From positions 3,038,001 through 3,102,000 of the forward strand of contig NZ_CP128361.1 in assembly GCF_030345075.1 (NCBI RefSeq): a stretch of 64,000 nt of DNA, read 5' to 3'. The notes under the pieces were generated by a model. It saw nothing but the letters and a program-made list of their open reading frames with translations. It ran no database searches and was not told the DNA's origin. The translations under genes were made by a program, and so were the position numbers. The DNA comes from Solwaraspora sp. WMMA2065 (GTDB lineage Bacteria; Actinomycetota; Actinomycetes; Mycobacteriales; Micromonosporaceae). Below are positions 1 through 64,000 of the stretch, one piece after another. Position 1 is the stretch's first letter. Each line of letters starts with the position of its first letter.

Positions 1-857
1 GGGATCGCCGGCAGCCGGTCGGCGACCGGCCCGTCGACCCGGGGCACCGAGTCGAGCAGCCCCATCGTGTACGGGTGCTGCGGTGAGTACAGCACCTGGT
101 CGCGGGTGCCCTGCTCGACGATGCGGCCGCCGTACATGACGGCGACCCGGTCGGCGACCTCGGCGACCACGCCGAGGTCGTGGGTGATCAGGACGATGGA
201 GGTGCCGTGTTCGGCCTGCAGCCGGTTGAGGGTGGCCAGCACCTGGGCCTGGATGGTGACGTCCAGGGCGGTGGTGGGCTCGTCGGCGATCAGCACGGTC
301 GGGTCGTTCGCCAGCCCGATCGCGATCATGACGCGTTGCCGCATGCCGCCGGAGAGCTGGTGCGGGTAGGCGCGGGCGTTGCGCGCCGGGTTGGCGATCC
401 CGACGTCGGCGAGTAGCTCCTCGGCCCGCTGCCAGGCCCGCGCCCGGCTGATCCGTTGATGGGTACGGATCATCTCGGCAACCTGCGCCCCGGCCCGTTG
501 CAACGGGTTGAGTGCGGCGAGGGCGTCCTGGAACACCACCGAGATGTCCCTGCCCCGGACCCGGCGCAGGTCGGCCTCGCTGGCGGTGGCCAGGTTCCGG
601 CCGGCGAAGTCCACCCGGCCGCTGATGTGCGTGCCGGGTGCCCGGTTGAGTCCGACCAGGCTCATCGCCAGGGCGGACTTGCCGGAGCCGGACTCGCCGA
701 CCAGGGCGAGGATCTCACCGGGGTGCAGGTCGAGGTCGACGCCGGCGACGGCGGGCAGCCGACCGGCGGGCACGTCGAACTCGACCCGCAGCCCGCGTAC
801 GGACAGCACCGGCGCCGGCGGGCCGGCGGGGGCCGGGCCGGTCGGGGCGGAGGTCAC
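1..857 (-). CDS. Peptide/amine ABC transporter ATP-binding subunit (partial)
   Basis: ATPase of a DppD/OppD-type importer; its 3' end lies beyond the left edge. The GTG start at 857 gives [12 protein letters not shown], then a Walker A (GESGSGKSA), the signature [12 protein letters not shown], Walker [13 protein letters not shown] and the switch-histidine segment [30 protein letters not shown] split over the visible C-terminal half. The start overlaps the hydrolase stop by four bases (GTGA), so the two are probably translationally coupled. It should energise the permease pair encoded just upstream in the same operon. The C-terminal oligopeptide-type extension begins at the edge ([13 protein letters not shown]). 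A second ATPase (DppF type) would be expected further left and cannot be seen. The family is secure; the substrate is not known. Confidence 0.93.
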
Positions 858-1546
858 CGGGGCGCTCCGGTGACGCTGGCGACGGCCTGCTCGACCAGGT
901 CGGCGACGTCGCGGGGCCGGACCCGGGGGGTGAAGTGACTGCCGCCGACCTCGGAAATGGTGGCACCGGCACGGGCGGCCATGTCCCGTTGGGTGTCCGG
1001 CCGCAGTGTCCTGTCCTCGGCCGCGACCAGATACCAGGACGGCTTGTCGCGCCAGGCGGGCACCCCGGTGGGCTGCGCGAAGATGGCGTCGGCGCTGGGG
1101 CGCGAGTCGGCGTCGAAGTTGTCCCGTTCGGCTTCCGGCACGTCCCAGCCGATCTCCGCCCAGTACTCGGGGCTGTGTTCCGAGGCCCATTCGCCGTTGG
1201 GGCCACGCCGCATGTGCCGGCTGACCTCGGCCGGCGGGTAGCGGCCGATGATGTCCTGCACCGACTCGTCCTCGTCGGGGGCGAACGCGCAGACGTAGAC
1301 GAGCCCGACGACCCGGATGTCGCGCCCGACGTTGGTGATCACGACGCCGCCGTAGGAGTGCCCGACCAGCAGCACCGGCCCGGCGCAGTCAGCCAGCACG
1401 GCGGTGGTGTTGGCGACGTCCTCGACGAGCGAGTTCATCGGATTGGTGACCAGGTGGACCCGGTGCCCGGCGGCGCGCAGCAACGGTGCCACGCGGGCCC
1501 AGGTGCTCGGGGTGCCGCCGGCGCCGTGCACCAGCACGATATCCAT
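854..1546 (-). CDS. Alpha/beta hydrolase inside the ABC importer operon
   Basis: A 230-residue cytoplasmic alpha/beta-hydrolase of the AB_hydrolase_6 (EstA/salicylate-esterase-like) type. The oxyanion-loop motif HGAG is at residues 7-10, the nucleophile elbow GHSYGG places Ser64, and Asp178 (AAEDRT) and His204 (GGSHF) complete the triad. There is no signal peptide. It sits between the DppB-type permease gene (7-bp gap) and the ATPase gene (4-bp overlap), so it is an integral part of the importer operon. This position suggests that it hydrolyses an ester or amide bond of the imported compound, which is inference. The start at 1546 leaves a complete N-terminal beta strand (MDIVLVHGAGG). Confidence 0.88.
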   Translation of the reverse strand: MDIVLVHGAGGTPSTWARVAPLLRAAGHRVHLVTNPMNSLVEDVANTTAVLADCAGPVLLVGHSYGGVVITNVGRDIRVVGLVYVCAFAPDEDESVQDIIGRYPPAEVSRHMRRGPNGEWASEHSPEYWAEIGWDVPEAERDNFDADSRPSADAIFAQPTGVPAWRDKPSWYLVAAEDRTLRPDTQRDMAARAGATISEVGGSHFTPRVRPRDVADLVEQAVASVTGAPR

Positions 1547-1553
1547 GATGGAC

Positions 1554-2606
1554 TCATCCTTTCCGTAGGCGCGGGTCCAGGACCAGGTAGAACAGGTCGA
1601 CCGCTGCGTTGACCAGCACGAACAGCAGTGCGATCGCCAGCGCGGCGCCCTGCACCACCGGGTAGTCGCGTTGCAGCACCGAGCTGACCAGCAGGTTGCC
1701 GACGCCGGGATAGGAGAAGACGGTCTCGGTGATCACCGAACCGCCGAGCAGCGAGCCGAATTGCAGACCGAGCACGGTCACGATGGGCAGGCCGGCGTTG
1801 CGCAGCACGTGGCGGCGCAGGATGGTCCGCTCCCGCAGCCCTTTCATCCGGGCGGTCCGCACGAAGTCGTCGCTGAGTACCTCCAGCACCGAGGCCCGCA
1901 CGATCCGGGTGATGAAGCCGGCCATCGCCAGCGCGAGGGTGGTGGCCGGCAGGATCAGGTACTGCAGCCACGGCCCGACCAGCTCCGGCCGGTCCTGCAG
2001 GATCGCGTCGAGCAGCACGAAGTTGGTGGTGGGCTGGTAGTCGAGCTGGCTGGGCAGCCGACCGATCACCGGCATCCAGCGCAGCCACACCCCGAAGATC
2101 ACGATGCTCAGTACGCCGAGGGCGAACCAGGGCAGCGAGAAGCTGACCGTGGCGATGGACCGGGTGGTCGTGTCGACCCAGGTGTCCTTGCGCAGCGCGG
2201 CGATCACCCCGGTGACGACCCCGATCAGGACGGCGATCAGCATCGCCGCGACGGTCAGCTCGATCGTCGCCGGTAGTGCCCCGCCGAGCAGGTCCAGCAC
2301 GCTGTTGCCGCCGTAGAAGGAGCGCCCGAGATCGAGGCCGAGCAGGTCGCCGAGGTAGCGCAGGTACTGCTCCCAGATCGGCCGGTCCAGACCGAGCGCT
2401 TCGTTGATCCGGGCCTCGTTGGCCGAGATCTGCTCGGCGCTGAGCCCTTGGGTACCGCTGGCCGCGAGGGTGGACGACGGCGAGCCGGGTAGCTGGCGGA
2501 TGGCCAGGAACACCAGGGAGGCCAGGACGAACAGCACCACCGGCACGCTGGCCAGCCGGCGCATCGTGAGCATCGGCAGCGATCTGCCGCGCAGCAGCCG
2601 CATCAT
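1554..2606 (-). CDS. Peptide-type ABC transporter permease, DppB/OppB family
   Basis: A 350-residue inner-membrane permease with the DppB layout: an N-terminal membrane helix (PVVLFVLASLVFLAIRQLPG), a long periplasmic loop containing LGLDRPIWEQYLRYLGDLL, then a five-helix core. The coupling-helix EAA motif appears as VRTARMKGLRERTILRRH. The start at 2606 (ATGATG) overlaps the stop of the DppC-type gene by four bases. It pairs with the DppC-type subunit to form the transmembrane channel of the importer. The gene order is binding protein, DppC, DppB, hydrolase, ATPase; the two permeases are in reverse of the usual dppBC order. Confidence 0.94.
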   Translation of the reverse strand: MMRLLRGRSLPMLTMRRLASVPVVLFVLASLVFLAIRQLPGSPSSTLAASGTQGLSAEQISANEARINEALGLDRPIWEQYLRYLGDLLGLDLGRSFYGGNSVLDLLGGALPATIELTVAAMLIAVLIGVVTGVIAALRKDTWVDTTTRSIATVSFSLPWFALGVLSIVIFGVWLRWMPVIGRLPSQLDYQPTTNFVLLDAILQDRPELVGPWLQYLILPATTLALAMAGFITRIVRASVLEVLSDDFVRTARMKGLRERTILRRHVLRNAGLPIVTVLGLQFGSLLGGSVITETVFSYPGVGNLLVSSVLQRDYPVVQGAALAIALLFVLVNAAVDLFYLVLDPRLRKG

Positions 2607-3472
2607 CGGCGGCTCCTCGGGTCCAGCGCGTCACGCAGGTCGTCGCCGACGAAGTTGCTGGCGACCACGAAGATCAGCGTCAACGCGGCGGGCAGCACCG
2701 CCATCCGGGGTGCCGAGTAGATGAACTCCTGCCCGGCCTGCACCATGTAGCCCCAGTCCGGGGTGGGTGGCTGGATGCCCAGGCCCAGGTAGGACAGGCC
2801 GGCGGCGAATCCGGCCGCCACCGACAGGGTCATGACGACCTGGGCGAGCAACGGGCCGACGATGTTGGGCAGGATCTCCTGGACCATGATCCGGGGCGAC
2901 CGGGTGCCGCCGAGCCGGGCGGCGAGCACGTAGTCGCGGGCTGCTTCCCGGGCGGTCAACGCCCGGGCCAGCCGGGCCAGGCCGGGCGACAGCGCGACAC
3001 CGACACCGACCACCAGGCTGCGTACGCCCGGTCCGCTGGCCGCCACGACCAGGATGATCAGCAACATGGACGGGAAGGCGAGCCCGACGTCGGTGATCCG
3101 CATCAGGATCTGCTCGCCCCAGCCGCCGAGGTAGCCGGCGAGCATGCCGACGGTGGTGCCGATGGCCGCGGCGACGGCGGTGGCGAGGAAGGCGACCAGC
3201 AGCAGCGGGCGGGCGCCGTACACGAGCCTGGCAAGGAAGTCTCGGCCGAGGTCGTCGGTGCCGAGCGGATGCCCGGCGGTGCCGAACCCGGCGAGGGTGA
3301 CGTTGCTCTGTCGCTCCGGGTCGGCGCCGACCAGCAGCGGTCCGATGGTCGCCATCAGCACGAAGCCGACGACCACCAGCCAGGAGACGGTGGCCAGCCA
3401 GGACCGGGCGATGGAGCGCCGCGCGTAGGCGGCTCTCCATCGCCCGACCGGCCGCGCCCCTGCGACCGTCAC
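2603..3472 (-). CDS. Peptide-type ABC transporter permease, DppC/OppC family
   Basis: A 289-residue permease of the DppC/OppC family. It has the characteristic N-terminal helix followed by the GTDDLGRDFLARLVYGAR segment that precedes the permease core, an EAA loop (AARLGGTRSPRIMVQEILPN), and a C-terminal YLGLGIQPPTPDWGYM motif typical of DppC proteins. The GTG start at 3472 follows a GGGGGA ribosome site. The gene lies 33 bp downstream of the binding-protein gene and overlaps the next permease by four bases, so all are read as one transcript from the promoter near 5200. Confidence 0.94.
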   Translation of the reverse strand: MTVAGARPVGRWRAAYARRSIARSWLATVSWLVVVGFVLMATIGPLLVGADPERQSNVTLAGFGTAGHPLGTDDLGRDFLARLVYGARPLLLVAFLATAVAAAIGTTVGMLAGYLGGWGEQILMRITDVGLAFPSMLLIILVVAASGPGVRSLVVGVGVALSPGLARLARALTAREAARDYVLAARLGGTRSPRIMVQEILPNIVGPLLAQVVMTLSVAAGFAAGLSYLGLGIQPPTPDWGYMVQAGQEFIYSAPRMAVLPAALTLIFVVASNFVGDDLRDALDPRSRR

Positions 3473-3505
3473 TGGTCCCCCGGACGGGCCGACGTGGGGG
3501 TCGGG

Positions 3506-5152
3506 TCAGACACTGGCGTTCTCCATGAAGCAGCGGTGGTTGCCGAGCGCGGCGACGTTGGCGCCTTCGACGTTCGCCCCGGTGACCACCGGGTTCGCCG
3601 AGTAGCAGAGCATGGACAGCACCATGTACTGCTCGGCGAAGCGGCGCTGGACGTCGGTGTACGCGGCGGTGCGCTCGTCACCGTTGGGCAGGTTCTTCGC
3701 GGCGGCCAGGTCGTCGGCGAACGCCTCCGAGCCGGGCAGCGTGTTGAGTCCGGAGGTGAAGTCGCCGTACACCCCGGACGGCAGGCCCATCGCCCCGATC
3801 ATGTTGTCCGGGTCCGGGATGTAGGAGTTGCGCTCCCAGATCATCACCTCGTGGAACTCGTCCTCCGGGTCGAGCAGCCGGCTGAAGTAGGTGGCCGGGT
3901 CGACCGAGTCGCTCACGACGGTCAACCCGATGTCGGTGAGGTTCTGCGCGACGATCTGCGCCGCGCGGGGATGCCAGGAGTCGCTTGCCGCCATCAGCGC
4001 CACCTGCCGGCCGGTGGCGCCGGCCGCCTCGATCAGCCGCCGGGCCTCGTCCGGATCGAACCGACTCAGATCGGCCAGGCTCGGGTCGTAGCCGTCCTGC
4101 GACGGCGGGATCGTGTAGCCGTCGGGCAGCGCGCCGATGCCGAAGAACGCCTGGGCGATGATCGCTTCCCGGTCGATCGCCAGGTTGATCGCCTGGCGCA
4201 CCTCCAGCTCCGGGATCCGCCGGGCGTCGATCATCATCATCGCGTCGAAGCTGTACGGCGTCTCGTGGAAGGTCACCGCGTCGTCGGCCTTGAGCTGCTC
4301 GACCGCCGAGTACGGGGTGAACTGGGTGGCGGACAGGTCGCCGCTGAGCAGCGAGCTGACGATGGTGGAGGGGTCCTGGACCTGTTGCATCACCAGCCGG
4401 TCGACCTTGGGCCGGCCGGCGCGGTAGTCCTCGAACGCGGTCAGCACCACCTGCTGCCCGGCGGTCGCCGAGGAGAACTGGAACGGGCCGGTGCCGACCA
4501 GGTTCTTGCCGATGTCAGCGCCGTACTCGGCGAGTGCAGCGGAGGAGATGATCCGGCCGCCGATGTCGGAGAGCCGGTTGAGCACGGTGGCGTCAGGGCT
4601 GTTGAGCACCATCACCACGGTGTACTCGTCCGGAGCGTCCAGCGAGGCGACGTTGGCGCCGAGGCTGCGCAGCGGCCGGGAAGACCCCTCAGGCAGCGTC
4701 GGGTCGTCCTCGTTGAACTGCCGACCGAGGCTGGCCAGCACGTCCGCCGAGGTGAAGGTGGTGCCGTCGTGGAAGGTCACACCTTGACGCAGAGTGAAGG
4801 TGTAGGTCAGCCCGTCGTCGGAGATCTCCCAGCTCTCGGCGAGGTCAGCCTGCGGCTCGTTGGTCTCGAAAGAGATGAAGGTCAGTCCACGGCAGATGCA
4901 GTCGACCGCCATCCAGTCGCCCAGTGACGTGTAGAAAGCGGGGTCGTTGACGGCGCTGGTGGCGTCGATGCCGAGCGTGAGAGTGCCGCCGCTGCTCGTG
5001 CCGTCGTCGCCGTCTTCGCTGCCATCGGAGGCGACGCCGCAGGCGGCGAGGAGGTTGCTGGCGCCGAAGCCGAGACCGAGCAGACCGGTGCCGCGCAGCA
5101 TCGCGCGACGGCTTATCAGATTCTGCGGGAGTTTGCGGGGATCGTCCGACAT
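3506..5152 (-). CDS. Family 5 extracellular solute-binding lipoprotein of the ABC importer
   Basis: A 548-residue SBP_bac_5 protein and the first gene of the importer operon. The N-terminus carries a twin-arginine-like motif (SRRAMLRG, Arg15-Arg16), a hydrophobic stretch and a lipobox LLAAC with Cys38 as the lipidation site, so export is probably by Tat with anchoring outside the membrane. The body has family hallmarks: DLAESWEISDDGLTYTFTLRQGVTFHDG split around residues 103-130 and GTGPFQF in the middle. Family members bind peptides, but also opines, glycosides and other amines; the ligand here is unknown. The 5' region carries the TTGGATCCAA operator at 5205-5214, 53-62 bp upstream of the start codon. 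Confidence 0.95.
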   Translation of the reverse strand: MSDDPRKLPQNLISRRAMLRGTGLLGLGFGASNLLAACGVASDGSEDGDDGTSSGGTLTLGIDATSAVNDPAFYTSLGDWMAVDCICRGLTFISFETNEPQADLAESWEISDDGLTYTFTLRQGVTFHDGTTFTSADVLASLGRQFNEDDPTLPEGSSRPLRSLGANVASLDAPDEYTVVMVLNSPDATVLNRLSDIGGRIISSAALAEYGADIGKNLVGTGPFQFSSATAGQQVVLTAFEDYRAGRPKVDRLVMQQVQDPSTIVSSLLSGDLSATQFTPYSAVEQLKADDAVTFHETPYSFDAMMMIDARRIPELEVRQAINLAIDREAIIAQAFFGIGALPDGYTIPPSQDGYDPSLADLSRFDPDEARRLIEAAGATGRQVALMAASDSWHPRAAQIVAQNLTDIGLTVVSDSVDPATYFSRLLDPEDEFHEVMIWERNSYIPDPDNMIGAMGLPSGVYGDFTSGLNTLPGSEAFADDLAAAKNLPNGDERTAAYTDVQRRFAEQYMVLSMLCYSANPVVTGANVEGANVAALGNHRCFMENASV

Positions 5153-5186
5153 AGTGCGCTCCTCGGCGGGGTATGGGACGAAGATG

Positions 5187-5217
5187 GATTAAATTTCATT
5201 TGGATTGGATCCAAAAT
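5187..5217 (-). promoter_or_regulatory. Promoter/operator of the importer operon (TTGGATCCAA dyad over the -35)
   Basis: The perfect 10-bp dyad TTGGATCCAA occupies 5205-5214, with an extra half site TTGGAT at 5200-5205. Read on the minus strand, TTGGAT (5214-5209) could serve as the -35, with an A/T-rich -10 candidate TTTAAT (5193-5188) 15-16 bp downstream, followed by the GAGGAG ribosome site and the start at 5152. A repressor on this dyad would block the promoter. The same dyad occurs near the GntR gene and the Rieske gene. The promoter boxes are inferred; the dyad is seen directly. Confidence 0.6.
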
Positions 5218-5333
5218 CATCATCTGCGGTACCCAATTCGGGTCCGTGTCGCGATTGTGAACGTCTGGTGTCGGGATATCGAGAGTGGACAGGGGTCCCC
5301 GTGGCCGGCGCGCTGGCCGACGCACCGGCCGGG

Positions 5334-7346
5334 TCAGTCGGCCGGCACCACGTCATTTCCAGTGGAGCAGCAGGCACTGCCCGCACTGCGGGCGGCAGCC
5401 AAATCCGGCACGTCCATCGCCGGATTGCGGTCGAAGAAGCCGTCCGGTTCGAGGATCATGTGGATCGCGTCCACCGGCATCACCGGCCACTGCTCCGGGC
5501 GCGGGAAATGGTGGGTGCCGAGCACCGGCCACAGCACCAGCTCCGCACCGTCGATCGACCGGTCCTGGCGCTGCCAGACCTGCACACCGTCGTCGCCCGG
5601 CTCGGCATGGTTGGGATAGCGACCACCGAGGAACTGCTCCTGCGGATCGTACGGGGTGGCCCACAGGTGCTGGTGGATGAACGGTGCCCGACGGGCCATC
5701 ACCGAGTCCGGCCGGGCGAACGGTCGAGTGGTGTTCGGCAGCAGCAGCCGGTAGGCCGTCGGCTCACCGTACCGGTTGGTCCGGGTGGTGCTCTCCACCC
5801 GCCAGCGGCGAGCCGACGCCGGGTCGGTGCGGCGCGCGGCCTGGGACTCACGCAGCAACGGGGTACGCACGTTGCGTACCGCGTTGCCGTACGGGTCGAG
5901 CGTCGGGTCGGTCTCGCCCTCGGCATGCTCCTCGACCAGCCGGTTGCGCGATCCGTCCACCGCCATGTCCAGGCGTAGCCCGAAGTAGTGCTGGTGGGTC
6001 GGGGTCTGCACGTTCGACGCGACGATCCGGCCGTAGCGCACCTCGTCGCCGTCGGCGATACCGGAGGCCGACAGCATCCCGGTCAACTTGACCTCCAGCT
6101 CGATCCGGCCATCCTGATAGAGCGACCAGTAGAAGCCGTAGTCGTAGTTGGCCACGGTCTGAAAGTTGGAGATGACCAACCGCCGCGAGCGACGCACCTG
6201 GCTGACTCCGCGGCGCAGGTCGTTGTGCTTCCAGAGGATGCTGTGGTCCTCCTCGTGCATGCAGATCGCGTTCGGGATGGTCACCGGGTCCCCGTCGCCA
6301 CCGAGATAGGCGGTGTCGAAGTAGTAGATGACGCCGAGGCAGTCGCAGCCGAGGGCGAGCGAGTTGGTCAGCGGCCCGGCCCCGTACTCGCCCCAGTCGA
6401 AGAAGTTCTTGCGGTACTGGGTGGAGTTGGGGTCGAGGTACGGCACGTACATCTCGTTGCAGGCGGCCCGCTTGACCACCGGCCGCCCCTGGAACTCCAG
6501 GTCGTACAGGACCAGGCCCTCGCGGTGGGTGAAGCCGACCCGCAACTGCCAGCCCTGCCAGCTGACCTGCCAGCCGTCGACGTCGAAACTCGGACCGTCG
6601 GGCTGCACGACATCCAACGGCCGCAGGCCCGGCCGGGTCGGCCAGGCGTCGGCCTCCAGCGGGCCGGCCTCTTCGGAAATCGGCACCACGCCGTGGTCCT
6701 CGACCTCCAGGACCTCCATGGTCGCCATGTCGATGATTGGCACCACGCCCTGCACCGGGCGGACGTAGCCGTTGTCGCCCTCGTCGACACGGTGCCAGAC
6801 GGTGCCCCAGGTCAGCCGCCGGTCGGCGTAGCGCTTCGGCTCGAAGCCGCCCATCGACTCGGCGTCGACCATCACCAGTGAGACGTCGTGGATGCCCCGC
6901 TTGGCGAGCACCTCGCGGAACAGTGGGCTCTGCCGGCAGGCCTGGGCGGCCGCGCGAGCCTCCTCGGAGGTGATGCCGGGCCGACGCGGGTCGAGTGGAC
7001 GCCAGTCCAGGCAGCGGTCCGCAACGTCCTCGTCTCCAGCGTGGTCCGACGGCGCACCGTCGGCCCGGCTCCCGGCGGCCAGCGCGACGTCGATCTCCCA
7101 GGCAGTGCCGGCGGCGTGGTCCATGGCCACCAGTCCGAGTCGGACCTCCCCGGCCGCCGCCGCGCCGGCCACGACGGCGCGGGCGTGTGCCTCGTCCAGC
7201 GTGGCCCCCCAGAACCGGGTCCGCTCGCCGAGGCGACCGTCGGCACGCGCGACGGCGACGGCACGGGCGATCTCGGCCGGGCTGGGCGGATCGAGCGGAT
7301 GACTGCGGTGGTTGCGCCCGTCCGGGCTGGGGTGGCACGCGCTCAC
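5334..7346 (-). CDS. Copper-containing primary-amine oxidase (TPQ enzyme)
   Basis: A 670-residue copper amine oxidase that oxidises a primary amine to an aldehyde, ammonia and hydrogen peroxide. The topaquinone precursor Tyr401 lies in VANYDYGFYW. The catalytic base is Asp317 (FFDWGEYG), the copper ligands are His451 and His453 (PTHQHYFG), and the third ligand is His612 (GTHHFPRPEQW). All residues needed for cofactor biogenesis and catalysis are present, and the length matches bacterial enzymes of the Arthrobacter type. There is no signal peptide, so it is cytoplasmic. The GTG start at 7346 has AGGAG six bases upstream. It is transcribed toward the importer operon, and it diverges from the GntR gene across a 308-bp region holding the shared operator. 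Confidence 0.96.
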   Translation of the reverse strand: MSACHPSPDGRNHRSHPLDPPSPAEIARAVAVARADGRLGERTRFWGATLDEAHARAVVAGAAAAGEVRLGLVAMDHAAGTAWEIDVALAAGSRADGAPSDHAGDEDVADRCLDWRPLDPRRPGITSEEARAAAQACRQSPLFREVLAKRGIHDVSLVMVDAESMGGFEPKRYADRRLTWGTVWHRVDEGDNGYVRPVQGVVPIIDMATMEVLEVEDHGVVPISEEAGPLEADAWPTRPGLRPLDVVQPDGPSFDVDGWQVSWQGWQLRVGFTHREGLVLYDLEFQGRPVVKRAACNEMYVPYLDPNSTQYRKNFFDWGEYGAGPLTNSLALGCDCLGVIYYFDTAYLGGDGDPVTIPNAICMHEEDHSILWKHNDLRRGVSQVRRSRRLVISNFQTVANYDYGFYWSLYQDGRIELEVKLTGMLSASGIADGDEVRYGRIVASNVQTPTHQHYFGLRLDMAVDGSRNRLVEEHAEGETDPTLDPYGNAVRNVRTPLLRESQAARRTDPASARRWRVESTTRTNRYGEPTAYRLLLPNTTRPFARPDSVMARRAPFIHQHLWATPYDPQEQFLGGRYPNHAEPGDDGVQVWQRQDRSIDGAELVLWPVLGTHHFPRPEQWPVMPVDAIHMILEPDGFFDRNPAMDVPDLAAARSAGSACCSTGNDVVPAD

Positions 7347-7464
7347 GATTGCTCCTGTCGCCGTCGCGGGAGTCGTTCCGATGCGGTCCGGCTCGTCTGG
7401 GGTCGGTCTGTGTCGCGTCGTGGTGGCTGCGGCGGGCCGGTGCTTCCTAAGAACTCCCTGGCCA

Positions 7465-7485
7465 AGGTAGTCTCGGATACTACCT
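7465..7485. promoter_or_regulatory. Inverted repeat AGGTAGT-N7-ACTACCT in the amine oxidase/gntR divergent region
   Basis: Perfect 7-bp arms AGGTAGT (7465-7471) and ACTACCT (7479-7485) are separated by 7 bp. It lies 8 bp from the TTGGATCCAA operator and differs from it in sequence, so it may bind a second regulator or form part of the promoter for the amine oxidase gene. No role is demonstrated. Confidence 0.45.
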
Positions 7486-7492
7486 CAGGATC

Positions 7493-7518
7493 TTTGGATC
7501 CAAAACCGGGATCCAAAG
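7493..7518. promoter_or_regulatory. GntR-type operator, full dyad plus second half site
   Basis: TTTGGATCCAAA (7493-7504) is a perfect 12-bp palindrome. A second copy, GGGATCCAAAG (7508-7518), keeps one intact half, and the two dyad centres are 13 bp apart. The pair sits between the divergent amine oxidase gene (start 7346) and the regulator gene (start 7655), consistent with autoregulation and control of the oxidase. The core matches those at 5205-5214 and 15383-15392. Confidence 0.7.
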
Positions 7519-7654
7519 CGAAATGTACGGGACCCGCAGGGTCGACGGCCGGCTTGCTATCGTGACATCCACATCGCACCACTGTGGAGAAGACCGCAGC
7601 CGGGCCGGCACCCGGCCGGCTGCGCCGCACACCGATCAGACAGGGGCACCGGGC

Positions 7655-8410
7655 ATGCCAGTCAGCTCGACGGAAAACACCAGCAGTGCCCTCGTCGACG
7701 CCACCGCCGCGAAGATCCGCGCCAAGATCATGTCCGGCGAGATCCCGATCGGTGCCCAACTGCGCCAGGCCGAGCTGGCCAAGCTGCTCGGGGTCAGCCG
7801 CACCCCGGTCCGGGAGGCGCTGCGCCAACTGCAGACCGGTGGGCTGATCGAGGTGGTGCCGCACCGTGGCGCGGTGGTCCGGGTGCCGGCGCCGTGGGAG
7901 GTCCGGGAAGCCTACGAGGTCCGTGCGGAGCTGGAGGCGCTGGCCTGCGAACGGGCGGTCAGCCGGATCACCGACGACGTCCTGCACGAGCTGCGGGAGG
8001 CCAACTCGCTGCTGCGACGTACCGAGCAGGCCGCCCGGGGCAGCATCCCGCAGCGACGGGTCGAGGACGACCCGGGGGTCGCCCGCGCCCGGGTCGCCCT
8101 GGCCGGCTCCACCAACGCCGCCAACGACCGGTTCCACACCCTCATTCACCAGGTGGCCGGCAACGACTGGCTGGCCAGGGTGATCAAGGAGATCAACGAG
8201 GCATTCCCGCGTAACGTCTCGGCGCTGGTGTTGCAGGACAACCCTCGCCACCGCGACGACAACTTCCACGAGCACGAGCGGATCGTCGCCGCGCTCACCG
8301 CGGAGGACGGCGAACGCGCGCGGCGTGAGATGCAGGCCCATGTGATCAGCGCCGGTGAGCAGTTGGCTCGCTGGTACGAGCGGCGTTCGGCAACGGTGTT
8401 CCGGGGTTGA
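7655..8410 (+). CDS. GntR family transcriptional regulator (FCD/VanR type), proposed regulator of the cluster
   Basis: A 251-residue FCD-subfamily GntR protein. The N-terminal winged helix has the standard recognition segment LLGVSRTPVREALRQL, followed by the wing residues PHRGAVV. The C-terminal all-helical FCD domain retains the metal-site residues in NDRFHTLIHQ, FHEHERIV and REMQAHV. I chose the ATG at 7655, which follows an AGGGGC stretch and begins just before the DNA-binding domain; an upstream in-frame ATG at 7523 would add 44 unstructured residues. Its promoter region carries the TTGGATCCAA dyad, and FCD regulators typically bind short palindromes of this kind. It overlaps the convergent aminotransferase/oxidase gene by 65 bp at the 3' ends. 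Confidence 0.92.
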   Translation: MPVSSTENTSSALVDATAAKIRAKIMSGEIPIGAQLRQAELAKLLGVSRTPVREALRQLQTGGLIEVVPHRGAVVRVPAPWEVREAYEVRAELEALACERAVSRITDDVLHELREANSLLRRTEQAARGSIPQRRVEDDPGVARARVALAGSTNAANDRFHTLIHQVAGNDWLARVIKEINEAFPRNVSALVLQDNPRHRDDNFHEHERIVAALTAEDGERARREMQAHVISAGEQLARWYERRSATVFRG

Positions 8411-10931
8411 CCCGGTCGCCGGCCCAGTCCCCGGGCGGCACCCCGTCGACCCCCATCGCCGCCGGAGCGAGAAACTCCAGGTCCGGCCGGGGCATCCCGG
8501 TCGCCAGGTCGGCCAACGCGGCACCGATCGCCGGGCCGAACTTGAACCCGTGCCCGGAGCAGGCCGCCGCGACCAGCGCCTGCGGATGCGCCGGCAACGC
8601 CCCGACCGCGAACCGGTTGCCCGGCGCCATGGTGTAGCGGCAGGCCAGTTCTGCGGTGACCGGGCCGTCGGCGGCCGGCAGGAAACGACGGGCGACGGAG
8701 AGCAACTCGGCCCGCTCGGTGGCGGTCACCGGACCGGGCGGCCGGCTCAGGTCGTCGACCGGACCATGGTCGAATCCCACCTTGACGGCGTCCGGACCGT
8801 GCGCCGGGATGCCGTAGAGCAGACCGACGCCGGGGACGTCGACCGAGAACGGGCCGAGCGCCGGCGGGGCCAGCAGCGCCGGGGTGGACGAGCCGATGTG
8901 GATGTTGACGATCCGCACGGTGGTCAACCGGCTGGCGAACTCCGGCACCAGGTCGGCGGTCCACGGTCCGGCACAGATGACCAGCCGGTCGGCGAGCAGG
9001 TCACCGGAGTCGGTATGTACCCGGACCCCGGCACCGTCCGGGTGCCAACCGGTCACCCGGCAGCCGTCGCGACGGTGCACCCCGGCGGCCCTACCGAGCC
9101 CGGTCAGCGCGTCCATCGCGGCGGCGGCGTCGATCACGCCGGCCGCCGGATCGTGTACGGCCACCATGTCGGCCCCGAGCACCAGGCCCGGCGCGATGCC
9201 GGCGGCCTGGTTGGCGTCGACCAGGACACAGTCCGGCCCGCGCAGGGTGCCGCTGGTCCGGGCCGGTCGGGCGTACAGGCCGCCGACAGTGCTGACCAAC
9301 CGGCGACCGGCGGCCTGTTCCAGCTCGCGCCAACCGGTGTACGCGCGGTCCACCAGGTCGTCCCAGACCGGCGACGGATAGGCGCGACGGATCATCCGGG
9401 TCTGTCCGTGTGACGATCCTTCCGTGTGCCCGGCCGGCAGCCGGTCAAGCTGGATCACCCGGACACCGCGTGCGACGAGTGCCCAGGCCGCGCTGCGTCC
9501 GTGGACGCCGGCACCGATGACGATCACGTCGGCCCGGCGGTCTGCACCGGTCAGCAGCGCGGGAGCCGGGCCCGGCGCTGGCGGCACCGGCGGCACAGCG
9601 TCCGGCGTGGCAGTCGCCGTCGGTGGCGTCGGTACGCCGGTGGCCGCCGGGCGGGCCAGTCGGGCGAGCAGCGCGTCCACCTCGGTGTCGTCGTTGTAGA
9701 CGTGCACGGAGGCTCGGACCACCGCAGGCAGGCCGCGCCGACCCAGGTCCCACTGGCCGTGGCTGGCCGGCACGGCGACCAGGTGCAGGCCGGCGGCGCG
9801 CAACGTGCGTACCGTGGTGGCCGGCTCCTCGCCGTCGCGGACGAAGGTGACGATGCCACCGCCGGCCGCCGGCGGGTCGACCACGGTCACTCCGGGCAGC
9901 TCGGCCAGCCCGGCCCGCAGCCGGGCGGCCAACTGGCTGACGTACGCCGAGATGGCGTCGACGCCGAGGGCAAGCGCCTCGGTCAGCGCGGCGCCCAGGC
10001 CGAGCCGCAACGCGTGCGACGCCTCCCAGGTCTCGTACCGTCGGGCACCGGGCAGCAGGTCGTACTCCTCGTCGCCGGTCCATCGGGCCCCGCGTACGTC
10101 CGGGGTCAACGGACGGGCGCGTTCACGCAGCGCCGGGTCGAGATAGAGCAGCCCGGTGCCGCGCGGTCCACGCAGGAACTTGCGGCCGGTGGCGACCAGG
10201 ATGTCGGCGTGCATCGCGCCGACGTCGACGGGCAGTTGGCCGACCGACTGGGTGGCGTCGACCAGCAGCGGTACGCCGGCAGCGGCGACCCGGGCGCCGA
10301 TCTGCGCGACCGGTTCGATCAGCGCCGACGAGGTCGGTACGTGGGCGACAGTGACCAGCGCGGCCGGCTGCCGCAGCGCCTGCTCCAACTGGTGCAGGTC
10401 GACGCCGCCCGAGTCGTCGGTGGGCAGCACCTCGACGCTGATGCCCCGGGCGCGGCGCAGCTCGAGCAGGTGCAGTGCCGAGCTGACGTAGCTGGACGCG
10501 GAGGCGAGGATCCGGTCGCCGGGGCCGAGCCGCAGCGCGTCGATCGCCCGGTGCCACGCCACGGTGGCACTCTCCACCAGGGCGATGTCCTCTCCTGTCG
10601 CGCCGAGCAGCCGGCCAGCCAGGTGGTAGACGTCGGCGGTCCGCTCGGCGGCGGCCTCGGCCGCCTCGTAGCCGCCGAGCCGCGACTCGAGCCGCAGGTG
10701 GTCGATGACCGTGTCGAGTACGGCGAGGCTGGGCAGTGCGGCGCCGGCGGCGTTGAGGTGGTGGGCCAGGGTCGCGCCGGGAGTGGCGGCCCTCAGCGCC
10801 GCAGGGTCCAGCGTCAGCGCGCCCGCCGGCACAGACGCCGGGCCCAGCGGCACGGGCGCCGGGTCGGCGGGCTCCGCGACCGCACCCGCCGGCCCGGTCT
10901 GGGATGCAGAGTCTCTCAAGATGGATCCCAT
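8346..10931 (-). CDS. Fusion: class V PLP aminotransferase-like domain + sarcosine oxidase-like FAD domain
   Basis: One 861-residue polypeptide with two enzyme domains (numbering from the ATG at 10931). Residues about 35-425 are a class V aminotransferase/cysteine-desulfurase fold with the cofactor aspartate in LLVDATQSVGQ and the Schiff-base lysine (about 251) in ATGRKFLRGPRGTGLL. A Pro/Ala-rich linker (about 430-465) leads to a DAO-family flavoprotein with GxGxxG in DVIVIGAGVHGRSA. This domain keeps monomeric sarcosine oxidase signatures: SHGQTRMIRRAY, lysine about 717 in DAVKVGFDHG, the likely covalent-FAD cysteine about 764 in ACRYTMAPG, and CSGHGFKFGP. It is the last gene of the Rieske operon. 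A GTG at 10985 would add 18 residues; neither start has a clear ribosome site. The substrate is unknown. Confidence 0.88.
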   Translation of the reverse strand: MGSILRDSASQTGPAGAVAEPADPAPVPLGPASVPAGALTLDPAALRAATPGATLAHHLNAAGAALPSLAVLDTVIDHLRLESRLGGYEAAEAAAERTADVYHLAGRLLGATGEDIALVESATVAWHRAIDALRLGPGDRILASASSYVSSALHLLELRRARGISVEVLPTDDSGGVDLHQLEQALRQPAALVTVAHVPTSSALIEPVAQIGARVAAAGVPLLVDATQSVGQLPVDVGAMHADILVATGRKFLRGPRGTGLLYLDPALRERARPLTPDVRGARWTGDEEYDLLPGARRYETWEASHALRLGLGAALTEALALGVDAISAYVSQLAARLRAGLAELPGVTVVDPPAAGGGIVTFVRDGEEPATTVRTLRAAGLHLVAVPASHGQWDLGRRGLPAVVRASVHVYNDDTEVDALLARLARPAATGVPTPPTATATPDAVPPVPPAPGPAPALLTGADRRADVIVIGAGVHGRSAAWALVARGVRVIQLDRLPAGHTEGSSHGQTRMIRRAYPSPVWDDLVDRAYTGWRELEQAAGRRLVSTVGGLYARPARTSGTLRGPDCVLVDANQAAGIAPGLVLGADMVAVHDPAAGVIDAAAAMDALTGLGRAAGVHRRDGCRVTGWHPDGAGVRVHTDSGDLLADRLVICAGPWTADLVPEFASRLTTVRIVNIHIGSSTPALLAPPALGPFSVDVPGVGLLYGIPAHGPDAVKVGFDHGPVDDLSRPPGPVTATERAELLSVARRFLPAADGPVTAELACRYTMAPGNRFAVGALPAHPQALVAAACSGHGFKFGPAIGAALADLATGMPRPDLEFLAPAAMGVDGVPPGDWAGDRVNPGTPLPNAARTSEPTAHRR

Positions 10932-10991
10932 CGGTGATCGAGGCGGTGCCCGGTCCGGTCGACGGCACCTCGCCGGACCGGGCACCGCCGG

Positions 10992-12446
10992 TCAGAGCGC
11001 GACGACGACGCCCTTGCGCTCGCAGTACGAATGCAGGGCTTCGTCGCCCAAATCCCGGCCCAGACCGGAGTCCCCGACCCCGCCGAAGGACAGCGCCGGG
11101 TCGAAGATGTTGTACGTGTTCACCCAGACCGTGCCGACCCGCAGCACGGCCGCCATCCGGTGTGCCCGGGACAGGTCCCGGGTCCACACCCCGGCGGCCA
11201 GCCCGTACGACGTGTCGTTGCCGATCGCGACCGCCTCGTCCTCATCGTCGAAGGCGATCACCCCGGTCACCGGCCCGAAGATCTCCTCCCGGGCGATGGC
11301 CATGTCATTGCGTACCCCGGTGAACAGGGTCGGCTCGACGAAGTAGCCGGGCCGGTCCGGCACCCCGCCGCCGACCGCGACCGTGGCCCCTTCCCGGATG
11401 CCGGTCTCGATGTACGACAGCACCTGCTGGCGCTGCTCCTCGGAGACCAGCGGGCCGACGGTCACCCCGCCGTCCAGTCCGTTGCCCAGCGGCACCCGGC
11501 GGGTCGCTGCGGCCAGCCGCTCGGTCATCTCGTCCAGGATCGACCGCTGCACCAGCAGCCGGCTGCCGGCGGTGCACATCTGCCCGGAGTGGCCGAACGA
11601 CGCCCGCATCGCGGTCAGCACCGCGGCGTCCAGGTCGGCGTCGGCGAAGACAATGTTCGGGCTCTTCCCACCCAACTCCAGGGTGAGCCGTTTCGTCGTC
11701 GCCGCCGCGCCGGCCATCACCAACCGGCCCACCTCAGTGGAGCCGGTGAACGACACCTTCGCCACGCCCGGGTGGGCGACCAGCGCCGCGCCGACCTCGC
11801 CGTCGCCGGTGAGCACGTTGAACACCCCCGGCGGCACGCCGGCCTCGGCGGCCAGGGCGGCCACCCGCAACATGGTCAGCGGGGTCTGCTCGGCCGGCTT
11901 GACCACCACCGGGCAGCCGGCGGCCAGCGCCGGGGCGATCTTGAAACAGCCGGTCATGATCGGAAAGTTCCACGGCAGGATCAGCGCCGCCACACCGACC
12001 GGCTCCAGCACCGTGTAGACGTGGTGGCCGCCGCCGTCGATCGGCACGACGGTGCCGGTCAGCCTGCTGGTCGCCCCGGCGAAGTGCCGGAACGCCCGGG
12101 CCGCCGCGCCGGTGTCGGCCCGGGAACGTTCGATCGGCTTGCCGTTGTCCCGGGTCTCCAGCACCGCCAACTCCTCGAGGTGCGCCTCGATCAGGTCGGC
12201 GAGCCGGTGCAGCACCCGGGTGCGCTCCAGCGGAGCCAGACCGCTCCACCGCCGGTCGGCGTACGCCCGGGTGGCGGCGGCCACCGCCGCGTCCACGTCC
12301 TCGGCGGTGGCCTGGGCGACCCGGCTGATCACCGCGCCGGTGGACGGGTCACGCACCTCGATCAGCGCGCGCCCACCGGGGGCGATCCACCCGCCGTCGA
12401 CGTGGAACGGCTCCAGGTCGGCCAGCGGGGCGACAGACGACGTCAT
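10992..12446 (-). CDS. NAD(P)-dependent aldehyde dehydrogenase
   Basis: A 484-residue ALDH superfamily enzyme with all catalytic residues: the oxyanion asparagine in LPWNFPIM, the cofactor motif FTGSTEVG, general base Glu257 in LELGGKSPN, and nucleophile Cys291 in GQMCTAGSR. It is closest in style to betaine-aldehyde and gamma-aminobutyraldehyde-type dehydrogenases, and would oxidise an aldehyde produced by an amine oxidase to the acid. The ATG at 12446 lies 12 bp after the ligase stop with a GAGGGAG ribosome site, and its own stop is within a few bases of the next gene, so it is the third gene of a four-gene operon. Cellular location is the cytoplasm. Confidence 0.95.
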   Translation of the reverse strand: MTSSVAPLADLEPFHVDGGWIAPGGRALIEVRDPSTGAVISRVAQATAEDVDAAVAAATRAYADRRWSGLAPLERTRVLHRLADLIEAHLEELAVLETRDNGKPIERSRADTGAAARAFRHFAGATSRLTGTVVPIDGGGHHVYTVLEPVGVAALILPWNFPIMTGCFKIAPALAAGCPVVVKPAEQTPLTMLRVAALAAEAGVPPGVFNVLTGDGEVGAALVAHPGVAKVSFTGSTEVGRLVMAGAAATTKRLTLELGGKSPNIVFADADLDAAVLTAMRASFGHSGQMCTAGSRLLVQRSILDEMTERLAAATRRVPLGNGLDGGVTVGPLVSEEQRQQVLSYIETGIREGATVAVGGGVPDRPGYFVEPTLFTGVRNDMAIAREEIFGPVTGVIAFDDEDEAVAIGNDTSYGLAAGVWTRDLSRAHRMAAVLRVGTVWVNTYNIFDPALSFGGVGDSGLGRDLGDEALHSYCERKGVVVAL

Positions 12447-12458
12447 CGGGCTACTCCC

Positions 12459-13991
12459 TCAGATCAGATCGAAGTACTCGCGCTGCTCCCAGTCGGAGAC
12501 GTGCGCGAGGTAGCGGGCGAACTCGCGGCGCTTGAGCGTCGCGTACCAGGAGATCACCGGGGCGCCGAGCGCGGCGGTGAACGCCGGATCGGCCTCCAGC
12601 GCGGTCAGCGCCTCGGCCAGCGAGGCCGGCAGCCGGGGCGCGTCGGCGGCGTACGGATCCTGCACCGCCGGCGGCGGGGCGAGCCGCCGGTCGATCCCGT
12701 CCAGGCCACTGACCAGCTGCGACGCGATATACAGGTACGGATTGGCGGCCGGCTCGCCGCACCGGTTCTCCAGCCGTACGCCGGTGTCGGAGCCGGCACC
12801 GACGGCCCGGACCATAGCCCCCTTGTTGTCGACCCCCCAGGCCACCCGGTCCGGCGCGAGGGAAAACGGCAGGTAGCGCTTGTAGCCGTTGACCGTCGGG
12901 GTGGCGAAGGCGGCTGCCGCACCGGCGTGCTCCAGCAGACCGGCGAGGTAGTGCCCGGCGACCGGGGAGAGCGCCTCCCCCGGCGTGACCGGGTCGAACG
13001 CCGCCGTGCCGGTGGCCAGCTCGCGCAGCGACTGGTGCAGGTGCCACCCGGTGGAGGCGGTCTGGGCACCGGCCGGGCGGGACATGAACGTGGCGTGGTA
13101 GCCGTGCCGGCGGCAGAGCTGGCGGATCGCCGAGCGGGCCAGCAGCACCTGGTCGGCGGCGACCGCCGCGTCCCCGGCGGTCATGGTGATCTCGAACTGG
13201 CTCGGCCCGAACTCCAGCTCCAGGGAGCGCAGCGGCAGGTCGAGCCGGGTCAGCCCGTGGTGCAGCAGTTGGACGACCTCGTCGGCGCGGTCCAGCCCGT
13301 CCTCGTGCAGCAGTTGCGCGCCCCGGCTCAGCGGCCGGGCGCCGCTGGCCCGGCCGGGCGCACCCGGCCGGCCGACCTGGTCGTCGTCGAGCCCGCCGTC
13401 GGTGGGACCGTCGGTGGCGAAGACGTGGAACTCCAGCTCGGCGCCGACGGTCATCGCGTACCCGGCGGCGGCCAACCGGTCGAGCTGCGTGCGCAGCAGG
13501 CCACGGGTGCAGAACGGCACCGCGGCACCGTCGGGGAACCGCAGGTCGCACAGCAACCAGCCGGTCCGTGGCGCCCACGGCAGCACCCGGAACGTGGTCG
13601 GGTCGGGCACCAGCACGATGTCCCCGGCACCGGCGAACCCGCTCACCCCGACGCCGGTGTCGGCGGCGAAGACCGGGAAGACCGACGCGCCGGACGGGTC
13701 CTTGAGCAGCAGCGACGACGGCGCGGTCACGCCGGACCGCAGTGCCGTGGCGGCGGCTTCCCGGGTCAGCGTCTTGCCACGCAGCACGCCGTGCTGGTCG
13801 GCGAAAGAGAACCGGATCAGCTCGATACCGAGCTCGTCGACGACCCGGCGCAGCTGGCCGGCGGCGGCGTACTGGGTGTCGGTCCACAGCTGGTGACGGT
13901 CGATGAAGCCGCCCCGGTCGGCGGCGAGCATCGGCACCACGCGGCGGCCGTCCCCGCCGTCGGCGACGGGCCGTTCGTCGAGGCTACGCAT
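12459..13991 (-). CDS. Glutamine synthetase-family ligase (gamma-glutamyl-amine ligase-like)
   Basis: A 510-residue member of the glutamine synthetase superfamily, which joins glutamate to ammonia or to an amine using ATP. The metal-binding segments are present (GAELEFHVF; ELEFGPSQFEI), as are the ATP/glutamate-site segments GWHLHQSL, NGYKRYLPFSL and RLENRCGEP. The adenylylation loop of housekeeping GlnA is not evident. Proteins of this branch include gamma-glutamylputrescine synthetase (PuuA), IpuC and the aniline ligases. Its position beside an oxygenase, an aldehyde dehydrogenase and a DAO-type oxidase supports a catabolic, not nitrogen-assimilatory, role. The ATG at 13991 overlaps the Rieske stop by eight bases; a longer frame starting at 14078 lies inside that gene and is less likely. 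Confidence 0.88.
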   Translation of the reverse strand: MRSLDERPVADGGDGRRVVPMLAADRGGFIDRHQLWTDTQYAAAGQLRRVVDELGIELIRFSFADQHGVLRGKTLTREAAATALRSGVTAPSSLLLKDPSGASVFPVFAADTGVGVSGFAGAGDIVLVPDPTTFRVLPWAPRTGWLLCDLRFPDGAAVPFCTRGLLRTQLDRLAAAGYAMTVGAELEFHVFATDGPTDGGLDDDQVGRPGAPGRASGARPLSRGAQLLHEDGLDRADEVVQLLHHGLTRLDLPLRSLELEFGPSQFEITMTAGDAAVAADQVLLARSAIRQLCRRHGYHATFMSRPAGAQTASTGWHLHQSLRELATGTAAFDPVTPGEALSPVAGHYLAGLLEHAGAAAAFATPTVNGYKRYLPFSLAPDRVAWGVDNKGAMVRAVGAGSDTGVRLENRCGEPAANPYLYIASQLVSGLDGIDRRLAPPPAVQDPYAADAPRLPASLAEALTALEADPAFTAALGAPVISWYATLKRREFARYLAHVSDWEQREYFDLI

Positions 13992-15345
13992 CGCCGGCCG
14001 CCGACCGCGTCGGAGCGCCGACCGCCGACCGCGACGGGGTGCCGGCCCACGGGGAGCCGGCCCGCCGCTGCGCCTCACGTTCGCGCCAGGTCTGCTCCCA
14101 GCCGTCGGTCGGGGCCACGGTGTCGACGGCGAGCGGGCCGGTCAGCTCGGCGGCCGCAGCCTCGTCGGCCGGGCGGGCCGGGACCGGGTTGCCGGCCTCG
14201 AAGGCGTCAATGGCGCGCAGCAGCAGCCGGCGGTTCGCGGTCACCGCCCGGTCGGAGACACCGAGTCGCTCCACGGTGCGGTCCTGGATCGGGCCCATGC
14301 TCTCCACCGCCCACTGGTCGTGGACGTTGATGTCCAGCCCCATTCCGGTGTAGGTCAGGTCCCGCTGCTCGGCCGGGTCGAAGCCCCAGTTGTTGGCCCG
14401 GTTGCGCAGCGGCCGGTAGTCCGGCAGGGAGACCTCGTCGAGCCGCTGGGCGAGCAGGGTCTGCTTGTCGGTCGGCTCGGCGAAGTCGTAAAAGATCATG
14501 TACCAGTAGTGGTGGTAGTCGTCGATCGGCACGTGCCACTGGCAGAAAACCTTGTCGTTGCCGAACGGGACCACGAACGCGTTGGGGAAGACCAGGTTCG
14601 TGATGCGTACGTGGCGGATCTCGTCGGTGAGCTGGCGCAGCGCGTACACCCGCAGGCCGTGCTCGGCCTGCTCGACCTCGATGTCCGGCCGGTAGGCGTC
14701 GCCGACCAGCTTGGACAGCTTCTGCCCGGTGCCGGCGACCTCCTCGCTGAACTGCTGGCCGTAGACGTCGCGCGGATCCTCGTCGATGAACCGGTGCAGG
14801 AACGAGACGTGGCTGGGGTCGATGCCGCCCTCGACGCCCTGCAGCCAGTTGCACTCCCACAGCCCTTTGAAGGCGAAGGTGTACTCGTCGGGTGCCTGGA
14901 AGCAGTCGTAGTGCGGCATCGGCGGCGGGTCGCCCTCGCCGAGGTAGGCGAAGACGATGCCGTTGCGCTCGACGCACGGGTAGCTGGGGATGCGCACCTT
15001 GCTGGCGAAGGTGCTGTGCGGCGGCTCGGCCGGCTGCTCCAGGCAGCGCCCGTCCGGCCCGTACAGCCAACCGTGGTAGAGGCAGCGCAGCCCGCCGTCC
15101 TCGTGCCGGCCGTACGCCAGGTCGACGCCCCGGTGCGCGCAGAACCGCCCGACCAGCGACCAGCCGCCGTCGGCCTGCTTGAACAGCACCAGGTCCTCGC
15201 CGAGCAGCCGGACCGGTTTGACCGGCCGCTGCGGGTCCATCTCCGACACCAGCGCCGCCGGCTGCCAGTACGCGCGCATCAGCCGGCCGAGCGGTGTGCC
15301 CGGCCCGGAGCGGGTGATCCGCTCGTTCTCCTCGCGCCGCAGCAT
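13984..15345 (-). CDS. Rieske non-heme iron oxygenase, alpha subunit
   Basis: A 453-residue Rieske oxygenase of the phthalate-4,5-dioxygenase/LigX-like group, beginning MLRREENERITRSGPGTP as that group does. The [2Fe-2S] cluster ligands are Cys69, His71, Cys88 and His91 (FCAHRG and CLYHGW). The mononuclear iron site shows His179 and His184 in DPSHVSFLHR. It would hydroxylate or O/N-dealkylate its substrate. A separate reductase is needed to feed electrons and none is encoded in the visible cluster, so one must come from elsewhere. It is the first gene of the operon, with a GAGAGGGG ribosome site and the TTGGATCCAA operator 38-48 bp upstream. Confidence 0.92.
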   Translation of the reverse strand: MLRREENERITRSGPGTPLGRLMRAYWQPAALVSEMDPQRPVKPVRLLGEDLVLFKQADGGWSLVGRFCAHRGVDLAYGRHEDGGLRCLYHGWLYGPDGRCLEQPAEPPHSTFASKVRIPSYPCVERNGIVFAYLGEGDPPPMPHYDCFQAPDEYTFAFKGLWECNWLQGVEGGIDPSHVSFLHRFIDEDPRDVYGQQFSEEVAGTGQKLSKLVGDAYRPDIEVEQAEHGLRVYALRQLTDEIRHVRITNLVFPNAFVVPFGNDKVFCQWHVPIDDYHHYWYMIFYDFAEPTDKQTLLAQRLDEVSLPDYRPLRNRANNWGFDPAEQRDLTYTGMGLDINVHDQWAVESMGPIQDRTVERLGVSDRAVTANRRLLLRAIDAFEAGNPVPARPADEAAAAELTGPLAVDTVAPTDGWEQTWREREAQRRAGSPWAGTPSRSAVGAPTRSAAGDA

Positions 15346-15369
15346 GGCACCCCTCTCAGCTAGGCATCC

Positions 15370-15393
15370 GATCCAGCATGCATTGGATCCAAT
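15370..15393. promoter_or_regulatory. GntR-type operator of the Rieske operon
   Basis: ATTGGATCCAAT (15382-15393) is a perfect 12-bp palindrome, 37 bp upstream of the Rieske start. An additional half site GATCCA lies at 15370-15375. It is the third instance of the core dyad shared with the importer operon and the amine oxidase/gntR region, which ties the three transcription units into one predicted regulon. Confidence 0.7.
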
Positions 15394-15456
15394 CCTGGCA
15401 TAGATGTGGGCGGCGCGATAGTTGCAGCATCCCGCTATCTGCGGAATCGCGGACGG

Positions 15457-15780
15457 TCACTCCAGCGTCACCGCCGGTCCGCTCGATCTGCTGGCGCTCG
15501 CCCGCACCACGAACCGGTCAGCGCCGACCCACGCCCGGACCAGCGCCGACACCAGCACGTCGGCCAGCCGCAACCGGCGGGCCAGGCGGAACAACCCGGA
15601 CGACCGACCGGCGAACAGCGGCCACGTCAAAGCCCTGGAGTCGAGGCACATCCGGGTGGTGGCCCGGATCCCGTGACGGGCCGCCAGGACATGCTGGTCC
15701 GAGAACGGAAAAGGGAAGACGGTACGGCGACCGACCCCGGGCAACTCGACCCGCGTCCGACGCGGCCAGCACCGGCCGTG
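15457..15780 (-). pseudogene. Remnant of a saccharopine dehydrogenase-like gene (3' part)
   Basis: A reading frame without a convincing start ends at 15457. It contains VELPGVGRRTVFPFPFSDQH, TTRMCLDSRALTW and VGADRFVVRASA, which resemble the C-terminal part of actinobacterial saccharopine-dehydrogenase-type reductases. The N-terminal Rossmann domain is absent, and just upstream the sequence turns into a LysR remnant on the other strand. I recognise the family only from these short stretches, so the identification is tentative. It lies directly behind the Rieske promoter in a decayed region. Confidence 0.35.
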
Positions 15781-15799
15781 CGCACCGACGCGGTCGCGG

Positions 15800-16170
15800 C
15801 CTGCTCGACGATCCACCGCACCGAGTCACGACCGTGCGGGTCGCCGGTGCCGAGCATCAGCGCCAACACCACCCTCGTACCGGCGGCGATCAGCCGGTTC
15901 CGCGCCCGGCACCCGGACGTCTTCGGCCGATCCTGCTGGTGTCGCACCCGCTGCTGTCGCGCCCGCCGTCGGCGACGGGGTCGACCTGACGGACGAGGAG
16001 CTGCTGGTCGCCCTCCCCGCCGGGCACAGGCTGGCCGGCGTCGACCGGGTACGGCTGACCGACCTGGCCGGCGAGACGTGGATCGACTGCGCGTACCCGG
16101 GCTGTCTGGGGCCGCTGACCGCACTGGCCGACGCCCTCGGCGGCCCGCCCCGGATCGCCTTCCACTGCGT
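15800..16170 (+). pseudogene. LysR-type regulator pseudogene, left part
   Basis: Pieces of a LysR effector-binding domain occur in shifting frames: TVRVAGA, then ISANTTLVPAAISRFRARHP, then LLVSHPLLSRPPS, then DLTDEELLVALPAGHRLAG and WIDCAYPGCLGPLTAL up to RIAFHCV. At least two frameshifts separate them, and no DNA-binding helix-turn-helix is found upstream. The frame breaks at about 16170, where a tnpB element begins, and continues at 16857. It cannot make a functional regulator. Confidence 0.65.
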
Positions 16171-16260
16171 TGACTTCCTCCCCGCCCTGAAGGGACGGGG
16201 ATTCCCTGGGTCGCCCCAGGGGGTTCCTGCTTCACCGACGACCGCCCCGTCCGAGAGGAG
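16169..16260 (-). ncRNA. Right end of the tnpB element, predicted omega-RNA 3' region
   Basis: On the minus strand the element ends with the typical IS1341/IS605 right end: GGAATCCCCGTCCC, a short loop, AGGGCGGGG, then AGGAAGTCAAC. The hairpin spans 16180-16200. In TnpB systems this segment is the scaffold of the guide RNA, and the guide is read from the flanking DNA. The first 16 bases beyond the element would be GCAGTGGAAGGCGATC, that is, LysR sequence. Transcription is not shown, and the truncated TnpB is unlikely to be active. Confidence 0.5.
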
Positions 16261-16856
16261 GACTCCCGGTGAGGTCTCACACCGCCTCCACAGGCAGTCA
16301 CGGAGAGCCCCTCCGCGAGAATGTTCCGGGCCGCGTTCACGTCCCGGTCATGGGCCTGCCCGCACCGGCAGGTCCACGACCGGACCGCCAACGGCAGGTG
16401 TTCAGCCAGTACGCCACAGCCCGAGCACAGTCGGGTCGACGGGAACCAGCGGTCCACGACCACCAGATCCCGGCCGTACCAGTCCGCTCTGTACCCCAGC
16501 ATGCTGCGGAACTGCCGCCAGCCCGCGTCCGAGACGGCGCGGGCCAGACTGTGACTGGCCATCATGTTGCGGACGGCCAGGTCCTCGATCACGATCGTCT
16601 GGGTTTCACGAACGAGCCGGGTGGTCAACTTGTGCAGGTGGTCGCGGCGGCGGTCGGCGATCCGGGCATGAACCCGGGCCACCGCCAGCCGGGCCTTGGC
16701 CCGGTTCGCCGAGCCTCTGGCCTTGCGTGCGAGGTTCCGCTGGGCCCGGGCCAGCCGCCGCCGGTCACGGCGTTCATGCCCCGGGTTGGGGATCTTCTCC
16801 CCGGTGGACAGGGTGAACAGGCTGTCGAGGCCGGCGTCGACCCCCACCACGGCGTC
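16171..16856 (-). mobile_element. tnpB: IS605/IS1341-type element remnant with N-terminally truncated tnpB
   Basis: The minus strand encodes the C-terminal half of a TnpB RNA-guided nuclease. It has the first RuvC aspartate in VVGVDAGLDSL, the glutamate in IVIEDLAVRNM, a four-cysteine zinc finger (CSGCG and CRCGQ) and the last RuvC aspartate in DRDVNAARNIL, followed by the usual tail VKQEPPGATQGIPVP. The catalytic triad survives, but about half of the protein, including the N-terminal wedge domain, is missing and no start or left end is visible. No TnpA is present. The insertion sits inside the LysR pseudogene. Deleting 16171-16856 rejoins TGCGT to TGATGACTGG and restores the LysR frame VDDWHGKQ. 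Confidence 0.8.
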
Positions 16857-16935
16857 TGATGACTGGCACGGCAAGCAGGCTCTGGTTGCTGCCGGCACCG
16901 GCATCATGCTGGTGCCCGCGCTCGCCTGGGGCACG
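16857..16935 (+). pseudogene. LysR-type regulator pseudogene, right part
   Basis: The sequence DDWHGKQALVAAGTGIMLVPALAW is the C-terminal part of a LysR effector domain and continues the left part across the tnpB insertion. After PALAW the LysR similarity is lost and the sequence passes into a fragment of another gene. Confidence 0.6.
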
Positions 16936-16937
16936 GC

Positions 16938-17105
16938 CCATCCAGGCCGTCACCGTCATGCTCGCCATGCTCCGCGAGCTGATCGCTGCGGCGCGGTGAC
17001 GTCACCGCCCAGATCGCCGCCGAGCTGTCGCTCACCCGCATCGCCGAGGCGCTGCGGCTGGCCGAGTCCGGCACCGTCGCCGGCAAGGTCGTCCTGACCC
17101 CCTGA
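16938..17105 (+). pseudogene. Remnant of a zinc-type alcohol dehydrogenase/quinone reductase (3' end)
   Basis: Two frames give IQAVTVMLAMLRELIAAAR and, after a one-base shift, DVTAQIAAELSLTRIAEALR followed by AESGTVAGKVVLTP and a stop at 17105. This resembles the C-terminal end of NADPH:quinone reductases. The remaining 250 or so residues are missing. Identification rests on the short tail only. Confidence 0.4.
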
Positions 17106-17133
17106 CCGATTCCGGCGAACGCCTGTACCGCCG

Positions 17134-17910
17134 CTAGCCGCCGGGCCGAGGCACCCACCAGTCGCCGAGCACAATGTGCAGCACCATGGTCAGCAGACTG
17201 ATCCCGAGGGCCGCGAGCAACCCGAACGCGAAGCCGAGCAGGCCGGTGTACCGACGCTGGTTGACGCCGACCACACCAGGCAACGCCGCCGCCCTGCCCG
17301 ACCACGGAAGCTCCAGACCCAGCCACCACAGCAGACCGAGCCCGAACGGGGCCAGGAAGACCAGCCAGAACCAGTACCACCGGGTGCCCAGCGCCGGAGC
17401 CGGCCCACCGACCAGCACCACCAGGAAGGTCACCAGCAGCACGAAACCGATCTGGGTACCGACCCGCACGGCGGACTGCACGCCGCCGACCCGCTGTTCC
17501 AGGCCGGCGGCGCGCAGGTCCCGGGCCAGGGCGGCCGCGCCCGGTCCTGCGTAGCTGCCGCCGCCGTCGGCAGCAGCAGCGGTCACCGCGCCGAAGGTCG
17601 CGGTGTTGGTCCAGCGCACTCGGCCGTCGGCGGTACGCCACCCGAACAGCGGGCCGAGTTGACCCGACGACCGCAGCTCGGCGACGTCGAACCATCCGCG
17701 TCGACTCCGGTCCCAACTGTCACCCCACTGGTACGCCACCACCCGACCCGCTGCCACGTCCGCCCTTGCCTGGTCGTAGTCGTGCTGCCGGGGGGCCGTC
17801 CACCAGGCGGTCGCCGCCGCGACCAGCCACAGCAGGACGATCACCAGCCGCAGCACCGTCCACCATGCAACGGCAGGTACGACCGCCAGCCCGCGTGAAC
17901 CGTCACTCAT
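17134..17910 (-). CDS. Hypothetical membrane protein
   Basis: A 258-residue protein with no family that I recognise. Hydrophobic segments lie near residues 17-38 (LRLVIVLLWLVAAATAWW), 155-170, 178-200 and 228-250, leaving a soluble region of about 110 residues between the first and second, which contains VVAYQWGDSWDRSRRGW and GWRTADGRVRWTN. The ATG at 17910 is followed directly by the first helix. The frame is intact although it lies in a decayed neighbourhood, which argues that it is expressed. It is transcribed in the same direction as the XRE-cupin gene 140 bp upstream, but no shared function is apparent. Confidence 0.75.
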   Translation of the reverse strand: MSDGSRGLAVVPAVAWWTVLRLVIVLLWLVAAATAWWTAPRQHDYDQARADVAAGRVVAYQWGDSWDRSRRGWFDVAELRSSGQLGPLFGWRTADGRVRWTNTATFGAVTAAAADGGGSYAGPGAAALARDLRAAGLEQRVGGVQSAVRVGTQIGFVLLVTFLVVLVGGPAPALGTRWYWFWLVFLAPFGLGLLWWLGLELPWSGRAAALPGVVGVNQRRYTGLLGFAFGLLAALGISLLTMVLHIVLGDWWVPRPGG

Positions 17911-18050
17911 GGACGCATTGTCGCAACACCTGACCAGCCGCGGCCGACCTCGTCAACCACCGCGCGGGCGTACCGTCAGGTTGCCAAGACGGCGGAGACC
18001 AGTGCCGCTGCGCTGGGCGGCAACCCGATGCGCCTTCGATGACCCTGATG

Positions 18051-18632
18051 TCAGTTGGTCGGCACCGGTGACAGGTGGGCGCGTTCGCCCTGGGCGCCGA
18101 AGAGGGTGAGTGTCTCCGCCGGTTGGGCGTCGGCACTGCCGATCCAGTGCGGCGTACGGGTGTCGAACTCGGCGGCCTCACCCGGGTCGAGCTGGAACTC
18201 CTGGTCGCCGAGGACGAACCGGACCCGCCCGTTGAGCACGTAGAACCATTCGTACCCGTCGTGGGTCTGCTGTTTCATGGTGGGTGACCGGCCGGCCGGC
18301 GGGTAGACCACCTTGTATGCCTGGACGCCGCCGGCCCGCCGGGTCAGCGGCACGATGGTCAGCCCGGAGCGTCGGATCGGCCGCAGGTGGATCCGCGGGT
18401 CGCCGGTGGGTGGGGCGGCGACCAGGTCGTCGAGCGGTACGCCGTGGGCCCGCGCCAGCGGCAGCAGCTGCTCCAACGTCGGGCGGAGTTTGCCGTTCTC
18501 CAAGCGGGACAGCGTGCTCGTGGTCAGACCGGTCTCTTCGGCCAGGCCGGCCAGGGTGACGCCGCGTGCCCGGCGCAGGGCACGCAGCCGAGGGCCGACC
18601 CCGGCGAGGACGTCCGCTGCGGTGACGTTCAT
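18051..18632 (-). CDS. XRE-family regulator with C-terminal cupin domain
   Basis: A 193-residue two-domain regulator. Residues about 10-70 are a Cro/C1-type helix-turn-helix (LAEETGLTTSTLSRLENGK), and residues about 105-185 are a small cupin barrel with HDGYEWFYVLNGRVRFVLGD and the second motif FDTRTPHWIGSA, where histidines would bind a metal or ligand. I chose the ATG at 18632 (MNVTAADVLAG) because this N-terminus is common in the family; an ATG at 18641 is possible, and the frame extends further without support. It is divergent from the methyltransferase gene with about 80 bp between start codons, so it probably controls that gene and itself. Confidence 0.88.
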   Translation of the reverse strand: MNVTAADVLAGVGPRLRALRRARGVTLAGLAEETGLTTSTLSRLENGKLRPTLEQLLPLARAHGVPLDDLVAAPPTGDPRIHLRPIRRSGLTIVPLTRRAGGVQAYKVVYPPAGRSPTMKQQTHDGYEWFYVLNGRVRFVLGDQEFQLDPGEAAEFDTRTPHWIGSADAQPAETLTLFGAQGERAHLSPVPTN

Positions 18633-18664
18633 GGCACCCATGATGCGGATCGGCAACTCTTCTT

Positions 18665-18672
18665 GCAATTGC
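18665..18672. promoter_or_regulatory. Small palindrome GCAATTGC between the XRE-cupin and methyltransferase genes
   Basis: GCAATTGC is a perfect 8-bp palindrome placed midway between the divergent start codons (18632 and 18713). Its position suits an operator for the XRE-cupin protein. There is no second copy to support it. Confidence 0.3.
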
Positions 18673-18712
18673 CGTGCAGTGGTCCGGATGCTGTCCCCGA
18701 AGGAGGCAACCG

Positions 18713-19366
18713 ATGAATGGATGGCAGGGCCCGCAGCTGGGTGCCGATCCCGAGTCGTTCTGGGAGGGGCTGCACCGCAGCCTGACCGCCTCGGACCGAC
18801 CGACCAACTCACAGCTCGTCGAGACCGCCGGGGCGCTGACGCCGGGCGCCGCCCTGGATCTGGGCTGTGGTGGCGGCGGCGACAGCATCTGGCTGGCCCG
18901 ACAAGGCTGGCAGGTCACGGCCGTGGACATCTCCGCTACGGCCGTTGCCCGCGTCGTGGCAAAGGCCGACGAGCTCGGCCTCGGCGACCGGGTCACCGGT
19001 GAACGGCACGATCTGGCGGACAGCTTCCCGGCCGGGACGTTCGACCTGATCAACGCGCAGTACTTCCACACGCCGTTCGCGCTGGACCGGGGCCGGGTGC
19101 TGCGTACCGCCGCGTTGGCCCTGCGGCCCGGCGGCCGGCTGCTGGTCGTCGACCACGGATCCACCGCCCCCTGGTCGTGGAATCAGGACCCGGACGCCCA
19201 CTTCCCCACCCCGGACGAGGTGGCCACCGGCCTCGATCTCGATCCGCGGCAGTGGCGGGTGCTGCGGGCGGACATGCCGCAGCGGCGGGCCACCGGGCCG
19301 GCCGGTCAGACCGCGATGGTCACCGACAACGTGCTGCTCATCCGGCGCGACGGAGAGATCGGCTGA
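18713..19366 (+). CDS. Class I SAM-dependent methyltransferase
   Basis: A 217-residue methyltransferase of the Methyltransf_25/tellurite-resistance-like type. The SAM-binding motif I is ALDLGCGGGGDSIWLA near residue 45, followed by VDISATAVARVVAKA, HDLADSFPAGTFDLINAQYF and the strand LRPGGRLLVVDHGS. The ATG at 18713 follows a strong GAAGGAGG ribosome site; an earlier in-frame start at 18674 has none. Divergent pairs of an XRE-cupin regulator and such a methyltransferase recur in actinomycetes. The methyl acceptor is unknown. Confidence 0.9.
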   Translation: MNGWQGPQLGADPESFWEGLHRSLTASDRPTNSQLVETAGALTPGAALDLGCGGGGDSIWLARQGWQVTAVDISATAVARVVAKADELGLGDRVTGERHDLADSFPAGTFDLINAQYFHTPFALDRGRVLRTAALALRPGGRLLVVDHGSTAPWSWNQDPDAHFPTPDEVATGLDLDPRQWRVLRADMPQRRATGPAGQTAMVTDNVLLIRRDGEIG

Positions 19367-19510
19367 TGCCACCCGCACCGCGACCATCAGCAGGGCCACC
19401 GGCCGCCGGGGCGCGGCCATGCACGGGATCGATCGGGTTTGCCCGCTGTCGCGTCGGGCTGCTTACCGCCGCGAAACACGCCAGAAGCACGACGTCCCTA
19501 CGTCCCGTCC

Positions 19511-20130
19511 ATGGATCCGGCGTTGGATAAAGGACTGGACGCACCTCCGCGAGCACAGGCCGATGAGCACGCCTACACCGAGCTGAAGCGGCGGCTGCTG
19601 GTCGGCGACTTCCCGCTGAGGATCCGGCTCGGCGAGGAGCGGCCGGCCACCCTGCTGTCGGTGTCGCGTACCCCGGTTCGCCAGGCCCTGACCCGGTTGC
19701 ACCCCGAGCGGCTCGTCGAACGCCTGCCGGACGGCGGCTACGTGCCGACGGCGTCCAATCTGGTCGAGGTCCGGCAGTTGTACGAGGTCCGCCGAGCGTT
19801 GGAGCTGGCGACGCTGCACCGGCCGGTCGAGACCGGTGAACCACACGATCCGGCCGTCGTCGAGCCGCTGCGTGACGACTGGCTGGTGCTGCGCCGCGAC
19901 ACTCCGGAGCCGGATCCCGGCTTCGTGCTGCCCGACTCCGCTCCGCCGAGCGGATCGACCGGACGACCACGCAGCACCTCGGCATCCTGGAGGCCGTCCT
20001 CGGTGGCGACCTCGACACCGCCCACCGGGAATTCACGATGCATCTGGGGGAATCCGTCGCCGTCGTCGAGCAACGGGCCGCGCAGGCCCTGACCCGGATG
20101 ATGGCCGTCGAGACAAGGCCGCTGCCCTGA
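19511..20130 (+). pseudogene. GntR/FCD regulator pseudogene (internal deletion and frameshift)
   Basis: The winged helix is intact (LLSVSRTPVRQALTRLHPER and GGYVPTASNLVEV), and the FCD domain starts with LYEVRRALELATL. The frame then runs out of register after PDPGFVLPDSA. The proper C-terminus appears in another frame as RIDRTTTQHLGILEAVLGGD and HREFTMHLGESVAVVEQRAA, ending at 20130. About 50-60 residues of the FCD core are missing at the junction. The in-frame product, ending at 20092, would have a nonsense tail, so I treat it as broken. Confidence 0.7.
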
Positions 20131-20209
20131 CCGCCGTGGCGACGCCGGCGGACAGCACCACCGCACTGCTGTCGGGCCGCCCTCGCCGGCCTGCCGAACC
20201 CGCCGGCGG

Positions 20210-20461
20210 TCAGGTTAACCGGCGCAGGATCTCCTTGACCAGCGGGCCGAGCCGGGCGGCGGCCCCGTGGCCCGGATCCCAGGTGCAGGCGACGCCGACG
20301 GCGGCCACCCGCCCGGTGTCAAGCACGGCGGTCACCGCCCGGCGCGTCGTCGGCGACGCCGACCCGCAGGCGGGCGCCGCGGCCATCGACCGACGAGCCG
20401 TCCACCGGACGGTCACCCCGGCGGCCACGACTGTCACGAGACTGCGACGACTCATGATCAC
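20210..20461 (-). CDS. Short hypothetical frame, possible IclR C-terminal remnant
   Basis: An 83-residue frame whose second half, TGRVAAVGVACTWDPGHG and AARLGPLVKEILRRLT, looks like the end of an IclR effector domain. No helix-turn-helix precedes it and the first 35 residues match nothing I know. It may be a gene tail left by deletion, or a chance frame. The rest of the 445-bp interval 20131-20576 shows nothing recognisable. Confidence 0.3.
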   Translation of the reverse strand: MIMSRRSLVTVVAAGVTVRWTARRSMAAAPACGSASPTTRRAVTAVLDTGRVAAVGVACTWDPGHGAAARLGPLVKEILRRLT

Positions 20462-20576
20462 GCAGTCTCACCAACCGCCGACGGCCGGAACAACCACCCC
20501 CGGGCCGGCTTGTCCCGCCGACCGGCCAGCTCGGCGGGACTATCGTCACCGCGCGACGCTCATCCGGGTCGCCCGG

Positions 20577-21473
20577 TCAGCCCTTGGTGGCACCGGCGGT
20601 GAGCCCGCCGATCAGCTGACGTTCGGCGATCGAGTAGAAGGCCAGCGCCGGGACCATCGCCAGCACGACGTACGCCAGCACCTTGGCGCTGTCGTCGGCG
20701 TACTGGCCCTGGAACTCCTGCACGCCCACCGGGATGGTCCACCAGTTCGGGTCGTTGAACACCACCAGCGGAAGCATGAAGTTGTTCCAGCTGGCCACGA
20801 TGGCGAGCACCGACACGGTGGCGATCGCCGGCCGGGCCATCGGCAGCAGGATCCGCCAGAAGAAGCCGAACGGCGTACAGCCGTCGAGGATCGCCGACTC
20901 CTCCAGCTCCCCCGGTATGGCCCGGAAGAACGACCGCAGGATGATGATCGTCACCGGCAGGCCGAACGCGGCCTGCGGCAGGATCACCCCGAGCGGGTTG
21001 TCCAGCAGACCCATGGTGCGCAGCAGGATGAACAGCGGCAGGATGGCGACCGCGAACGGGAACATCAGCCCGATCGTGAAGAACAGGAACAGCAGTTCCC
21101 GCCCCCGGAACGCGTACCGGGCGAAGACGAACGACGCCAGTGCCGCCACCCCGACCACGATCACCGCGGTGGCCAGCGCGATCAGCGTGCTGTTGAACAG
21201 CTGCCGCCAGAACGATCCGGAGCCGAGAATCTCGAGGTAGTTCTCCGGTATCCACGGCGACGGCAGACCGAACGGGCTGTTGGACAGCTGGCGGTTGTCC
21301 TTGAACCCGCCGAGCAGCGCGAAGGCGATCGGTACCACGATGATCAGCCCGACGATGATCGAGACGGTGTGCAACGACAGGGACCGGGCCGGGCCGGGCA
21401 GCCGCGACACCCGGTCGCCACCCCGGTCGGCCCGCTGCGGCCGGGGCCGTGCGGTACGAGTCGGGGCGCTCAT
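20577..21473 (-). CDS. Carbohydrate ABC transporter permease, MalG family
   Basis: A 298-residue permease of a CUT1-type sugar importer. After a short arginine-rich N-terminus, the six-helix core begins SLHTVSIIVGLIIVVPIAFALL. The EAA loop is seen as EESAILDGCTPFGFFWRILL, and the protein ends with the MalG-type QRQLIGGLTAGATKG. I set the start at the ATG at 21473, which overlaps the preceding permease stop by four bases; the same frame extends upstream through the neighbouring gene but is noncoding there. It is the last gene of the operon SBP-MalF-MalG. Confidence 0.94.
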   Translation of the reverse strand: MSAPTRTARPRPQRADRGGDRVSRLPGPARSLSLHTVSIIVGLIIVVPIAFALLGGFKDNRQLSNSPFGLPSPWIPENYLEILGSGSFWRQLFNSTLIALATAVIVVGVAALASFVFARYAFRGRELLFLFFTIGLMFPFAVAILPLFILLRTMGLLDNPLGVILPQAAFGLPVTIIILRSFFRAIPGELEESAILDGCTPFGFFWRILLPMARPAIATVSVLAIVASWNNFMLPLVVFNDPNWWTIPVGVQEFQGQYADDSAKVLAYVVLAMVPALAFYSIAERQLIGGLTAGATKG

Positions 21474-22399
21474 CGCTGGTCCCCCATGGTGGTCATCGCT
21501 CCTTCGAGGTCGCGGCGCAGGATGAAGCGTTGATACAGCACGGCGAAGGCCAGGCTGATCAGGAACATCGCGATGCTGATCGCGCTGGCGTAACCCACCT
21601 CGAAGCGCCGGAACCCGTACTGGAACATGGTCACCGCCATGGTCTCCGACGCGTTCAGCGGACCACCGCCGGTGAGCACCCAGACCAGGTCGAACAGCTG
21701 GATGCTGCCGATCACGGCCAGGAACATCGAGATCCGGATAGTCGGGGCCAGCAGCGGCAGCGTGACGTGCCGGAAGATCTGCCAGCCGCCGGCTCCGTCG
21801 GTCGCCGCCGCCTCGTGCAGTTCCCGGGGGATGTTCTGTCTGCCGGCGAGCAGCAGGACCATGTGGAAGCCGAAGTACTTCCAGGTCATCACCAGGAACA
21901 CCGAGTACAGCACGGTCGACGGGTCGGACAGCCAGGTCGAGCTCAGGCTCTCCAGGCCGACCAGGCCCAGCACGTGGTTGGCCAGGCCCCGGTTCGGGCT
22001 GAAGACCATGGTGAACAGGACCGCGGTGATGACCTCGGACAGCACGTACGGGGCGAAGAACAGCACCCGGTAGACCGCCCGGCCGCGCAGCTTCTGGTTC
22101 AGCAGCAGGGCCAGCCCCAATGCGAGCGGCAGCTGGACGGTGACCGACAGCACCACCAGCAGGGCCCCGCGTCGCAGGTCGCCGATGAAGACCGGGTCGT
22201 CGAGCAGCCGGACGAAGTTGTCCAGGCCGATGAAGTCGGTCGGTAGGCCGCCGAACCCGTTCCAGCGGAACAGACTGGTGTACGCCGCGACCAGGATCGG
22301 GACGACGACCAGCACGCCGAACAGCACCAGCGCCGGCAGCAGGAACAGGCCGATGGTGATCCGGTCGCTGATCCGGCGACGTCTCAGGTTGCGGTCCAT
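21470..22399 (-). CDS. Carbohydrate ABC transporter permease, MalF family
   Basis: A 309-residue MalF-type permease. The N-terminal helix ITIGLFLLPALVLFGVLVVV is followed by the periplasmic segment FRWNGFGGLPTDFIGLDNF, characteristic of CUT1 permeases, and the coupling motif EAAATDGAGGWQIFRHVTLP. The start at 22399 lies 9 bp after the binding-protein stop. It forms the heterodimeric channel with the MalG subunit. No ATPase gene is nearby; such importers often share an MsiK-type ATPase encoded elsewhere, which is family knowledge, not seen here. Confidence 0.94.
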   Translation of the reverse strand: MDRNLRRRRISDRITIGLFLLPALVLFGVLVVVPILVAAYTSLFRWNGFGGLPTDFIGLDNFVRLLDDPVFIGDLRRGALLVVLSVTVQLPLALGLALLLNQKLRGRAVYRVLFFAPYVLSEVITAVLFTMVFSPNRGLANHVLGLVGLESLSSTWLSDPSTVLYSVFLVMTWKYFGFHMVLLLAGRQNIPRELHEAAATDGAGGWQIFRHVTLPLLAPTIRISMFLAVIGSIQLFDLVWVLTGGGPLNASETMAVTMFQYGFRRFEVGYASAISIAMFLISLAFAVLYQRFILRRDLEGAMTTMGDQR

Positions 22400-22408
22400 C
22401 GTCGCCGG

Positions 22409-23692
22409 TCAGCGCTGAGCGACGACGGTGACGGCCTCGGCGACCTGCTCCGGGGTCATCTGCCCAGCGATCAGTTCGGCGACCCGGTCGTTGACCTCCT
22501 GGCCGACCGCCGGTGCGTACGCCTGGTCCAGGTAGAGCTGGAAGTTGCTGGCGTCGGCCAGGGTCTCGGCGACGGCGGCGAGGTTGGGGTCCTCGATCGC
22601 GTCCTCGGCGCCGATGGTGACCGGCAGGAACGCGCCGGTTGCGGCGGCCCGGCGCTGCTTGTCCACCTGGCTGATGAACTCCAGGAACCGGATCGCGTCC
22701 GGCGAGGCGTCGCGGCCGATGGCGAACCCGCCGCCGCCGCCGAACGCGTCGGAGGCCGATCCCTGACCGCCGTCGACCACCGGGAACGGGAAGAAGCCGA
22801 GGTCGGTGCCGATCCCGCCCTCGACGCCGGACGCCTCCTCCTGGACGGCCGGGGCCCACTGGCCCATCAGCTCCATCGCCGCGTCGCCGTTGCCCATCGC
22901 CGCGGCCTGGCCGTCGGGTTCACCGTACGACGCGCCGAGGAAGCCCTCCTGGAATGGTTCGAGGGCGACCAGCTCGGCGAGCCGTTCGCCGGCGCCGATG
23001 AACGCCGAGGTGGTGAAGTTGTTGTCCTCGCCGGCCTGGCTCAGCGCCTCGACGCCGCCGATGCGCATCGCGAGGTAGGCCCAGTAGTAGTGGCCGGGCC
23101 ACTTCTCGCCGCCGGCCAGCGCGATCGGTGTGATCCCGGCTGACTTGAGTCGGCCGACGACCTCGAGGTACTCGGCCCAGGTCTGCGGCGGTGCGGTGAT
23201 GCCGGCGTCGGCGAACAGCGCCTTGTTGTACCAGAAGCCGACCATACCGATGTCGAACGGGACGCCGTAAAGTCGTCCGTCGATCTCGTACGGCAACGTC
23301 GAGGCCGGCTGCAGGATGTCCCGCCAGGGGGCGACCGCGTCGGTGATGTCCTGGCACAGCCCGGCCTCGACCTGCTGCCGGAGAACGCCACCGCCCCAGG
23401 TGTGGTAGATGTCCGGCGGGTCGCCGGCCTGGGTGACCGTTGTCAGCCTGGCCTTGAACGCCTCGTTCTCCAGCGGGGTGATGGTGATGCCGACGCCTTC
23501 GTTCTGCGCTTGGAACTCCTCGGCGAACGCCGCCCAGACAGGCAGCATCGGGTCGGTGTTCTGGATGTGCCACCACTCGATGCCCGCACTGTCGCTTCCG
23601 GAGTCGCCGCACGCGCCGAGCGCGACCGCGCCGGCTCCGAGGCCGGCAAGGCTCAGCAGCGTACGGCGGGAGAAGTGGATCGGTGTCGCCAT
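22409..23692 (-). CDS. Sugar-binding lipoprotein of the ABC importer (SBP family 1)
   Basis: A 427-residue extracellular binding protein. The N-terminus MATPIHFSRRTLLSLAGLG carries twin arginines (Arg9-Arg10), and a lipobox LGAC puts the lipid on Cys28. Family features include EWWHIQNTDPMLPVWAAFAEE split over residues 38-58 and the GLYGVPFDIGMVGFWYNK-like segment RLYGVPFDIGMVGFWYNKAL. I chose the ATG at 23692 with a GAGGGGA ribosome site; an upstream in-frame start (23734) would add 14 residues before the signal. It is divergent from the GH43 gene, so xylo- or arabino-oligosaccharides are the likely ligand, by inference. Confidence 0.93.
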   Translation of the reverse strand: MATPIHFSRRTLLSLAGLGAGAVALGACGDSGSDSAGIEWWHIQNTDPMLPVWAAFAEEFQAQNEGVGITITPLENEAFKARLTTVTQAGDPPDIYHTWGGGVLRQQVEAGLCQDITDAVAPWRDILQPASTLPYEIDGRLYGVPFDIGMVGFWYNKALFADAGITAPPQTWAEYLEVVGRLKSAGITPIALAGGEKWPGHYYWAYLAMRIGGVEALSQAGEDNNFTTSAFIGAGERLAELVALEPFQEGFLGASYGEPDGQAAAMGNGDAAMELMGQWAPAVQEEASGVEGGIGTDLGFFPFPVVDGGQGSASDAFGGGGGFAIGRDASPDAIRFLEFISQVDKQRRAAATGAFLPVTIGAEDAIEDPNLAAVAETLADASNFQLYLDQAYAPAVGQEVNDRVAELIAGQMTPEQVAEAVTVVAQR

Positions 23693-23766
23693 GTGCCGTC
23701 CCCTCAGGTAAGCGGCGAGCGTGGTCCCACCCACCGCTGAATGCCGAGCAATCGACCGGTGTCACC

Positions 23767-23775
23767 GAAAATTTC
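23767..23775. promoter_or_regulatory. Operator-like GAAAATTTC between sugar importer and GH43 genes
   Basis: GAAA-A-TTTC is a 9-bp palindrome 74 bp upstream of the binding-protein start. It fits the GAAA-N-TTTC pattern known for xylan/xylo-oligosaccharide repressors (XlnR/BxlR type) in Streptomyces. The match to that pattern is from memory, and the cognate regulator is not in the window. Confidence 0.45.
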
Positions 23776-23900
23776 ACCTGCGGAACGCCATGAATTGGTG
23801 ACGTTGCGCACGCTACGACGGCGTTGCCGCTCGGTCAAGACCCGGTTTCCACACAACGACCGTCGTCAACGGGCCGCAGAAGCCTCCTCGAGTGGCATAC

Positions 23901-23910
23901 TTTCCGGAAA
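23901..23910. promoter_or_regulatory. Operator-like TTTCCGGAAA upstream of the GH43 gene
   Basis: TTTCCGGAAA is a perfect 10-bp palindrome 40 bp upstream of the GH43 start codon, in the same divergent region as GAAAATTTC. Its placement near the expected promoter suits a repressor site. Confidence 0.4.
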
Positions 23911-23950
23911 ACTGCCGAAGATCTCGCCAGCCGAGCCCGGAGGACCACCG

Positions 23951-25576
23951 ATGCCGACCGACACGACCGACGTGGCCACCTCGGCCCGGGTCATCACCAA
24001 CCCCGTGCTGCGCGGGTTCTACCCCGACCCGTCGGTGCTGCGCGTCGGCGACGACTACTACCTGGCCACGTCGACCTTCGAGTGGTACCCGGGCGTGACC
24101 CTGCACCACTCACGCGACCTGGTGCACTGGCGCCCGCTCGACGGGATACTCACCGAACGACGACTGCTGGACCTGACCGGTGCCGGGGACTCGTGCGGGG
24201 TGTGGGCACCCGATCTGACGTACGCCCATGGCTTGTTCCACCTGGTCTACAGCGACGTCGCCAGCTTCGCCAGCGGCTACTGGGATCCGCAGAACTACCT
24301 CATCACCGCCCCGTCGATCGACGGACCGTGGTCCGACCCGGTGCCGCTGCACGCCCACGGCTTCGACGCGTCGCTGTTCCACGACGACGACGGCAGCACC
24401 TGGCTGCTGGCGATGACGGCCGACTGGCGGCCGGGCCACGACCGGTTCGGTGGCATCGAGATCCAGCGCTACGACCGCGACGCCCGGCGCCTGGTCGGCG
24501 ACCCGGTCACCATTTTCACCGGCACGCCGACCGGGCTCACCGAAGGACCGCACATCTACCGGCACGACGGGTGGTACTACCTGGTCACCGCCGAGGGCGG
24601 CACCAGCTGGGAGCACCAGGTGACCGTCGCCCGGTCCCGCGCCCTGCTCGGGCCGTACGAGGCCGACCCGGCCGGGCCGATGCTCACCTCCGCCGGCCGC
24701 CCCGAACTGACCCTGCAGAAGGCCGGGCACGGCAGCCTGGTGCGGACCCAGCGCGGCGAGTGGTACCTCGCCCACCTGGTCGGTCGCCCCTACACCCCGC
24801 TGGGGCGGTGCGTCCTCGGCCGGGAAACCGCGATCCAGCGGGTCGACTGGTCCGCCGACGGCTGGCCGCGGGTCGCCGGTCAGGTCCCGGCCGAACAGGT
24901 GCCCGCCCCCGACCTGCCGGCGCACCCCTGGCCCGCCGAGCCGTCCACCGACCACTTCGACGCCGCGACCCTCGGCCCGCGCTGGTCGACCCTGCGCCGA
25001 CCGGCCGGGCCGGACTGGACCGACCTGACCAGCCGCCCGTCACACCTGCGGATCGTCGGCGGCCAGTCCCCGGTCGGACGGCAACGCCCCAGCCTGGTCG
25101 CCCGCCGGGTGACCGCACCGAACTGCGTCTTCGAGACGCTCGTCGAGTTCCGCGCGGCCACCCCCCGCCAGCTTGCCGGGGTGACCGGCTACTACAACAC
25201 CGAGAACTGGCACTACGCCTATCTGACCCGCACCGACGACGGTCGCCAGGAGCTGCAGCTGCTCAGCTGCGACAGCGGCCGCCGACAGTCCCACCCGCAG
25301 GCCAGCGTCGACGTCACCGACGTCGCACGGCTCGGGCTGCAGGTGGTGTTCGACGGCCCGGTGCTGAGGTTCGGCTACCACCGGGGCGACCACTGGCGCG
25401 AGCTGCCGGTCGAGCTGGACGCCACCATCCTGTCCGACGAGTACGCCGCCCGGATGACCGACGGCGAGCCGGAGGCCTGGGGCTTCACCGGCGCGTTCGT
25501 CGGGCTCTGGGTGCAGGACATCGGCAACGACGGCGGGTACGCCGACTTCGACCACGCCACCTACCGGGAGCTGTGA
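23951..25576 (+). CDS. Glycoside hydrolase family 43 (beta-xylosidase/arabinosidase-like)
   Basis: A 541-residue cytoplasmic GH43 enzyme with a C-terminal jelly-roll domain. The five-bladed propeller covers residues about 15-320. The general base is Asp26 (GFYPDPSVL), the pKa-modulating Asp139 lies in GFDASLFHDDDG, and the acid Glu198 lies in LTEGPHIYR. Residues about 335-541 form the beta-sandwich found in GH43 subfamily 11 xylosidases (VTGYYNTENWHYAYLT; GFTGAFVGLWVQD). There is no signal peptide, so it acts on oligosaccharides already imported by the divergent ABC system. The ATG at 23951 has a GGAGG site. The exact sugar specificity cannot be read from the sequence. Confidence 0.93.
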   Translation: MPTDTTDVATSARVITNPVLRGFYPDPSVLRVGDDYYLATSTFEWYPGVTLHHSRDLVHWRPLDGILTERRLLDLTGAGDSCGVWAPDLTYAHGLFHLVYSDVASFASGYWDPQNYLITAPSIDGPWSDPVPLHAHGFDASLFHDDDGSTWLLAMTADWRPGHDRFGGIEIQRYDRDARRLVGDPVTIFTGTPTGLTEGPHIYRHDGWYYLVTAEGGTSWEHQVTVARSRALLGPYEADPAGPMLTSAGRPELTLQKAGHGSLVRTQRGEWYLAHLVGRPYTPLGRCVLGRETAIQRVDWSADGWPRVAGQVPAEQVPAPDLPAHPWPAEPSTDHFDAATLGPRWSTLRRPAGPDWTDLTSRPSHLRIVGGQSPVGRQRPSLVARRVTAPNCVFETLVEFRAATPRQLAGVTGYYNTENWHYAYLTRTDDGRQELQLLSCDSGRRQSHPQASVDVTDVARLGLQVVFDGPVLRFGYHRGDHWRELPVELDATILSDEYAARMTDGEPEAWGFTGAFVGLWVQDIGNDGGYADFDHATYREL

Positions 25577-25589
25577 GCGACGGGCCGGG

Positions 25590-26348
25590 TTACCGGGCAC
25601 CACCGTTGACGTACAGCGTCTGCCCGCTGACGTAGGACGCGTCCTCGCTGGCCAGGAAGGCGATCACCGAGGCGATCTCAGCCGGCTGGCCGACCCGGCG
25701 CAGCGGCGTCTGCTCCGCGACCTGCCGGCGGTGCTCGTCCGGGTCGACCCCGATCCGGGCGGCCACCGCCGCGGTCATCGACGTCGCCACATAGCCGGGT
25801 GCGACCGCGTTCACGTTGATGCCGTACGGCCCCAGCTCGATCGCCAGGGTGGCGGTGAGCCCCTGCACGCCGGCTTTGGCTGCGGCGTAGTTGACCTGGC
25901 CACGGTTGCCCAGCGCCGACCGGCTGCTCAGGTTGACGATCCTGCCGTAGCGGGCCGGCACCATGTGCCGCTGCGCCGCCCGGCAGCAGTGGAACATGCT
26001 GGACAGGTTGGTGCGCAGCACCGCGTCCCAGTCGTCGGCCGGCATTCGGAACAGCAGGTTGTCCCGGGTGATCCCGGCGTTGTTGACCAGGATGTCGAGC
26101 CGCCCGTGCGCGGCGACCGTCTGGTCGACCATCGCGTCGACGGCGACCGGGTCGGTCACGTCACAGCCGACCGCGACCGCGCTGCCGCCGGCCGCGACGA
26201 TCTCGTCGACCACCGGACCGGCCCGCTCGGCGGTCAGGTCGACCACCGCCACCGTGGCGCCCTCGGCGGCCAACCGCCGGGCGGTGGCTGCCCCGATACC
26301 CTGCGCGGCTCCGGTGACCAGGGCGACCCGGTCGGCGAATCTGTCCAT
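25590..26348 (-). CDS. Short-chain dehydrogenase/reductase, FabG-like
   Basis: A 252-residue classical SDR. The NAD(P)-binding motif is TGAAQGIGAA, the structural motif is NNAGIT, and the catalytic residues are Asn114, Ser142, Tyr154 and Lys158 (NLSSRSALGNRGQVNYAAAK). The end of the protein (SYVSGQTLYVNGGAR) is also FabG-like. The ATG at 26348 follows AAGGAG by nine bases; the frame continues upstream without a ribosome site. It is convergent with the GH43 gene (13-bp gap). It may act as a 3-oxoacyl-ACP reductase or as a sugar/alcohol dehydrogenase; the family does not decide this. Confidence 0.93.
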   Translation of the reverse strand: MDRFADRVALVTGAAQGIGAATARRLAAEGATVAVVDLTAERAGPVVDEIVAAGGSAVAVGCDVTDPVAVDAMVDQTVAAHGRLDILVNNAGITRDNLLFRMPADDWDAVLRTNLSSMFHCCRAAQRHMVPARYGRIVNLSSRSALGNRGQVNYAAAKAGVQGLTATLAIELGPYGINVNAVAPGYVATSMTAAVAARIGVDPDEHRRQVAEQTPLRRVGQPAEIASVIAFLASEDASYVSGQTLYVNGGAR

Positions 26349-26448
26349 CGAAGCGGCTCCTTCGGCGCTGGGGTGAACCGGCGGGGGTGTTCGCCGGTGC
26401 GGACCCTCGGGTCGGCGCAGACCATTGTGCCCGGTGCCGGACGGTCGT

Positions 26449-27723
26449 TCACGGAGTGGGATCGCGGGCGTCGTAGTGGGCGAACGTCGGCTGGTGGCGG
26501 GCCAGCGCCGCCAGCACCACCAGGCAGGCCAGGCCACCGGCGACCGCCGCGACCGCCTCACCGGTCAGCTGCGCGGTGACGCCGAGCACCAACTGGCCCA
26601 GCTGCGGGCCACCGGCGACCACCACGATGAACACCCCCTGCAGCCGACCGCGCAGCGCGTCCGGCGTCGCCGCCTGCAGGATCGTCATCCGGAACACCGA
26701 GCTGACCGCGTCTGCCGCGCCGGCCAGCAGCAGCACCGCCACCGCCGCCCACAGCAGCGGATGCGCACCACCGCCCGGTGCCGGCCCCGGCGCCGCCACG
26801 ACGATCAGCCCGAACACGGTGATCGCCACCGCCCAGCCGGCCACCGACACCAGCACCGCCAGGCCCTGCCGGCGCACCGCACCCAGCGGCCCGGAGAGCA
26901 GGCTCGCCGCCAGGGTGCCGCCGGCGATGCCGGCAGTGAGCAGCCCCACCGTGGTGGCCCCGCCGCCGAGCGCGGTCGCGCCGATCGCCGGGAACAGCAC
27001 CCGGGGCATGGCCAGCACCATCGCCGCCAGGTCGACCAGGAACGTCATCCGCACGTTCGGCCGGGTGCCGAGGAACCGCAGGCCTTCCCAGACCGAGGCG
27101 AGCCCGGCCCGGCGGACCTCGCCTTCCGGTGGGATCGACGGCAACGCCACCAGGGTGGCCAGGGCCACCGCCACCAACGCCACCTCGATCAGGTAGGTCC
27201 CGGGGTAGCCCCACCAGCCGACCAGCACCCCGGCCAGCAACGACCCGGCCGTGTAGGCCACACCCATGGACAGGTTGGACAGGGCGTTCGCCGCCGGCAG
27301 CAGGCCGATCGGCAGCAGCCTCGGCACGATCGCGGTACGGGCCGGATTGTTGATCGCGAACAGCCCGTTCTGCGCCGCGACCAGGCCGTACAGCAGCCCG
27401 ACGCTGCCGACGTCGAACAGCGCCTGCCCGGTGAAACCCATCCCGACCAGCAACAGGCCGGTGGAGGTGGCAACCACCACCCGCCGCCGGTCGTACGCGT
27501 CGACCAACGCACCGCCGTACAGGCCCAGCGCCACCAGCGGCACCAGCGCGAAGAACCCGACCAGGCCGACGTTGAATGTGGAACCGGTGAGGTCGTAGAC
27601 CTGCAGACCAACCGCCACCGTGGTCAGGCTGGTGCCGATGCCGGACAGCGAGGCGCCGAGCCACATCCGGCGGTACGGCGCGCTGGCCCGCAACGGGCCG
27701 AGGTCGATCAGGAGACTGGGCAC
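26449..27723 (-). CDS. MFS transporter
   Basis: A 424-residue major facilitator of the enterobactin-exporter-like (MFS_3) group. About 11-12 membrane helices are apparent. The first-loop region reads SGIGTSLTTVAVGLQVYDLT, and the helix 2-3 loop contains GGALVDAYDRRRVVV, the MFS loop signature. I set the start at the GTG at 27723 (VPSLLIDLGPLRAS); the frame extends upstream without a likely start. Such proteins usually export siderophores or drugs; no neighbouring gene indicates the cargo. Confidence 0.9.
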   Translation of the reverse strand: MPSLLIDLGPLRASAPYRRMWLGASLSGIGTSLTTVAVGLQVYDLTGSTFNVGLVGFFALVPLVALGLYGGALVDAYDRRRVVVATSTGLLLVGMGFTGQALFDVGSVGLLYGLVAAQNGLFAINNPARTAIVPRLLPIGLLPAANALSNLSMGVAYTAGSLLAGVLVGWWGYPGTYLIEVALVAVALATLVALPSIPPEGEVRRAGLASVWEGLRFLGTRPNVRMTFLVDLAAMVLAMPRVLFPAIGATALGGGATTVGLLTAGIAGGTLAASLLSGPLGAVRRQGLAVLVSVAGWAVAITVFGLIVVAAPGPAPGGGAHPLLWAAVAVLLLAGAADAVSSVFRMTILQAATPDALRGRLQGVFIVVVAGGPQLGQLVLGVTAQLTGEAVAAVAGGLACLVVLAALARHQPTFAHYDARDPTP

Positions 27724-27769
27724 CAGTGGATCATGCCTCGCGCCGCCGCCCGCAATGACGTGTGCCGAG

Positions 27770-28045
27770 TCACCCGCCAGCGACCGACGGGACCACCTGC
27801 ACCTGGGCACCGGCCGGGACCGGGGTGTCCAGACCGCCGCTGTGCCGGTGGTCGGCACCGTCGACGTAGACGTTCACGTACCGCCGGATCTGGCCCTGCT
27901 CGTCGCGGATCCGGCGGGCGAGTCGCGGCCAGCGGCGGGTCACCTCGTCGAGGACCGCCCGCAGCGTGCCGTCGGCGTCGACGGTGAGCCGGGCCTGCCC
28001 ACCGCTGTCCGCCCGCAGCGCGCCCGGCACCAGCAGCGTCACCAC
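27770..28045 (-). CDS. MoaD/ThiS family ubiquitin-like protein
   Basis: A small (about 91-residue) beta-grasp protein ending in GG (VQVVPSVAGG), the hallmark of sulfur carriers and small modifier proteins whose C-terminus is adenylated. The conserved stretch YVNVYVDGADHRHSGGLDTP occupies the middle. The GTG at 28045 begins one base after the stop of the BNR-repeat gene, so the two are translationally linked. No E1-like, MoaE or ThiF partner is in view. It may serve a tungsten/molybdenum cofactor or protein modification; the sequence alone does not tell. Confidence 0.85.
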   Translation of the reverse strand: MVTLLVPGALRADSGGQARLTVDADGTLRAVLDEVTRRWPRLARRIRDEQGQIRRYVNVYVDGADHRHSGGLDTPVPAGAQVQVVPSVAGG

Positions 28046-28046
28046 C

Positions 28047-29147
28047 TCACACCACCGCGGCCCGGACACAGAGCACGTCCGGCAGGCCGGTGGCGACCGG
28101 TTGCCAGGAATCGCCCTCGTCACGGCTGGCGAACACGTCCCCGCTGCGGGTGCCGAAGTAGACCCCGGCGGTCGACGCGTCGTCGGTGGTCAGCGCGTCA
28201 CGCAGCACCGCCGGATAGTACGGGTGCTGCGGCAGCCCGGCGGTCAGCGGCTGCCAGGTGGCACCGGCGTCGGCGGACCGGAACACCCGGCACCGGTCGT
28301 CGACCGGGAACCGCCGCGAGTCGGCGACCAGCGGGAACGTGTAGATCACCCCGGACCGGTGCGGGTGGGTGGCGATCGGGAAGCCGAAGTCGCTGGGCAG
28401 GCCGTCGGCGATCGACGACCAGGTGGCGCCGGCGTCGTCGGAGCGGTAGACGCCGTGGTGGTTCTGCGCGTACAGCCGGTCCGGGTCGACGGCGTCCCGG
28501 ACCACCTTGTGCACACACTGGCCGAACTCGGGCCACTCGTCGGGCAGGAAGTACGCGCGGATGCCGGTGTTGCCGGGTGCCCAGCTCGCCCCGGCGTCGG
28601 CGGACCGGTAGACGCCGCCGGTGGACATGGCGACCAGCAGCGCGGCCGGGTCGCGCGGGTCGGGCAGGACGGTGTGGATCGCCTGGCCGCCGAAGCCGGC
28701 CTCCCACTGCGGCCGGTGCGGGTGCTCCCACAACGGCCGGACCAGCTCGAAGCTGGCCCCGCCGTCGGTCGACCGGAACAACGCCGAGGGTTGGCTGCCG
28801 GCGTACACCACGTCGGGCTCGGCGGCCGACGCCGGCGTGAGCTGCCAGACCCGCTCCAGGGCGGCCCCGGTGTCGCCCGGGAAGGCGACCGGCGGCTGCT
28901 CCGGCTCGGACCAGGTGCGCCCGAGGTCGTCGCTGGTCGCGACGCTTGGCCCGTAGTGCGAACTGGCCACCGAGGCGAGCAGCCGGGGCACCGCCCGGCG
29001 TTTGTCGATCGCCACCGCGTACACCGCGGTCATCGCAAAGTGCGGGCCGCTGACCTGCCAGCCGCGCCGGTCGTCGGTGCTGGTCGCGAGGAACAGACCT
29101 TTCTCCGTGCCGATCGCGAGCAGCGCCCCGGCATTCGGTGTCCCCAT
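28047..29147 (-). CDS. BNR/Asp-box repeat protein (sialidase-like beta-propeller)
   Basis: A 366-residue beta-propeller with at least five Asp-box repeats of the form S-x-D-x-G-x-T-W: TSDDLGRTWSE, RSTDGGASFE, RSADAGASWAP, RSDDAGATWSS, RSADAGATWQP and SRDEGDSWQP. There is no signal peptide and no obvious sialidase arginine triad, so the enzyme label should not be taken for granted. A strong AGGAGGGG ribosome site precedes the ATG at 29147. It forms a two-gene operon with the MoaD-like gene. This pair recurs in actinomycetes without an assigned function, to my knowledge. Confidence 0.9.
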   Translation of the reverse strand: MGTPNAGALLAIGTEKGLFLATSTDDRRGWQVSGPHFAMTAVYAVAIDKRRAVPRLLASVASSHYGPSVATSDDLGRTWSEPEQPPVAFPGDTGAALERVWQLTPASAAEPDVVYAGSQPSALFRSTDGGASFELVRPLWEHPHRPQWEAGFGGQAIHTVLPDPRDPAALLVAMSTGGVYRSADAGASWAPGNTGIRAYFLPDEWPEFGQCVHKVVRDAVDPDRLYAQNHHGVYRSDDAGATWSSIADGLPSDFGFPIATHPHRSGVIYTFPLVADSRRFPVDDRCRVFRSADAGATWQPLTAGLPQHPYYPAVLRDALTTDDASTAGVYFGTRSGDVFASRDEGDSWQPVATGLPDVLCVRAAVV

Positions 29148-29177
29148 CGATTCCCCTCCTGGTCACCTCTGGTCACC

Positions 29178-29197
29178 GGCCGGCGACGTCGCCGGCC
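29178..29197. terminator. 20-bp perfect palindrome, possible terminator
   Basis: GGCCGGCGAC followed directly by GTCGCCGGCC, in the gap between the unknown gene at 29264-29794 (upstream on the minus strand) and the BNR gene. As RNA it would form a very stable GC hairpin. There is no T-run, as is usual in high-GC actinomycetes. Confidence 0.45.
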
Positions 29198-29263
29198 CGA
29201 ACCGGAGTATGCCGAGACGGACCGACAGTTCAGGTCAGGTCAGCGGGGGTGGCGAGCTGGGCG

Positions 29264-29794
29264 TCAGTCGGGATCGGCCGTGCGGGCGAAGCCGTACCGC
29301 TCGGCGTGGTCGGGGTCGGCCGGGTCGATCTGGCGCAGCCCTTCGTCGGCCAACCGCTTGTTGATCTCGTCAAGGTGGTCGCGGACCAGCCGGGCCTCGT
29401 CGTCGGTGGTCTTGCCGCGGTGCGGTTTGCCGGCGTGCTCCAGGGTCGCGTAGTCAACCCGCTCGGCGGCCTTGCGGCTGGCCTTGGCCGGTTTGACCCG
29501 CTCGGCGGTACGCAGCAGCTGGGCCATCGGCACGTCGGTGGCGAGCGAGTCGAACTCGCTGGCGGTCAGTACCACCCGACGCGGCTCGCCGTCGCCCTGT
29601 CCGTCGTGGATCTCCACGACGGCGACGTCGAGCGCCGCGTCGTCGATGCTCTCCACCTCGTCCGGCCGGGCCTCCAGCCGCACCGGACCGGCGACCAGGT
29701 CGGGGTGTTCGAGGACGACGATCCGCACCAGCTCGTCCGCCGAGTCCAGCACGGCACCACTGAAATCGGAGACGTACACCGTCTTCCTGCCCAT
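29264..29794 (-). CDS. Conserved hypothetical protein, function unknown
   Basis: A 176-residue acidic cytoplasmic protein. It starts MGRKTVYVSDFSGAVLD, a beta-strand pattern loosely like the N-terminus of Lsr2-type proteins, and ends in a charged region with DEARLVRDHLDEINKRLADE and DPDHAERYGF. No catalytic motif or membrane segment is visible. The ATG at 29794 has GGGAGA nine bases upstream; the frame's earlier start (29833) lacks one. It is divergent from metH, sharing the 295-bp region that holds the metH leader. Confidence 0.75.
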   Translation of the reverse strand: MGRKTVYVSDFSGAVLDSADELVRIVVLEHPDLVAGPVRLEARPDEVESIDDAALDVAVVEIHDGQGDGEPRRVVLTASEFDSLATDVPMAQLLRTAERVKPAKASRKAAERVDYATLEHAGKPHRGKTTDDEARLVRDHLDEINKRLADEGLRQIDPADPDHAERYGFARTADPD

Positions 29795-29900
29795 GTCGAA
29801 ACATCTCCCGTCGGTCCGGATCGCTGCCGGCATCCGCTGGCGGCGGAGCCGGTCACCGAAGCTACCCGACAGGTGTGCGAAGACCGCAACAGCCGGGTCA

Positions 29901-29929
29901 CTGGTGTGTCCGACCGGGCCGGCTAGAAT
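29901..29929 (+). promoter_or_regulatory. Candidate promoter of metH
   Basis: A -10 like TAGAAT (29924-29929) stands 17 bp after a -35 candidate CTGGTG (29901-29906). Transcription would begin near 29936, about 35-40 bases before the predicted riboswitch. The -35 is weak. Confidence 0.35.
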
Positions 29930-29969
29930 CAGCCGGGTGCCCGGACCGGGCCACGGGTAGGATCACCAC

Positions 29970-30068
29970 GAGGTCGAGAGGCGCTGCGACGGGCCGCGAG
30001 AAGCCCGCCACGCTCGGCCACGATCACGGCCCCTGATCGGGCGTGATCACCAGACAAGGGCGCCTCCG
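29970..30068 (+). ncRNA. S-adenosylhomocysteine (SAH) riboswitch upstream of metH
   Basis: The leader contains the conserved blocks of the SAH riboswitch in order: GAGGCGCTGCGAC (29978-29990), GCCACGCTCGG (30007-30017) and ACAAGGGCGCCTC (30054-30066). The outer stem pairs GAGGCGC (29978-29984) with GCGCCTC (30060-30066). An extra internal hairpin, CGATCACG...CGTGATCA, is inserted before the last block. SAH riboswitches are ON switches that raise expression of SAH recycling genes, and metH is one of the known target genes. The motif ends about 22 bases before the metH start, so control of ribosome access is plausible. Confidence 0.8.
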
Positions 30069-30089
30069 AGCTACCAGCGGAGGTGTCAG

Positions 30090-33788
<3,699 letters not shown>

Positions 33789-33798
33789 AACCGCGCCG

Positions 33799-33825
33799 CG
33801 CGGGCTGGGGAGGAATCAGCCCGCG
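33799..33825. terminator. Hairpin between metH and the convergent lipoprotein gene
   Basis: CGCGGGCTG (33799-33807) and CAGCCCGCG (33817-33825) form a perfect 9-bp stem with a 9-base loop, 11 bases after the metH stop and overlapping the stop of the convergent gene at 33816. It is suited to terminate both. Confidence 0.65.
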
Positions 33826-34706
33826 GCGGTGAGGTCCGAACAGTCGGTCTCGTCCGGCAGCAGCGGGCGCAGGGTCACCGTCCACCGCTTACCCGCCGAC
33901 GTCCACGGGGTGGCGGTGGTCGCGTCCGCCGCTGCGGACCGCAGCTCCTCCAGCGCCTCCCCGGTGACCGTCACGCAGCCGAGGTCGAGCGTCTCGGACA
34001 GCGATTCGCCGGGCAGTTCCGGGCCGGGCCAGGCCACCTCGGGCTGGCTGGCGTCGACCGGCTCGTCGACCGCCACCCACGGCTCGGCGACCGCGGCGAT
34101 CGCGTGCGCGACGTACGGCTCGGAGTCCTCCGGTGCCGCGCCGACACCGCCGGACAGCTCGGTGAGCGAGTCGGCGAAGTCCCGCAGCTTGTCCCGGGCG
34201 GCGACCTGCTCGTCGGTCAGCCCGGCGTCGCCGGAGGTGTCGTCGGACAACGCGTACACCTCGAGTTGTTCGACGCCGTCCTCGGTCAGCACGGTGAACC
34301 GGGTCGATGTCGCGTCGGCCACCGGCGGCCGGCCCAGGTCCTGCTCGGTGCCGACCCCGGCGGCCAGCGCCTGCTTGACCAGCTCGTCGACCTGCTCCGC
34401 GCTGATCGTCTGGACCTGCAGGTTCGGCATGGCCGGACCGGGGTAGACCAGGATGGTGGGGCCCTGGGTGATCACTCGGCCGTCGGCGTACACACTGACT
34501 ACCGGCAGCCGGGTCAGCAACGCCGCCGGCATGGTGAAACCGCCGGTGTGGTCCACCCGTAGGACCAGCGTGTCGGCCGGCAACGACGACCCGCCGGCAG
34601 TGCCGTCGGTGGACGAGTCGGTGCCCGGGTTCTGTCCGCACGCGGCGGTGAGCAGCAACAGGGAGGCAGCGGTGGCCGCCGCCCGTACGCCTCGAAGAAT
34701 CGTCAT
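33816..34706 (-). CDS. Secreted lipoprotein of unknown function (C-terminal half of a 617-codon frame)
   Basis: A 296-residue protein with a lipoprotein signal: MTILRGVRAAATAASLLLLT followed by the lipobox TAAC. The mature part has no domain that I recognise; it carries LRVDHTGGFTMP, TILVYPGPAMPNLQVQTISAE and a C-terminal region with LDLGCVTVTG. There is no convincing ribosome site before the ATG at 34706, and the frame is open through the upstream PAP2 gene without any stop. It may therefore be made from its own start, or as the distal part of a fused protein. Confidence 0.7.
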   Translation of the reverse strand: MTILRGVRAAATAASLLLLTAACGQNPGTDSSTDGTAGGSSLPADTLVLRVDHTGGFTMPAALLTRLPVVSVYADGRVITQGPTILVYPGPAMPNLQVQTISAEQVDELVKQALAAGVGTEQDLGRPPVADATSTRFTVLTEDGVEQLEVYALSDDTSGDAGLTDEQVAARDKLRDFADSLTELSGGVGAAPEDSEPYVAHAIAAVAEPWVAVDEPVDASQPEVAWPGPELPGESLSETLDLGCVTVTGEALEELRSAAADATTATPWTSAGKRWTVTLRPLLPDETDCSDLTAAG

Positions 34707-35669
34707 GTCTGCTGAGACGTCGCTCGATCCCGATCGGTTCCACCCCAACCGGTTTTGTTCCCACCCGCCGGATCCGGGCCGGCGGACGCCGGGGCCGGGG
34801 GCCGGTACGGCGTAGCCGGCCGTCCCCAGCATCAGGGCCATGGTAACCGCTGCCGTTCCGGCGATCCCCGCCGCGCTGCCCGCGTACGCCACGAACAGCC
34901 GCCGACGGCTCAGCGCCTCCAGCGGCAGCCCGGCCACCTGGTCGGTCACCGCCATCGCGGCCCCGGCCGCCGCCAGCAGTCCGACCCCGGCGAGCAGCAG
35001 CAGCGCCAGCGACATCGGGTGGTGTTCGCTCGGGCGCAGCCCGTCGTCCGGCGACCGGGCCAGCGTGAGCGCGAGCATCCCGGCCGCCGCCCACCCCCCG
35101 ACGACCAGCAGCGCCGCCACCGCGTCGCTGGGCCGGTGCCAGCCGGCGGACAGGGTGGCGACCCCGGCGGCCGCCGCGTAGCCGGCACCGGCGAGGGCGC
35201 CGATGCCGCGCAGTGCCGCCGGCAGCACCAGGACCAGCGCCACCGCGACCGAGGCGGCAACCGTGGTGTGCCCGCTGGGCAGGCTGTTGGCCGAGTTCGC
35301 GTCGACCGGGTCGACCCCGAACGACGGCCGGGCGACGGCGTACTTCACCCACTGGGTGGTCAGGTTGGAGCCGGCGACCACCCCGGTGGCGACCACCGCC
35401 AGCAGGACCCGGCCCCGGATCAGCGCGATGAACCCGATCACTCCGGTGGCCAGGGCGAGCGAGGCCACCGAGACCACACCGAGCACCGTGCTCGCCGGCC
35501 CGTACGCCTCGTCCTGGCCGATCGAGTTGCCGGTCAGCGCGATGGTGTCCAGCCACTGGCCGCGCCAGGTCCGCACGAAGACCCACCAGACCACGCCGAA
35601 GGCCGCAGTCTGGCCGGCGGCCAGCAGAAGGCACCAGACGCCCAGGAGAACCGCGCCGCGACTGCGCAT
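34707..35669 (-). CDS. PAP2-family membrane phosphatase, open into the downstream lipoprotein frame
   Basis: The first 321 codons of a 617-codon frame. It is a type 2 phosphatidic acid phosphatase with five to six membrane helices and the three PAP2 motifs: KYAVARP near residue 112, PSGHTT near 131, and GWHRPSDA near 178. It should dephosphorylate a lipid phosphate such as phosphatidate or undecaprenyl pyrophosphate at the outer face. Two further helices follow, then a Gly/Pro/Arg linker, and the reading frame passes directly into the lipoprotein signal peptide without a stop codon. The true end of this protein is thus unclear; I give the boundary at the lipoprotein ATG. Confidence 0.8.
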
Positions 35670-35759
35670 GCCGTCACGGTAGCCGCCCGGCCCGGCTCCC
35701 GCGCTCGGTCAGAACGTCCCGCGCCCGGTCACAACGTAGGAGTCCAGGATCTCAGGACG

Positions 35760-36386
35760 TCAGAACCAGCCAGCGAACCAGTTCCAGACGCTGACCACCC
35801 ATTCGGTCTGCCGCAGATAGGCGAACCCGACGGCGATCAGGTACGCCCCGGTCACCATGTGCGAGGCACGGGCACCGTGCCGGACCCGACCCAGCTGGCG
35901 TTCCAGCACCACCCGGCCGATCACCCGGCACAGCGCGAACAGACCCGCCCCGACCAGCATCGTCAGCACGAAGGTCAGCACCGGGCTGGTCAGGTTCCCC
36001 CGGGCGGAGATGGCCCAGACCCCCCAACAGACGAAGGCGAACAGGCCACCCAGCACGCTCCACTCGCCACCGCGACGCAGCTGGGCGAGCTGCTGACTCA
36101 GCGGTGGCCGGGGCGGCCGGATCCGGCCGTCCGACCAGCCCGGCCCGACCTCCGACGGCCAGCCCGTACCGGTCGGCTCGTGCGGCGCGGTGAACTCGGC
36201 GGTCGGGGGCGGCCCGCCCCGGCCGACCTGCGCCACCCCGCGCCGGAAAAGGCCGGCGACACCCGGTGCCGTCGGCTGGTCCGCGTCGGGTGCCGTCGGC
36301 TGGTCCGCGCCCGCTGCACCGGCAGCCGTACGCTGCGGCGGCACCTCCACGGTCCGCTCGGCCCAGGGTGTATGCCGATCTGCCAT
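35760..36386 (-). CDS. Hypothetical membrane protein
   Basis: A 208-residue protein. The first 105 residues are Pro/Ala/Gly-rich and probably disordered and cytoplasmic. Then come hydrophobic segments near 112-128 (WSVLGGLFAFVCWGVWAI), 135-155 (VLTFVLTMLVGAGLFALCRV) and 175-190. It ends VVSVWNWFAGWF. The ATG at 36386 has a GGAGG site; the frame's longer form (to 36605) runs into the divergent acetyltransferase gene. I recognise no family. Confidence 0.75.
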   Translation of the reverse strand: MADRHTPWAERTVEVPPQRTAAGAAGADQPTAPDADQPTAPGVAGLFRRGVAQVGRGGPPPTAEFTAPHEPTGTGWPSEVGPGWSDGRIRPPRPPLSQQLAQLRRGGEWSVLGGLFAFVCWGVWAISARGNLTSPVLTFVLTMLVGAGLFALCRVIGRVVLERQLGRVRHGARASHMVTGAYLIAVGFAYLRQTEWVVSVWNWFAGWF

Positions 36387-36500
36387 GTTTCCTCCCCACG
36401 GGTGCGGGCGGACCCCCGTACCATTTAGACGCTCACATCCGAGAGTAGCGAGCCGGCAAATGGGTCGCCGACCCCGCCACCGATCGGCTAGACAGAGCAG

Positions 36501-37742
36501 ATGGATGCACCGCTTCCGATCCGGGCCGGCGTGCCGCAGGATTTCAACCCCGTGATGGAGCTGCTGCTGGCGGCCTTCCACCAGAACCCGGACCCGGAGC
36601 TGCACGACGTCGAGCAGGGCGTCTTTGAGCCGGACCGGTCACTGGTGGTCACCGACGGTGACCGGGTGGTCGGGCACGCCGGGGCGTACACCAGGGATCT
36701 GACCGTGCCCGGCGCGGTGCTGGCCGCCGCCCACGTCACCATGGTCGCGGTCGCCCCGACCCACCGGCGGCGTGGGCTGCTGACCCGGCTGATGCACCGC
36801 CAGCTGCGCGAACTACGCGACGGCGGTGAACCGGTCGCGGTGCTGTGGGCCAGCGAGGGCCGCATCTACCCACGGTACGGCTACGGAATGGCCGCGCAGC
36901 GGCTGGAACTGGATGTCGACCTGCGGGAGACCCGGGTGCTCGATCCGGCTGACCCGTCCGCTGGCCCTGGCGTCGGGTCGCTGCGCGTCGGCGACCCTGG
37001 GCAGCTACGGCCCGACCTGGCAGCGGTGTACGAGCGGCTGCGTCCCGGCCGTCCCGGCTGGTCCGGCCGGGACGGCCGGTGGTGGCGGTACGTGCTGGCC
37101 GACAGCCCGGCCCGCCAGTCCGGGCAGACCGCGCTGCGGGTCGTGCTGCACGACGGTCCGACCGGCCCGGACGGCTACGCCCTGTGGCGTACGGTGAGCG
37201 ACTGGGACGCCCATGGGCCGAAGGGCCGGGTACGGGTGATCGAGGCGGTGGCCGGCAGCGTCGACGGATACCGGGCCCTGTGGCGGTTCCTCACCGGCAT
37301 CGACCTCAGCCGGGCGCTCTCCTTCCGGTTCGCGGCGCTGGACGAGCCGCTGTTCCAGCTGGTCGACGAGCCCCGGCAACTCGGTGCCGCGCTCGCCGAC
37401 AGCCTCTGGGTGCGGCTGGTCGACGTCGCGGCGGCGCTGTCCGCCCGCCGGTACGCCACCGGGGTCGACGTGGTCGTCGACGTCACCGATCCGCTGCTGC
37501 CGGAGAACTCCGGCCGCTGGCGGCTGACCGGCGACCGGGAACAGGCCCGCTGCGTACCCACCGACGAGCCGGCGGACCTCGCCTGCGGGGTGGCCGACCT
37601 GGCGGCGGTGTACCTGGGCGGACCGTCGCTGCGGTCGCTGGCCGACGCCGGTCGGGTACGCGAGCTGCGCCACGGTGCGGTGGCCGAGGCCAACACCGCG
37701 TTCGGCTGGGACCGTGCCCCCGCCGGCATCGAGATCTTCTGA
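36501..37742 (+). CDS. Eis-type GNAT acetyltransferase
   Basis: A 413-residue protein with the Eis architecture: an N-terminal GNAT domain with the acetyl-CoA loop VAPTHRRRGLLTRLM (about residues 84-98), the segment ASEGRIYPRYGYGMA, a second GNAT-like region, and a sterol-carrier-type C-terminal domain ending in a free carboxylate Phe (GIEIF), as in Eis proteins. Such enzymes acetylate lysines or aminoglycosides. The length fits the family. The ATG at 36501 is the first in frame; its ribosome site is weak. No resistance function can be inferred from sequence. Confidence 0.9.
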   Translation: MDAPLPIRAGVPQDFNPVMELLLAAFHQNPDPELHDVEQGVFEPDRSLVVTDGDRVVGHAGAYTRDLTVPGAVLAAAHVTMVAVAPTHRRRGLLTRLMHRQLRELRDGGEPVAVLWASEGRIYPRYGYGMAAQRLELDVDLRETRVLDPADPSAGPGVGSLRVGDPGQLRPDLAAVYERLRPGRPGWSGRDGRWWRYVLADSPARQSGQTALRVVLHDGPTGPDGYALWRTVSDWDAHGPKGRVRVIEAVAGSVDGYRALWRFLTGIDLSRALSFRFAALDEPLFQLVDEPRQLGAALADSLWVRLVDVAAALSARRYATGVDVVVDVTDPLLPENSGRWRLTGDREQARCVPTDEPADLACGVADLAAVYLGGPSLRSLADAGRVRELRHGAVAEANTAFGWDRAPAGIEIF

Positions 37743-37765
37743 GCCGGTCGCGGTACGGTCGGCGG

Positions 37766-38233
37766 ATGGCGGACTTCGAACGGCGCAGGCGACGGCACCG
37801 GCACGGCGCCCCCACGGAACGTCCCGACAGCGGACCAGCCAACGCCAGCACCGCCGAGGTACACGACCCGGAGCAGGACGGTACGCCGGAGCCGGACGGC
37901 AGGCCCGTACCGGGGCCGCGCCCGCAGTCACCGGGGCCACGTACTCCGGAGCCGTCGCAGCGCGTCCCGGAGCCACCGCCGACGCACCGTCAACGCCGGC
38001 AGACGTCGGGCCGTTCAGCCGGTGGCGGGTCCGGCGGCGACGACCGGGACGCCGACCGTGGCCTGCGTGGACTGGTCGGTTCCGGCACCTCACAGGTCAG
38101 CATCTCGGCGGCGCTGCGGGCGCGGGACGCGTCCCGCCCCAGCGAGGACGACCTCACCAGGGCCGACGAGACGCTGACCATCGTCCGCCGGCACTGGGTG
38201 CCCCGGGAGGAACTGCCCCGCCGGGAGCGGTGA
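37766..38233 (+). CDS. Hypothetical Arg/Pro-rich protein
   Basis: A 155-residue protein beginning MADFERRRRRHRHGAPTERP. The first two thirds are low-complexity and probably disordered; the last 50 residues (GTSQVSISAALRARDASRPS, then LTRADETLTIVRRHWVPREE) look ordered and helical and are likely the functional part. It starts 24 bases after the acetyltransferase stop and is probably co-transcribed with it. No known domain. Confidence 0.65.
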   Translation: MADFERRRRRHRHGAPTERPDSGPANASTAEVHDPEQDGTPEPDGRPVPGPRPQSPGPRTPEPSQRVPEPPPTHRQRRQTSGRSAGGGSGGDDRDADRGLRGLVGSGTSQVSISAALRARDASRPSEDDLTRADETLTIVRRHWVPREELPRRER

Positions 38234-38293
38234 ACCGGCCGGTCCCGACGTGACCCACCGGGCACCGAGAGGTGCCGCTGCGGACCAACGGGG

Positions 38294-38761
38294 TCAGGGC
38301 AGCGTTGGCAGCTTGCGGTCGATCTCGTACGCGCCGACCTGGGCGATGCGGCGGGCGTGCCGGTCGTTGCCGGAGAACCCGGTGGCCAGGAACGCCTCCA
38401 CCAGCGTGGTCGCCTCGTCGAGGGTGTGCTGGCGGGCGCCGATCGCGACGACGTTGGCGTCGTTGTGGGTGCGGGCCAGCTGCGCGGTCTCCAGGTTCCA
38501 GGCCAGCGCAGCCCGCACCCCGGGAACCTTGTTGGCGGCGATCTGCTCGCCGTTGCCGGAGCCGCCGATCACCACCCCGAGGCTGCCCGGGTCGGCGACC
38601 ACCCGGGTTCCCGCGTGCAGGCAGAACGCCGGGTAGTCGTCGTCCGGGTCGAACTCGTGCGGCCCGACGTCGGTCACCTCGTACCCCTGCTTGGCGAGGT
38701 GGTTGACCAGATGCACCTTGAGCTCGTAGCCGGCGTGGTCGGCTGCCAGGTAGACGCGCAT
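38294..38761 (-). CDS. rpiB: Ribose-5-phosphate isomerase B
   Basis: A 155-residue RpiB/LacAB-type isomerase interconverting ribose-5-phosphate and ribulose-5-phosphate. The N-terminus MRVYLAADHAGYELK, the phosphate loop GGSGNGEQIAANKV and the THND segment are all family signatures. The active-site cysteine of E. coli RpiB is replaced (VVIGGSGNGE), as in the mycobacterial enzyme that uses a glutamate. It lies in the same order with the Rv2466c-like gene and pepN as in M. tuberculosis, with a DUF1015 gene inserted. Confidence 0.95.
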   Translation of the reverse strand: MRVYLAADHAGYELKVHLVNHLAKQGYEVTDVGPHEFDPDDDYPAFCLHAGTRVVADPGSLGVVIGGSGNGEQIAANKVPGVRAALAWNLETAQLARTHNDANVVAIGARQHTLDEATTLVEAFLATGFSGNDRHARRIAQVGAYEIDRKLPTLP

Positions 38762-38845
38762 ACCGGCAGTCTCTCAGCGCCGGTCGGTCGGCCGCACAGC
38801 CGGGTCAGCCGATCTCACCGGCCGGATCTGCCGGCCCTCGACGGC

Positions 38846-40045
38846 TCAGCTGATCTCGGCCAGCACCAGACCGCCGCGCGCCTTCGGGGTGAACCAGGTG
38901 CTCTTGCGGGGCAGCTTCTGCCGGGCCAGGTTCACCGCGACGAAGTCGTCGACGGTGACCGGGGCGATCAGCACAGCCAGCTCGGCCCGGCCGGCGTCGA
39001 CCTCGCCGGTCAGCCAACTGGCCGGATAGTCGCCGCCGACGTACGTGATCCGCTTGTCGCCCGGGTCGAGGCCGAGCACACCGCGCAGCAGCACCCGCTC
39101 CACCAGGGCGTGGTCGAGGTTGTCCACCCGGTCACCGTCGGTGGTCGGCAGGGTGACCTGGTAGCCGCGTCCGGCCAGGTAGAGCCGCACCGCGCCGCCG
39201 GAAGCCGGCACCGTCGGCGCACCGTCGAGCGCGGTCACCGTCGCACCGGCGTCAGTCAGCCCGGCCAGCGTCTCGTCCGGGCTCAGGGTCAGCTCGCTGA
39301 CCAGCCGGTTGTACGGCTGGATGGCCACCGACGCGGGGGTGGTGACCACGGCCAGGAAGCGGGACAGGCCGCCGGTCTGCGCGGCCAGACTGCGATGGTT
39401 GCCGTCCGCGACGACCAGCTCACCGCCGCCGGCCAGCGCGCAGAGCCGCTGCTGCAGCTCTCCCGGACCGACCGGCCAGATCGCGTGGGTTCGGCCGGCC
39501 TGGTCCAGATCGGTCGCGGCCGGCGCGCCGGCGGCCTCGGTCGCTGCGGCGAGCGCGGCGTGCAGTTCGTCGCCGCGCCCGGTCTGCAGCAGCAGCACCG
39601 GCGACAGCAGATGTCCGACCGCTTCGGCGAGCGCGACCCGCTCCCGGACCTTGGCGATGAACACGTCCTCGTTGCGGATCACCAGACCCGGTTCGTCGGC
39701 GCTGGTGGAGATCTGATCGGTGTCGACCATCACGAACAGGCCGTACGCCGCCGCGTCGCTGGCCGGCTCGGTGATCCGGTAGAGCACGGCGACCTGCTCG
39801 GCCGGCGTGTAGCTGCCGTCGGCCCGGGCCTCACCGAGCCGCCCGGCGGCCGCCGGCAGGCAGTCGAGGAACGACCGGCCGAGGCTGTCCGGCGCCCGGT
39901 GCGGCATCTCCACCGCCAGCGCGCTACGGGGATTCGCCTCGATGATCGCGGTGATCTCGGCGTCGTCGGCGAACTCGTCGTAGTTCTGCGCGCCGGTCTC
40001 GCCGGTGGTGATCCAGGCGCGGGAAATCGGGTGAACGACCGTCAT
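38846..40045 (-). CDS. DUF1015 family protein
   Basis: A 399-residue protein of the DUF1015 family, recognised from the central motif VADGNHRSLAA and the overall length. The family's biochemical role is not settled. The N-terminus MTVVHPISRAWITTGETGAQ sits at the ATG at 40045; an upstream GTG/ATG extension to 40102 is poor. It is in the same direction as rpiB, 84 bp upstream of it, and may be co-transcribed. Confidence 0.8.
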   Translation of the reverse strand: MTVVHPISRAWITTGETGAQNYDEFADDAEITAIIEANPRSALAVEMPHRAPDSLGRSFLDCLPAAAGRLGEARADGSYTPAEQVAVLYRITEPASDAAAYGLFVMVDTDQISTSADEPGLVIRNEDVFIAKVRERVALAEAVGHLLSPVLLLQTGRGDELHAALAAATEAAGAPAATDLDQAGRTHAIWPVGPGELQQRLCALAGGGELVVADGNHRSLAAQTGGLSRFLAVVTTPASVAIQPYNRLVSELTLSPDETLAGLTDAGATVTALDGAPTVPASGGAVRLYLAGRGYQVTLPTTDGDRVDNLDHALVERVLLRGVLGLDPGDKRITYVGGDYPASWLTGEVDAGRAELAVLIAPVTVDDFVAVNLARQKLPRKSTWFTPKARGGLVLAEIS

Positions 40046-40204
40046 GGCGCGGACGCTACCGGCGGGGTCCGCTGTGACGACCGATACATCGGCCGTTTCC
40101 ACCGGATGGACAACAGCCCGGTCGCCGGACCAGCGTGACGGACAGCGGCCCGGTTGCCCGGGCCGCTGTCGACGGCGGTGGCCGCAGTGACCGGCCGGAC
40201 CGGA

Positions 40205-40441
40205 TCATCCGACCGGAGTCGGGCGCCGGTGCCGGCCGCCGCCGGTCCGGGCCGCCGGGACCGCGCCGACCGTCGACGCCGGCAGCCCCGACGGTACGGC
40301 GACCGGCACCCGCTCCGTGTCGTGGACCGACGGTTCCCGCCGGTGCCGGCTGCCGTCACTCGCCACGCCCCAGACCCGGGCCGCGATCGCCTCGCGCAGC
40401 ACGGGCAGATCCCAGTAGTCGGAGTCGATGTCGACCAGCAT
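40205..40441 (-). CDS. Small hypothetical protein
   Basis: A 78-residue frame with ATG at 40441 and a good GGAGG ribosome site seven bases upstream. The first 35 residues (MLVDIDSDYWDLPVLREAIA, then RVWGVASDG) look like folded protein; the rest is Arg/Gly/Pro-rich and could be out-of-frame sequence. No family recognised. The flanks of this 550-bp interval (40046-40204 and 40442-40591) show nothing else that I can support. Confidence 0.4.
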   Translation of the reverse strand: MLVDIDSDYWDLPVLREAIAARVWGVASDGSRHRREPSVHDTERVPVAVPSGLPASTVGAVPAARTGGGRHRRPTPVG

Positions 40442-40591
40442 GTTGACCTCCGATGCGTCGGTGTGACCCGGTTTCCTGCCGGGCCGGCGGGGTGAACATC
40501 CTGGGCAACGACGTGGCCTGGGACGCGTCACGTGCGCCGCGCAGCGACACGCCGGGCGACATGGAACTCGTCACCGACACCGACGAACTGG

Positions 40592-41218
40592 TCAGTCGAA
40601 CGTGGGATCCACCTCGCGGGACCGCTTCAGCTCGTAGAATCCCGGCGTCCCGGCGACCAGCAGCACACCGTCCCAGAGCCGGCCGGCGGCATCCCCGCGC
40701 GGTACCGGGGTGATCACCGGGCCGAAGAACGCGACCGGGCCGGCACCCTCCGGGCCCGGGGCGTGGATCACCGGCGTACCGACGTCCATCCCGACCGGGG
40801 CCATCCCGGCGGCGTGGCTGGCCCGCAGCGGGCCGTCCCAGGCCGGATCGTCGGCGGCGGCGGCCAGCGCCGGGTCCAGCCCGGCCTCGGTCAACGCGGC
40901 GGTGTAGAGCTCGGGTCCGGTCGGCTGCTTCTCCAGGTGGATCCGGTTGCCCAGCGCGGTGTAGAGGGCCCGTACCGCAGCGTCGTCGAGGTCCTGCTGG
41001 ACCGCGACGGCGACCCGGACCGCCCCCCAGGCGCGGTCGAGGAAGTCGCGGTAGTTCTCCGGCAGGTCACGGCCCTCGTTGAGGACGGCCAGGCTCATCA
41101 CCCGGAACCGGACGTCGACCGGCCTGACCTGTTCGACCTCCAACAACCAACGCGAGGTGATCCAGGCCCACGGGCACATCGGATCGAAGTACATGTCCAC
41201 GGTCTGACGGTCGGACAT
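40592..41218 (-). CDS. DsbA-family thioredoxin-fold protein, Rv2466c-like (mycothiol-dependent nitroreductase type)
   Basis: A 208-residue DsbA-like protein very similar in layout to M. tuberculosis Rv2466c: FDPMCPWAWITSRW at residues 11-24, VMSLAVLNEGRDLPE, LYTALGNRIH, and GTPVIHAPG plus FFGPVITPVPRGDAAG near the end. Rv2466c uses a CPWC site; here the motif is CPWA, with only the nucleophilic Cys15. The ATG at 41218 follows GGGGAG. It is divergent from pepN across about 210 bp, as in mycobacteria. The likely role is a mycothiol-dependent reductase, with the missing second cysteine a reason for caution. Confidence 0.88.
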   Translation of the reverse strand: MSDRQTVDMYFDPMCPWAWITSRWLLEVEQVRPVDVRFRVMSLAVLNEGRDLPENYRDFLDRAWGAVRVAVAVQQDLDDAAVRALYTALGNRIHLEKQPTGPELYTAALTEAGLDPALAAAADDPAWDGPLRASHAAGMAPVGMDVGTPVIHAPGPEGAGPVAFFGPVITPVPRGDAAGRLWDGVLLVAGTPGFYELKRSREVDPTFD

Positions 41219-41430
41219 CAGACTCCCCTTCTTCTTTGTCCGGCGGCTGTCCGCCGCCATTGTCCGGGTCACCTCGCCAGACGGCGCCCCAACCCAGCAA
41301 GTCCAGGATCTGGGCCGGCCTCGCCAGGCCCCCACGACGTGAAAGACTTGGCCGAACGGGGTCATTCCCAGCTGTCCCCGACGCCGCCGACGTCGACGTC
41401 GGCGGTTGAACGATTGGACGGAGGCACACG

Positions 41431-43992
41431 GTGGCTGGAGTGCGCAATCTGACCCAGGTCGAGGCGGCCGAACGCGCCCGCCTGCTCGACGTGACCGGGT
41501 ATGACATCCACCTCGACCTGTCCGGCGCCGGCAGCGCCGCGGACAGCCGGGTGTTCCGTTCGACAACAACGGTCACCTTCCGCTGCACCGAGCCTGGAGC
41601 AGGCACGTTCATCGAGGTCGCGGCGGACCAACTGCACTCGGCGACGCTGAACGGCCAGCGGCTCGACCCGTCCGGCTGGTCGGCCGAGTCCGGGCTGGCC
41701 CTACCGGGCCTGGCCGCGGAGAACACGCTGGTCGTCGAGGCCGAGTTCATCTACTCGGCCAGCGGGCAGGGGCTGCACCGCAGCGTCGACCCGGTCGATG
41801 GCGAGACGTACCTGTACAGCCAGTTCGAGACCGCGGACGCGCAGCGGGTGTTCGCCTGCTTCGACCAGCCCGACCTGAAGAGCGTCTACACCTGGCACGC
41901 TGTCGTGCCGGCCCACTGGCGGGTCATCTCGAACATGCCGGTGGCCACCGAGGAGCCGGCCGGGCCGGACACCAAGACCGTCCACTTCGCCGAGTCGGCG
42001 CGGATGAGCACCTACATCACCGCGCTGTGCGCCGGCCCGTACCACGAGGTGCGACGCAGCCACGACGGCGTCGACCTGGGCTACTTCTGCCGGGCCAGCA
42101 TGGCCGAGCACCTCGACGTCGACGACCTGCACCTGATCACCGCGCAGGGTTTCGACTTCTTCCAGGCCCAGTTCGGGGTCCGCTACCCGCTGCCCAAGTA
42201 CGACCAGATCTGGGTGCCGGACTTCAACGCCGGCGCGATGGAGAACTTCGGCGCGGTCACCCACGCCGAGGCGCACTACATCTTCCGTTCCCAGGTGACC
42301 GATTTCGAGTACGAGCAGCGGGCCAACACCGTGCTGCACGAGCTTGCCCACATGTGGTTCGGCAACCTGGTGACCATGCGCTGGTGGAACGACCTGTGGT
42401 TGAACGAGTCGTTCGCCGAATGGGCCAGCCACTGGTGCAACTCGGAGGCGACCCGGTTCACCGACGCCTGGACCACCTTCCTGTCGGTCCGCAAGAACTG
42501 GGGCTACCGGCAGGACCAGCTCTCCTCCACCCATCCGGTCTACTGCGAGATGCCGGACCTGGAGGCGGTCGAGGTCAACTTCGACGGCATCACGTACGCC
42601 AAGGGCGCCAGCGTGCTCAAGCAGCTCGTCGCGTACGTCGGTCTGGAGCCCTTCCTCGCCGGTCTGCGCACCTATTTCCAGCGGCACGCCTGGGGCAACG
42701 CCACCTTCGACGACCTGCTCTCCGAGCTGGAGGCCGCCTCCGGCCGGGAGCTGCGCAAATTCGCCGCCCAGTGGTTGGAGACCGCCCAGGTCAACACGCT
42801 GCGGCCGGAGCTGTCGGTCGGCCCGGACGGCACCTACCAGCAGGTCACGGTGCTTCAGGAGGCACCGGCCGGGCACCCGACGCTGCGTACCCACCGGATC
42901 GGGGTCGGCCTCTACGACCTGACCGCCGGCCGGCTGGTCCGCCGGCACCGGGTCGAGGTCGACATCAGCGGTGAGCGCACCGAGCTGACCGGGCTGACCG
43001 GGCTGCCCGCCGCCGACGTGCTGCTGCTCAACGACGACGACCTGAGCTACACCAAGCTACGGCTCGACCCGGCGTCGATGGCCAACGTGGTGCAGCACAT
43101 CAGCGCGTTCGAGTCGTCGCTGGCGCGGGCGCTGTGCTGGGCGGCGGCCTGGGACATGGTCCGGGACGGGGAGCTCGCCGCACGCGACTACGTCGCCCTG
43201 GTGCTCACCGGGCTGCCCAACGAGACCGACATCAACCTGGTGACCGCGACCCTGCGGCAGGCCACCAACACCCTGACGTTCTACGCCGAGCCGGGCTGGG
43301 CGGCGCAGGGCTGGGCCGACCTGGCCCGTACCGCCCGGACCGCGCTGCAGGCGGCGGAGCCCGGCAGCGGCTTCCAGCTGGCCTGGGCGCGCAGCTACGC
43401 CACGGCGGCCCGCTCCGACGGCGACCTGGCGGTGCTGCGTGGCTGGCTCGACGGGGCAGACGTGGTGCCGGGGCTGACCATCGACACCGAGCTGCGCTGG
43501 ACGGTGCTGCAGTCGCTGGCCGCCAACGGTGCCGCCACCGGCGAGCAGATCGACGCGGAGCTGGCCCGGGACCGGACCGCCAGCGGTGAGCGGGAGGCGG
43601 CGCTGGCCCGCGCCCTGCTGCCGGACCCGGCCAACAAGGCCGCCGTCTGGGCCAAGCTGACCGGGCCGGACAGCCTGCCGAACTGGCAGCACCGGGCGTT
43701 GCTGCAAGGCTTCCAGCACTCGACGCAGGTGGAGCTGACCGAGCCGTACCGGACGGCGTACTTCGACGTGGTGGGCCGGATCTGGGCCACCCGGGACAGC
43801 GAGCCGGCGCAGGAGTTCGTCACGCTCGCATACCCGGCGTACCTGGTCTCCGAGGAGACCGTCGCGGCAACGGACGAATGGCTGGCCGGCGACGGTCACC
43901 CGGCTCCGCTGCGCCGGCTGGTCGCTGAGGGCCGCGACGGGGTGGTCCGGGCGTTGACCGCACGGGCCACCGACACGGCCGCCGCCCGCTGA
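41431..43992 (+). CDS. pepN: Aminopeptidase N
   Basis: An 853-residue M1 zinc metallopeptidase. The substrate-anchoring motif GAMEN lies near residue 268, the zinc site HELAH at 303-307 with the third ligand Glu326 (NESFAEW), and the N-terminal beta-saddle and C-terminal helical ERAP1-like domains are full length. It removes N-terminal residues from peptides in the cytoplasm. The GTG at 41431 has a GGAGG site. It ends at 43992 and is followed by a long hairpin. Confidence 0.97.
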   Translation: MAGVRNLTQVEAAERARLLDVTGYDIHLDLSGAGSAADSRVFRSTTTVTFRCTEPGAGTFIEVAADQLHSATLNGQRLDPSGWSAESGLALPGLAAENTLVVEAEFIYSASGQGLHRSVDPVDGETYLYSQFETADAQRVFACFDQPDLKSVYTWHAVVPAHWRVISNMPVATEEPAGPDTKTVHFAESARMSTYITALCAGPYHEVRRSHDGVDLGYFCRASMAEHLDVDDLHLITAQGFDFFQAQFGVRYPLPKYDQIWVPDFNAGAMENFGAVTHAEAHYIFRSQVTDFEYEQRANTVLHELAHMWFGNLVTMRWWNDLWLNESFAEWASHWCNSEATRFTDAWTTFLSVRKNWGYRQDQLSSTHPVYCEMPDLEAVEVNFDGITYAKGASVLKQLVAYVGLEPFLAGLRTYFQRHAWGNATFDDLLSELEAASGRELRKFAAQWLETAQVNTLRPELSVGPDGTYQQVTVLQEAPAGHPTLRTHRIGVGLYDLTAGRLVRRHRVEVDISGERTELTGLTGLPAADVLLLNDDDLSYTKLRLDPASMANVVQHISAFESSLARALCWAAAWDMVRDGELAARDYVALVLTGLPNETDINLVTATLRQATNTLTFYAEPGWAAQGWADLARTARTALQAAEPGSGFQLAWARSYATAARSDGDLAVLRGWLDGADVVPGLTIDTELRWTVLQSLAANGAATGEQIDAELARDRTASGEREAALARALLPDPANKAAVWAKLTGPDSLPNWQHRALLQGFQHSTQVELTEPYRTAYFDVVGRIWATRDSEPAQEFVTLAYPAYLVSEETVAATDEWLAGDGHPAPLRRLVAEGRDGVVRALTARATDTAAAR

Positions 43993-44014
43993 GTGACTCC
44001 CGCGCCAGCCGCCA

Positions 44015-44073
44015 TCGAGGTGAGGCTGAGACACCCTAAGACGCAGATTCAAGGTGTCTCAGCCTAACCTCGA
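44015..44073. terminator. Long hairpin terminator after pepN
   Basis: Arms at 44015-44035 and 44053-44073 pair over 21 bp with one mismatch (stem TCGAGGTGAGGCTGAGACAC...), separated by a 17-base loop. It begins 23 bases after the pepN stop and could stop transcription from either side. Confidence 0.75.
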
Positions 44074-44079
44074 CGCGGC

Positions 44080-44632
44080 TCTCCGGTCCCCCGGCTCAGC
44101 CGACGCGCAGGGCGGCGGCCATGGGTGGCTGGTCTGGTGGTGCGCCGCCCCGGCGCATCGCCCACAGCGGCGGGCCGCCGGCCGGCAGGTGCGCGACCCG
44201 TACGATCCGGTAGCCGTGGCGCAGGTAGAAGGCCTGGGAGCGTGGGCTGCTCGCCTCTACCACCGCCGGCATGCCAGATGGTGGTGCCGGCCAGTCGCTT
44301 CCAGGCGGCCGGAGGTGAGCGTGTAGTGCGCGTACGGGCCGTGCCGGTCACCGCAGGCCCGCAATCTGCGCCGCTGATGCTCCGCACCGAGCAGCCGGTC
44401 GAACGGGTGCGGATACCAGATCGCCACCGGCGTCGCAGTGGCCGACGACGTCGACGATGCCATGCCGGACGCCGAACTCCACCTCGGCGGAGAAGAACCG
44501 GTGCATCGTCAGATACCGCAGCGCGTGATCATTGATCAGCCAGGACACCACCGGATCCAGCACACACGACTGCGCCAACAACTCGGCCAGGGGTTCGACG
44601 TCGGCGGCCGTGGCGGCCCGTACGGTCAGCAT
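44080..44632 (-). pseudogene. GNAT acetyltransferase pseudogene
   Basis: Three frames must be joined to read the protein: MLTVRAATAADVEPLAELLA through FGVRHGIVDVVGHCDA, then TPVAIWYPHPFDRLL and PYAHYTLTSGRLEA, then MPAVVEASSPRSQAFYLRHGY and LPAGGPPLWAMRR. The second junction lacks roughly 30 residues, including the acetyl-CoA-binding loop (R-x-x-G-x-G/A). It begins at the ATG at 44632. It is not functional as it stands. Confidence 0.65.
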
Positions 44633-44762
44633 GGCCGCCACGTCCACACCAGGAACCGGTCGAACAACTCCGTCGCCGTGACGTCGGGCAGGTCGAACGC
44701 CGCCCCGGTCATCCGCTCGACCACTTGACAACCGCACCCGCCCAGCTCCCGCAGTTGTTCCA

Positions 44763-45014
44763 TCACCGCGACCACCGGCCCCGGTTGACCCGGGTAGCAT
44801 CCACCGCCGCCCGACCCACAGCGGCAGCCGAACCGGCACCGACCGCACCAGTCAGACTGGACGGCCCGGTCGGGCTGAACCGCATCGAATGCCGAGGTGC
44901 GCACTCCGGACACCGCAAGATCTGCCCGCACCTCGGACACCACCGCTGCTTCAACCGGAACGTGAAGAAGCCGACACACCACCCACCCAGCGCCGCCAAC
45001 ACGACTCCCACCAA
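44763..45014 (-). CDS. Small membrane-anchored zinc-ribbon protein
   Basis: About 83 residues. A single membrane helix (VGVVLAALGGWCVGFFTF) is followed by a basic stop-transfer stretch and a four-cysteine ribbon CPRCGQILRCPEC, then a short tail. Start codon uncertain: TTG at 45014 lies eight bases after AGGAG; GTG at 45011 or 45023 are alternatives. The rest of the interval up to the alcohol dehydrogenase gene (45024-45379) holds only a cluster of GATGC/GCATC motifs. Function unknown. Confidence 0.5.
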   Translation of the reverse strand: MVGVVLAALGGWCVGFFTFRLKQRWCPRCGQILRCPECAPRHSMRFSPTGPSSLTGAVGAGSAAAVGRAAVDATRVNRGRWSR

Positions 45015-45193
45015 GGTCAACACTCCTGGAGGACTTCCCGAAAGGGGTCCGCCGATCCGGAACCGAGCCCTGTCGATGTAACGTGGCGTGCCCGGCCGGA
45101 CGTGGGCCGGGCTGCATGCAGCGGCGACCAACCAGAAGCGAGGAAGCTTGGACGCAGTGTCACCCCGCCGGGCCGGGAGTACCGGTCGAGCTT

Positions 45194-45229
45194 GATGCCA
45201 GAGATGCATCAAGATGCACCTGCGGCATC
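45194..45229. repeat. Cluster of GATGC/GCATC half sites upstream of the alcohol dehydrogenase gene
   Basis: GATGC occurs at 45194-45198 and 45213-45217, GCATC at 45225-45229, and the palindrome GATGCATC at 45203-45210. The spacing is nearly regular (about 10 bp), so the sites face the same side of the helix. It is 150 bp upstream of the dehydrogenase start. Confidence 0.3.
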
Positions 45230-45379
45230 ACGTCCCCGGAAGGCCATCGGGTCCCCCGAAGCAAGCCCGAGCGCGTCGCTGGCTGCCGGCCGTACCTCCG
45301 CGTGCGGCGGCTCAGCCGCAGTGGGTGATCCGGGGCGGTTCGGCGGACGCGAAGCGCGAACCTGGCCGACGCTGAGGGC

Positions 45380-46414
45380 ATGCGTGCCATCCAACTCACC
45401 GCGCCCGGCACCCTCGAACTCGTCGACGTGCCGACACCGGAGCCCGGCCCCGGCGAGATCCTGCTGGCCACGGCGGCGGTCGGCGCCTGTCACTCGGACC
45501 TGCACATCCTCGACGCGCCCGCCGGGGTCTTCCCGACCCCGATGACAATCGGCCACGAGATCGCCGGCCGGGTCGCCCAGCTCGGTCCGGGGGTCACCGG
45601 ATGGGCCGAAGGGGACACCGCGGCGGTGTACGGGATCATCGGCTGCGGGCGCTGCCGGGCCTGCCTGCGCGGGCTGGAGAACCAGTGCCGCACCGTAACG
45701 GTCGGCGGGGTCGGCATCAGCCGCGACGGCGGGCTCGCCGACCACGTGGTGGTGCCGGCGGACCGGCTGCTGCCGCTGCACGGGCTGGATCCGGTGCAGG
45801 CGGCACCACTGACCGACGCTGGGCTCACCCCGTACCACGCGATCTCCCTCAGCCGGGACGCGCTGCGGCCCGGCACCCACGCGGTGGTGATCGGTGTCGG
45901 CGGCCTCGGCCACATGGCGGTGCAGATCCTGGCGGTGACCACCGCCGTCACGATCATCGCGGTGGACACCAGCGACGCCGCGCTGCGGCTGGCCAAACGG
46001 ATGGGCGCACACCACACCGTGCAGGCCGGTCCGGCGGCGGTCGACCAGATCCGTGAGCTCACCGGCCCGGCCCCGGACGGCGCCGACGTGGTGCTCGACT
46101 TCGTCTGCGTGGACGCCACCCTGGACACCGCCCGGCAGGTGGTGTCCACCGGCGGTCACCTGACGATGGTCGGCCTGGGCGGCGGCACGCTGCGGATCGC
46201 GGCGACCGTCGAAGGCCCGCCGCCGGTGCCGATGGAGACCAGCGCGGTCATCCCGTTCTGGGGCACCCTCGCCGAGCTGTCCGAGGTGATCGCCCTCGGT
46301 CGCCAGGGTCTGCTCCGCGCCGAGGTGCAGACCTTCCCGCTGGCCGAGGCGGTGCAGGCGTACCAGCAGTTGCGGGACGGGAAGATCCACGGCCGCGCCG
46401 TGCTGGTCCCCTGA
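45380..46414 (+). CDS. Zinc-dependent alcohol dehydrogenase (MDR family)
   Basis: A 344-residue medium-chain dehydrogenase. The catalytic zinc ligands are Cys37 (GACHSD), His and Glu in GHE, the structural zinc loop is CGRCRACLRGLENQC, and the NAD(P)-binding motif is GVGGLGHMAV. A full GroES-like N-domain and Rossmann C-domain are present. It would interconvert an alcohol and an aldehyde or ketone. The ATG at 45380 has GAGGG close upstream. It stands alone between a decayed stretch and a convergent operon, so the substrate cannot be guessed from context. Confidence 0.93.
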   Translation: MRAIQLTAPGTLELVDVPTPEPGPGEILLATAAVGACHSDLHILDAPAGVFPTPMTIGHEIAGRVAQLGPGVTGWAEGDTAAVYGIIGCGRCRACLRGLENQCRTVTVGGVGISRDGGLADHVVVPADRLLPLHGLDPVQAAPLTDAGLTPYHAISLSRDALRPGTHAVVIGVGGLGHMAVQILAVTTAVTIIAVDTSDAALRLAKRMGAHHTVQAGPAAVDQIRELTGPAPDGADVVLDFVCVDATLDTARQVVSTGGHLTMVGLGGGTLRIAATVEGPPPVPMETSAVIPFWGTLAELSEVIALGRQGLLRAEVQTFPLAEAVQAYQQLRDGKIHGRAVLVP

Positions 46415-46455
46415 CCAGGCGACGGTGACTGGGAGATCCGGTAAGGCCGGGTCCG

Positions 46456-46875
46456 TCAGGCGCGGCCGGCCCGGGACGCCAGCTGGTCGATCCCGCTGAC
46501 CAGGCCGCCGGCGAGGTCACCGCCGCCGAAAGACGCCACCATGGACAGCGCGGCGAGCTTCGCGTCCCGGTCCGGGATCCGCTTACGGGCCTCGGCGCCG
46601 GTAACGACCTCCAGCACCCGCTGATTCGGCGACACGGCGATGAGCACCGCGTCGTCCGGGTCGGTGAGCTGCCGGTGCAGCGTCACCGCGTACTCCCGGG
46701 TCGGCTCCTCCAGCTCGCCGACGTAGATGCTGAACGCCAGTCCGGTGGCCGAGTCGGCCAGCCGCAACGCCTCGTCGAGCCGGAGCAGCTGCCGGGTGCC
46801 GAACGGCCCCGGCAGGGTAGCGCTCGTCCGGGTGGACTCGCTGGACTGCTCGTGGGCCTGCTCACCAACGGTCAC
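46456..46875 (-). CDS. DUF5130 (TPM-like) protein
   Basis: A 139-residue cytoplasmic protein of the actinobacterial DUF5130 group, recognised from LRLADSATGLAFSIYVGEL, DPDDAVLIAVSPNQRVLEVV and the glycine-rich end SFGGGDLAGGLVSGIDQLA. The pattern resembles TPM domains of phosphatase-like or photosystem-repair proteins. The GTG at 46875 has a GGGAGG site. It overlaps the next upstream gene by 14 bases, so the two are coupled. Function unknown. Confidence 0.75.
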   Translation of the reverse strand: MTVGEQAHEQSSESTRTSATLPGPFGTRQLLRLDEALRLADSATGLAFSIYVGELEEPTREYAVTLHRQLTDPDDAVLIAVSPNQRVLEVVTGAEARKRIPDRDAKLAALSMVASFGGGDLAGGLVSGIDQLASRAGRA

Positions 46876-47152
46876 TTGCGCCTCCCGTCGCGCCCGGACG
46901 CGGCTGCCCGCCGCCGAGGTTGGTCGACTCGATCGCCGTCGGCTCGGTGCCGGCCGGCAGCGCCGCCGCCGGGGTCCCGGTCGACCGGTCGCCTGACGAG
47001 ACGTACCAGACCGGGCTGAAGTCGAACTGCCGGCCGGGCCGGTAGCGGCGGTCCGCGCCGCCACGCCCGCCGATCATCGCCAGACCGGCCACCACGAGCA
47101 CGATGACCGCCGGGATCACGACGAAGAAGAGCACCGTGTTGGTAACAGACAA
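46862..47152 (-). CDS. Small single-pass membrane protein
   Basis: About 96 residues: an N-terminal helix TVLFFVVIPAVIVLVVAGLA, followed by a basic stretch and the conserved-looking RPGRQFDFSPVWYVSSGD, then a disordered Gly-rich tail. The start is probably the TTG at 47152 after a GGGGG run; a TTG at 47179 is possible. It overlaps the DUF5130 gene, and this pairing of a membrane protein with DUF5130 suggests that they act together. Confidence 0.65.
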   Translation of the reverse strand: MSVTNTVLFFVVIPAVIVLVVAGLAMIGGRGGADRRYRPGRQFDFSPVWYVSSGDRSTGTPAAALPAGTEPTAIESTNLGGGQPRPGATGGASDRW

Positions 47153-47184
47153 TCTCAACGCCCCCCGGCATCGGTTCAAGGGAC

Positions 47185-48693
47185 TCAGCGGATGTCTGGA
47201 GTGGTGGACCTGGCCACACCGCCAGCCCGTTCCGGCTCAGACGCCTTCACGGTAGCGGAGGGCCCGGCCCGCCAGATCTCCGGGTGCCGACCGGGCCAGC
47301 CGGTCCGCTCCTCCAGCTGAGCGGCCGCGGCCAGCACGGTGGCGTCCGCGCCACCGCGGCCGGTCAGCAGAACCCCCACCGGCTGCCCGGCCGTACTCTG
47401 CGCCACCGGGACGGACACCGACGGTTGCCCAGTGACGTTGAACACCGCACAGTACGGCGAGAAGCGCCGCTGCCGGTCGAAGTCCTCGGCCGGGTCACCC
47501 GTTTCGGTGAACCAGCCGACCGGGGCCTGCGGAGCGCTCAACGTCGGGCACAGCAGCAGGTCCAGCCCGACCACCGCGTGCATCGCCCGGCGTACCTGGA
47601 CCTGCAGCTCGGCCAGGGTGGCGACCAGCGTCGCGGCGCTGATCGCGTTGCCCCGGCGGCGTAGCAGCCGGGTCAACGGCAGCAGCCGCGCCTCTCGTTC
47701 CGGTGGCACCGGGGCCAGCGCGAGCACGTACCAGACGGTCTCGAACAGCGGCCACAGGTCCGGGCCGAGCGGCGCCGGGACGTCGACCACCTCGTGGCCG
47801 GCGTCGGCGAGCAGCGCGGCCGCCGTGTCCACCGCTGCCAGGCAGTCCGGATGCACCGGTTCGTCGGCGAGCATCGGGGTGGTGAACCGGCCGATCCGCA
47901 GCCGGCCGGGGTCCGCGCGACGGGCCGCCGCCAGATAGCCGCCGGGCGGCGGTGGCGGTGCCAGGTACGGCTCACCGGGCACCGGCACCGCGATCGCGTC
48001 GAGCATCGCGGCAGCGTCGGCGACGGTCCGGGCGATCGGTCCGTGGCTGGGCAGACCGAACCCGCCGGCACCGAGCGGGCCGCCGGAGACGACCCCCCGG
48101 GTGGGCTTGTAGCCGACCAAACCGCAGAGGGCGGCCGGGATTCGGCACGAACCGCCGCCGTCCGAGCCCTGCGCGAACGGCACCAGCCCGGCGGCCACCG
48201 CCGCCGCCGCTCCCCCGCTGGAGCCGCCGGCGGTGCATGCCAGGTCCCACGGGTTACGCGCCGGCGGCGCCACCTCCCCTTCGGTGTAGAGCGAACAGCC
48301 CAGCTCGGCGGCGGTGGTCTTGCCGAGGCTGACGGTGCCGGCGGCACGCAGCAGGCGGACCACGTCCGCGTCGACGCTCGGCACGTAGTCGGCGAACGCC
48401 GCCGAGCCGAAGGTGGTCCGGACCCCGGCGGTGAGGGTGAGGTCCTTGATCGCCACCGGTACGCCGTACAGCGGGCCGGGGTGCTGCCGGGACCGGATGC
48501 CGGGCGCGACCCGGCCGAGGGCGAGGGCCTGTTCCCGGGCGTGCTCCGCGGTGACCGTGACGAACGCCCCCACCGTGTCCGAGTGGGCGTCGATCCGGGC
48601 CAGGTAGTGCTCGACGATCTCAATGCCACTCAACTCGCCCCGGCGGATCGCGGCGGCCTGCTCCAACGCGGTCAGATCATGGATCTGCGACAT
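47185..48693 (-). CDS. Amidase signature enzyme
   Basis: A 502-residue amidase. The Ser-cisSer-Lys triad is Lys83 (AIKDLTL), Ser158 in AGGSSGGAAAA and Ser182 in GGSCRIPA. It hydrolyses a carboxamide to acid and ammonia, in the cytoplasm. The ATG at 48693 has AGGATCGG upstream; the frame's earlier start (48729) is less likely. It has 30 bp to the downstream membrane-protein gene. The family covers GatA-like and catabolic amidases; no gatB/C is near, so a catabolic amidase is more probable. Confidence 0.92.
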   Translation of the reverse strand: MSQIHDLTALEQAAAIRRGELSGIEIVEHYLARIDAHSDTVGAFVTVTAEHAREQALALGRVAPGIRSRQHPGPLYGVPVAIKDLTLTAGVRTTFGSAAFADYVPSVDADVVRLLRAAGTVSLGKTTAAELGCSLYTEGEVAPPARNPWDLACTAGGSSGGAAAAVAAGLVPFAQGSDGGGSCRIPAALCGLVGYKPTRGVVSGGPLGAGGFGLPSHGPIARTVADAAAMLDAIAVPVPGEPYLAPPPPPGGYLAAARRADPGRLRIGRFTTPMLADEPVHPDCLAAVDTAAALLADAGHEVVDVPAPLGPDLWPLFETVWYVLALAPVPPEREARLLPLTRLLRRRGNAISAATLVATLAELQVQVRRAMHAVVGLDLLLCPTLSAPQAPVGWFTETGDPAEDFDRQRRFSPYCAVFNVTGQPSVSVPVAQSTAGQPVGVLLTGRGGADATVLAAAAQLEERTGWPGRHPEIWRAGPSATVKASEPERAGGVARSTTPDIR

Positions 48694-48908
48694 TGACCGA
48701 TCCTGGCAGGTCACCCGTTGACGCGTCATCCCGGTGCGGGATCACCCGGAGGTGGGAGGCATAGCCGGCGCCGGGACGGGAAGTCGGGCCAGCAGGCTCC
48801 GAACGTCGGTGCGGCACACCGGTCGCGCCGACGGTGCCGGCACGGCCGGGCCGGCCGCAGCGGCGACGGGGCAGACACGGCCGGCCGGGGCACAGTCGGG
48901 GGGAGATC

Positions 48909-49436
48909 ATGCGCAGAGTGAGCAATCCGGTCCGGACGCTGGCCGGGCTCGCCGCCGCCGTGCTGATCGGCACGGTGGCGGCCGGGGTCGACGCGTCGCC
49001 GGCGCATGCGGGCAGCACCTACGTGGAGGCCGATCCGAGCACCGTGCAGGCCGGTGGCCGGGTGACCGTCCGGGCCAGCTGCGGCGACGACAACACCAGC
49101 CAGGCGACGGTCGAGTCGGACGCGTTCGGCCGGGTGATCGTGATGCCGGACCAGGACGTGCTGACCGGTCAGGTGACCGTGCCCAGCAGCAAGCGGCCTG
49201 GGCGCTACCCGGTCGACCTGCAGTGTCAGAACGGAAACACGGCGACGACCACCCTGACCGTGACCGGCACCGCCCACCCGACCCGGGGGCCGGACGCCGG
49301 TGGCGGCGGCACCGCGTCGGCCAGCACCGGTTCCGGCGGCTCGGCCTTGCTGGTCGGCGGCATCGCCGCGATCGGGCTGGGTGCCGGGATCGGGCTGCTC
49401 GCGATGCGCCGCCGACGCGCCGACTCCGGCGCGTGA
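48909..49436 (+). CDS. Secreted surface protein with C-terminal membrane anchor, candidate sortase substrate
   Basis: A 175-residue protein. It has a signal peptide (VRTLAGLAAAVLIGTVAAGV, cut after SPAHA), a mature Ig-like region with STVQAGGRVTVRASCGDD and PVDLQCQNGN (two cysteines, probably a disulfide), a Gly/Ala/Ser linker, and a C-terminal helix LLVGGIAAIGLGAGIGLLA followed by MRRRR. This has the layout of a cell-wall sorting signal but the LPXTG is replaced by a SASTGSGG stretch. It lies 15 bp upstream of a class F sortase gene, in the same operon. Confidence 0.8.
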   Translation: MRRVSNPVRTLAGLAAAVLIGTVAAGVDASPAHAGSTYVEADPSTVQAGGRVTVRASCGDDNTSQATVESDAFGRVIVMPDQDVLTGQVTVPSSKRPGRYPVDLQCQNGNTATTTLTVTGTAHPTRGPDAGGGGTASASTGSGGSALLVGGIAAIGLGAGIGLLAMRRRRADSGA

Positions 49437-49451
49437 CCAGCGGGCAGGCAG

Positions 49452-50489
49452 GTGGTCCGTCCCACACCGGCCGGCGGCCGTCCGGGGGGCTGGCTGCTCC
49501 CGTTCCTGACCCAGGTCACGGCGGCCGGTACCACGGCGCACACGGTGGCACCCCGGGTGTCGACCTACGGTCAGCCGAGGCCGACAGCACCGGATGAGCG
49601 GACGGACGGTGCGGCGGATCAGCCGGGCGCGCATCCGGCGATCCCCGGCACCGTCCGAGGGGTGGCCCGTGCCCCGCTGCGCGGGGTGGCGGCGGTGCCG
49701 GGTGCCGCCGGACGCGGCGGCGGCTACGGATCCGCCGCCGGCCGTCGTCCACCGCACGGCTCACCCCGGCGGCGGGGCTGGCCCGGATTCGGGTCGCTGC
49801 GTCCGGGTCGACGCCGGGTGCCCTCGGCTGCCGACCGGCGGGCCGCGCTGGGCGGCTACCGGGGACGACCGGACGTGCCGTCGCGGTGGAGCCCGGTCGC
49901 GCTGGTGCTGATCGTGGCAGGCGTCTTTGTCGCCGGGTTCGGCTTCGAACGGGTGACCGGCACCCCGCTCGGGCAGTGGCTGCCCGGAGCACACCGCGCG
50001 ACGCCCGAGACGCACCCGCCGCTGGGCGCCAGCGACCCGGTCAGCCTCGCCATCCCGGCACTGAACCTGCAGGCCGCCGTGCACGATGTCGGGCTGGCTG
50101 AGGACGGCACGATCGCGGTGCCCGAGCTGAACCGGCACAACGAGGCCGGCTGGTACGTGGCGAGCCCGACGCCGGGCGAGAACGGCTCGGCGGTCATCGT
50201 CGGCCACGTCGACACCAGTACCGGGCCGTCGGTGTTCCACCGGGCCGCCACGCTGCACCCGGGCGCGCAGATCCAGGTCCGCCGGATGGACCGGTCAGTG
50301 GCGCTGTTCGAGGTCACCTCGGTCGAGCAGTTCGACAAGTCGTCGCTGCCGGCGGACCGGGTGTACGACGACTTCAGCCACCCGGGGCTGCGTCTGATCA
50401 CCTGCGGTGGTCAGTGGGTCGGCGGCGCCACCGGGTACGCGGACAACGTCGTCGTCTTCGCGTCACTGGTCGGCACCCAGAACGGCTGA
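49452..50489 (+). CDS. Class F sortase
   Basis: A 345-residue sortase. A long disordered Arg/Pro/Gly-rich N-terminus (1-145) precedes a membrane helix (SPVALVLIVAGVFVAGFGF) and the sortase barrel. The catalytic His252 lies in VIVGHVDTS, and Cys318 in LRLITCGG; the following GYADNVVVFASL is typical of class F enzymes. It links a surface protein to the cell wall, or polymerises it. The GTG at 49452 is the frame's start but the N-terminus is low-complexity, so the real start may be further in. Its neighbour upstream is the probable substrate. Confidence 0.88.
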   Translation: MVRPTPAGGRPGGWLLPFLTQVTAAGTTAHTVAPRVSTYGQPRPTAPDERTDGAADQPGAHPAIPGTVRGVARAPLRGVAAVPGAAGRGGGYGSAAGRRPPHGSPRRRGWPGFGSLRPGRRRVPSAADRRAALGGYRGRPDVPSRWSPVALVLIVAGVFVAGFGFERVTGTPLGQWLPGAHRATPETHPPLGASDPVSLAIPALNLQAAVHDVGLAEDGTIAVPELNRHNEAGWYVASPTPGENGSAVIVGHVDTSTGPSVFHRAATLHPGAQIQVRRMDRSVALFEVTSVEQFDKSSLPADRVYDDFSHPGLRLITCGGQWVGGATGYADNVVVFASLVGTQNG

Positions 50490-50530
50490 CCTGCGCAGCC
50501 GCCCGTACCGGCCCGCAGCCGCCAACAGCG

Positions 50531-50558
50531 GCCTGAGCCGGCCCGCACCGGCTCAGGC
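50531..50558. terminator. Bidirectional hairpin between sortase and HNH genes
   Basis: GCCTGAGCCGG (50531-50541), a six-base loop, and CCGGCTCAGGC (50548-50558) form a perfect 11-bp stem between the convergent genes, overlapping the stop codon of the HNH gene. Confidence 0.75.
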
Positions 50559-51086
50559 GACGGCTTCGGACGACAGGTCGAGCCAGTCGGCCCAGCGCGG
50601 ATCCGGCGCACGGTGCCCGAGCACCCGCCAGGCGGTGCCCTTCGGGGCGGCCGGCGGGGATGGCAGCCGCCACCCCAGCTCGGCCGGGGTCCGGTCGCCC
50701 TTGCTGTGGTTGCAGCGGGCGCAGGCGGCGACGACGTTCTCCCAGATGTGCCGGCCACCACGGCTGCGGGGAAAGACATGGTCGATGGTCTCCGCCGGAC
50801 CCCGGCAGTACGCGCACCGCCAGCCGTCGCGGGCGAAGATGGCCCGGCGGGAAAGTCCGACGTGGGTCCGGTAGGGCACCCGTACGTAGCGGGTGAGCCG
50901 TACCACCGACGGCACCGGCAGGCAGTGCCGGGCGCTGTGCAGCATGCCCTCGCCGTCGGCGACGCAGACCGCCTTGGCGGACAGGACCAGGATCGCGGCC
51001 CGGCGTACGGATACGACACACAGCGGCTCATACGTCGCGTTGAGCACCAACGAACCGGAGCCCACCGTGGGTCGTATGTCAGGCAT
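50553..51086 (-). CDS. HNH endonuclease
   Basis: A 177-residue protein with an N-terminal beta domain (SGSLVLNATYEPLCVVSVRR) and a C-terminal HNH finger: CAYC, then ETIDHVFPRSRGG, WENVVAACARCNHSKGDR. The two CxxC pairs bind a structural zinc and the His/Asn residues bind the catalytic metal. It is a common chromosomal HNH protein of actinomycetes and has no toxin/antitoxin partner here. The ATG at 51086 has GAGGG upstream. The target DNA is unknown. Confidence 0.9.
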   Translation of the reverse strand: MPDIRPTVGSGSLVLNATYEPLCVVSVRRAAILVLSAKAVCVADGEGMLHSARHCLPVPSVVRLTRYVRVPYRTHVGLSRRAIFARDGWRCAYCRGPAETIDHVFPRSRGGRHIWENVVAACARCNHSKGDRTPAELGWRLPSPPAAPKGTAWRVLGHRAPDPRWADWLDLSSEAVA

Positions 51087-51353
51087 CCCGCTCACCCTCT
51101 CGGTTGTGTTCCCACCCGCTCCTAGTGCCGACTGCGACTCGACGCGGACCGAAGGTCGGACCGCGACCGGCGCTGGCGAATCGCCAGCGCCCGTGCGCCA
51201 ATAGTCCCCGATTGATGACCCGAATGCACGTACTATTCGGGCCTGACCCCTCGGGCGTTCGGCCGATGGCCGGTCGCTGTGGTGTTCCACCTGGTCAGGC
51301 CGACAGTGCGGGTCGGCCGCCGACCGGGCAGGGCGGTACGGTACGAATTGACG

Positions 51354-52439
51354 GTGACCGCACGATCGCCCGCCCCCGCTGACCCCGAGCCTCCCGACCC
51401 GGCGACCGACCCGCCGTACCAGTGGGCTCAACCGGAGCCGCAGCCCTCGGTGAGCCCGGTGTGCCCCGACGACGACCCGGTCTGCAGTCAGGTGCTCGAC
51501 TGGACCGGGCTGCCGTGGCTGGCGGAGGGGAGCTTCTGGCTGCTGGTCAAACCCCTGCGGATCGTGCTGATCATCGCGGTCGCGGTGGTACTGCGGTACC
51601 TGCTGCACCGGGCCATCCGCCGGCTGGTGACCAGTACCTCGACGGTCGCCGGGCCGACCATCCTGCGGCCGTTGCGGGAACGGACCCCGCCGGCCGGGCC
51701 GGTGGTGATGCCGGAACGGCGGCGGCAACGCGCCGAGGCGATCGGCTCGGTGCTGCGCAGCACGGTGAGCGCGACCGTGTTCGGGATCGCCGTACTGCTG
51801 GTGCTGGGTGAGCTGAGCTTCAACCTGGCCCCGCTGCTGGCCAGCGCCGGCATCGCCGGCATCGCGCTGGGTTTCGGGGCGCAGACGCTGGTGAAGGACC
51901 TGCTCGCCGGGCTGTTCATGCTGCTGGAGGATCAGTACGGCGTCGGCGACATTGTCGACCTTGGCGAGGCGACCGGCGTGGTCGAGGCGGTGGGTCTGCG
52001 GATCACCACGGTCCGGGACGCCCGGGGCGTGCTCTGGTACATCCGCAACGGGGAGATCATCCGGGTCGGCAACAAGAGCCAGGGCTGGGCCATGGTGGTG
52101 GTCGACATGCCGGTCGGCTTCGCCGACACCGAGCAGGCCGCTGCGGTGCTGCGTACCGCCGCCCTTGGGGTGGCCGCCGATGGGAAGATGGCCGGCCACT
52201 TCGTGGAGCCGCCGGACGTGCTCGGCGTCGAGCAGGTCACGGTCGACGGCGCGGTGATCCGTACGGTCGCCAAGACCACCGCCGAGGGGCAGTTCGTGGT
52301 GGGCCGCGAGTTGCGCCGTCAACTGGCCGCGGCACTGCACACCTCCGGGATCTCGGCACAGATCGTGGCCGGGCGGATGTTCGTCGCCCGTGGGTCGGGA
52401 GGTGGGCAGGAGGAGCCCGGCCAGGGCGGAACGACTTGA
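51354..52439 (+). CDS. MscS-type mechanosensitive ion channel
   Basis: A 361-residue MscS family channel: a Pro-rich N-terminus, three membrane helices (VLIIAVAVVLRYLLH; TVFGIAVLLVLGELSF; LASAGIAGIALGFGAQTLV, the pore-lining TM3 pattern), and the soluble beta domain with GVGDIVDLGEATGVVEAVGL and IRNGEIIRVGNKSQGW. It opens under hypo-osmotic stress. The start is uncertain; I take the GTG at 51354 (VTARSPAPADP). It is divergent from the HNH gene. The following 280 bp up to the MFS gene contain nothing I can identify. Confidence 0.9.
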   Translation: MTARSPAPADPEPPDPATDPPYQWAQPEPQPSVSPVCPDDDPVCSQVLDWTGLPWLAEGSFWLLVKPLRIVLIIAVAVVLRYLLHRAIRRLVTSTSTVAGPTILRPLRERTPPAGPVVMPERRRQRAEAIGSVLRSTVSATVFGIAVLLVLGELSFNLAPLLASAGIAGIALGFGAQTLVKDLLAGLFMLLEDQYGVGDIVDLGEATGVVEAVGLRITTVRDARGVLWYIRNGEIIRVGNKSQGWAMVVVDMPVGFADTEQAAAVLRTAALGVAADGKMAGHFVEPPDVLGVEQVTVDGAVIRTVAKTTAEGQFVVGRELRRQLAAALHTSGISAQIVAGRMFVARGSGGGQEEPGQGGTT

Positions 52440-52720
52440 CCGGTCACCGGGACGACGCGTCCGAGTGCCGGGACGACGCGCCCGCCTCGGCCGACTAGCA
52501 GGGGCTATGCACCGTATGGCGAACTGGTTGTCATCCGAATGTTTAGTCGGAGTGACGACAAACTAGCCGTTCACACTAGCCAGATGTCACCCGATCGGGC
52601 ATGATCCGGGACGAGTGTCATCGGAGTGTCACCACCACTTCGCTCAGCCGTACGTCCGGGACGTTCCCCGGTAGTACCCGCCACGAGCGGGTGCCGCCGA
52701 GAACGATGGAGGCGCCGTCC

Positions 52721-54139
52721 GTGTCCGACGAGGCACAAACCGCCGGGAGTCCGGCGACCTTCCGCGAGGTGTTCGCGGCGGATGAGTTCCGCTTTCTCTT
52801 CGTCTCGGTGGCGCTGTCCTGGATCGGCGACTACATCGCGAAGGCAGCGGTCACCGTCCTGGTCTACCGGGAGACGGAGTCGGTGGCCCTGTCGGCCGCC
52901 GCCTTCGCGGTCAGCTTCCTGCCCTGGTTGATCGGTGGTCCGCTGCTCACCACGGTCGCCGAGCGGCACCCGTACCACCGGGTGATGATGACCACCGATC
53001 TGATCCGGATGGCCCTGATCGCCGTGGTCGCCACCCCCGGCCTGCCGGTCTGGGCGATGATCAGCCTGCTGTTCTGCACCACACTGGCGAATCCGCCGAA
53101 CCAGGCCGCCCGGTCCGCGCTGATGCCGACCGTGCTGACCGGTGACCGGCTGATCGTGGGGCTGTCGCTGATCGCCAGTACCGGCCAGCTCGCCCAGGTC
53201 GGCGGCTACGTCGCCGGCGCGGCGATCGCCTCCGTCAACCCACGGGCTGCGTTGCTGTTGAATGCCACCACCTTCGCCGTCTCGGCCCTGGTGATCCGGC
53301 TCGGGGTCCGGGCCCGTCCGGCGGCCACCGCCCCGGACCGCCGCCAGCATCTGCTCCGCGAAACCGCCGAGGGCTTCCAGTTGGTGTGGCGTACCGACGT
53401 GCTGCGGGCCATTGCGATCCTGGTCTGGACGGTCCCGCTGTTCGCCATCGTGCCGGAGGGGTTGGCCGCCGCCTGGGCGGCCGAGCCGGGGGTTTCCGAC
53501 TCCGAGCGGGGTCTCGCCCAGGCGATGATCATGGCGGCGAGCCCGACCGGCTACATCGTCGGCGGCCTGCTGATCGGCCGGCTGGTCCGTCCGGGGCGTC
53601 GGCGCAGACTGATCCGACCGTTCGCGGTGATCGCTCCGCTGGCGCTGGTCCCCACCCTGCTCGACCCCTCGCCGCCGGTGGTGGCGATCCTCGCCGGGGT
53701 CTGCGGCTTCGCGGTGGCCGGCCTACTGCCGGTGACCAACGGGCTGTTCGTCCAGGCGTTACCGCATGGTTACCGGGCCCGCGCGTTCGGCGTGATCGCT
53801 ACCGGCATCCAGGTCGGCCAGGGAGCTGCGGTGCTGGTCACCGGTCTGCTCGCCGACCGGTTCGACATCCCGACCGTGGTCGGGTTGTGGAGCCTCACCG
53901 GCGCGGTGGTGATCTCCCTGGCGCTGCTGCGGTGGCCGGCCGAGGAGCGCTTCGACGCGGCGATCGCCGCCGTCGCAGCCGCCCCCGGTGCCTCGACCGG
54001 CGGTAGACCCGGCACAGCGACCGCTGGCACGCCGGATACTTCCGCCACCGGCCCCGCCGCCAACCCGGCGGCCAGCAACGGCAGCCCCGTACCGCAGGCC
54101 CGTGACGCGCAGCAGTCCGACGAGGTCGGCAGCGCCTGA
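52721..54139 (+). CDS. MFS transporter
   Basis: A 472-residue permease of the MFS_3 (enterobactin-exporter-like) group: about 12 helices, starting [20 protein letters not shown], with the loop [19 protein letters not shown]. The C-terminal 70 residues are a disordered Ala/Gly/Pro tail. The GTG at 52721 lies eight bases after GGAGG and is preferred to the ATG at 52706 that overlaps this site. It is followed by the globin gene 69 bp downstream. Cargo unknown. Confidence 0.9.
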
Positions 54140-54207
54140 GCGACGCTGGTACACCGCACCGGGCACCGGGCACCGGCCGGTTGCGCACCGGCTGGCAGGA
54201 TGGAGTG

Positions 54208-54678
54208 GTGACAGCGTCAGATCCTGCCAACGGCCCGGCCGGCGCGACGCCCGCAGCCGGCGGTCCCACCCCGACCTTCTTCGCCGCCATCGGCGGCGAG
54301 CCTGCCTTCCGCCGGCTCGTTGACGAGTTCTACGCCGGTGTCGCCACCGATCCGCTGCTCCGCCCGATGTACCCGGAGCAGGATCTGGGGCCGGCTGCGG
54401 AACGACTGACCCTGTTCCTGATGCAGTACTGGGGTGGCCCCGGCACGTACTCCGAGCAGCGTGGGCACCCCCGGCTGCGGATGCGGCACGCACCGTTCCG
54501 GATCGGTCCGGCGGAGCGGGACGCCTGGTTGACCCACATGCGGCGGGCGGTCGACCGGCTGGACCTGCATCCGGAGCTCGCCGGGATGCTCTGGGACTAC
54601 CTGGAGCGGGCCGCCTACTTCATGGTCAACGAGATGGACCCGACCGAACCGCCCCGGCGCGACCTGGCCAGCGGCTGA
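54208..54678 (+). CDS. glbO: Group II truncated haemoglobin
   Basis: A 156-residue protein of the trHbII (GlbO) family. After a 25-residue disordered N-terminus comes [19 protein letters not shown], the Tyr-Trp-Gly-Gly-Pro segment ([19 protein letters not shown]), the proximal histidine in [10 protein letters not shown], and the conserved [14 protein letters not shown] with Trp on the last helix. Heme binding for oxygen or nitric oxide chemistry is expected. The start at GTG 54208 (VTASDPANG) is preferred; upstream in-frame codons at 54181 and 54205 are possible. It is convergent with the YbjN gene. Confidence 0.93.
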
Positions 54679-54685
54679 CCGGCCG

Positions 54686-55318
54686 TCAGAGCAGGGCACC
54701 CTCGTCGTGCAGCCAGTCGACGAAACTGGTCGCTACGGCCGCTCCACAGTCCAGCAGCTCGACCAGCAGCGCGTCGTTGGCTCCGGCTGCGAGTGGGACC
54801 TGCAGCTCGGCGTAGATGGGCAGCTGACTCCGGTCGGTAGGGTCGCCGACGTACGCCTTGCAGAACCGTCTGGTGTGGTTCCACTCGTTGACCACCCGGT
54901 AGGCACGGTCTGCCCAGTCGGGCGGCACGGTGGAGTGCGGTCGGGCGCGGACCACCAGGATCTCGTCCTCCGGCCCTTCGAGGGTGAACAGGACGGCGTG
55001 CCGCTCCCACATCGCCAGCAGGCTGCCATCACCGTCCGCGAGATACCGAATGTCCAACATGTCCAATGCGGTGCCGATCCGACGGAGGGTCACCGGCACC
55101 ACCTGCGGCGAGAGCTCCTTGCCCGCTGCCGGCGACGGCATCGGGCAGGACGGCCCCGCAGGTCTGGTCGACCCGAGTTCGGTCGACGACCGGGGCGCCT
55201 GCTCCGGCGTTCGTGGCGCGGGCGGTCCAAGTCGGACACCGCCGTCCACTCCGGTCCTGCTTCGGGTATCCGGCTCACCGCCATCTGCGTGACCGGAGCG
55301 CCACGACCACCATGGCAT
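54686..55318 (-). CDS. YbjN domain protein
   Basis: A 210-residue protein whose C-terminal 130 residues are a YbjN domain (VTLRRIGTALDMLDIRYLAD; YRVVNEWNHTRRFCKAYVGD; LPIYAELQVPLAAG). The family resembles type III secretion chaperones in fold, and its role in actinomycetes is unknown. The N-terminal 70 residues are disordered. The ATG at 55318 has GAGG seven bases upstream; a GTG at 55327 would add three residues. Confidence 0.85.
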   Translation of the reverse strand: MPWWSWRSGHADGGEPDTRSRTGVDGGVRLGPPAPRTPEQAPRSSTELGSTRPAGPSCPMPSPAAGKELSPQVVPVTLRRIGTALDMLDIRYLADGDGSLLAMWERHAVLFTLEGPEDEILVVRARPHSTVPPDWADRAYRVVNEWNHTRRFCKAYVGDPTDRSQLPIYAELQVPLAAGANDALLVELLDCGAAVATSFVDWLHDEGALL

Positions 55319-55447
55319 TATCCGCACCTCACTCCCCAGCGGATCCGGGTGCCTACGTTGCGTCGGATCCGAGGCCCGACGGTACCCGGATAGCCGTTCC
55401 TAGACACCCCCCCAACGAACCCCCCGAACCAGAGGGATGAGGTAGCA

Positions 55448-56221
55448 TCATACTTTCGGCTGAGTGATCGTCGGCATGAGCGCAAGATTGTTAGCTCTTT
55501 GTGTCCAGGCAACCCCGAACGGCGCATCAAGTGCTACCCAATTACCTACTGTCCTGACCCGTACCACCGATTGCGGTTGATCCCCGGGGCGGCCCGACAG
55601 GTCGGTCCGGTCCTGACAGTCGACCGGCTCCGGCCGACCGACCGGCCCCTCGGTCGTGCCGAGAAAGCCCATCCGGGCCACCGCCTGCACCAGCCCTTGG
55701 CGGATCTCGATCCGCTCGCCGGTCGGACCGTCGTCGGTCACCACCACGGCCACGTGGTCGAGCAGGGCGTCCCGTACCGCCCGCTGGCCCACCGCCCGTC
55801 CACCGACGCCCTGCGTCTCGGCGGCTCGCAAGGTGCCGGCCGCCGCCACCGCGACCCGGCGCAGATCGGCCGCTGGCACCACCTCGACGGCCCGCGCCGG
55901 GCCGGGCGGCAACGGCCACCGCCACGCGCTGTCCCGGCGCGGCGGCAACCCGGTGGAGACCGCCGTCAGCCGGGCCAGCAACTCCGCAGCGGACACCGTG
56001 GCGTCCCCCGGGCCGGGCCCCGAGACGGTCCGCTGCACCAGGACCGCCCACGGCAGGCGGGCCCAGAGCTCGGTGCGGTCCCGGCCGGCCGACCGCAGCC
56101 GGACCGGCGCGTCGGGGTCCAGCCGGACCAGCCGGGCCAGGAACGCGCCGGCGTCGGTCAGCCCGGTCAGCCGGTGACCGGCCGACGCCGGGTCAGCCCG
56201 GGGTGCACGGCCGGCCATCAT
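55448..56221 (-). CDS. Conserved hypothetical protein in the ettA-thioesterase operon
   Basis: A 257-residue cytoplasmic protein with no domain that I recognise. It is Ala/Arg-rich at the N-terminus (LTDAGAFLARLVRLDPDAPV) and ends with a distinctive VRVRTVGNWVALDAPFGVAW stretch. The start at 56221 overlaps the thioesterase stop by four bases, and that gene overlaps ettA by eight, so the three are one coupled operon. A function in acyl or translation metabolism cannot be inferred from this alone. Confidence 0.75.
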   Translation of the reverse strand: MMAGRAPRADPASAGHRLTGLTDAGAFLARLVRLDPDAPVRLRSAGRDRTELWARLPWAVLVQRTVSGPGPGDATVSAAELLARLTAVSTGLPPRRDSAWRWPLPPGPARAVEVVPAADLRRVAVAAAGTLRAAETQGVGGRAVGQRAVRDALLDHVAVVVTDDGPTGERIEIRQGLVQAVARMGFLGTTEGPVGRPEPVDCQDRTDLSGRPGDQPQSVVRVRTVGNWVALDAPFGVAWTQRANNLALMPTITQPKV

Positions 56222-56722
56222 GCCTCGGCGGCATCGGCCGGTCGGACGTACGGCAGCAGGAAGGCCCGCTCCGCCTCGGTCAGCCGACGTGGCCGCCCCC
56301 GCTCCAGGTCGAACGGCACCAGCACCGAACGGGCCCGGCTGACCAGCAGATCGCCGTCGAACATCTCGTAGGCGACCGTGAACCGCGACGGACGGACCTG
56401 TTCGATCCAGAGCTCGATTCGGACGGTCGGTGCCTGGTCGGCAGTCGACCGGCCCATCCGGTAGTCGACCGGGCGCAGGTAGTCGACCTCGTGCCGGTGA
56501 ATCAGCACCCCGTCGGCGAACGAACCGATGCCCCAGGCCCGCCCGCCGGAGAACATCAACGCGACCCGGGCCTCCTCGTACAGCGTCAGGAACCGGGCGT
56601 TGTTGACATGCCCGTACGCGTCGAGATCGGACCAGCGCAGCGCAGCGTGAAACGTGTAGCGCCGGCCACCGCCGACGGCCGGAACCTCGCCGGTCGTCGA
56701 CGAGGCCCCGGCCAGTGCCGCA

Positions 56723-56730
<8 letters not shown>
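56218..56730 (-). CDS. Acyl-CoA thioesterase (hot-dog, 4HBT family)
   Basis: A 170-residue single hot-dog protein with the YbgC/4HBT signature LRWSDLDAYGHVNNARFLTL, where the Asp is the catalytic residue, and a basic C-terminus (DLERGRPRRLTEAERAFLLP). It hydrolyses acyl-CoA thioesters. It overlaps the ettA stop by eight bases and the unknown gene by four. The coupling of a thioesterase with ettA is frequent in actinomycetes, to my knowledge, without a known reason. Confidence 0.9.
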
Positions 56731-58399
<1,669 letters not shown>

Positions 58400-58758
58400 G
58401 GTGCGGCCTACCTCCAGAACTCTCGTGGGACCCGTCGGTACGGGCAGGTCACGACCCCGCGTACCGGCCGCCGGCACCGACCGGAGCGGCTACGGGTGGT
58501 ACGCGGTACGCGGTCGTGCGCGGTACGACGGTCCGATCGGTGCGTACGCCGTTGTCAATCCTGACAGGTCCGACGCCCCAGCCGCACCTCACCCCACCGG
58601 ACGACTGGGAGGTTCCCGCCGGTGGTACCTGCCGCATTGCGTCCGGCCGGGTTTCGAAGTCCTGATCAGCTGGGCACCAAGAGGGGGACGGGGGTCCGCC
58701 CGTCTGGCCCGCACAGTACGCTCATGGCGGTCCCGTAATCACCGGAGGTGTACGGAAC

Positions 58759-60156
58759 GTGACGGTTCGGAGCTCGTTCGTAGTGGTCGCCAACCGCCTG
58801 CCGGTGGACGAGGTGACCACGCCGGAAGGCCGCCAGTGGCGGCGCAGCCCCGGTGGTCTGGTGACCGCCCTGCACCCGGTGCTCGCCGCGCACCAGGGCA
58901 CCTGGGTCGGCTGGGCCGGTGGCGCAGGTGCGGCGCCGGAGCCCTTCGACCTCGAAGGCATCCGGCTGCACCCCGTCCCGCTGAGCGCGGAAGAGCTGGA
59001 ACGGTACTACGAAGGTCAGTCCAACGCCACCATCTGGCCGCTGTATCACGACGCCGTCGAAACGCCGGCGTTCAAGCGCCGCTGGCGGGAGGCGTACCGG
59101 GTGGTCAACGCCCGGTTCGCCGAGGCGGCTGCGGAGGTCGCCGACGAGGGTGCCACGGTGTGGGTGCAGGACTACCAGCTGCAGTTGGTGCCGGCCATGC
59201 TCCGGGAGATCCGCCCGGACCTGCGGATCGGTTTCTTCCTGCACATCCCGTTTCCACCGATCGAGCTGTTCATGCAGATGCCGCAGCGCGCCGAGATCCT
59301 GCGTGGGCTGCTCGGCGCCGACCTGGTCGGCTTCCAGCAGCGGCTGGCCGCGCAGAATTTCGTCCGGCTGGCCCGCCACCTGCTCGGGCTGCGGTACGAG
59401 GGCCAGATGATCCAGGTCGACGGCCGTAAGGTCAAGGCCGGCGCCTTCCCGATCTCGATCGACGTTCCGGAGATGGAACGGATGACCCACGACCCGACGG
59501 TGGAGGCACGGGCCAAGCAGATCCGCGCCGAGCTGGGGGATCCGAAGACGGTGATCCTCGGAGTGGACCGGCTCGACTACACCAAGGGGATCGAACTCAG
59601 GCTGAAAGCGTTCCGGGAACTTCTTGCTGACGGAAAGCTGACAGTTCCGGACGCGGTTATGGTGCAGGTCGCCACCCCCAGCCGCGAGCGGGTCGAGCAC
59701 TACCAGGCACTTCGGGTCAAGGTTGAGCGCGAAGTTGGCCGGATTAATGGTGAATTCGGCCGGGTGGGTGTGCCCGCCGTGCACTACCTGCACCAGTCGT
59801 ACAGTCGCAGTGAACTCGCCGCGCTCTACCGCGCGGCCGATGTGATGATGGTGACACCACTGCGAGACGGAATGAACCTGGTGGCCAAGGAGTACGTCGC
59901 GGCCCGCGCCGACACCGGCGGCGCCCTCGTGCTCAGTGAGTTCGCCGGCGCCGCAACGGAGCTGCGTCAAGCGTTCCTGTGCAACCCGCACGACCCGGAC
60001 GGCGTCAAGGACGCGTTGTTGCGGGCGGTGCATGTCGACAGTTCCGAGGCCCGGCGGCGGATGCGGATCATGCAGCGCCATCTGCGGACCCATGACGTCG
60101 GCCACTGGGCCCGCTCCTTCCTCACAGAACTCGGTGTGCCCGAGACGGAGGAATGA
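58759..60156 (+). CDS. otsA: Trehalose-6-phosphate synthase
   Basis: A 465-residue GT20 glycosyltransferase that makes trehalose-6-phosphate from UDP/GDP-glucose and glucose-6-phosphate. The N-terminal [12 protein letters not shown] loop with [11 protein letters not shown], the segment [18 protein letters not shown], and the donor-site residues in [16 protein letters not shown] and [19 protein letters not shown] are all present. The GTG at 58759 has a GGAGG site. The stop is directly followed by the start of the OtsB-GH15 gene. Confidence 0.96.
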
Positions 60157-62766
60157 ATGAGAACGTCCGTCCTTGACGGGGACGTACGCGCGGCCGCGGA
60201 TCAGATCGATCCCGAGCTGCGCGCGGCGATCGGGCGGATCGCCCGGATGCCGATACTGCTGGTGGCCTGCGACTACGACGGCACCCTCGCACCGATCGTC
60301 GAGGACCCGACCCGAGCCGTACCGCTACCGGAGTCGGTCGCGGCGGTGCGGGCGCTGGCCGCGCTGCCGCAGACCACCGTCGCGGTGGTCTCCAGCCGAG
60401 CGCTGCGCGACCTCGCCGCGCTGTCCCGGCTGCCCAGCGAGGTCCATCTGGTCGGCAGCCACGGGTCCGAGTTCGACATCGGCTTCGTCGAACGGCTGGC
60501 CCCCGAGCAACTGCAGGTGCACTCCCAGCTCAAGCGGGAGCTACGGCAGCTGATCAAGGACCAGCCCGGGGTACGGCTGGAGGTCAAGCCGGCCAGCGTC
60601 GCGGTGCACACCCGGGGCGCCGATCCGGCGGTCACCGAAGCGGTCGTCGCGGCGGTCAACACCGGGCCCGCCGCATGGCCGGACGTCACCGTCACCCAGG
60701 GCAAGGAGGTCGTCGAACTGTCGGTGGTCGCCACCGACAAGGGCACCGCCCTGGACCAGATCCGCACCCAGACGTCGGCCAGCGGCGTGCTCTTCATCGG
60801 CGACTCGATCACCGACGAGAGCGCCTTCGCCAACCTGCACGGTCCGGACGTCGGCATCAAGATCGGCGACGGTGACACCCGGGCGCCGTTCCGGGTGGCC
60901 GAGCCGATCGACGCCGCACGGGTGCTCGGCGTCCTGCTGGAGACCCGGCGCAACTGGCTCTACGGCGAGCACGCGGTGCCGATCGAGCGCCACTCGATGC
61001 TGGCCAACGGCCGGACCATCGCGCTGCTCACCCCGGACGCCAAGGTGACCTGGCTCTGCCACCCCAAACCGGACTCGTCGGCGATCTTCGCCGATCTACT
61101 CGGCGGCGCACCGGCCGGGCACTTCACCGTCGCACCGGCCCGCGGCGGGTTCCCGCTGGGCCAGCGCTACCGGCCCGGCACGATGACCGTGGAGACCCGT
61201 TGGTCGGGGCTGACCGTCACCGACTGGCTGGACCACCCGCCAGCCGAGTCCTCAGCCGGCGACACGGTGCTGCCGGGCGCCGACTCCACCCTGGTCCGGG
61301 TGCTCACCGGCACCGGGCAGGCACAGCTGGAGTTCGCGCCACGCCCCGAGTTCGGTCAGGTGGCTGTGCAGTTGCAGCCGCTCGGCGACGGGCTGCTGGT
61401 GCTCGGTTCCAACGAGCCGGTCGCCCTCTACTCCCCCGGGGTGGAGTGGAAGGTCATCGACGACGGTGGCCGGGAAACCGCCCGAGCCCTGGTCGACCTG
61501 GCTGCTGTCGACGGCATGCTCACCATGGAACTGCGGTTCGGCTCGCACAGCCTGGAGCACCACACCGTCACCGTGCAGGACCGCCAGTCCACCGCAGAGC
61601 AGCCGTGGCGGGAGTGGGTCCGGCAACTGCGGCTGCCGAACACCGGCCGGGAGCTGGTCGCCCGCAGCGCGCTCACCCTGCGAGGGCTGTGCCACGAGGC
61701 GACCGGCTCGATCCTCGCCGCCGCGACCACCTCACTGCCCGAGGAGCTCGGCGGGGTACGCAACTGGGACTACCGGTACTGCTGGCTGCGGGACGCGGCG
61801 ATGAGCGCCCGGGCGTTGGTCGACCTCGGCTCGCTGGCCGAGGCCGAGGCGTTCCTACGCTGGGTGGACGGCTGCGTCGAGCGCACCGGCGGCCACCCGG
61901 AGCGGTTGCACCCGCTCTACACGGTGGAGGGACTGGAGCTGGGCGCGGAGGCGGTCATCGACACCCTCCCCGGCTACGCTGGTTCCCGCCCGGTGCGGGT
62001 CGGCAACCTGGCCAACCACCAGCTGCAGCTCGACGTGTTCGGGCCGATCGCCGACCTGCTCGCGGTGGTCGCCGATGCCCGTGGTTCCGTGCACGATGAC
62101 GAGTGGCGGGTGCTGGAGGCGATGGTGCAGGCGGTCGAGCGCCGCTGGCACGAGCCGGACCACGGACTGTGGGAGGCCCGGCTCGCTCCCCGGCACCATG
62201 TCTTCTCCAAGGTCATGTGCTGGATGACGGTGGACCGGGCGCTTCGGATGGCGGGCCGGCACGGCGGCGGCGAACGGCCAGACTGGGTCGAGCTACGCGA
62301 CCGGATCGGCCGCAACGTGCTGGAACACGGCTGGCATGCCAAGGCCGGCGCGTACACAGTCGCCTACGGCGACGAGGAGATGGATGCCTCCTCGCTGTGG
62401 ATCGGGTTGTCCGGGCTGCTGCCCGACGACGACCCGCGGTTCCTCGCCACCGTGCTCAAGGTGGAGGCGGACCTGCGCAGCGGCCCGGTGGTCTACCGCT
62501 ACCGGTGGGATGACGGGTTGCCCGGCCGGGAGGGCGGGTTCCACATCTGCACCGCCTGGCTGATCGAGGCGTACCTGCGCACCGGGCGGCGCGGTGACGC
62601 CGAGGAGCTGTTCGAGCAGATGATCGACACCGCCGGCCCGACCGGTCTGCTGCCCGAGCAGTACGATCCGCTCGCCGAACGCGGGCTGGGCAACCATCCT
62701 CAGGCGTACAGCCATCTGGGGCTGATCCGGTGCGCGCTGCTGCTGGACGACATGCTCAAGCTCTGA
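60157..62766 (+). CDS. otsB: Trehalose-6-phosphate phosphatase fused to a GH15 glucoamylase/trehalase-like domain
   Basis: An 869-residue two-domain protein. Residues about 30-260 are a HAD phosphatase with the nucleophile motif DYDGT (Asp39), HGSEFD, and GDSITDESAF, which is OtsB. Residues about 275-869 are a GH15 protein with the (alpha/alpha)6-barrel motifs GGVRNWDYRYCWLRDAAM and LPEQYDP (glutamate near residue 834, catalytic base). Actinobacterial GH15 proteins include trehalases, so one protein may both make and break trehalose. The ATG is immediately after the otsA stop, so the genes are coupled. Whether the GH15 part acts on trehalose or on alpha-glucans is not decided by sequence. Confidence 0.95.
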   Translation: MRTSVLDGDVRAAADQIDPELRAAIGRIARMPILLVACDYDGTLAPIVEDPTRAVPLPESVAAVRALAALPQTTVAVVSSRALRDLAALSRLPSEVHLVGSHGSEFDIGFVERLAPEQLQVHSQLKRELRQLIKDQPGVRLEVKPASVAVHTRGADPAVTEAVVAAVNTGPAAWPDVTVTQGKEVVELSVVATDKGTALDQIRTQTSASGVLFIGDSITDESAFANLHGPDVGIKIGDGDTRAPFRVAEPIDAARVLGVLLETRRNWLYGEHAVPIERHSMLANGRTIALLTPDAKVTWLCHPKPDSSAIFADLLGGAPAGHFTVAPARGGFPLGQRYRPGTMTVETRWSGLTVTDWLDHPPAESSAGDTVLPGADSTLVRVLTGTGQAQLEFAPRPEFGQVAVQLQPLGDGLLVLGSNEPVALYSPGVEWKVIDDGGRETARALVDLAAVDGMLTMELRFGSHSLEHHTVTVQDRQSTAEQPWREWVRQLRLPNTGRELVARSALTLRGLCHEATGSILAAATTSLPEELGGVRNWDYRYCWLRDAAMSARALVDLGSLAEAEAFLRWVDGCVERTGGHPERLHPLYTVEGLELGAEAVIDTLPGYAGSRPVRVGNLANHQLQLDVFGPIADLLAVVADARGSVHDDEWRVLEAMVQAVERRWHEPDHGLWEARLAPRHHVFSKVMCWMTVDRALRMAGRHGGGERPDWVELRDRIGRNVLEHGWHAKAGAYTVAYGDEEMDASSLWIGLSGLLPDDDPRFLATVLKVEADLRSGPVVYRYRWDDGLPGREGGFHICTAWLIEAYLRTGRRGDAEELFEQMIDTAGPTGLLPEQYDPLAERGLGNHPQAYSHLGLIRCALLLDDMLKL

Positions 62767-62776
62767 AACCGCAGCT

Positions 62777-62810
62777 GGTCCGGCGCGCCGCTCCCCCGGC
62801 ACGCCGGACC
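62777..62810. terminator. Bidirectional hairpin between otsB-GH15 and the siroheme synthase gene
   Basis: GGTCCGGCG (62777-62785) and CGCCGGACC (62802-62810) form a perfect 9-bp stem with additional internal GC pairing, lying between convergent stops at 62766 and 62813. Confidence 0.7.
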
Positions 62811-62812
62811 GC

Positions 62813-64000
62813 TCAGTCCTCGGTCCGGTCGGCTCGGCCGGTCGGCCGGTCGGCTCGATCGGTCGGCACGTCCAGCGTGCCGACCACGTCGCCGACGACC
62901 ACCACGGCCGGCGGCCGCAGTCCGGCTGCGGCGGCCTCGCCGGCCACCGCGCCCAGGGTCGACGTCAGCGCCCGCTGGGCACCGGTGGTCGCCTCCTGCA
63001 CCACCGCCGCCGGGGTGTCCGCGCCACGGCCGTTGGCGAGCAGCGTCCCGGCGATCGCCGGCAGGTTCTTCAGCCCCATCAGCACCACCAGGGTGCCGCG
63101 CAGCCGGGCGAGCGCCGGCCAGTCCACGAGCGACAGCCGGTGCCCCGGCGGCAGGTGGCCGGAGACCACGGTGAACTCGTGGGCCACCCCCCGGTGGGTG
63201 ACCGGGATACCGGCGGCGGCGGGTGCCGCGACCGAACTGCTCACGCCGGGCACCACCGACACCGGTACGCCCGCCTCGACGCAGGCCAGCAACTCCTCGC
63301 CGCCCCGGCCGAAGACGTACGGGTCACCGCCCTTGAGGCGGACCACTGTGGATCCGGACCGGGCCCGGTCCACCAGGATCCGGTTGATCTCCTCCTGAGC
63401 GGCAGCCGGGCCGTACGGGATCTTCGCGGCGTCGACCAGCTCGACCCGGGCGGGCAGCTCGTCCAACAGCAGCCCGGGCACCAGCCGGTCGGCGACCACC
63501 ACGTCGGCTTCGGCGAGCGCGCGGCGGCCCTTCACGGTGATCAGTTCCGGGTCGCCGGGGCCGGCGCCGACCAGGACCACCCGGCCGGTCGGGCCGGGGC
63601 CGGCGGTGGCCGGTGCCTCCCCGGCGGGGTCAGCGACCGGGATGGTGCCGTCGGACAGCCGCTGGTCAATCGCGTCCCGGACCCGGACCGCCCGCTGCGG
63701 GTCCCCGCCGCCGAGCACCGCCACGGTCACCGGGCCGTGCCGGGTCACCGCCGGCGTCCAGGCGGTCGCCTCGGTCCGGTCGTCGGCCCGAACGCAGAAC
63801 ACCCGCCGGGGCTCGGCGGCAGCGCTGACTTCGGCCGCCGCCGCCGGGTCGTCGACGGCGACCTGGACCAGCCAGGCCCCGTCCAGGTCACCGGGCTGGA
63901 ACCGCCGCTGCCGCCAGCTCAGCCGCCCGGCGGTGACGAGCCCGTGCAAAGCCGGGGTCAGCTCGGGTGACACGACGAGCACGTCGGCTCCGGCGTCCAG
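62813..64000 (-). CDS. cysG: Siroheme synthase (CysG-type): uroporphyrinogen-III C-methyltransferase with N-terminal NAD domain (partial)
   Basis: The frame continues off the right edge, so the true start is outside; the visible part begins within the NAD-binding precorrin-2 dehydrogenase domain (LDAGADVLVVSPELTPALH). The C-terminal SUMT domain (about 250 residues) has VVLVGAGPGDPELITVKGRR, KGGDPYVFGRGGEE and VVPGVSSSVAAPAAAGIPVT. It methylates uroporphyrinogen III to precorrin-2, on the way to siroheme for nitrite or sulfite reductases. The middle of the N-terminal part contains FCVRADDRTEATAW, the segment of the dehydrogenase domain. The ferrochelatase activity cannot be judged from this part. 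Confidence 0.93.
   Translation of the reverse strand: MDAGADVLVVSPELTPALHGLVTAGRLSWRQRRFQPGDLDGAWLVQVAVDDPAAAAEVSAAAEPRRVFCVRADDRTEATAWTPAVTRHGPVTVAVLGGGDPQRAVRVRDAIDQRLSDGTIPVADPAGEAPATAGPGPTGRVVLVGAGPGDPELITVKGRRALAEADVVVADRLVPGLLLDELPARVELVDAAKIPYGPAAAQEEINRILVDRARSGSTVVRLKGGDPYVFGRGGEELLACVEAGVPVSVVPGVSSSVAAPAAAGIPVTHRGVAHEFTVVSGHLPPGHRLSLVDWPALARLRGTLVVLMGLKNLPAIAGTLLANGRGADTPAAVVQEATTGAQRALTSTLGAVAGEAAAAGLRPPAVVVVGDVVGTLDVPTDRADRPTGRADRTED

Follow-up and report, generated by a model that had tools for sequence, protein, structure and literature searches.

Atu1419, a repressor of the VanR/FCD type from Agrobacterium fabrum, recognizes a 10-bp palindrome, ATGTATACAT, of which a catabolic region has three copies, divided between two promoter regions, and its Arg45 contacts G3 of the operator (PMC7797058). 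In the FadR subfamily, palindromic operators, control of divergons, double sites and weaker half-sites 7-12 nt from the centre have been described (Suvorova et al., 2015, PMC4494728), while BusR, also of the GntR family, reads a bipartite motif with a fixed separation of 22 bp on one face of the DNA as a 'molecular ruler' (PMC8517857). On the metabolic side, NpaA1 and AtdA1 belong to routes that join gamma-glutamylation to a Rieske dioxygenase for 1-naphthylamine and aniline (PMC11335346), and in the GlnA4/EpuRI ethanolamine cluster of Streptomyces coelicolor the genes for a GS-like gamma-glutamyl-amine synthetase and for an aldehyde dehydrogenase have a local repressor beside them (PMC6529630).

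The genes and sites of the cluster described here are listed in Table 1. In the window, that is the whole 64-kb stretch of DNA analysed, the palindrome TTGGATCCAA occurs in three exact copies; a sequence-only reading had reported these three and no other, and the search at up to one mismatch likewise added none. Three or more hits were reached in none of 100 shuffles of the window (shuffle mean 0.34 at up to one mismatch). Many random copies elsewhere in the genome had been named as an observation that would speak against an operator; the scan of the whole genome (6.74 Mb) gave four exact copies, three of them in the cluster, against zero for the reversed-pattern control and an expectation of about 0.9 computed at the window's 71.7% GC, and at 0-1 mismatch the count was 19, with 10 for the control. 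For three of four copies to fall inside 10.2 kb, P is about 5e-5 with a rough correction for multiple windows. The fourth copy (genome position 4818353) is followed after 92 bp by an ORF read by eye as a secreted trypsin-like protein, in DNA common to two congeners; two further congeners have a similar stretch that by eye looks coding. A fourth member of the regulon at this site was rejected as unsupported, and we take the copy for chance.

Table 1. Genes and palindromic sites of the amine-breakdown cluster and its right flank (window coordinates)
Feature	Position	Strand	Remark
ABC ATPase, oligopeptide type, cut by window edge	3..854	-	ABC_tran + oligo_HPY
Alpha/beta hydrolase	854..1546	-	
ABC permease, OppB/DppB-like	1554..2606	-	
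ABC permease, OppC/DppC-like	2603..3472	-	
SBP_bac_5 solute-binding protein (SBP)	3506..5152	-	First gene of importer operon
Exact dyad TTGGATCCAA, predicted operator of importer operon	5205..5214		Centre 58 bp before SBP start
Copper amine oxidase	5334..7346	-	Closest solved relative: phenylethylamine oxidase
Exact dyad in the divergent amine oxidase/gntR promoter region	7494..7503		156 bp to gntR, 176 bp to amine oxidase start
Second dyad, degenerate (2 mismatches)	7507..7516		13 bp from 7494 dyad
gntR, GntR/FCD regulator, proposed dyad reader	7655..8410	+	Pfam PF00392 + PF07729
Class-V aminotransferase-like + DAO (N-methyl-Trp oxidase-like) domain fusion	8346..10985	-	
Aldehyde dehydrogenase	10992..12446	-	
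Glutamine-synthetase-like, probable gamma-glutamyl-amine synthetase (GoaS)	12459..14078	-	
Rieske oxygenase alpha subunit (LigXa_C)	13984..15345	-	First gene of its operon
Exact dyad upstream of Rieske gene	15383..15392		42 bp before Rieske start
XRE-cupin gene	18051..18812		Right of cluster
Another GntR-domain gene	19439..20092		Right of cluster

The importer-promoter and Rieske-promoter dyads are exact in 8/8 close relatives, and the dyad between amine oxidase and gntR in 7/8 (window included in each case), the eighth, L123, carrying a one-mismatch site; these counts are separate from the half-site alignment, which was limited to rows where the dyad is exact. Over the 25 best actinobacterial loci with a Rieske homologue, a count in which L067 and L086 went into the 'other' group, 30 copies were found in 17 loci, where 0.07-0.08 were expected; TTGGATCCAA ranked top by ratio among 10-bp palindromes, and the other 29 palindromes of equal composition averaged 0.07 copies. 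When mapped onto 42 loci (L124, from the same genome as L044, was omitted), 69 of the 73 exact dyads had a mapped cluster gene starting at a distance of -30 to 300 bp, and one of these 69 sits inside a mapped gene. At 0-1 mismatch the dyad precedes the importer in 20/21 loci and the Rieske gene in 29/42; the remaining 13 comprise four loci without any such dyad and nine that have it at other genes. It also precedes gntR in 28/34 loci, in agreement with the earlier observation, borne out by the 7494 site, that the promoter region of this gene carries the dyad.

The dyad and the regulator go together. A near-exact dyad and a GntR orthologue were concordant in all 27 named loci (both in 23, neither in 4; Fisher p 5.7e-5), with the GntR gene outside the fetched stretch in four of them (L055, L058, L059, L067). 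Orthologous clusters that keep the genes and lose the dyad had been proposed as evidence against the operator, and near-exact dyads were present in 23/23 loci with a GntR orthologue. Three of the four loci with neither (L047, L060, L086) are MAGs, where the missing GntR could be a gap. At the level of family genomes, at least three copies occur in 13/15 with GntR (own genome apart) versus 1/134 without a match at E <= 1e-30, at most 18 candidates having been scored in each of the latter; the exception, G042, has four copies on four contigs and no GntR match. Two family genomes with GntR (G057, G103) contain one-mismatch sites and zero exact copies, and of the 34 exact copies counted in 12 named relatives, about 28 lie near the cluster and six elsewhere. 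All these counts are not independent, since the loci and genomes are related. In a phylum-wide scan of 396 genomes at E <= 1e-55, the own genome was the sole match among the six candidates scored per genome, a result that is not used as evidence of rarity because only six were scored.

Changes within the dyad are position-specific. At mapped promoters, none of 59 one-mismatch changes falls on half-position 3 or 5, and at half-position 4 the sole substitution type is G4 to T (6 changes). One of the five one-mismatch sites that lack a mapped target, L059:16244, has its change at position 5. The variants TTGTATCCAA and TTGGATACAA of the dyad occur. The unchanged half-position 3 matches G3, which Arg45 contacts in Atu1419.

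Frequent pairing of dyads at 21 bp is new here. With one locus per genus (14 loci), 13 of 18 dyad pairs are exactly 21 bp apart, measured start to start, where 0.04 were expected; 16/18 are spaced 20-22 bp, and pairs were found in 10/14 genera. The tally of one-mismatch changes above, which likewise showed 21-bp pairs, omitted the congeners L117-L120 and L122 and the relatives L128-L130 in addition to L124. A distance of 21 bp corresponds to two helical turns. In the window the second boxes are weaker, and its only dyad pair is spaced 13 bp. The sequence-only reading held that each site has an extra half site, which is correct for the letters and only partly so for their conservation, as judged on rows from the window and six congeners, joined at sites 1 and 3 by one other family member. 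At site 1 (5205), TGGAT at 5201 is kept in 3/8 rows and TGGAT at 5185, in exact 21-bp register, in 8/8. Site 2 (7494) has ATCCA at 7511 in a 13-bp register, with GGATCCAAA kept in 7/7 rows, and the degenerate second dyad reads TTGGATCCAG in two congeners (L121, L122). At site 3 (15383), ATCCA at 15371-15375 (16-bp register) is kept in 6/8 rows and ATCC at 15366-15369 (21-bp register) in 8/8.

The window GntR protein scores above the cut-off for both PF00392 (62.9 bits) and PF07729 (70.5 bits), giving a GntR winged helix with a C-terminal FCD domain, and its structure model has a pLDDT of 86. The DNA recognition domain is 79-98% identical across 35 orthologues and the FCD domain 52-96%. H161, H207 and H229 are present in 36/36 GntR proteins and D158 in 97%; from this conservation we infer that the FCD pocket, with one Asp and three His, is metal-binding. 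Atu1419 is the top Foldseek match by E-value (26-28% identity) with a TM-score of about 0.55, and better TM-scores were obtained for 7u5q (0.72) and PmiR (7xp0, 0.62), the latter being the best sequence hit. The model has seven segments after the wing, two of which (186-195 and 197-215) are nearly continuous; the VanR group has six FCD helices, not the seven of the FadR group, and VanR members rank above FadR in the Foldseek search.

As is proposed for the window protein, Atu1419 pairs a 10-bp palindrome with an FCD metal site of three histidines and N or D. Its motif is ATGTATACAT in place of TTGGATCCAA, and its double sites are 109-190 bp apart with looping, whereas those found here are separated by 21 bp (or 13 bp) (PMC7797058). 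With respect to the FadR-subfamily consensus TKGT-N2/3-ACMA (PMC4494728), TTGGATCCAA has GG/CC for the GT/AC step and fits the TNG-N4-CNA form; GGATCC has no word-start occurrence in the main text of that paper. Literature searches for TTGGATCCAA with GntR found nothing, and those for TGGATCCA with GntR and operator returned no work on such an operator, judged by title and the start of the abstract. BusR and the present dyads share two motifs at a fixed spacing near two turns, although its 22 bp may be measured differently; BusR, which binds DNA together with c-di-AMP, carries RCK_C as its effector domain and uses a coiled coil as the ruler (PMC8517857), whereas the window protein has an FCD domain instead.

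The sequence-only reading also called this protein the only regulator in the cluster, which is right for 850-15400; the XRE-cupin and second GntR-domain genes occur further right, and neither was picked as conserved in related loci in the comparison covering the window to 20000. Regarding the enzymes, the GS-like gene more likely starts near 13991, according to the alignment with L059. Its product has NpaA1 (8wwu) as best solved relative with 425 bits, the next scoring 188; 9qur, named glutamate--methylamine ligase, reaches 148 bits and ranks under many chains that bear the name glutamine synthetase, and the best NCBIfam, gamma-glutamylputrescine synthetase, is under its cut-off. On the NpaA1 match it is probably a gamma-glutamyl-amine synthetase (GoaS). 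The Rieske alpha subunit gives 241 bits with 9ina and 199 bits with phthalate 4,5-dioxygenase (7fhr). Of 55 loci compared for this pair of genes, 53 are proteobacterial, 50 of them with a GS-like gene, and two (L067, L086) actinobacterial.

As in the NpaA1/AtdA1 systems, a GS-like enzyme stands beside a Rieske oxygenase and the acidic pair E232/E234 is kept. The amine tunnel described for NpaA1 is not: F75 is changed to K, M81 to S, V201 to L and W235 to F, F86 being kept (PDB chain numbering offset by 15), so that the aromatic bottleneck taken as the mark of an aromatic-amine GoaS (F75, F86, W235) reads K, F, F. The LigXa type of the Rieske alpha subunit is a further difference from the NpaA1/AtdA1 systems (PMC11335346). 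An aniline-like substrate is not implied because this aromatic, hydrophobic tunnel is not kept, and an aniline or naphthylamine identity of the cluster was rejected on these residues. Compared by gene sets rather than sequences, the cluster shares the aldehyde dehydrogenase, the GS-like gene and an ABC-type transporter with the GlnA4/EpuRI set, and lacks its SDR and amidotransferase; the legend for that cluster lists a membrane protein, SDR, transporter and glutamine amidotransferase, with no Rieske or Cu amine oxidase (PMC6529630). The ethanolamine identity was rejected on this difference. Literature searches for a Rieske and GS-like pathway gave either no paper or, judged by title and the opening of the abstract, papers on the systems for aniline, naphthylamine and diphenylamine, next to unrelated ones.

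We are confident that TTGGATCCAA serves the GntR/FCD protein as its operator, through which it would repress three transcription units; the palindrome is very probably read by a repressor encoded among the amine-breakdown genes of these soil bacteria themselves. The earlier proposal that a single operator joins uptake, deamination and oxygenation, a prediction from sequence, gains support from the rarity of the dyad and its conservation in related clusters. The sequences show the sites, where they lie, how they are conserved and spaced, and that they occur together with the regulator; we infer binding by GntR, an oligomer, repression, an inducer, a substrate and a pathway for one compound. In the proposed circuit, a GntR dimer would sit on the 10-bp dyad, and a second dimer often on another dyad, or on a weaker box, 21 bp off on the same DNA face, less often at 13 bp. 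Without inducer, the repressor would block the importer unit (SBP, permeases, hydrolase and ATPase), the divergent amine oxidase and gntR, amounting to autoregulation, and the unit of Rieske oxygenase, GoaS, aldehyde dehydrogenase and aminotransferase/oxidase. Once a metabolite of the pathway occupied the metal-type FCD pocket, the repressor would come off the DNA, and through this release the three units would switch on amine uptake, gamma-glutamylation/oxygenation and deamination together. At the importer and Rieske promoters the centres of exact dyads lie 36-84 bp from the start codon; such dyads may overlap the core promoter, and a sigma-70 promoter scan of 5100-7700 found none.

That the protein binds the dyads as an activator or dual regulator is the least improbable of the other explanations, yet we consider it unlikely. 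The 156-176 bp between the gntR/amine-oxidase dyad and the start codons do not force repression, and for HypR one site lies >60 bp upstream of a transcription start and one promoter lost its activity in the deletion; against this, the importer and Rieske dyads lie at distances from their start codons where they may touch a core promoter, and Atu1419 is a repressor. A still smaller probability goes to a regulator encoded elsewhere, the local GntR merely sitting in the cluster. The four loci with GntR outside the fetched stretch would suit such a regulator, whereas the joint presence or absence of orthologue and dyad in 27/27 loci, the dyad before gntR itself in 28/34, the motif length equal to that of the Atu1419 site together with the TNG-N4-CNA fit, and a DNA-binding domain better conserved than the FCD domain all argue for the local protein.

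Chance, or shared descent of functionless AT-rich promoter DNA, has hardly any probability: congener promoters can indeed be aligned overall and the loci are related, but the dyad stands before different genes in distant genera, in 30 copies where 0.08 are expected, with 21-bp pairing and position-specific substitutions, and it is absent from the four actinobacterial loci without the regulator.

We put forward tentatively, at somewhat less than even chances, that a GntR of the FCD type serves as a ruler of two helical turns, with two dimers or a tetramer on paired GGATCC dyads 21 bp apart gating a gamma-glutamylation-coupled Rieske amine pathway, not yet described, that is conserved in about 14 actinobacterial genera.

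A concrete candidate regulon is gained, its operator, regulator, targets and geometry all specified, for a cluster whose Rieske and GS-like core pair is also found in Proteobacteria. The repeated, evenly spaced palindrome across several genera provides a testable control circuit for an amine-breakdown pathway, and its 21-bp pairing offers a clean test case of whether an FCD regulator recognizes DNA cooperatively or as a ruler. If the ruler reading is true, the regulator would be a handle for finding the substrate. The operator makes the search for the substrate a simple screen, in which the amine or metabolite that releases GntR from a short probe would be the signal of the pathway.

The sequence-only reading had placed exact copies of the 10-bp palindrome TTGGATCCAA (the dyad) at three promoters of an amine catabolic cluster and nowhere else in the window; all three were confirmed, and no further copy was found in the window even with one mismatch allowed. 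Each of three units, which from gene spacing would be transcription units, has the dyad upstream of its first gene. In the own genome (a single contig of 6,743,220 bp) there are four exact dyads and none of the reversed control, so that the genome-wide scan suggested earlier found exact copies to be rare (about 0.9 expected at this GC content), and three of the four share a 10.2-kb stretch. Allowing up to one mismatch raised the count to 19 sites, vs 10 for the control, so that most of those found outside the cluster with a single mismatch are background. The fourth exact dyad (L004:1501-1510, genome position 4818353) lies 92 bp upstream of an ORF reading as a secreted trypsin-like protein, in DNA common to two congeners.

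Features of the cluster and its right flank, in window positions
Feature	Position	Strand	Placement
Site 1, exact dyad	5205-5214		58 bp upstream of the SBP start
Site 2, exact dyad	7494-7503		between Cu amine oxidase (176 bp) and gntR (156 bp)
Site 3, exact dyad	15383-15392		42 bp upstream of the Rieske start
ABC ATPase		-	at window edge, after the alpha/beta hydrolase
Cu amine oxidase, SBP_bac_5, two ABC permeases, alpha/beta hydrolase		-	leftward of gntR, in that order
gntR (GntR/FCD)	7655-8410	+	between the aminotransferase-V/DAO fusion and Cu amine oxidase
gntR and fusion, overlapping 3' ends	8346-8410	+/-	convergent, 65 bp
Fused class-V aminotransferase-like/DAO protein	8346-10985	-	after aldehyde dehydrogenase, reading right to left
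Aldehyde dehydrogenase		-	after the GS-like enzyme, reading right to left
GS-like enzyme	12459-14078	-	after Rieske oxygenase, reading right to left
Rieske oxygenase (LigXa_C)	13984-15345	-	rightmost cluster gene
IS605-type OrfB/TnpB-like protein	15627-16934	-	just past the Rieske promoter
XRE-cupin regulator	18051-18812		right of the cluster
Second, short GntR-domain protein, no FCD match	19439-20092		right of the cluster

When the Rieske protein was used as query, 80 loci matched; the top 25 (L037-L061, at least 71% identity, actinobacterial) contain 30 dyads in 512 kb, spread over 17 loci, where zero-, first- and third-order models predict 0.07-0.08. Among 10-bp palindromes with three or more occurrences the dyad has the highest observed/expected ratio (366, the next being 49), and the other 29 palindromes that share its base composition have a mean copy number of 0.07. 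No dyad was found in the remaining 55 loci, 53 of them proteobacterial.

Presence of the dyad follows presence of the regulator. Dyads with 0-1 mismatch stand near mapped genes in 23 of 27 named loci, and the comparison of related clusters proposed by the sequence-only reading bore it out, since all 23 have a GntR orthologue: inside the fetched stretch in 19 (57-74% identity) and elsewhere in the genome in L055, L058, L059 and L067 (61-73%). Among the four dyad-less loci, L047 and L060 gave no GntR match and L061 and L086 only relatives of 38-40% identity. The agreement over the 27 loci (Fisher p = 5.7e-5) has to be discounted because the loci are related and L047, L060 and L086 are MAGs. Among 150 genomes sampled from the family, each with no more than 18 candidates scored, 16 including the own genome have a GntR match at E <= 1e-30. 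With the own genome set aside, 13 of the remaining 15 carry at least three exact dyads, vs 1 of the 134 genomes lacking a match. This sole genome, G042, has its copies scattered over four contigs, and even at E <= 1e-15 it gave no GntR match. Two genomes, G057 and G103, have the GntR and no exact dyad; locus L125 (from G103) and the Phytohabitans locus L044, which appears to belong to G057, carry one-mismatch dyads at the expected promoters. Of 16 named genomes scanned whole, 12 hold 1-7 exact dyads (34 in total), about 28 of them in the fetched cluster stretch or within 13 kb; those of L047, L060, L061 and L067 hold none.

Position was assessed over 42 loci (the window, 27 named-genome loci and 14 family genomes), which contain 73 exact and 65 one-mismatch dyads. 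For 69 of the exact dyads a mapped gene starts nearby, the range taken running from 300 bp upstream of the start to 30 bp inside; one of the 69 is within a mapped gene, 26 bp beyond its extrapolated start. The four targetless ones (L127-L130) are close to where aldehyde dehydrogenase and aminotransferase/DAO adjoin. At 0-1 mismatch and with congeners included, dyads occur at SBP in 20/21 loci, gntR in 28/34, Rieske in 29/42, Cu amine oxidase in 14/34, unfused class-V aminotransferase in 11/14, PotD-like SBP in 9/9, cupin in 7/7, a phosphotriesterase-like gene in 5/17 and aldehyde dehydrogenase in 1/31. The Rieske gene has no such dyad in 13 loci (L040, L047, L048, L050-L054, L056, L060, L061, L086, L126), several of which have one upstream of the reductase gene (Fer2/NAD-binding) preceding it. 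The Agromyces locus L042:1139-19311 has six exact dyads in 21 kb, standing also at cupin, PotD-like and cyclase-like genes. In several relatives the class-V aminotransferase-like and DAO proteins are two adjacent genes (L040:1624-4016; L042:1219-3547).

Substitutions at mapped promoters were tallied in a less redundant set of 34 loci. The 59 one-mismatch changes fall at half-positions (places within the 5-letter half) 1 (34), 2 (19) and 4 (6), with none at 3 or 5; among five one-mismatch sites lacking a mapped target, one alters position 5 (L059:16244). The G at half-position 3 is reported to be recognised by Atu1419 through Arg45, which FadR also has (PMC7797058). All six changes at half-position 4 are G to T, a variant yielding TTGTAT, which serves as half-site in the common GntR signature catalogued for the FadR subfamily (PMC4494728). 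The regulator consists of GntR and FCD domains; across 35 orthologues identity is 79-98% in the recognition domain and 52-96% in the FCD domain, and the three metal-site histidines are invariant. With its AlphaFold2 model (pLDDT 86), Foldseek ranked Atu1419 chains top by E-value (TM-score about 0.55), better superposition being given by 7u5q (0.72) and PmiR (0.61-0.62), the latter also the best sequence match. Atu1419 is described as repressing two promoter regions that carry three copies of its 10-bp palindrome (PMC7797058).

The dyads are frequently paired at a fixed distance. Around 104 anchor dyads, partners with up to two mismatches within 60 bp (pairs can count twice) lie 21 bp away 35 times, 20 or 22 bp nine times, 13 bp six times, and once each at 41 bp and at 42 bp. 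The expectation from local shuffles is 0.22 at 20-22 bp, 0.10 at 13 bp and 3.6 overall. With a single locus taken for each genus and no pair counted twice, there were 13 pairs at 21 bp, two at 20, one at 22 and two at 13 bp, against 0.04 expected per distance, and a pair is present in 10 of 14 genera. Second boxes in the window are weaker. Site 2 is accompanied, 13 bp away, by a dyad with two mismatches, and at sites 1 and 3 the 21-bp register holds half-boxes only, kept in all eight close relatives. The extra half-site claimed earlier for each site held up in part, the nearer half-sites of sites 1 and 3 being kept in three and six of the eight. For GntR regulators, double sites have been described, as have additional half-sites 7-12 nt from the centre (PMC4494728), and for BusR a 22-bp bipartite site (PMC8517857); a limited literature search found no description of 21-bp pairing for an FCD regulator.

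The copper amine oxidase, the aldehyde dehydrogenase and the aminotransferase-like/DAO fusion fit the proposed role in amine catabolism. The closest solved relative of the GS-like protein is NpaA1 (8wwu), reported to gamma-glutamylate aromatic amines (PMC11335346); the acidic amine-binding pair is retained but not the aromatic tunnel, suggesting a gamma-glutamyl-amine synthetase for a different, perhaps more polar, amine. Related loci additionally carry gamma-glutamyltranspeptidase, isochorismatase-type and other hydrolases. The Rieske/GS-like pair is widespread beyond Actinobacteria: the GS-like gene occurs in 52 of the 55 further Rieske loci (L062-L116; absent from L063, L103 and L106), adjoining the Rieske gene in most and kilobases apart in L091 and L109. 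Since these 55 loci lack the exact dyad, the pair is wider than this regulator.

Altogether, the comparative sequence evidence strongly supports reading the dyads as operators of the local GntR. The circuit is of an ordinary kind, a local GntR regulator with its predicted operators; less ordinary are the widespread Rieske/GS-like core, of which we found no description in the literature, and the sharp 21-bp pairing seen in relatives.
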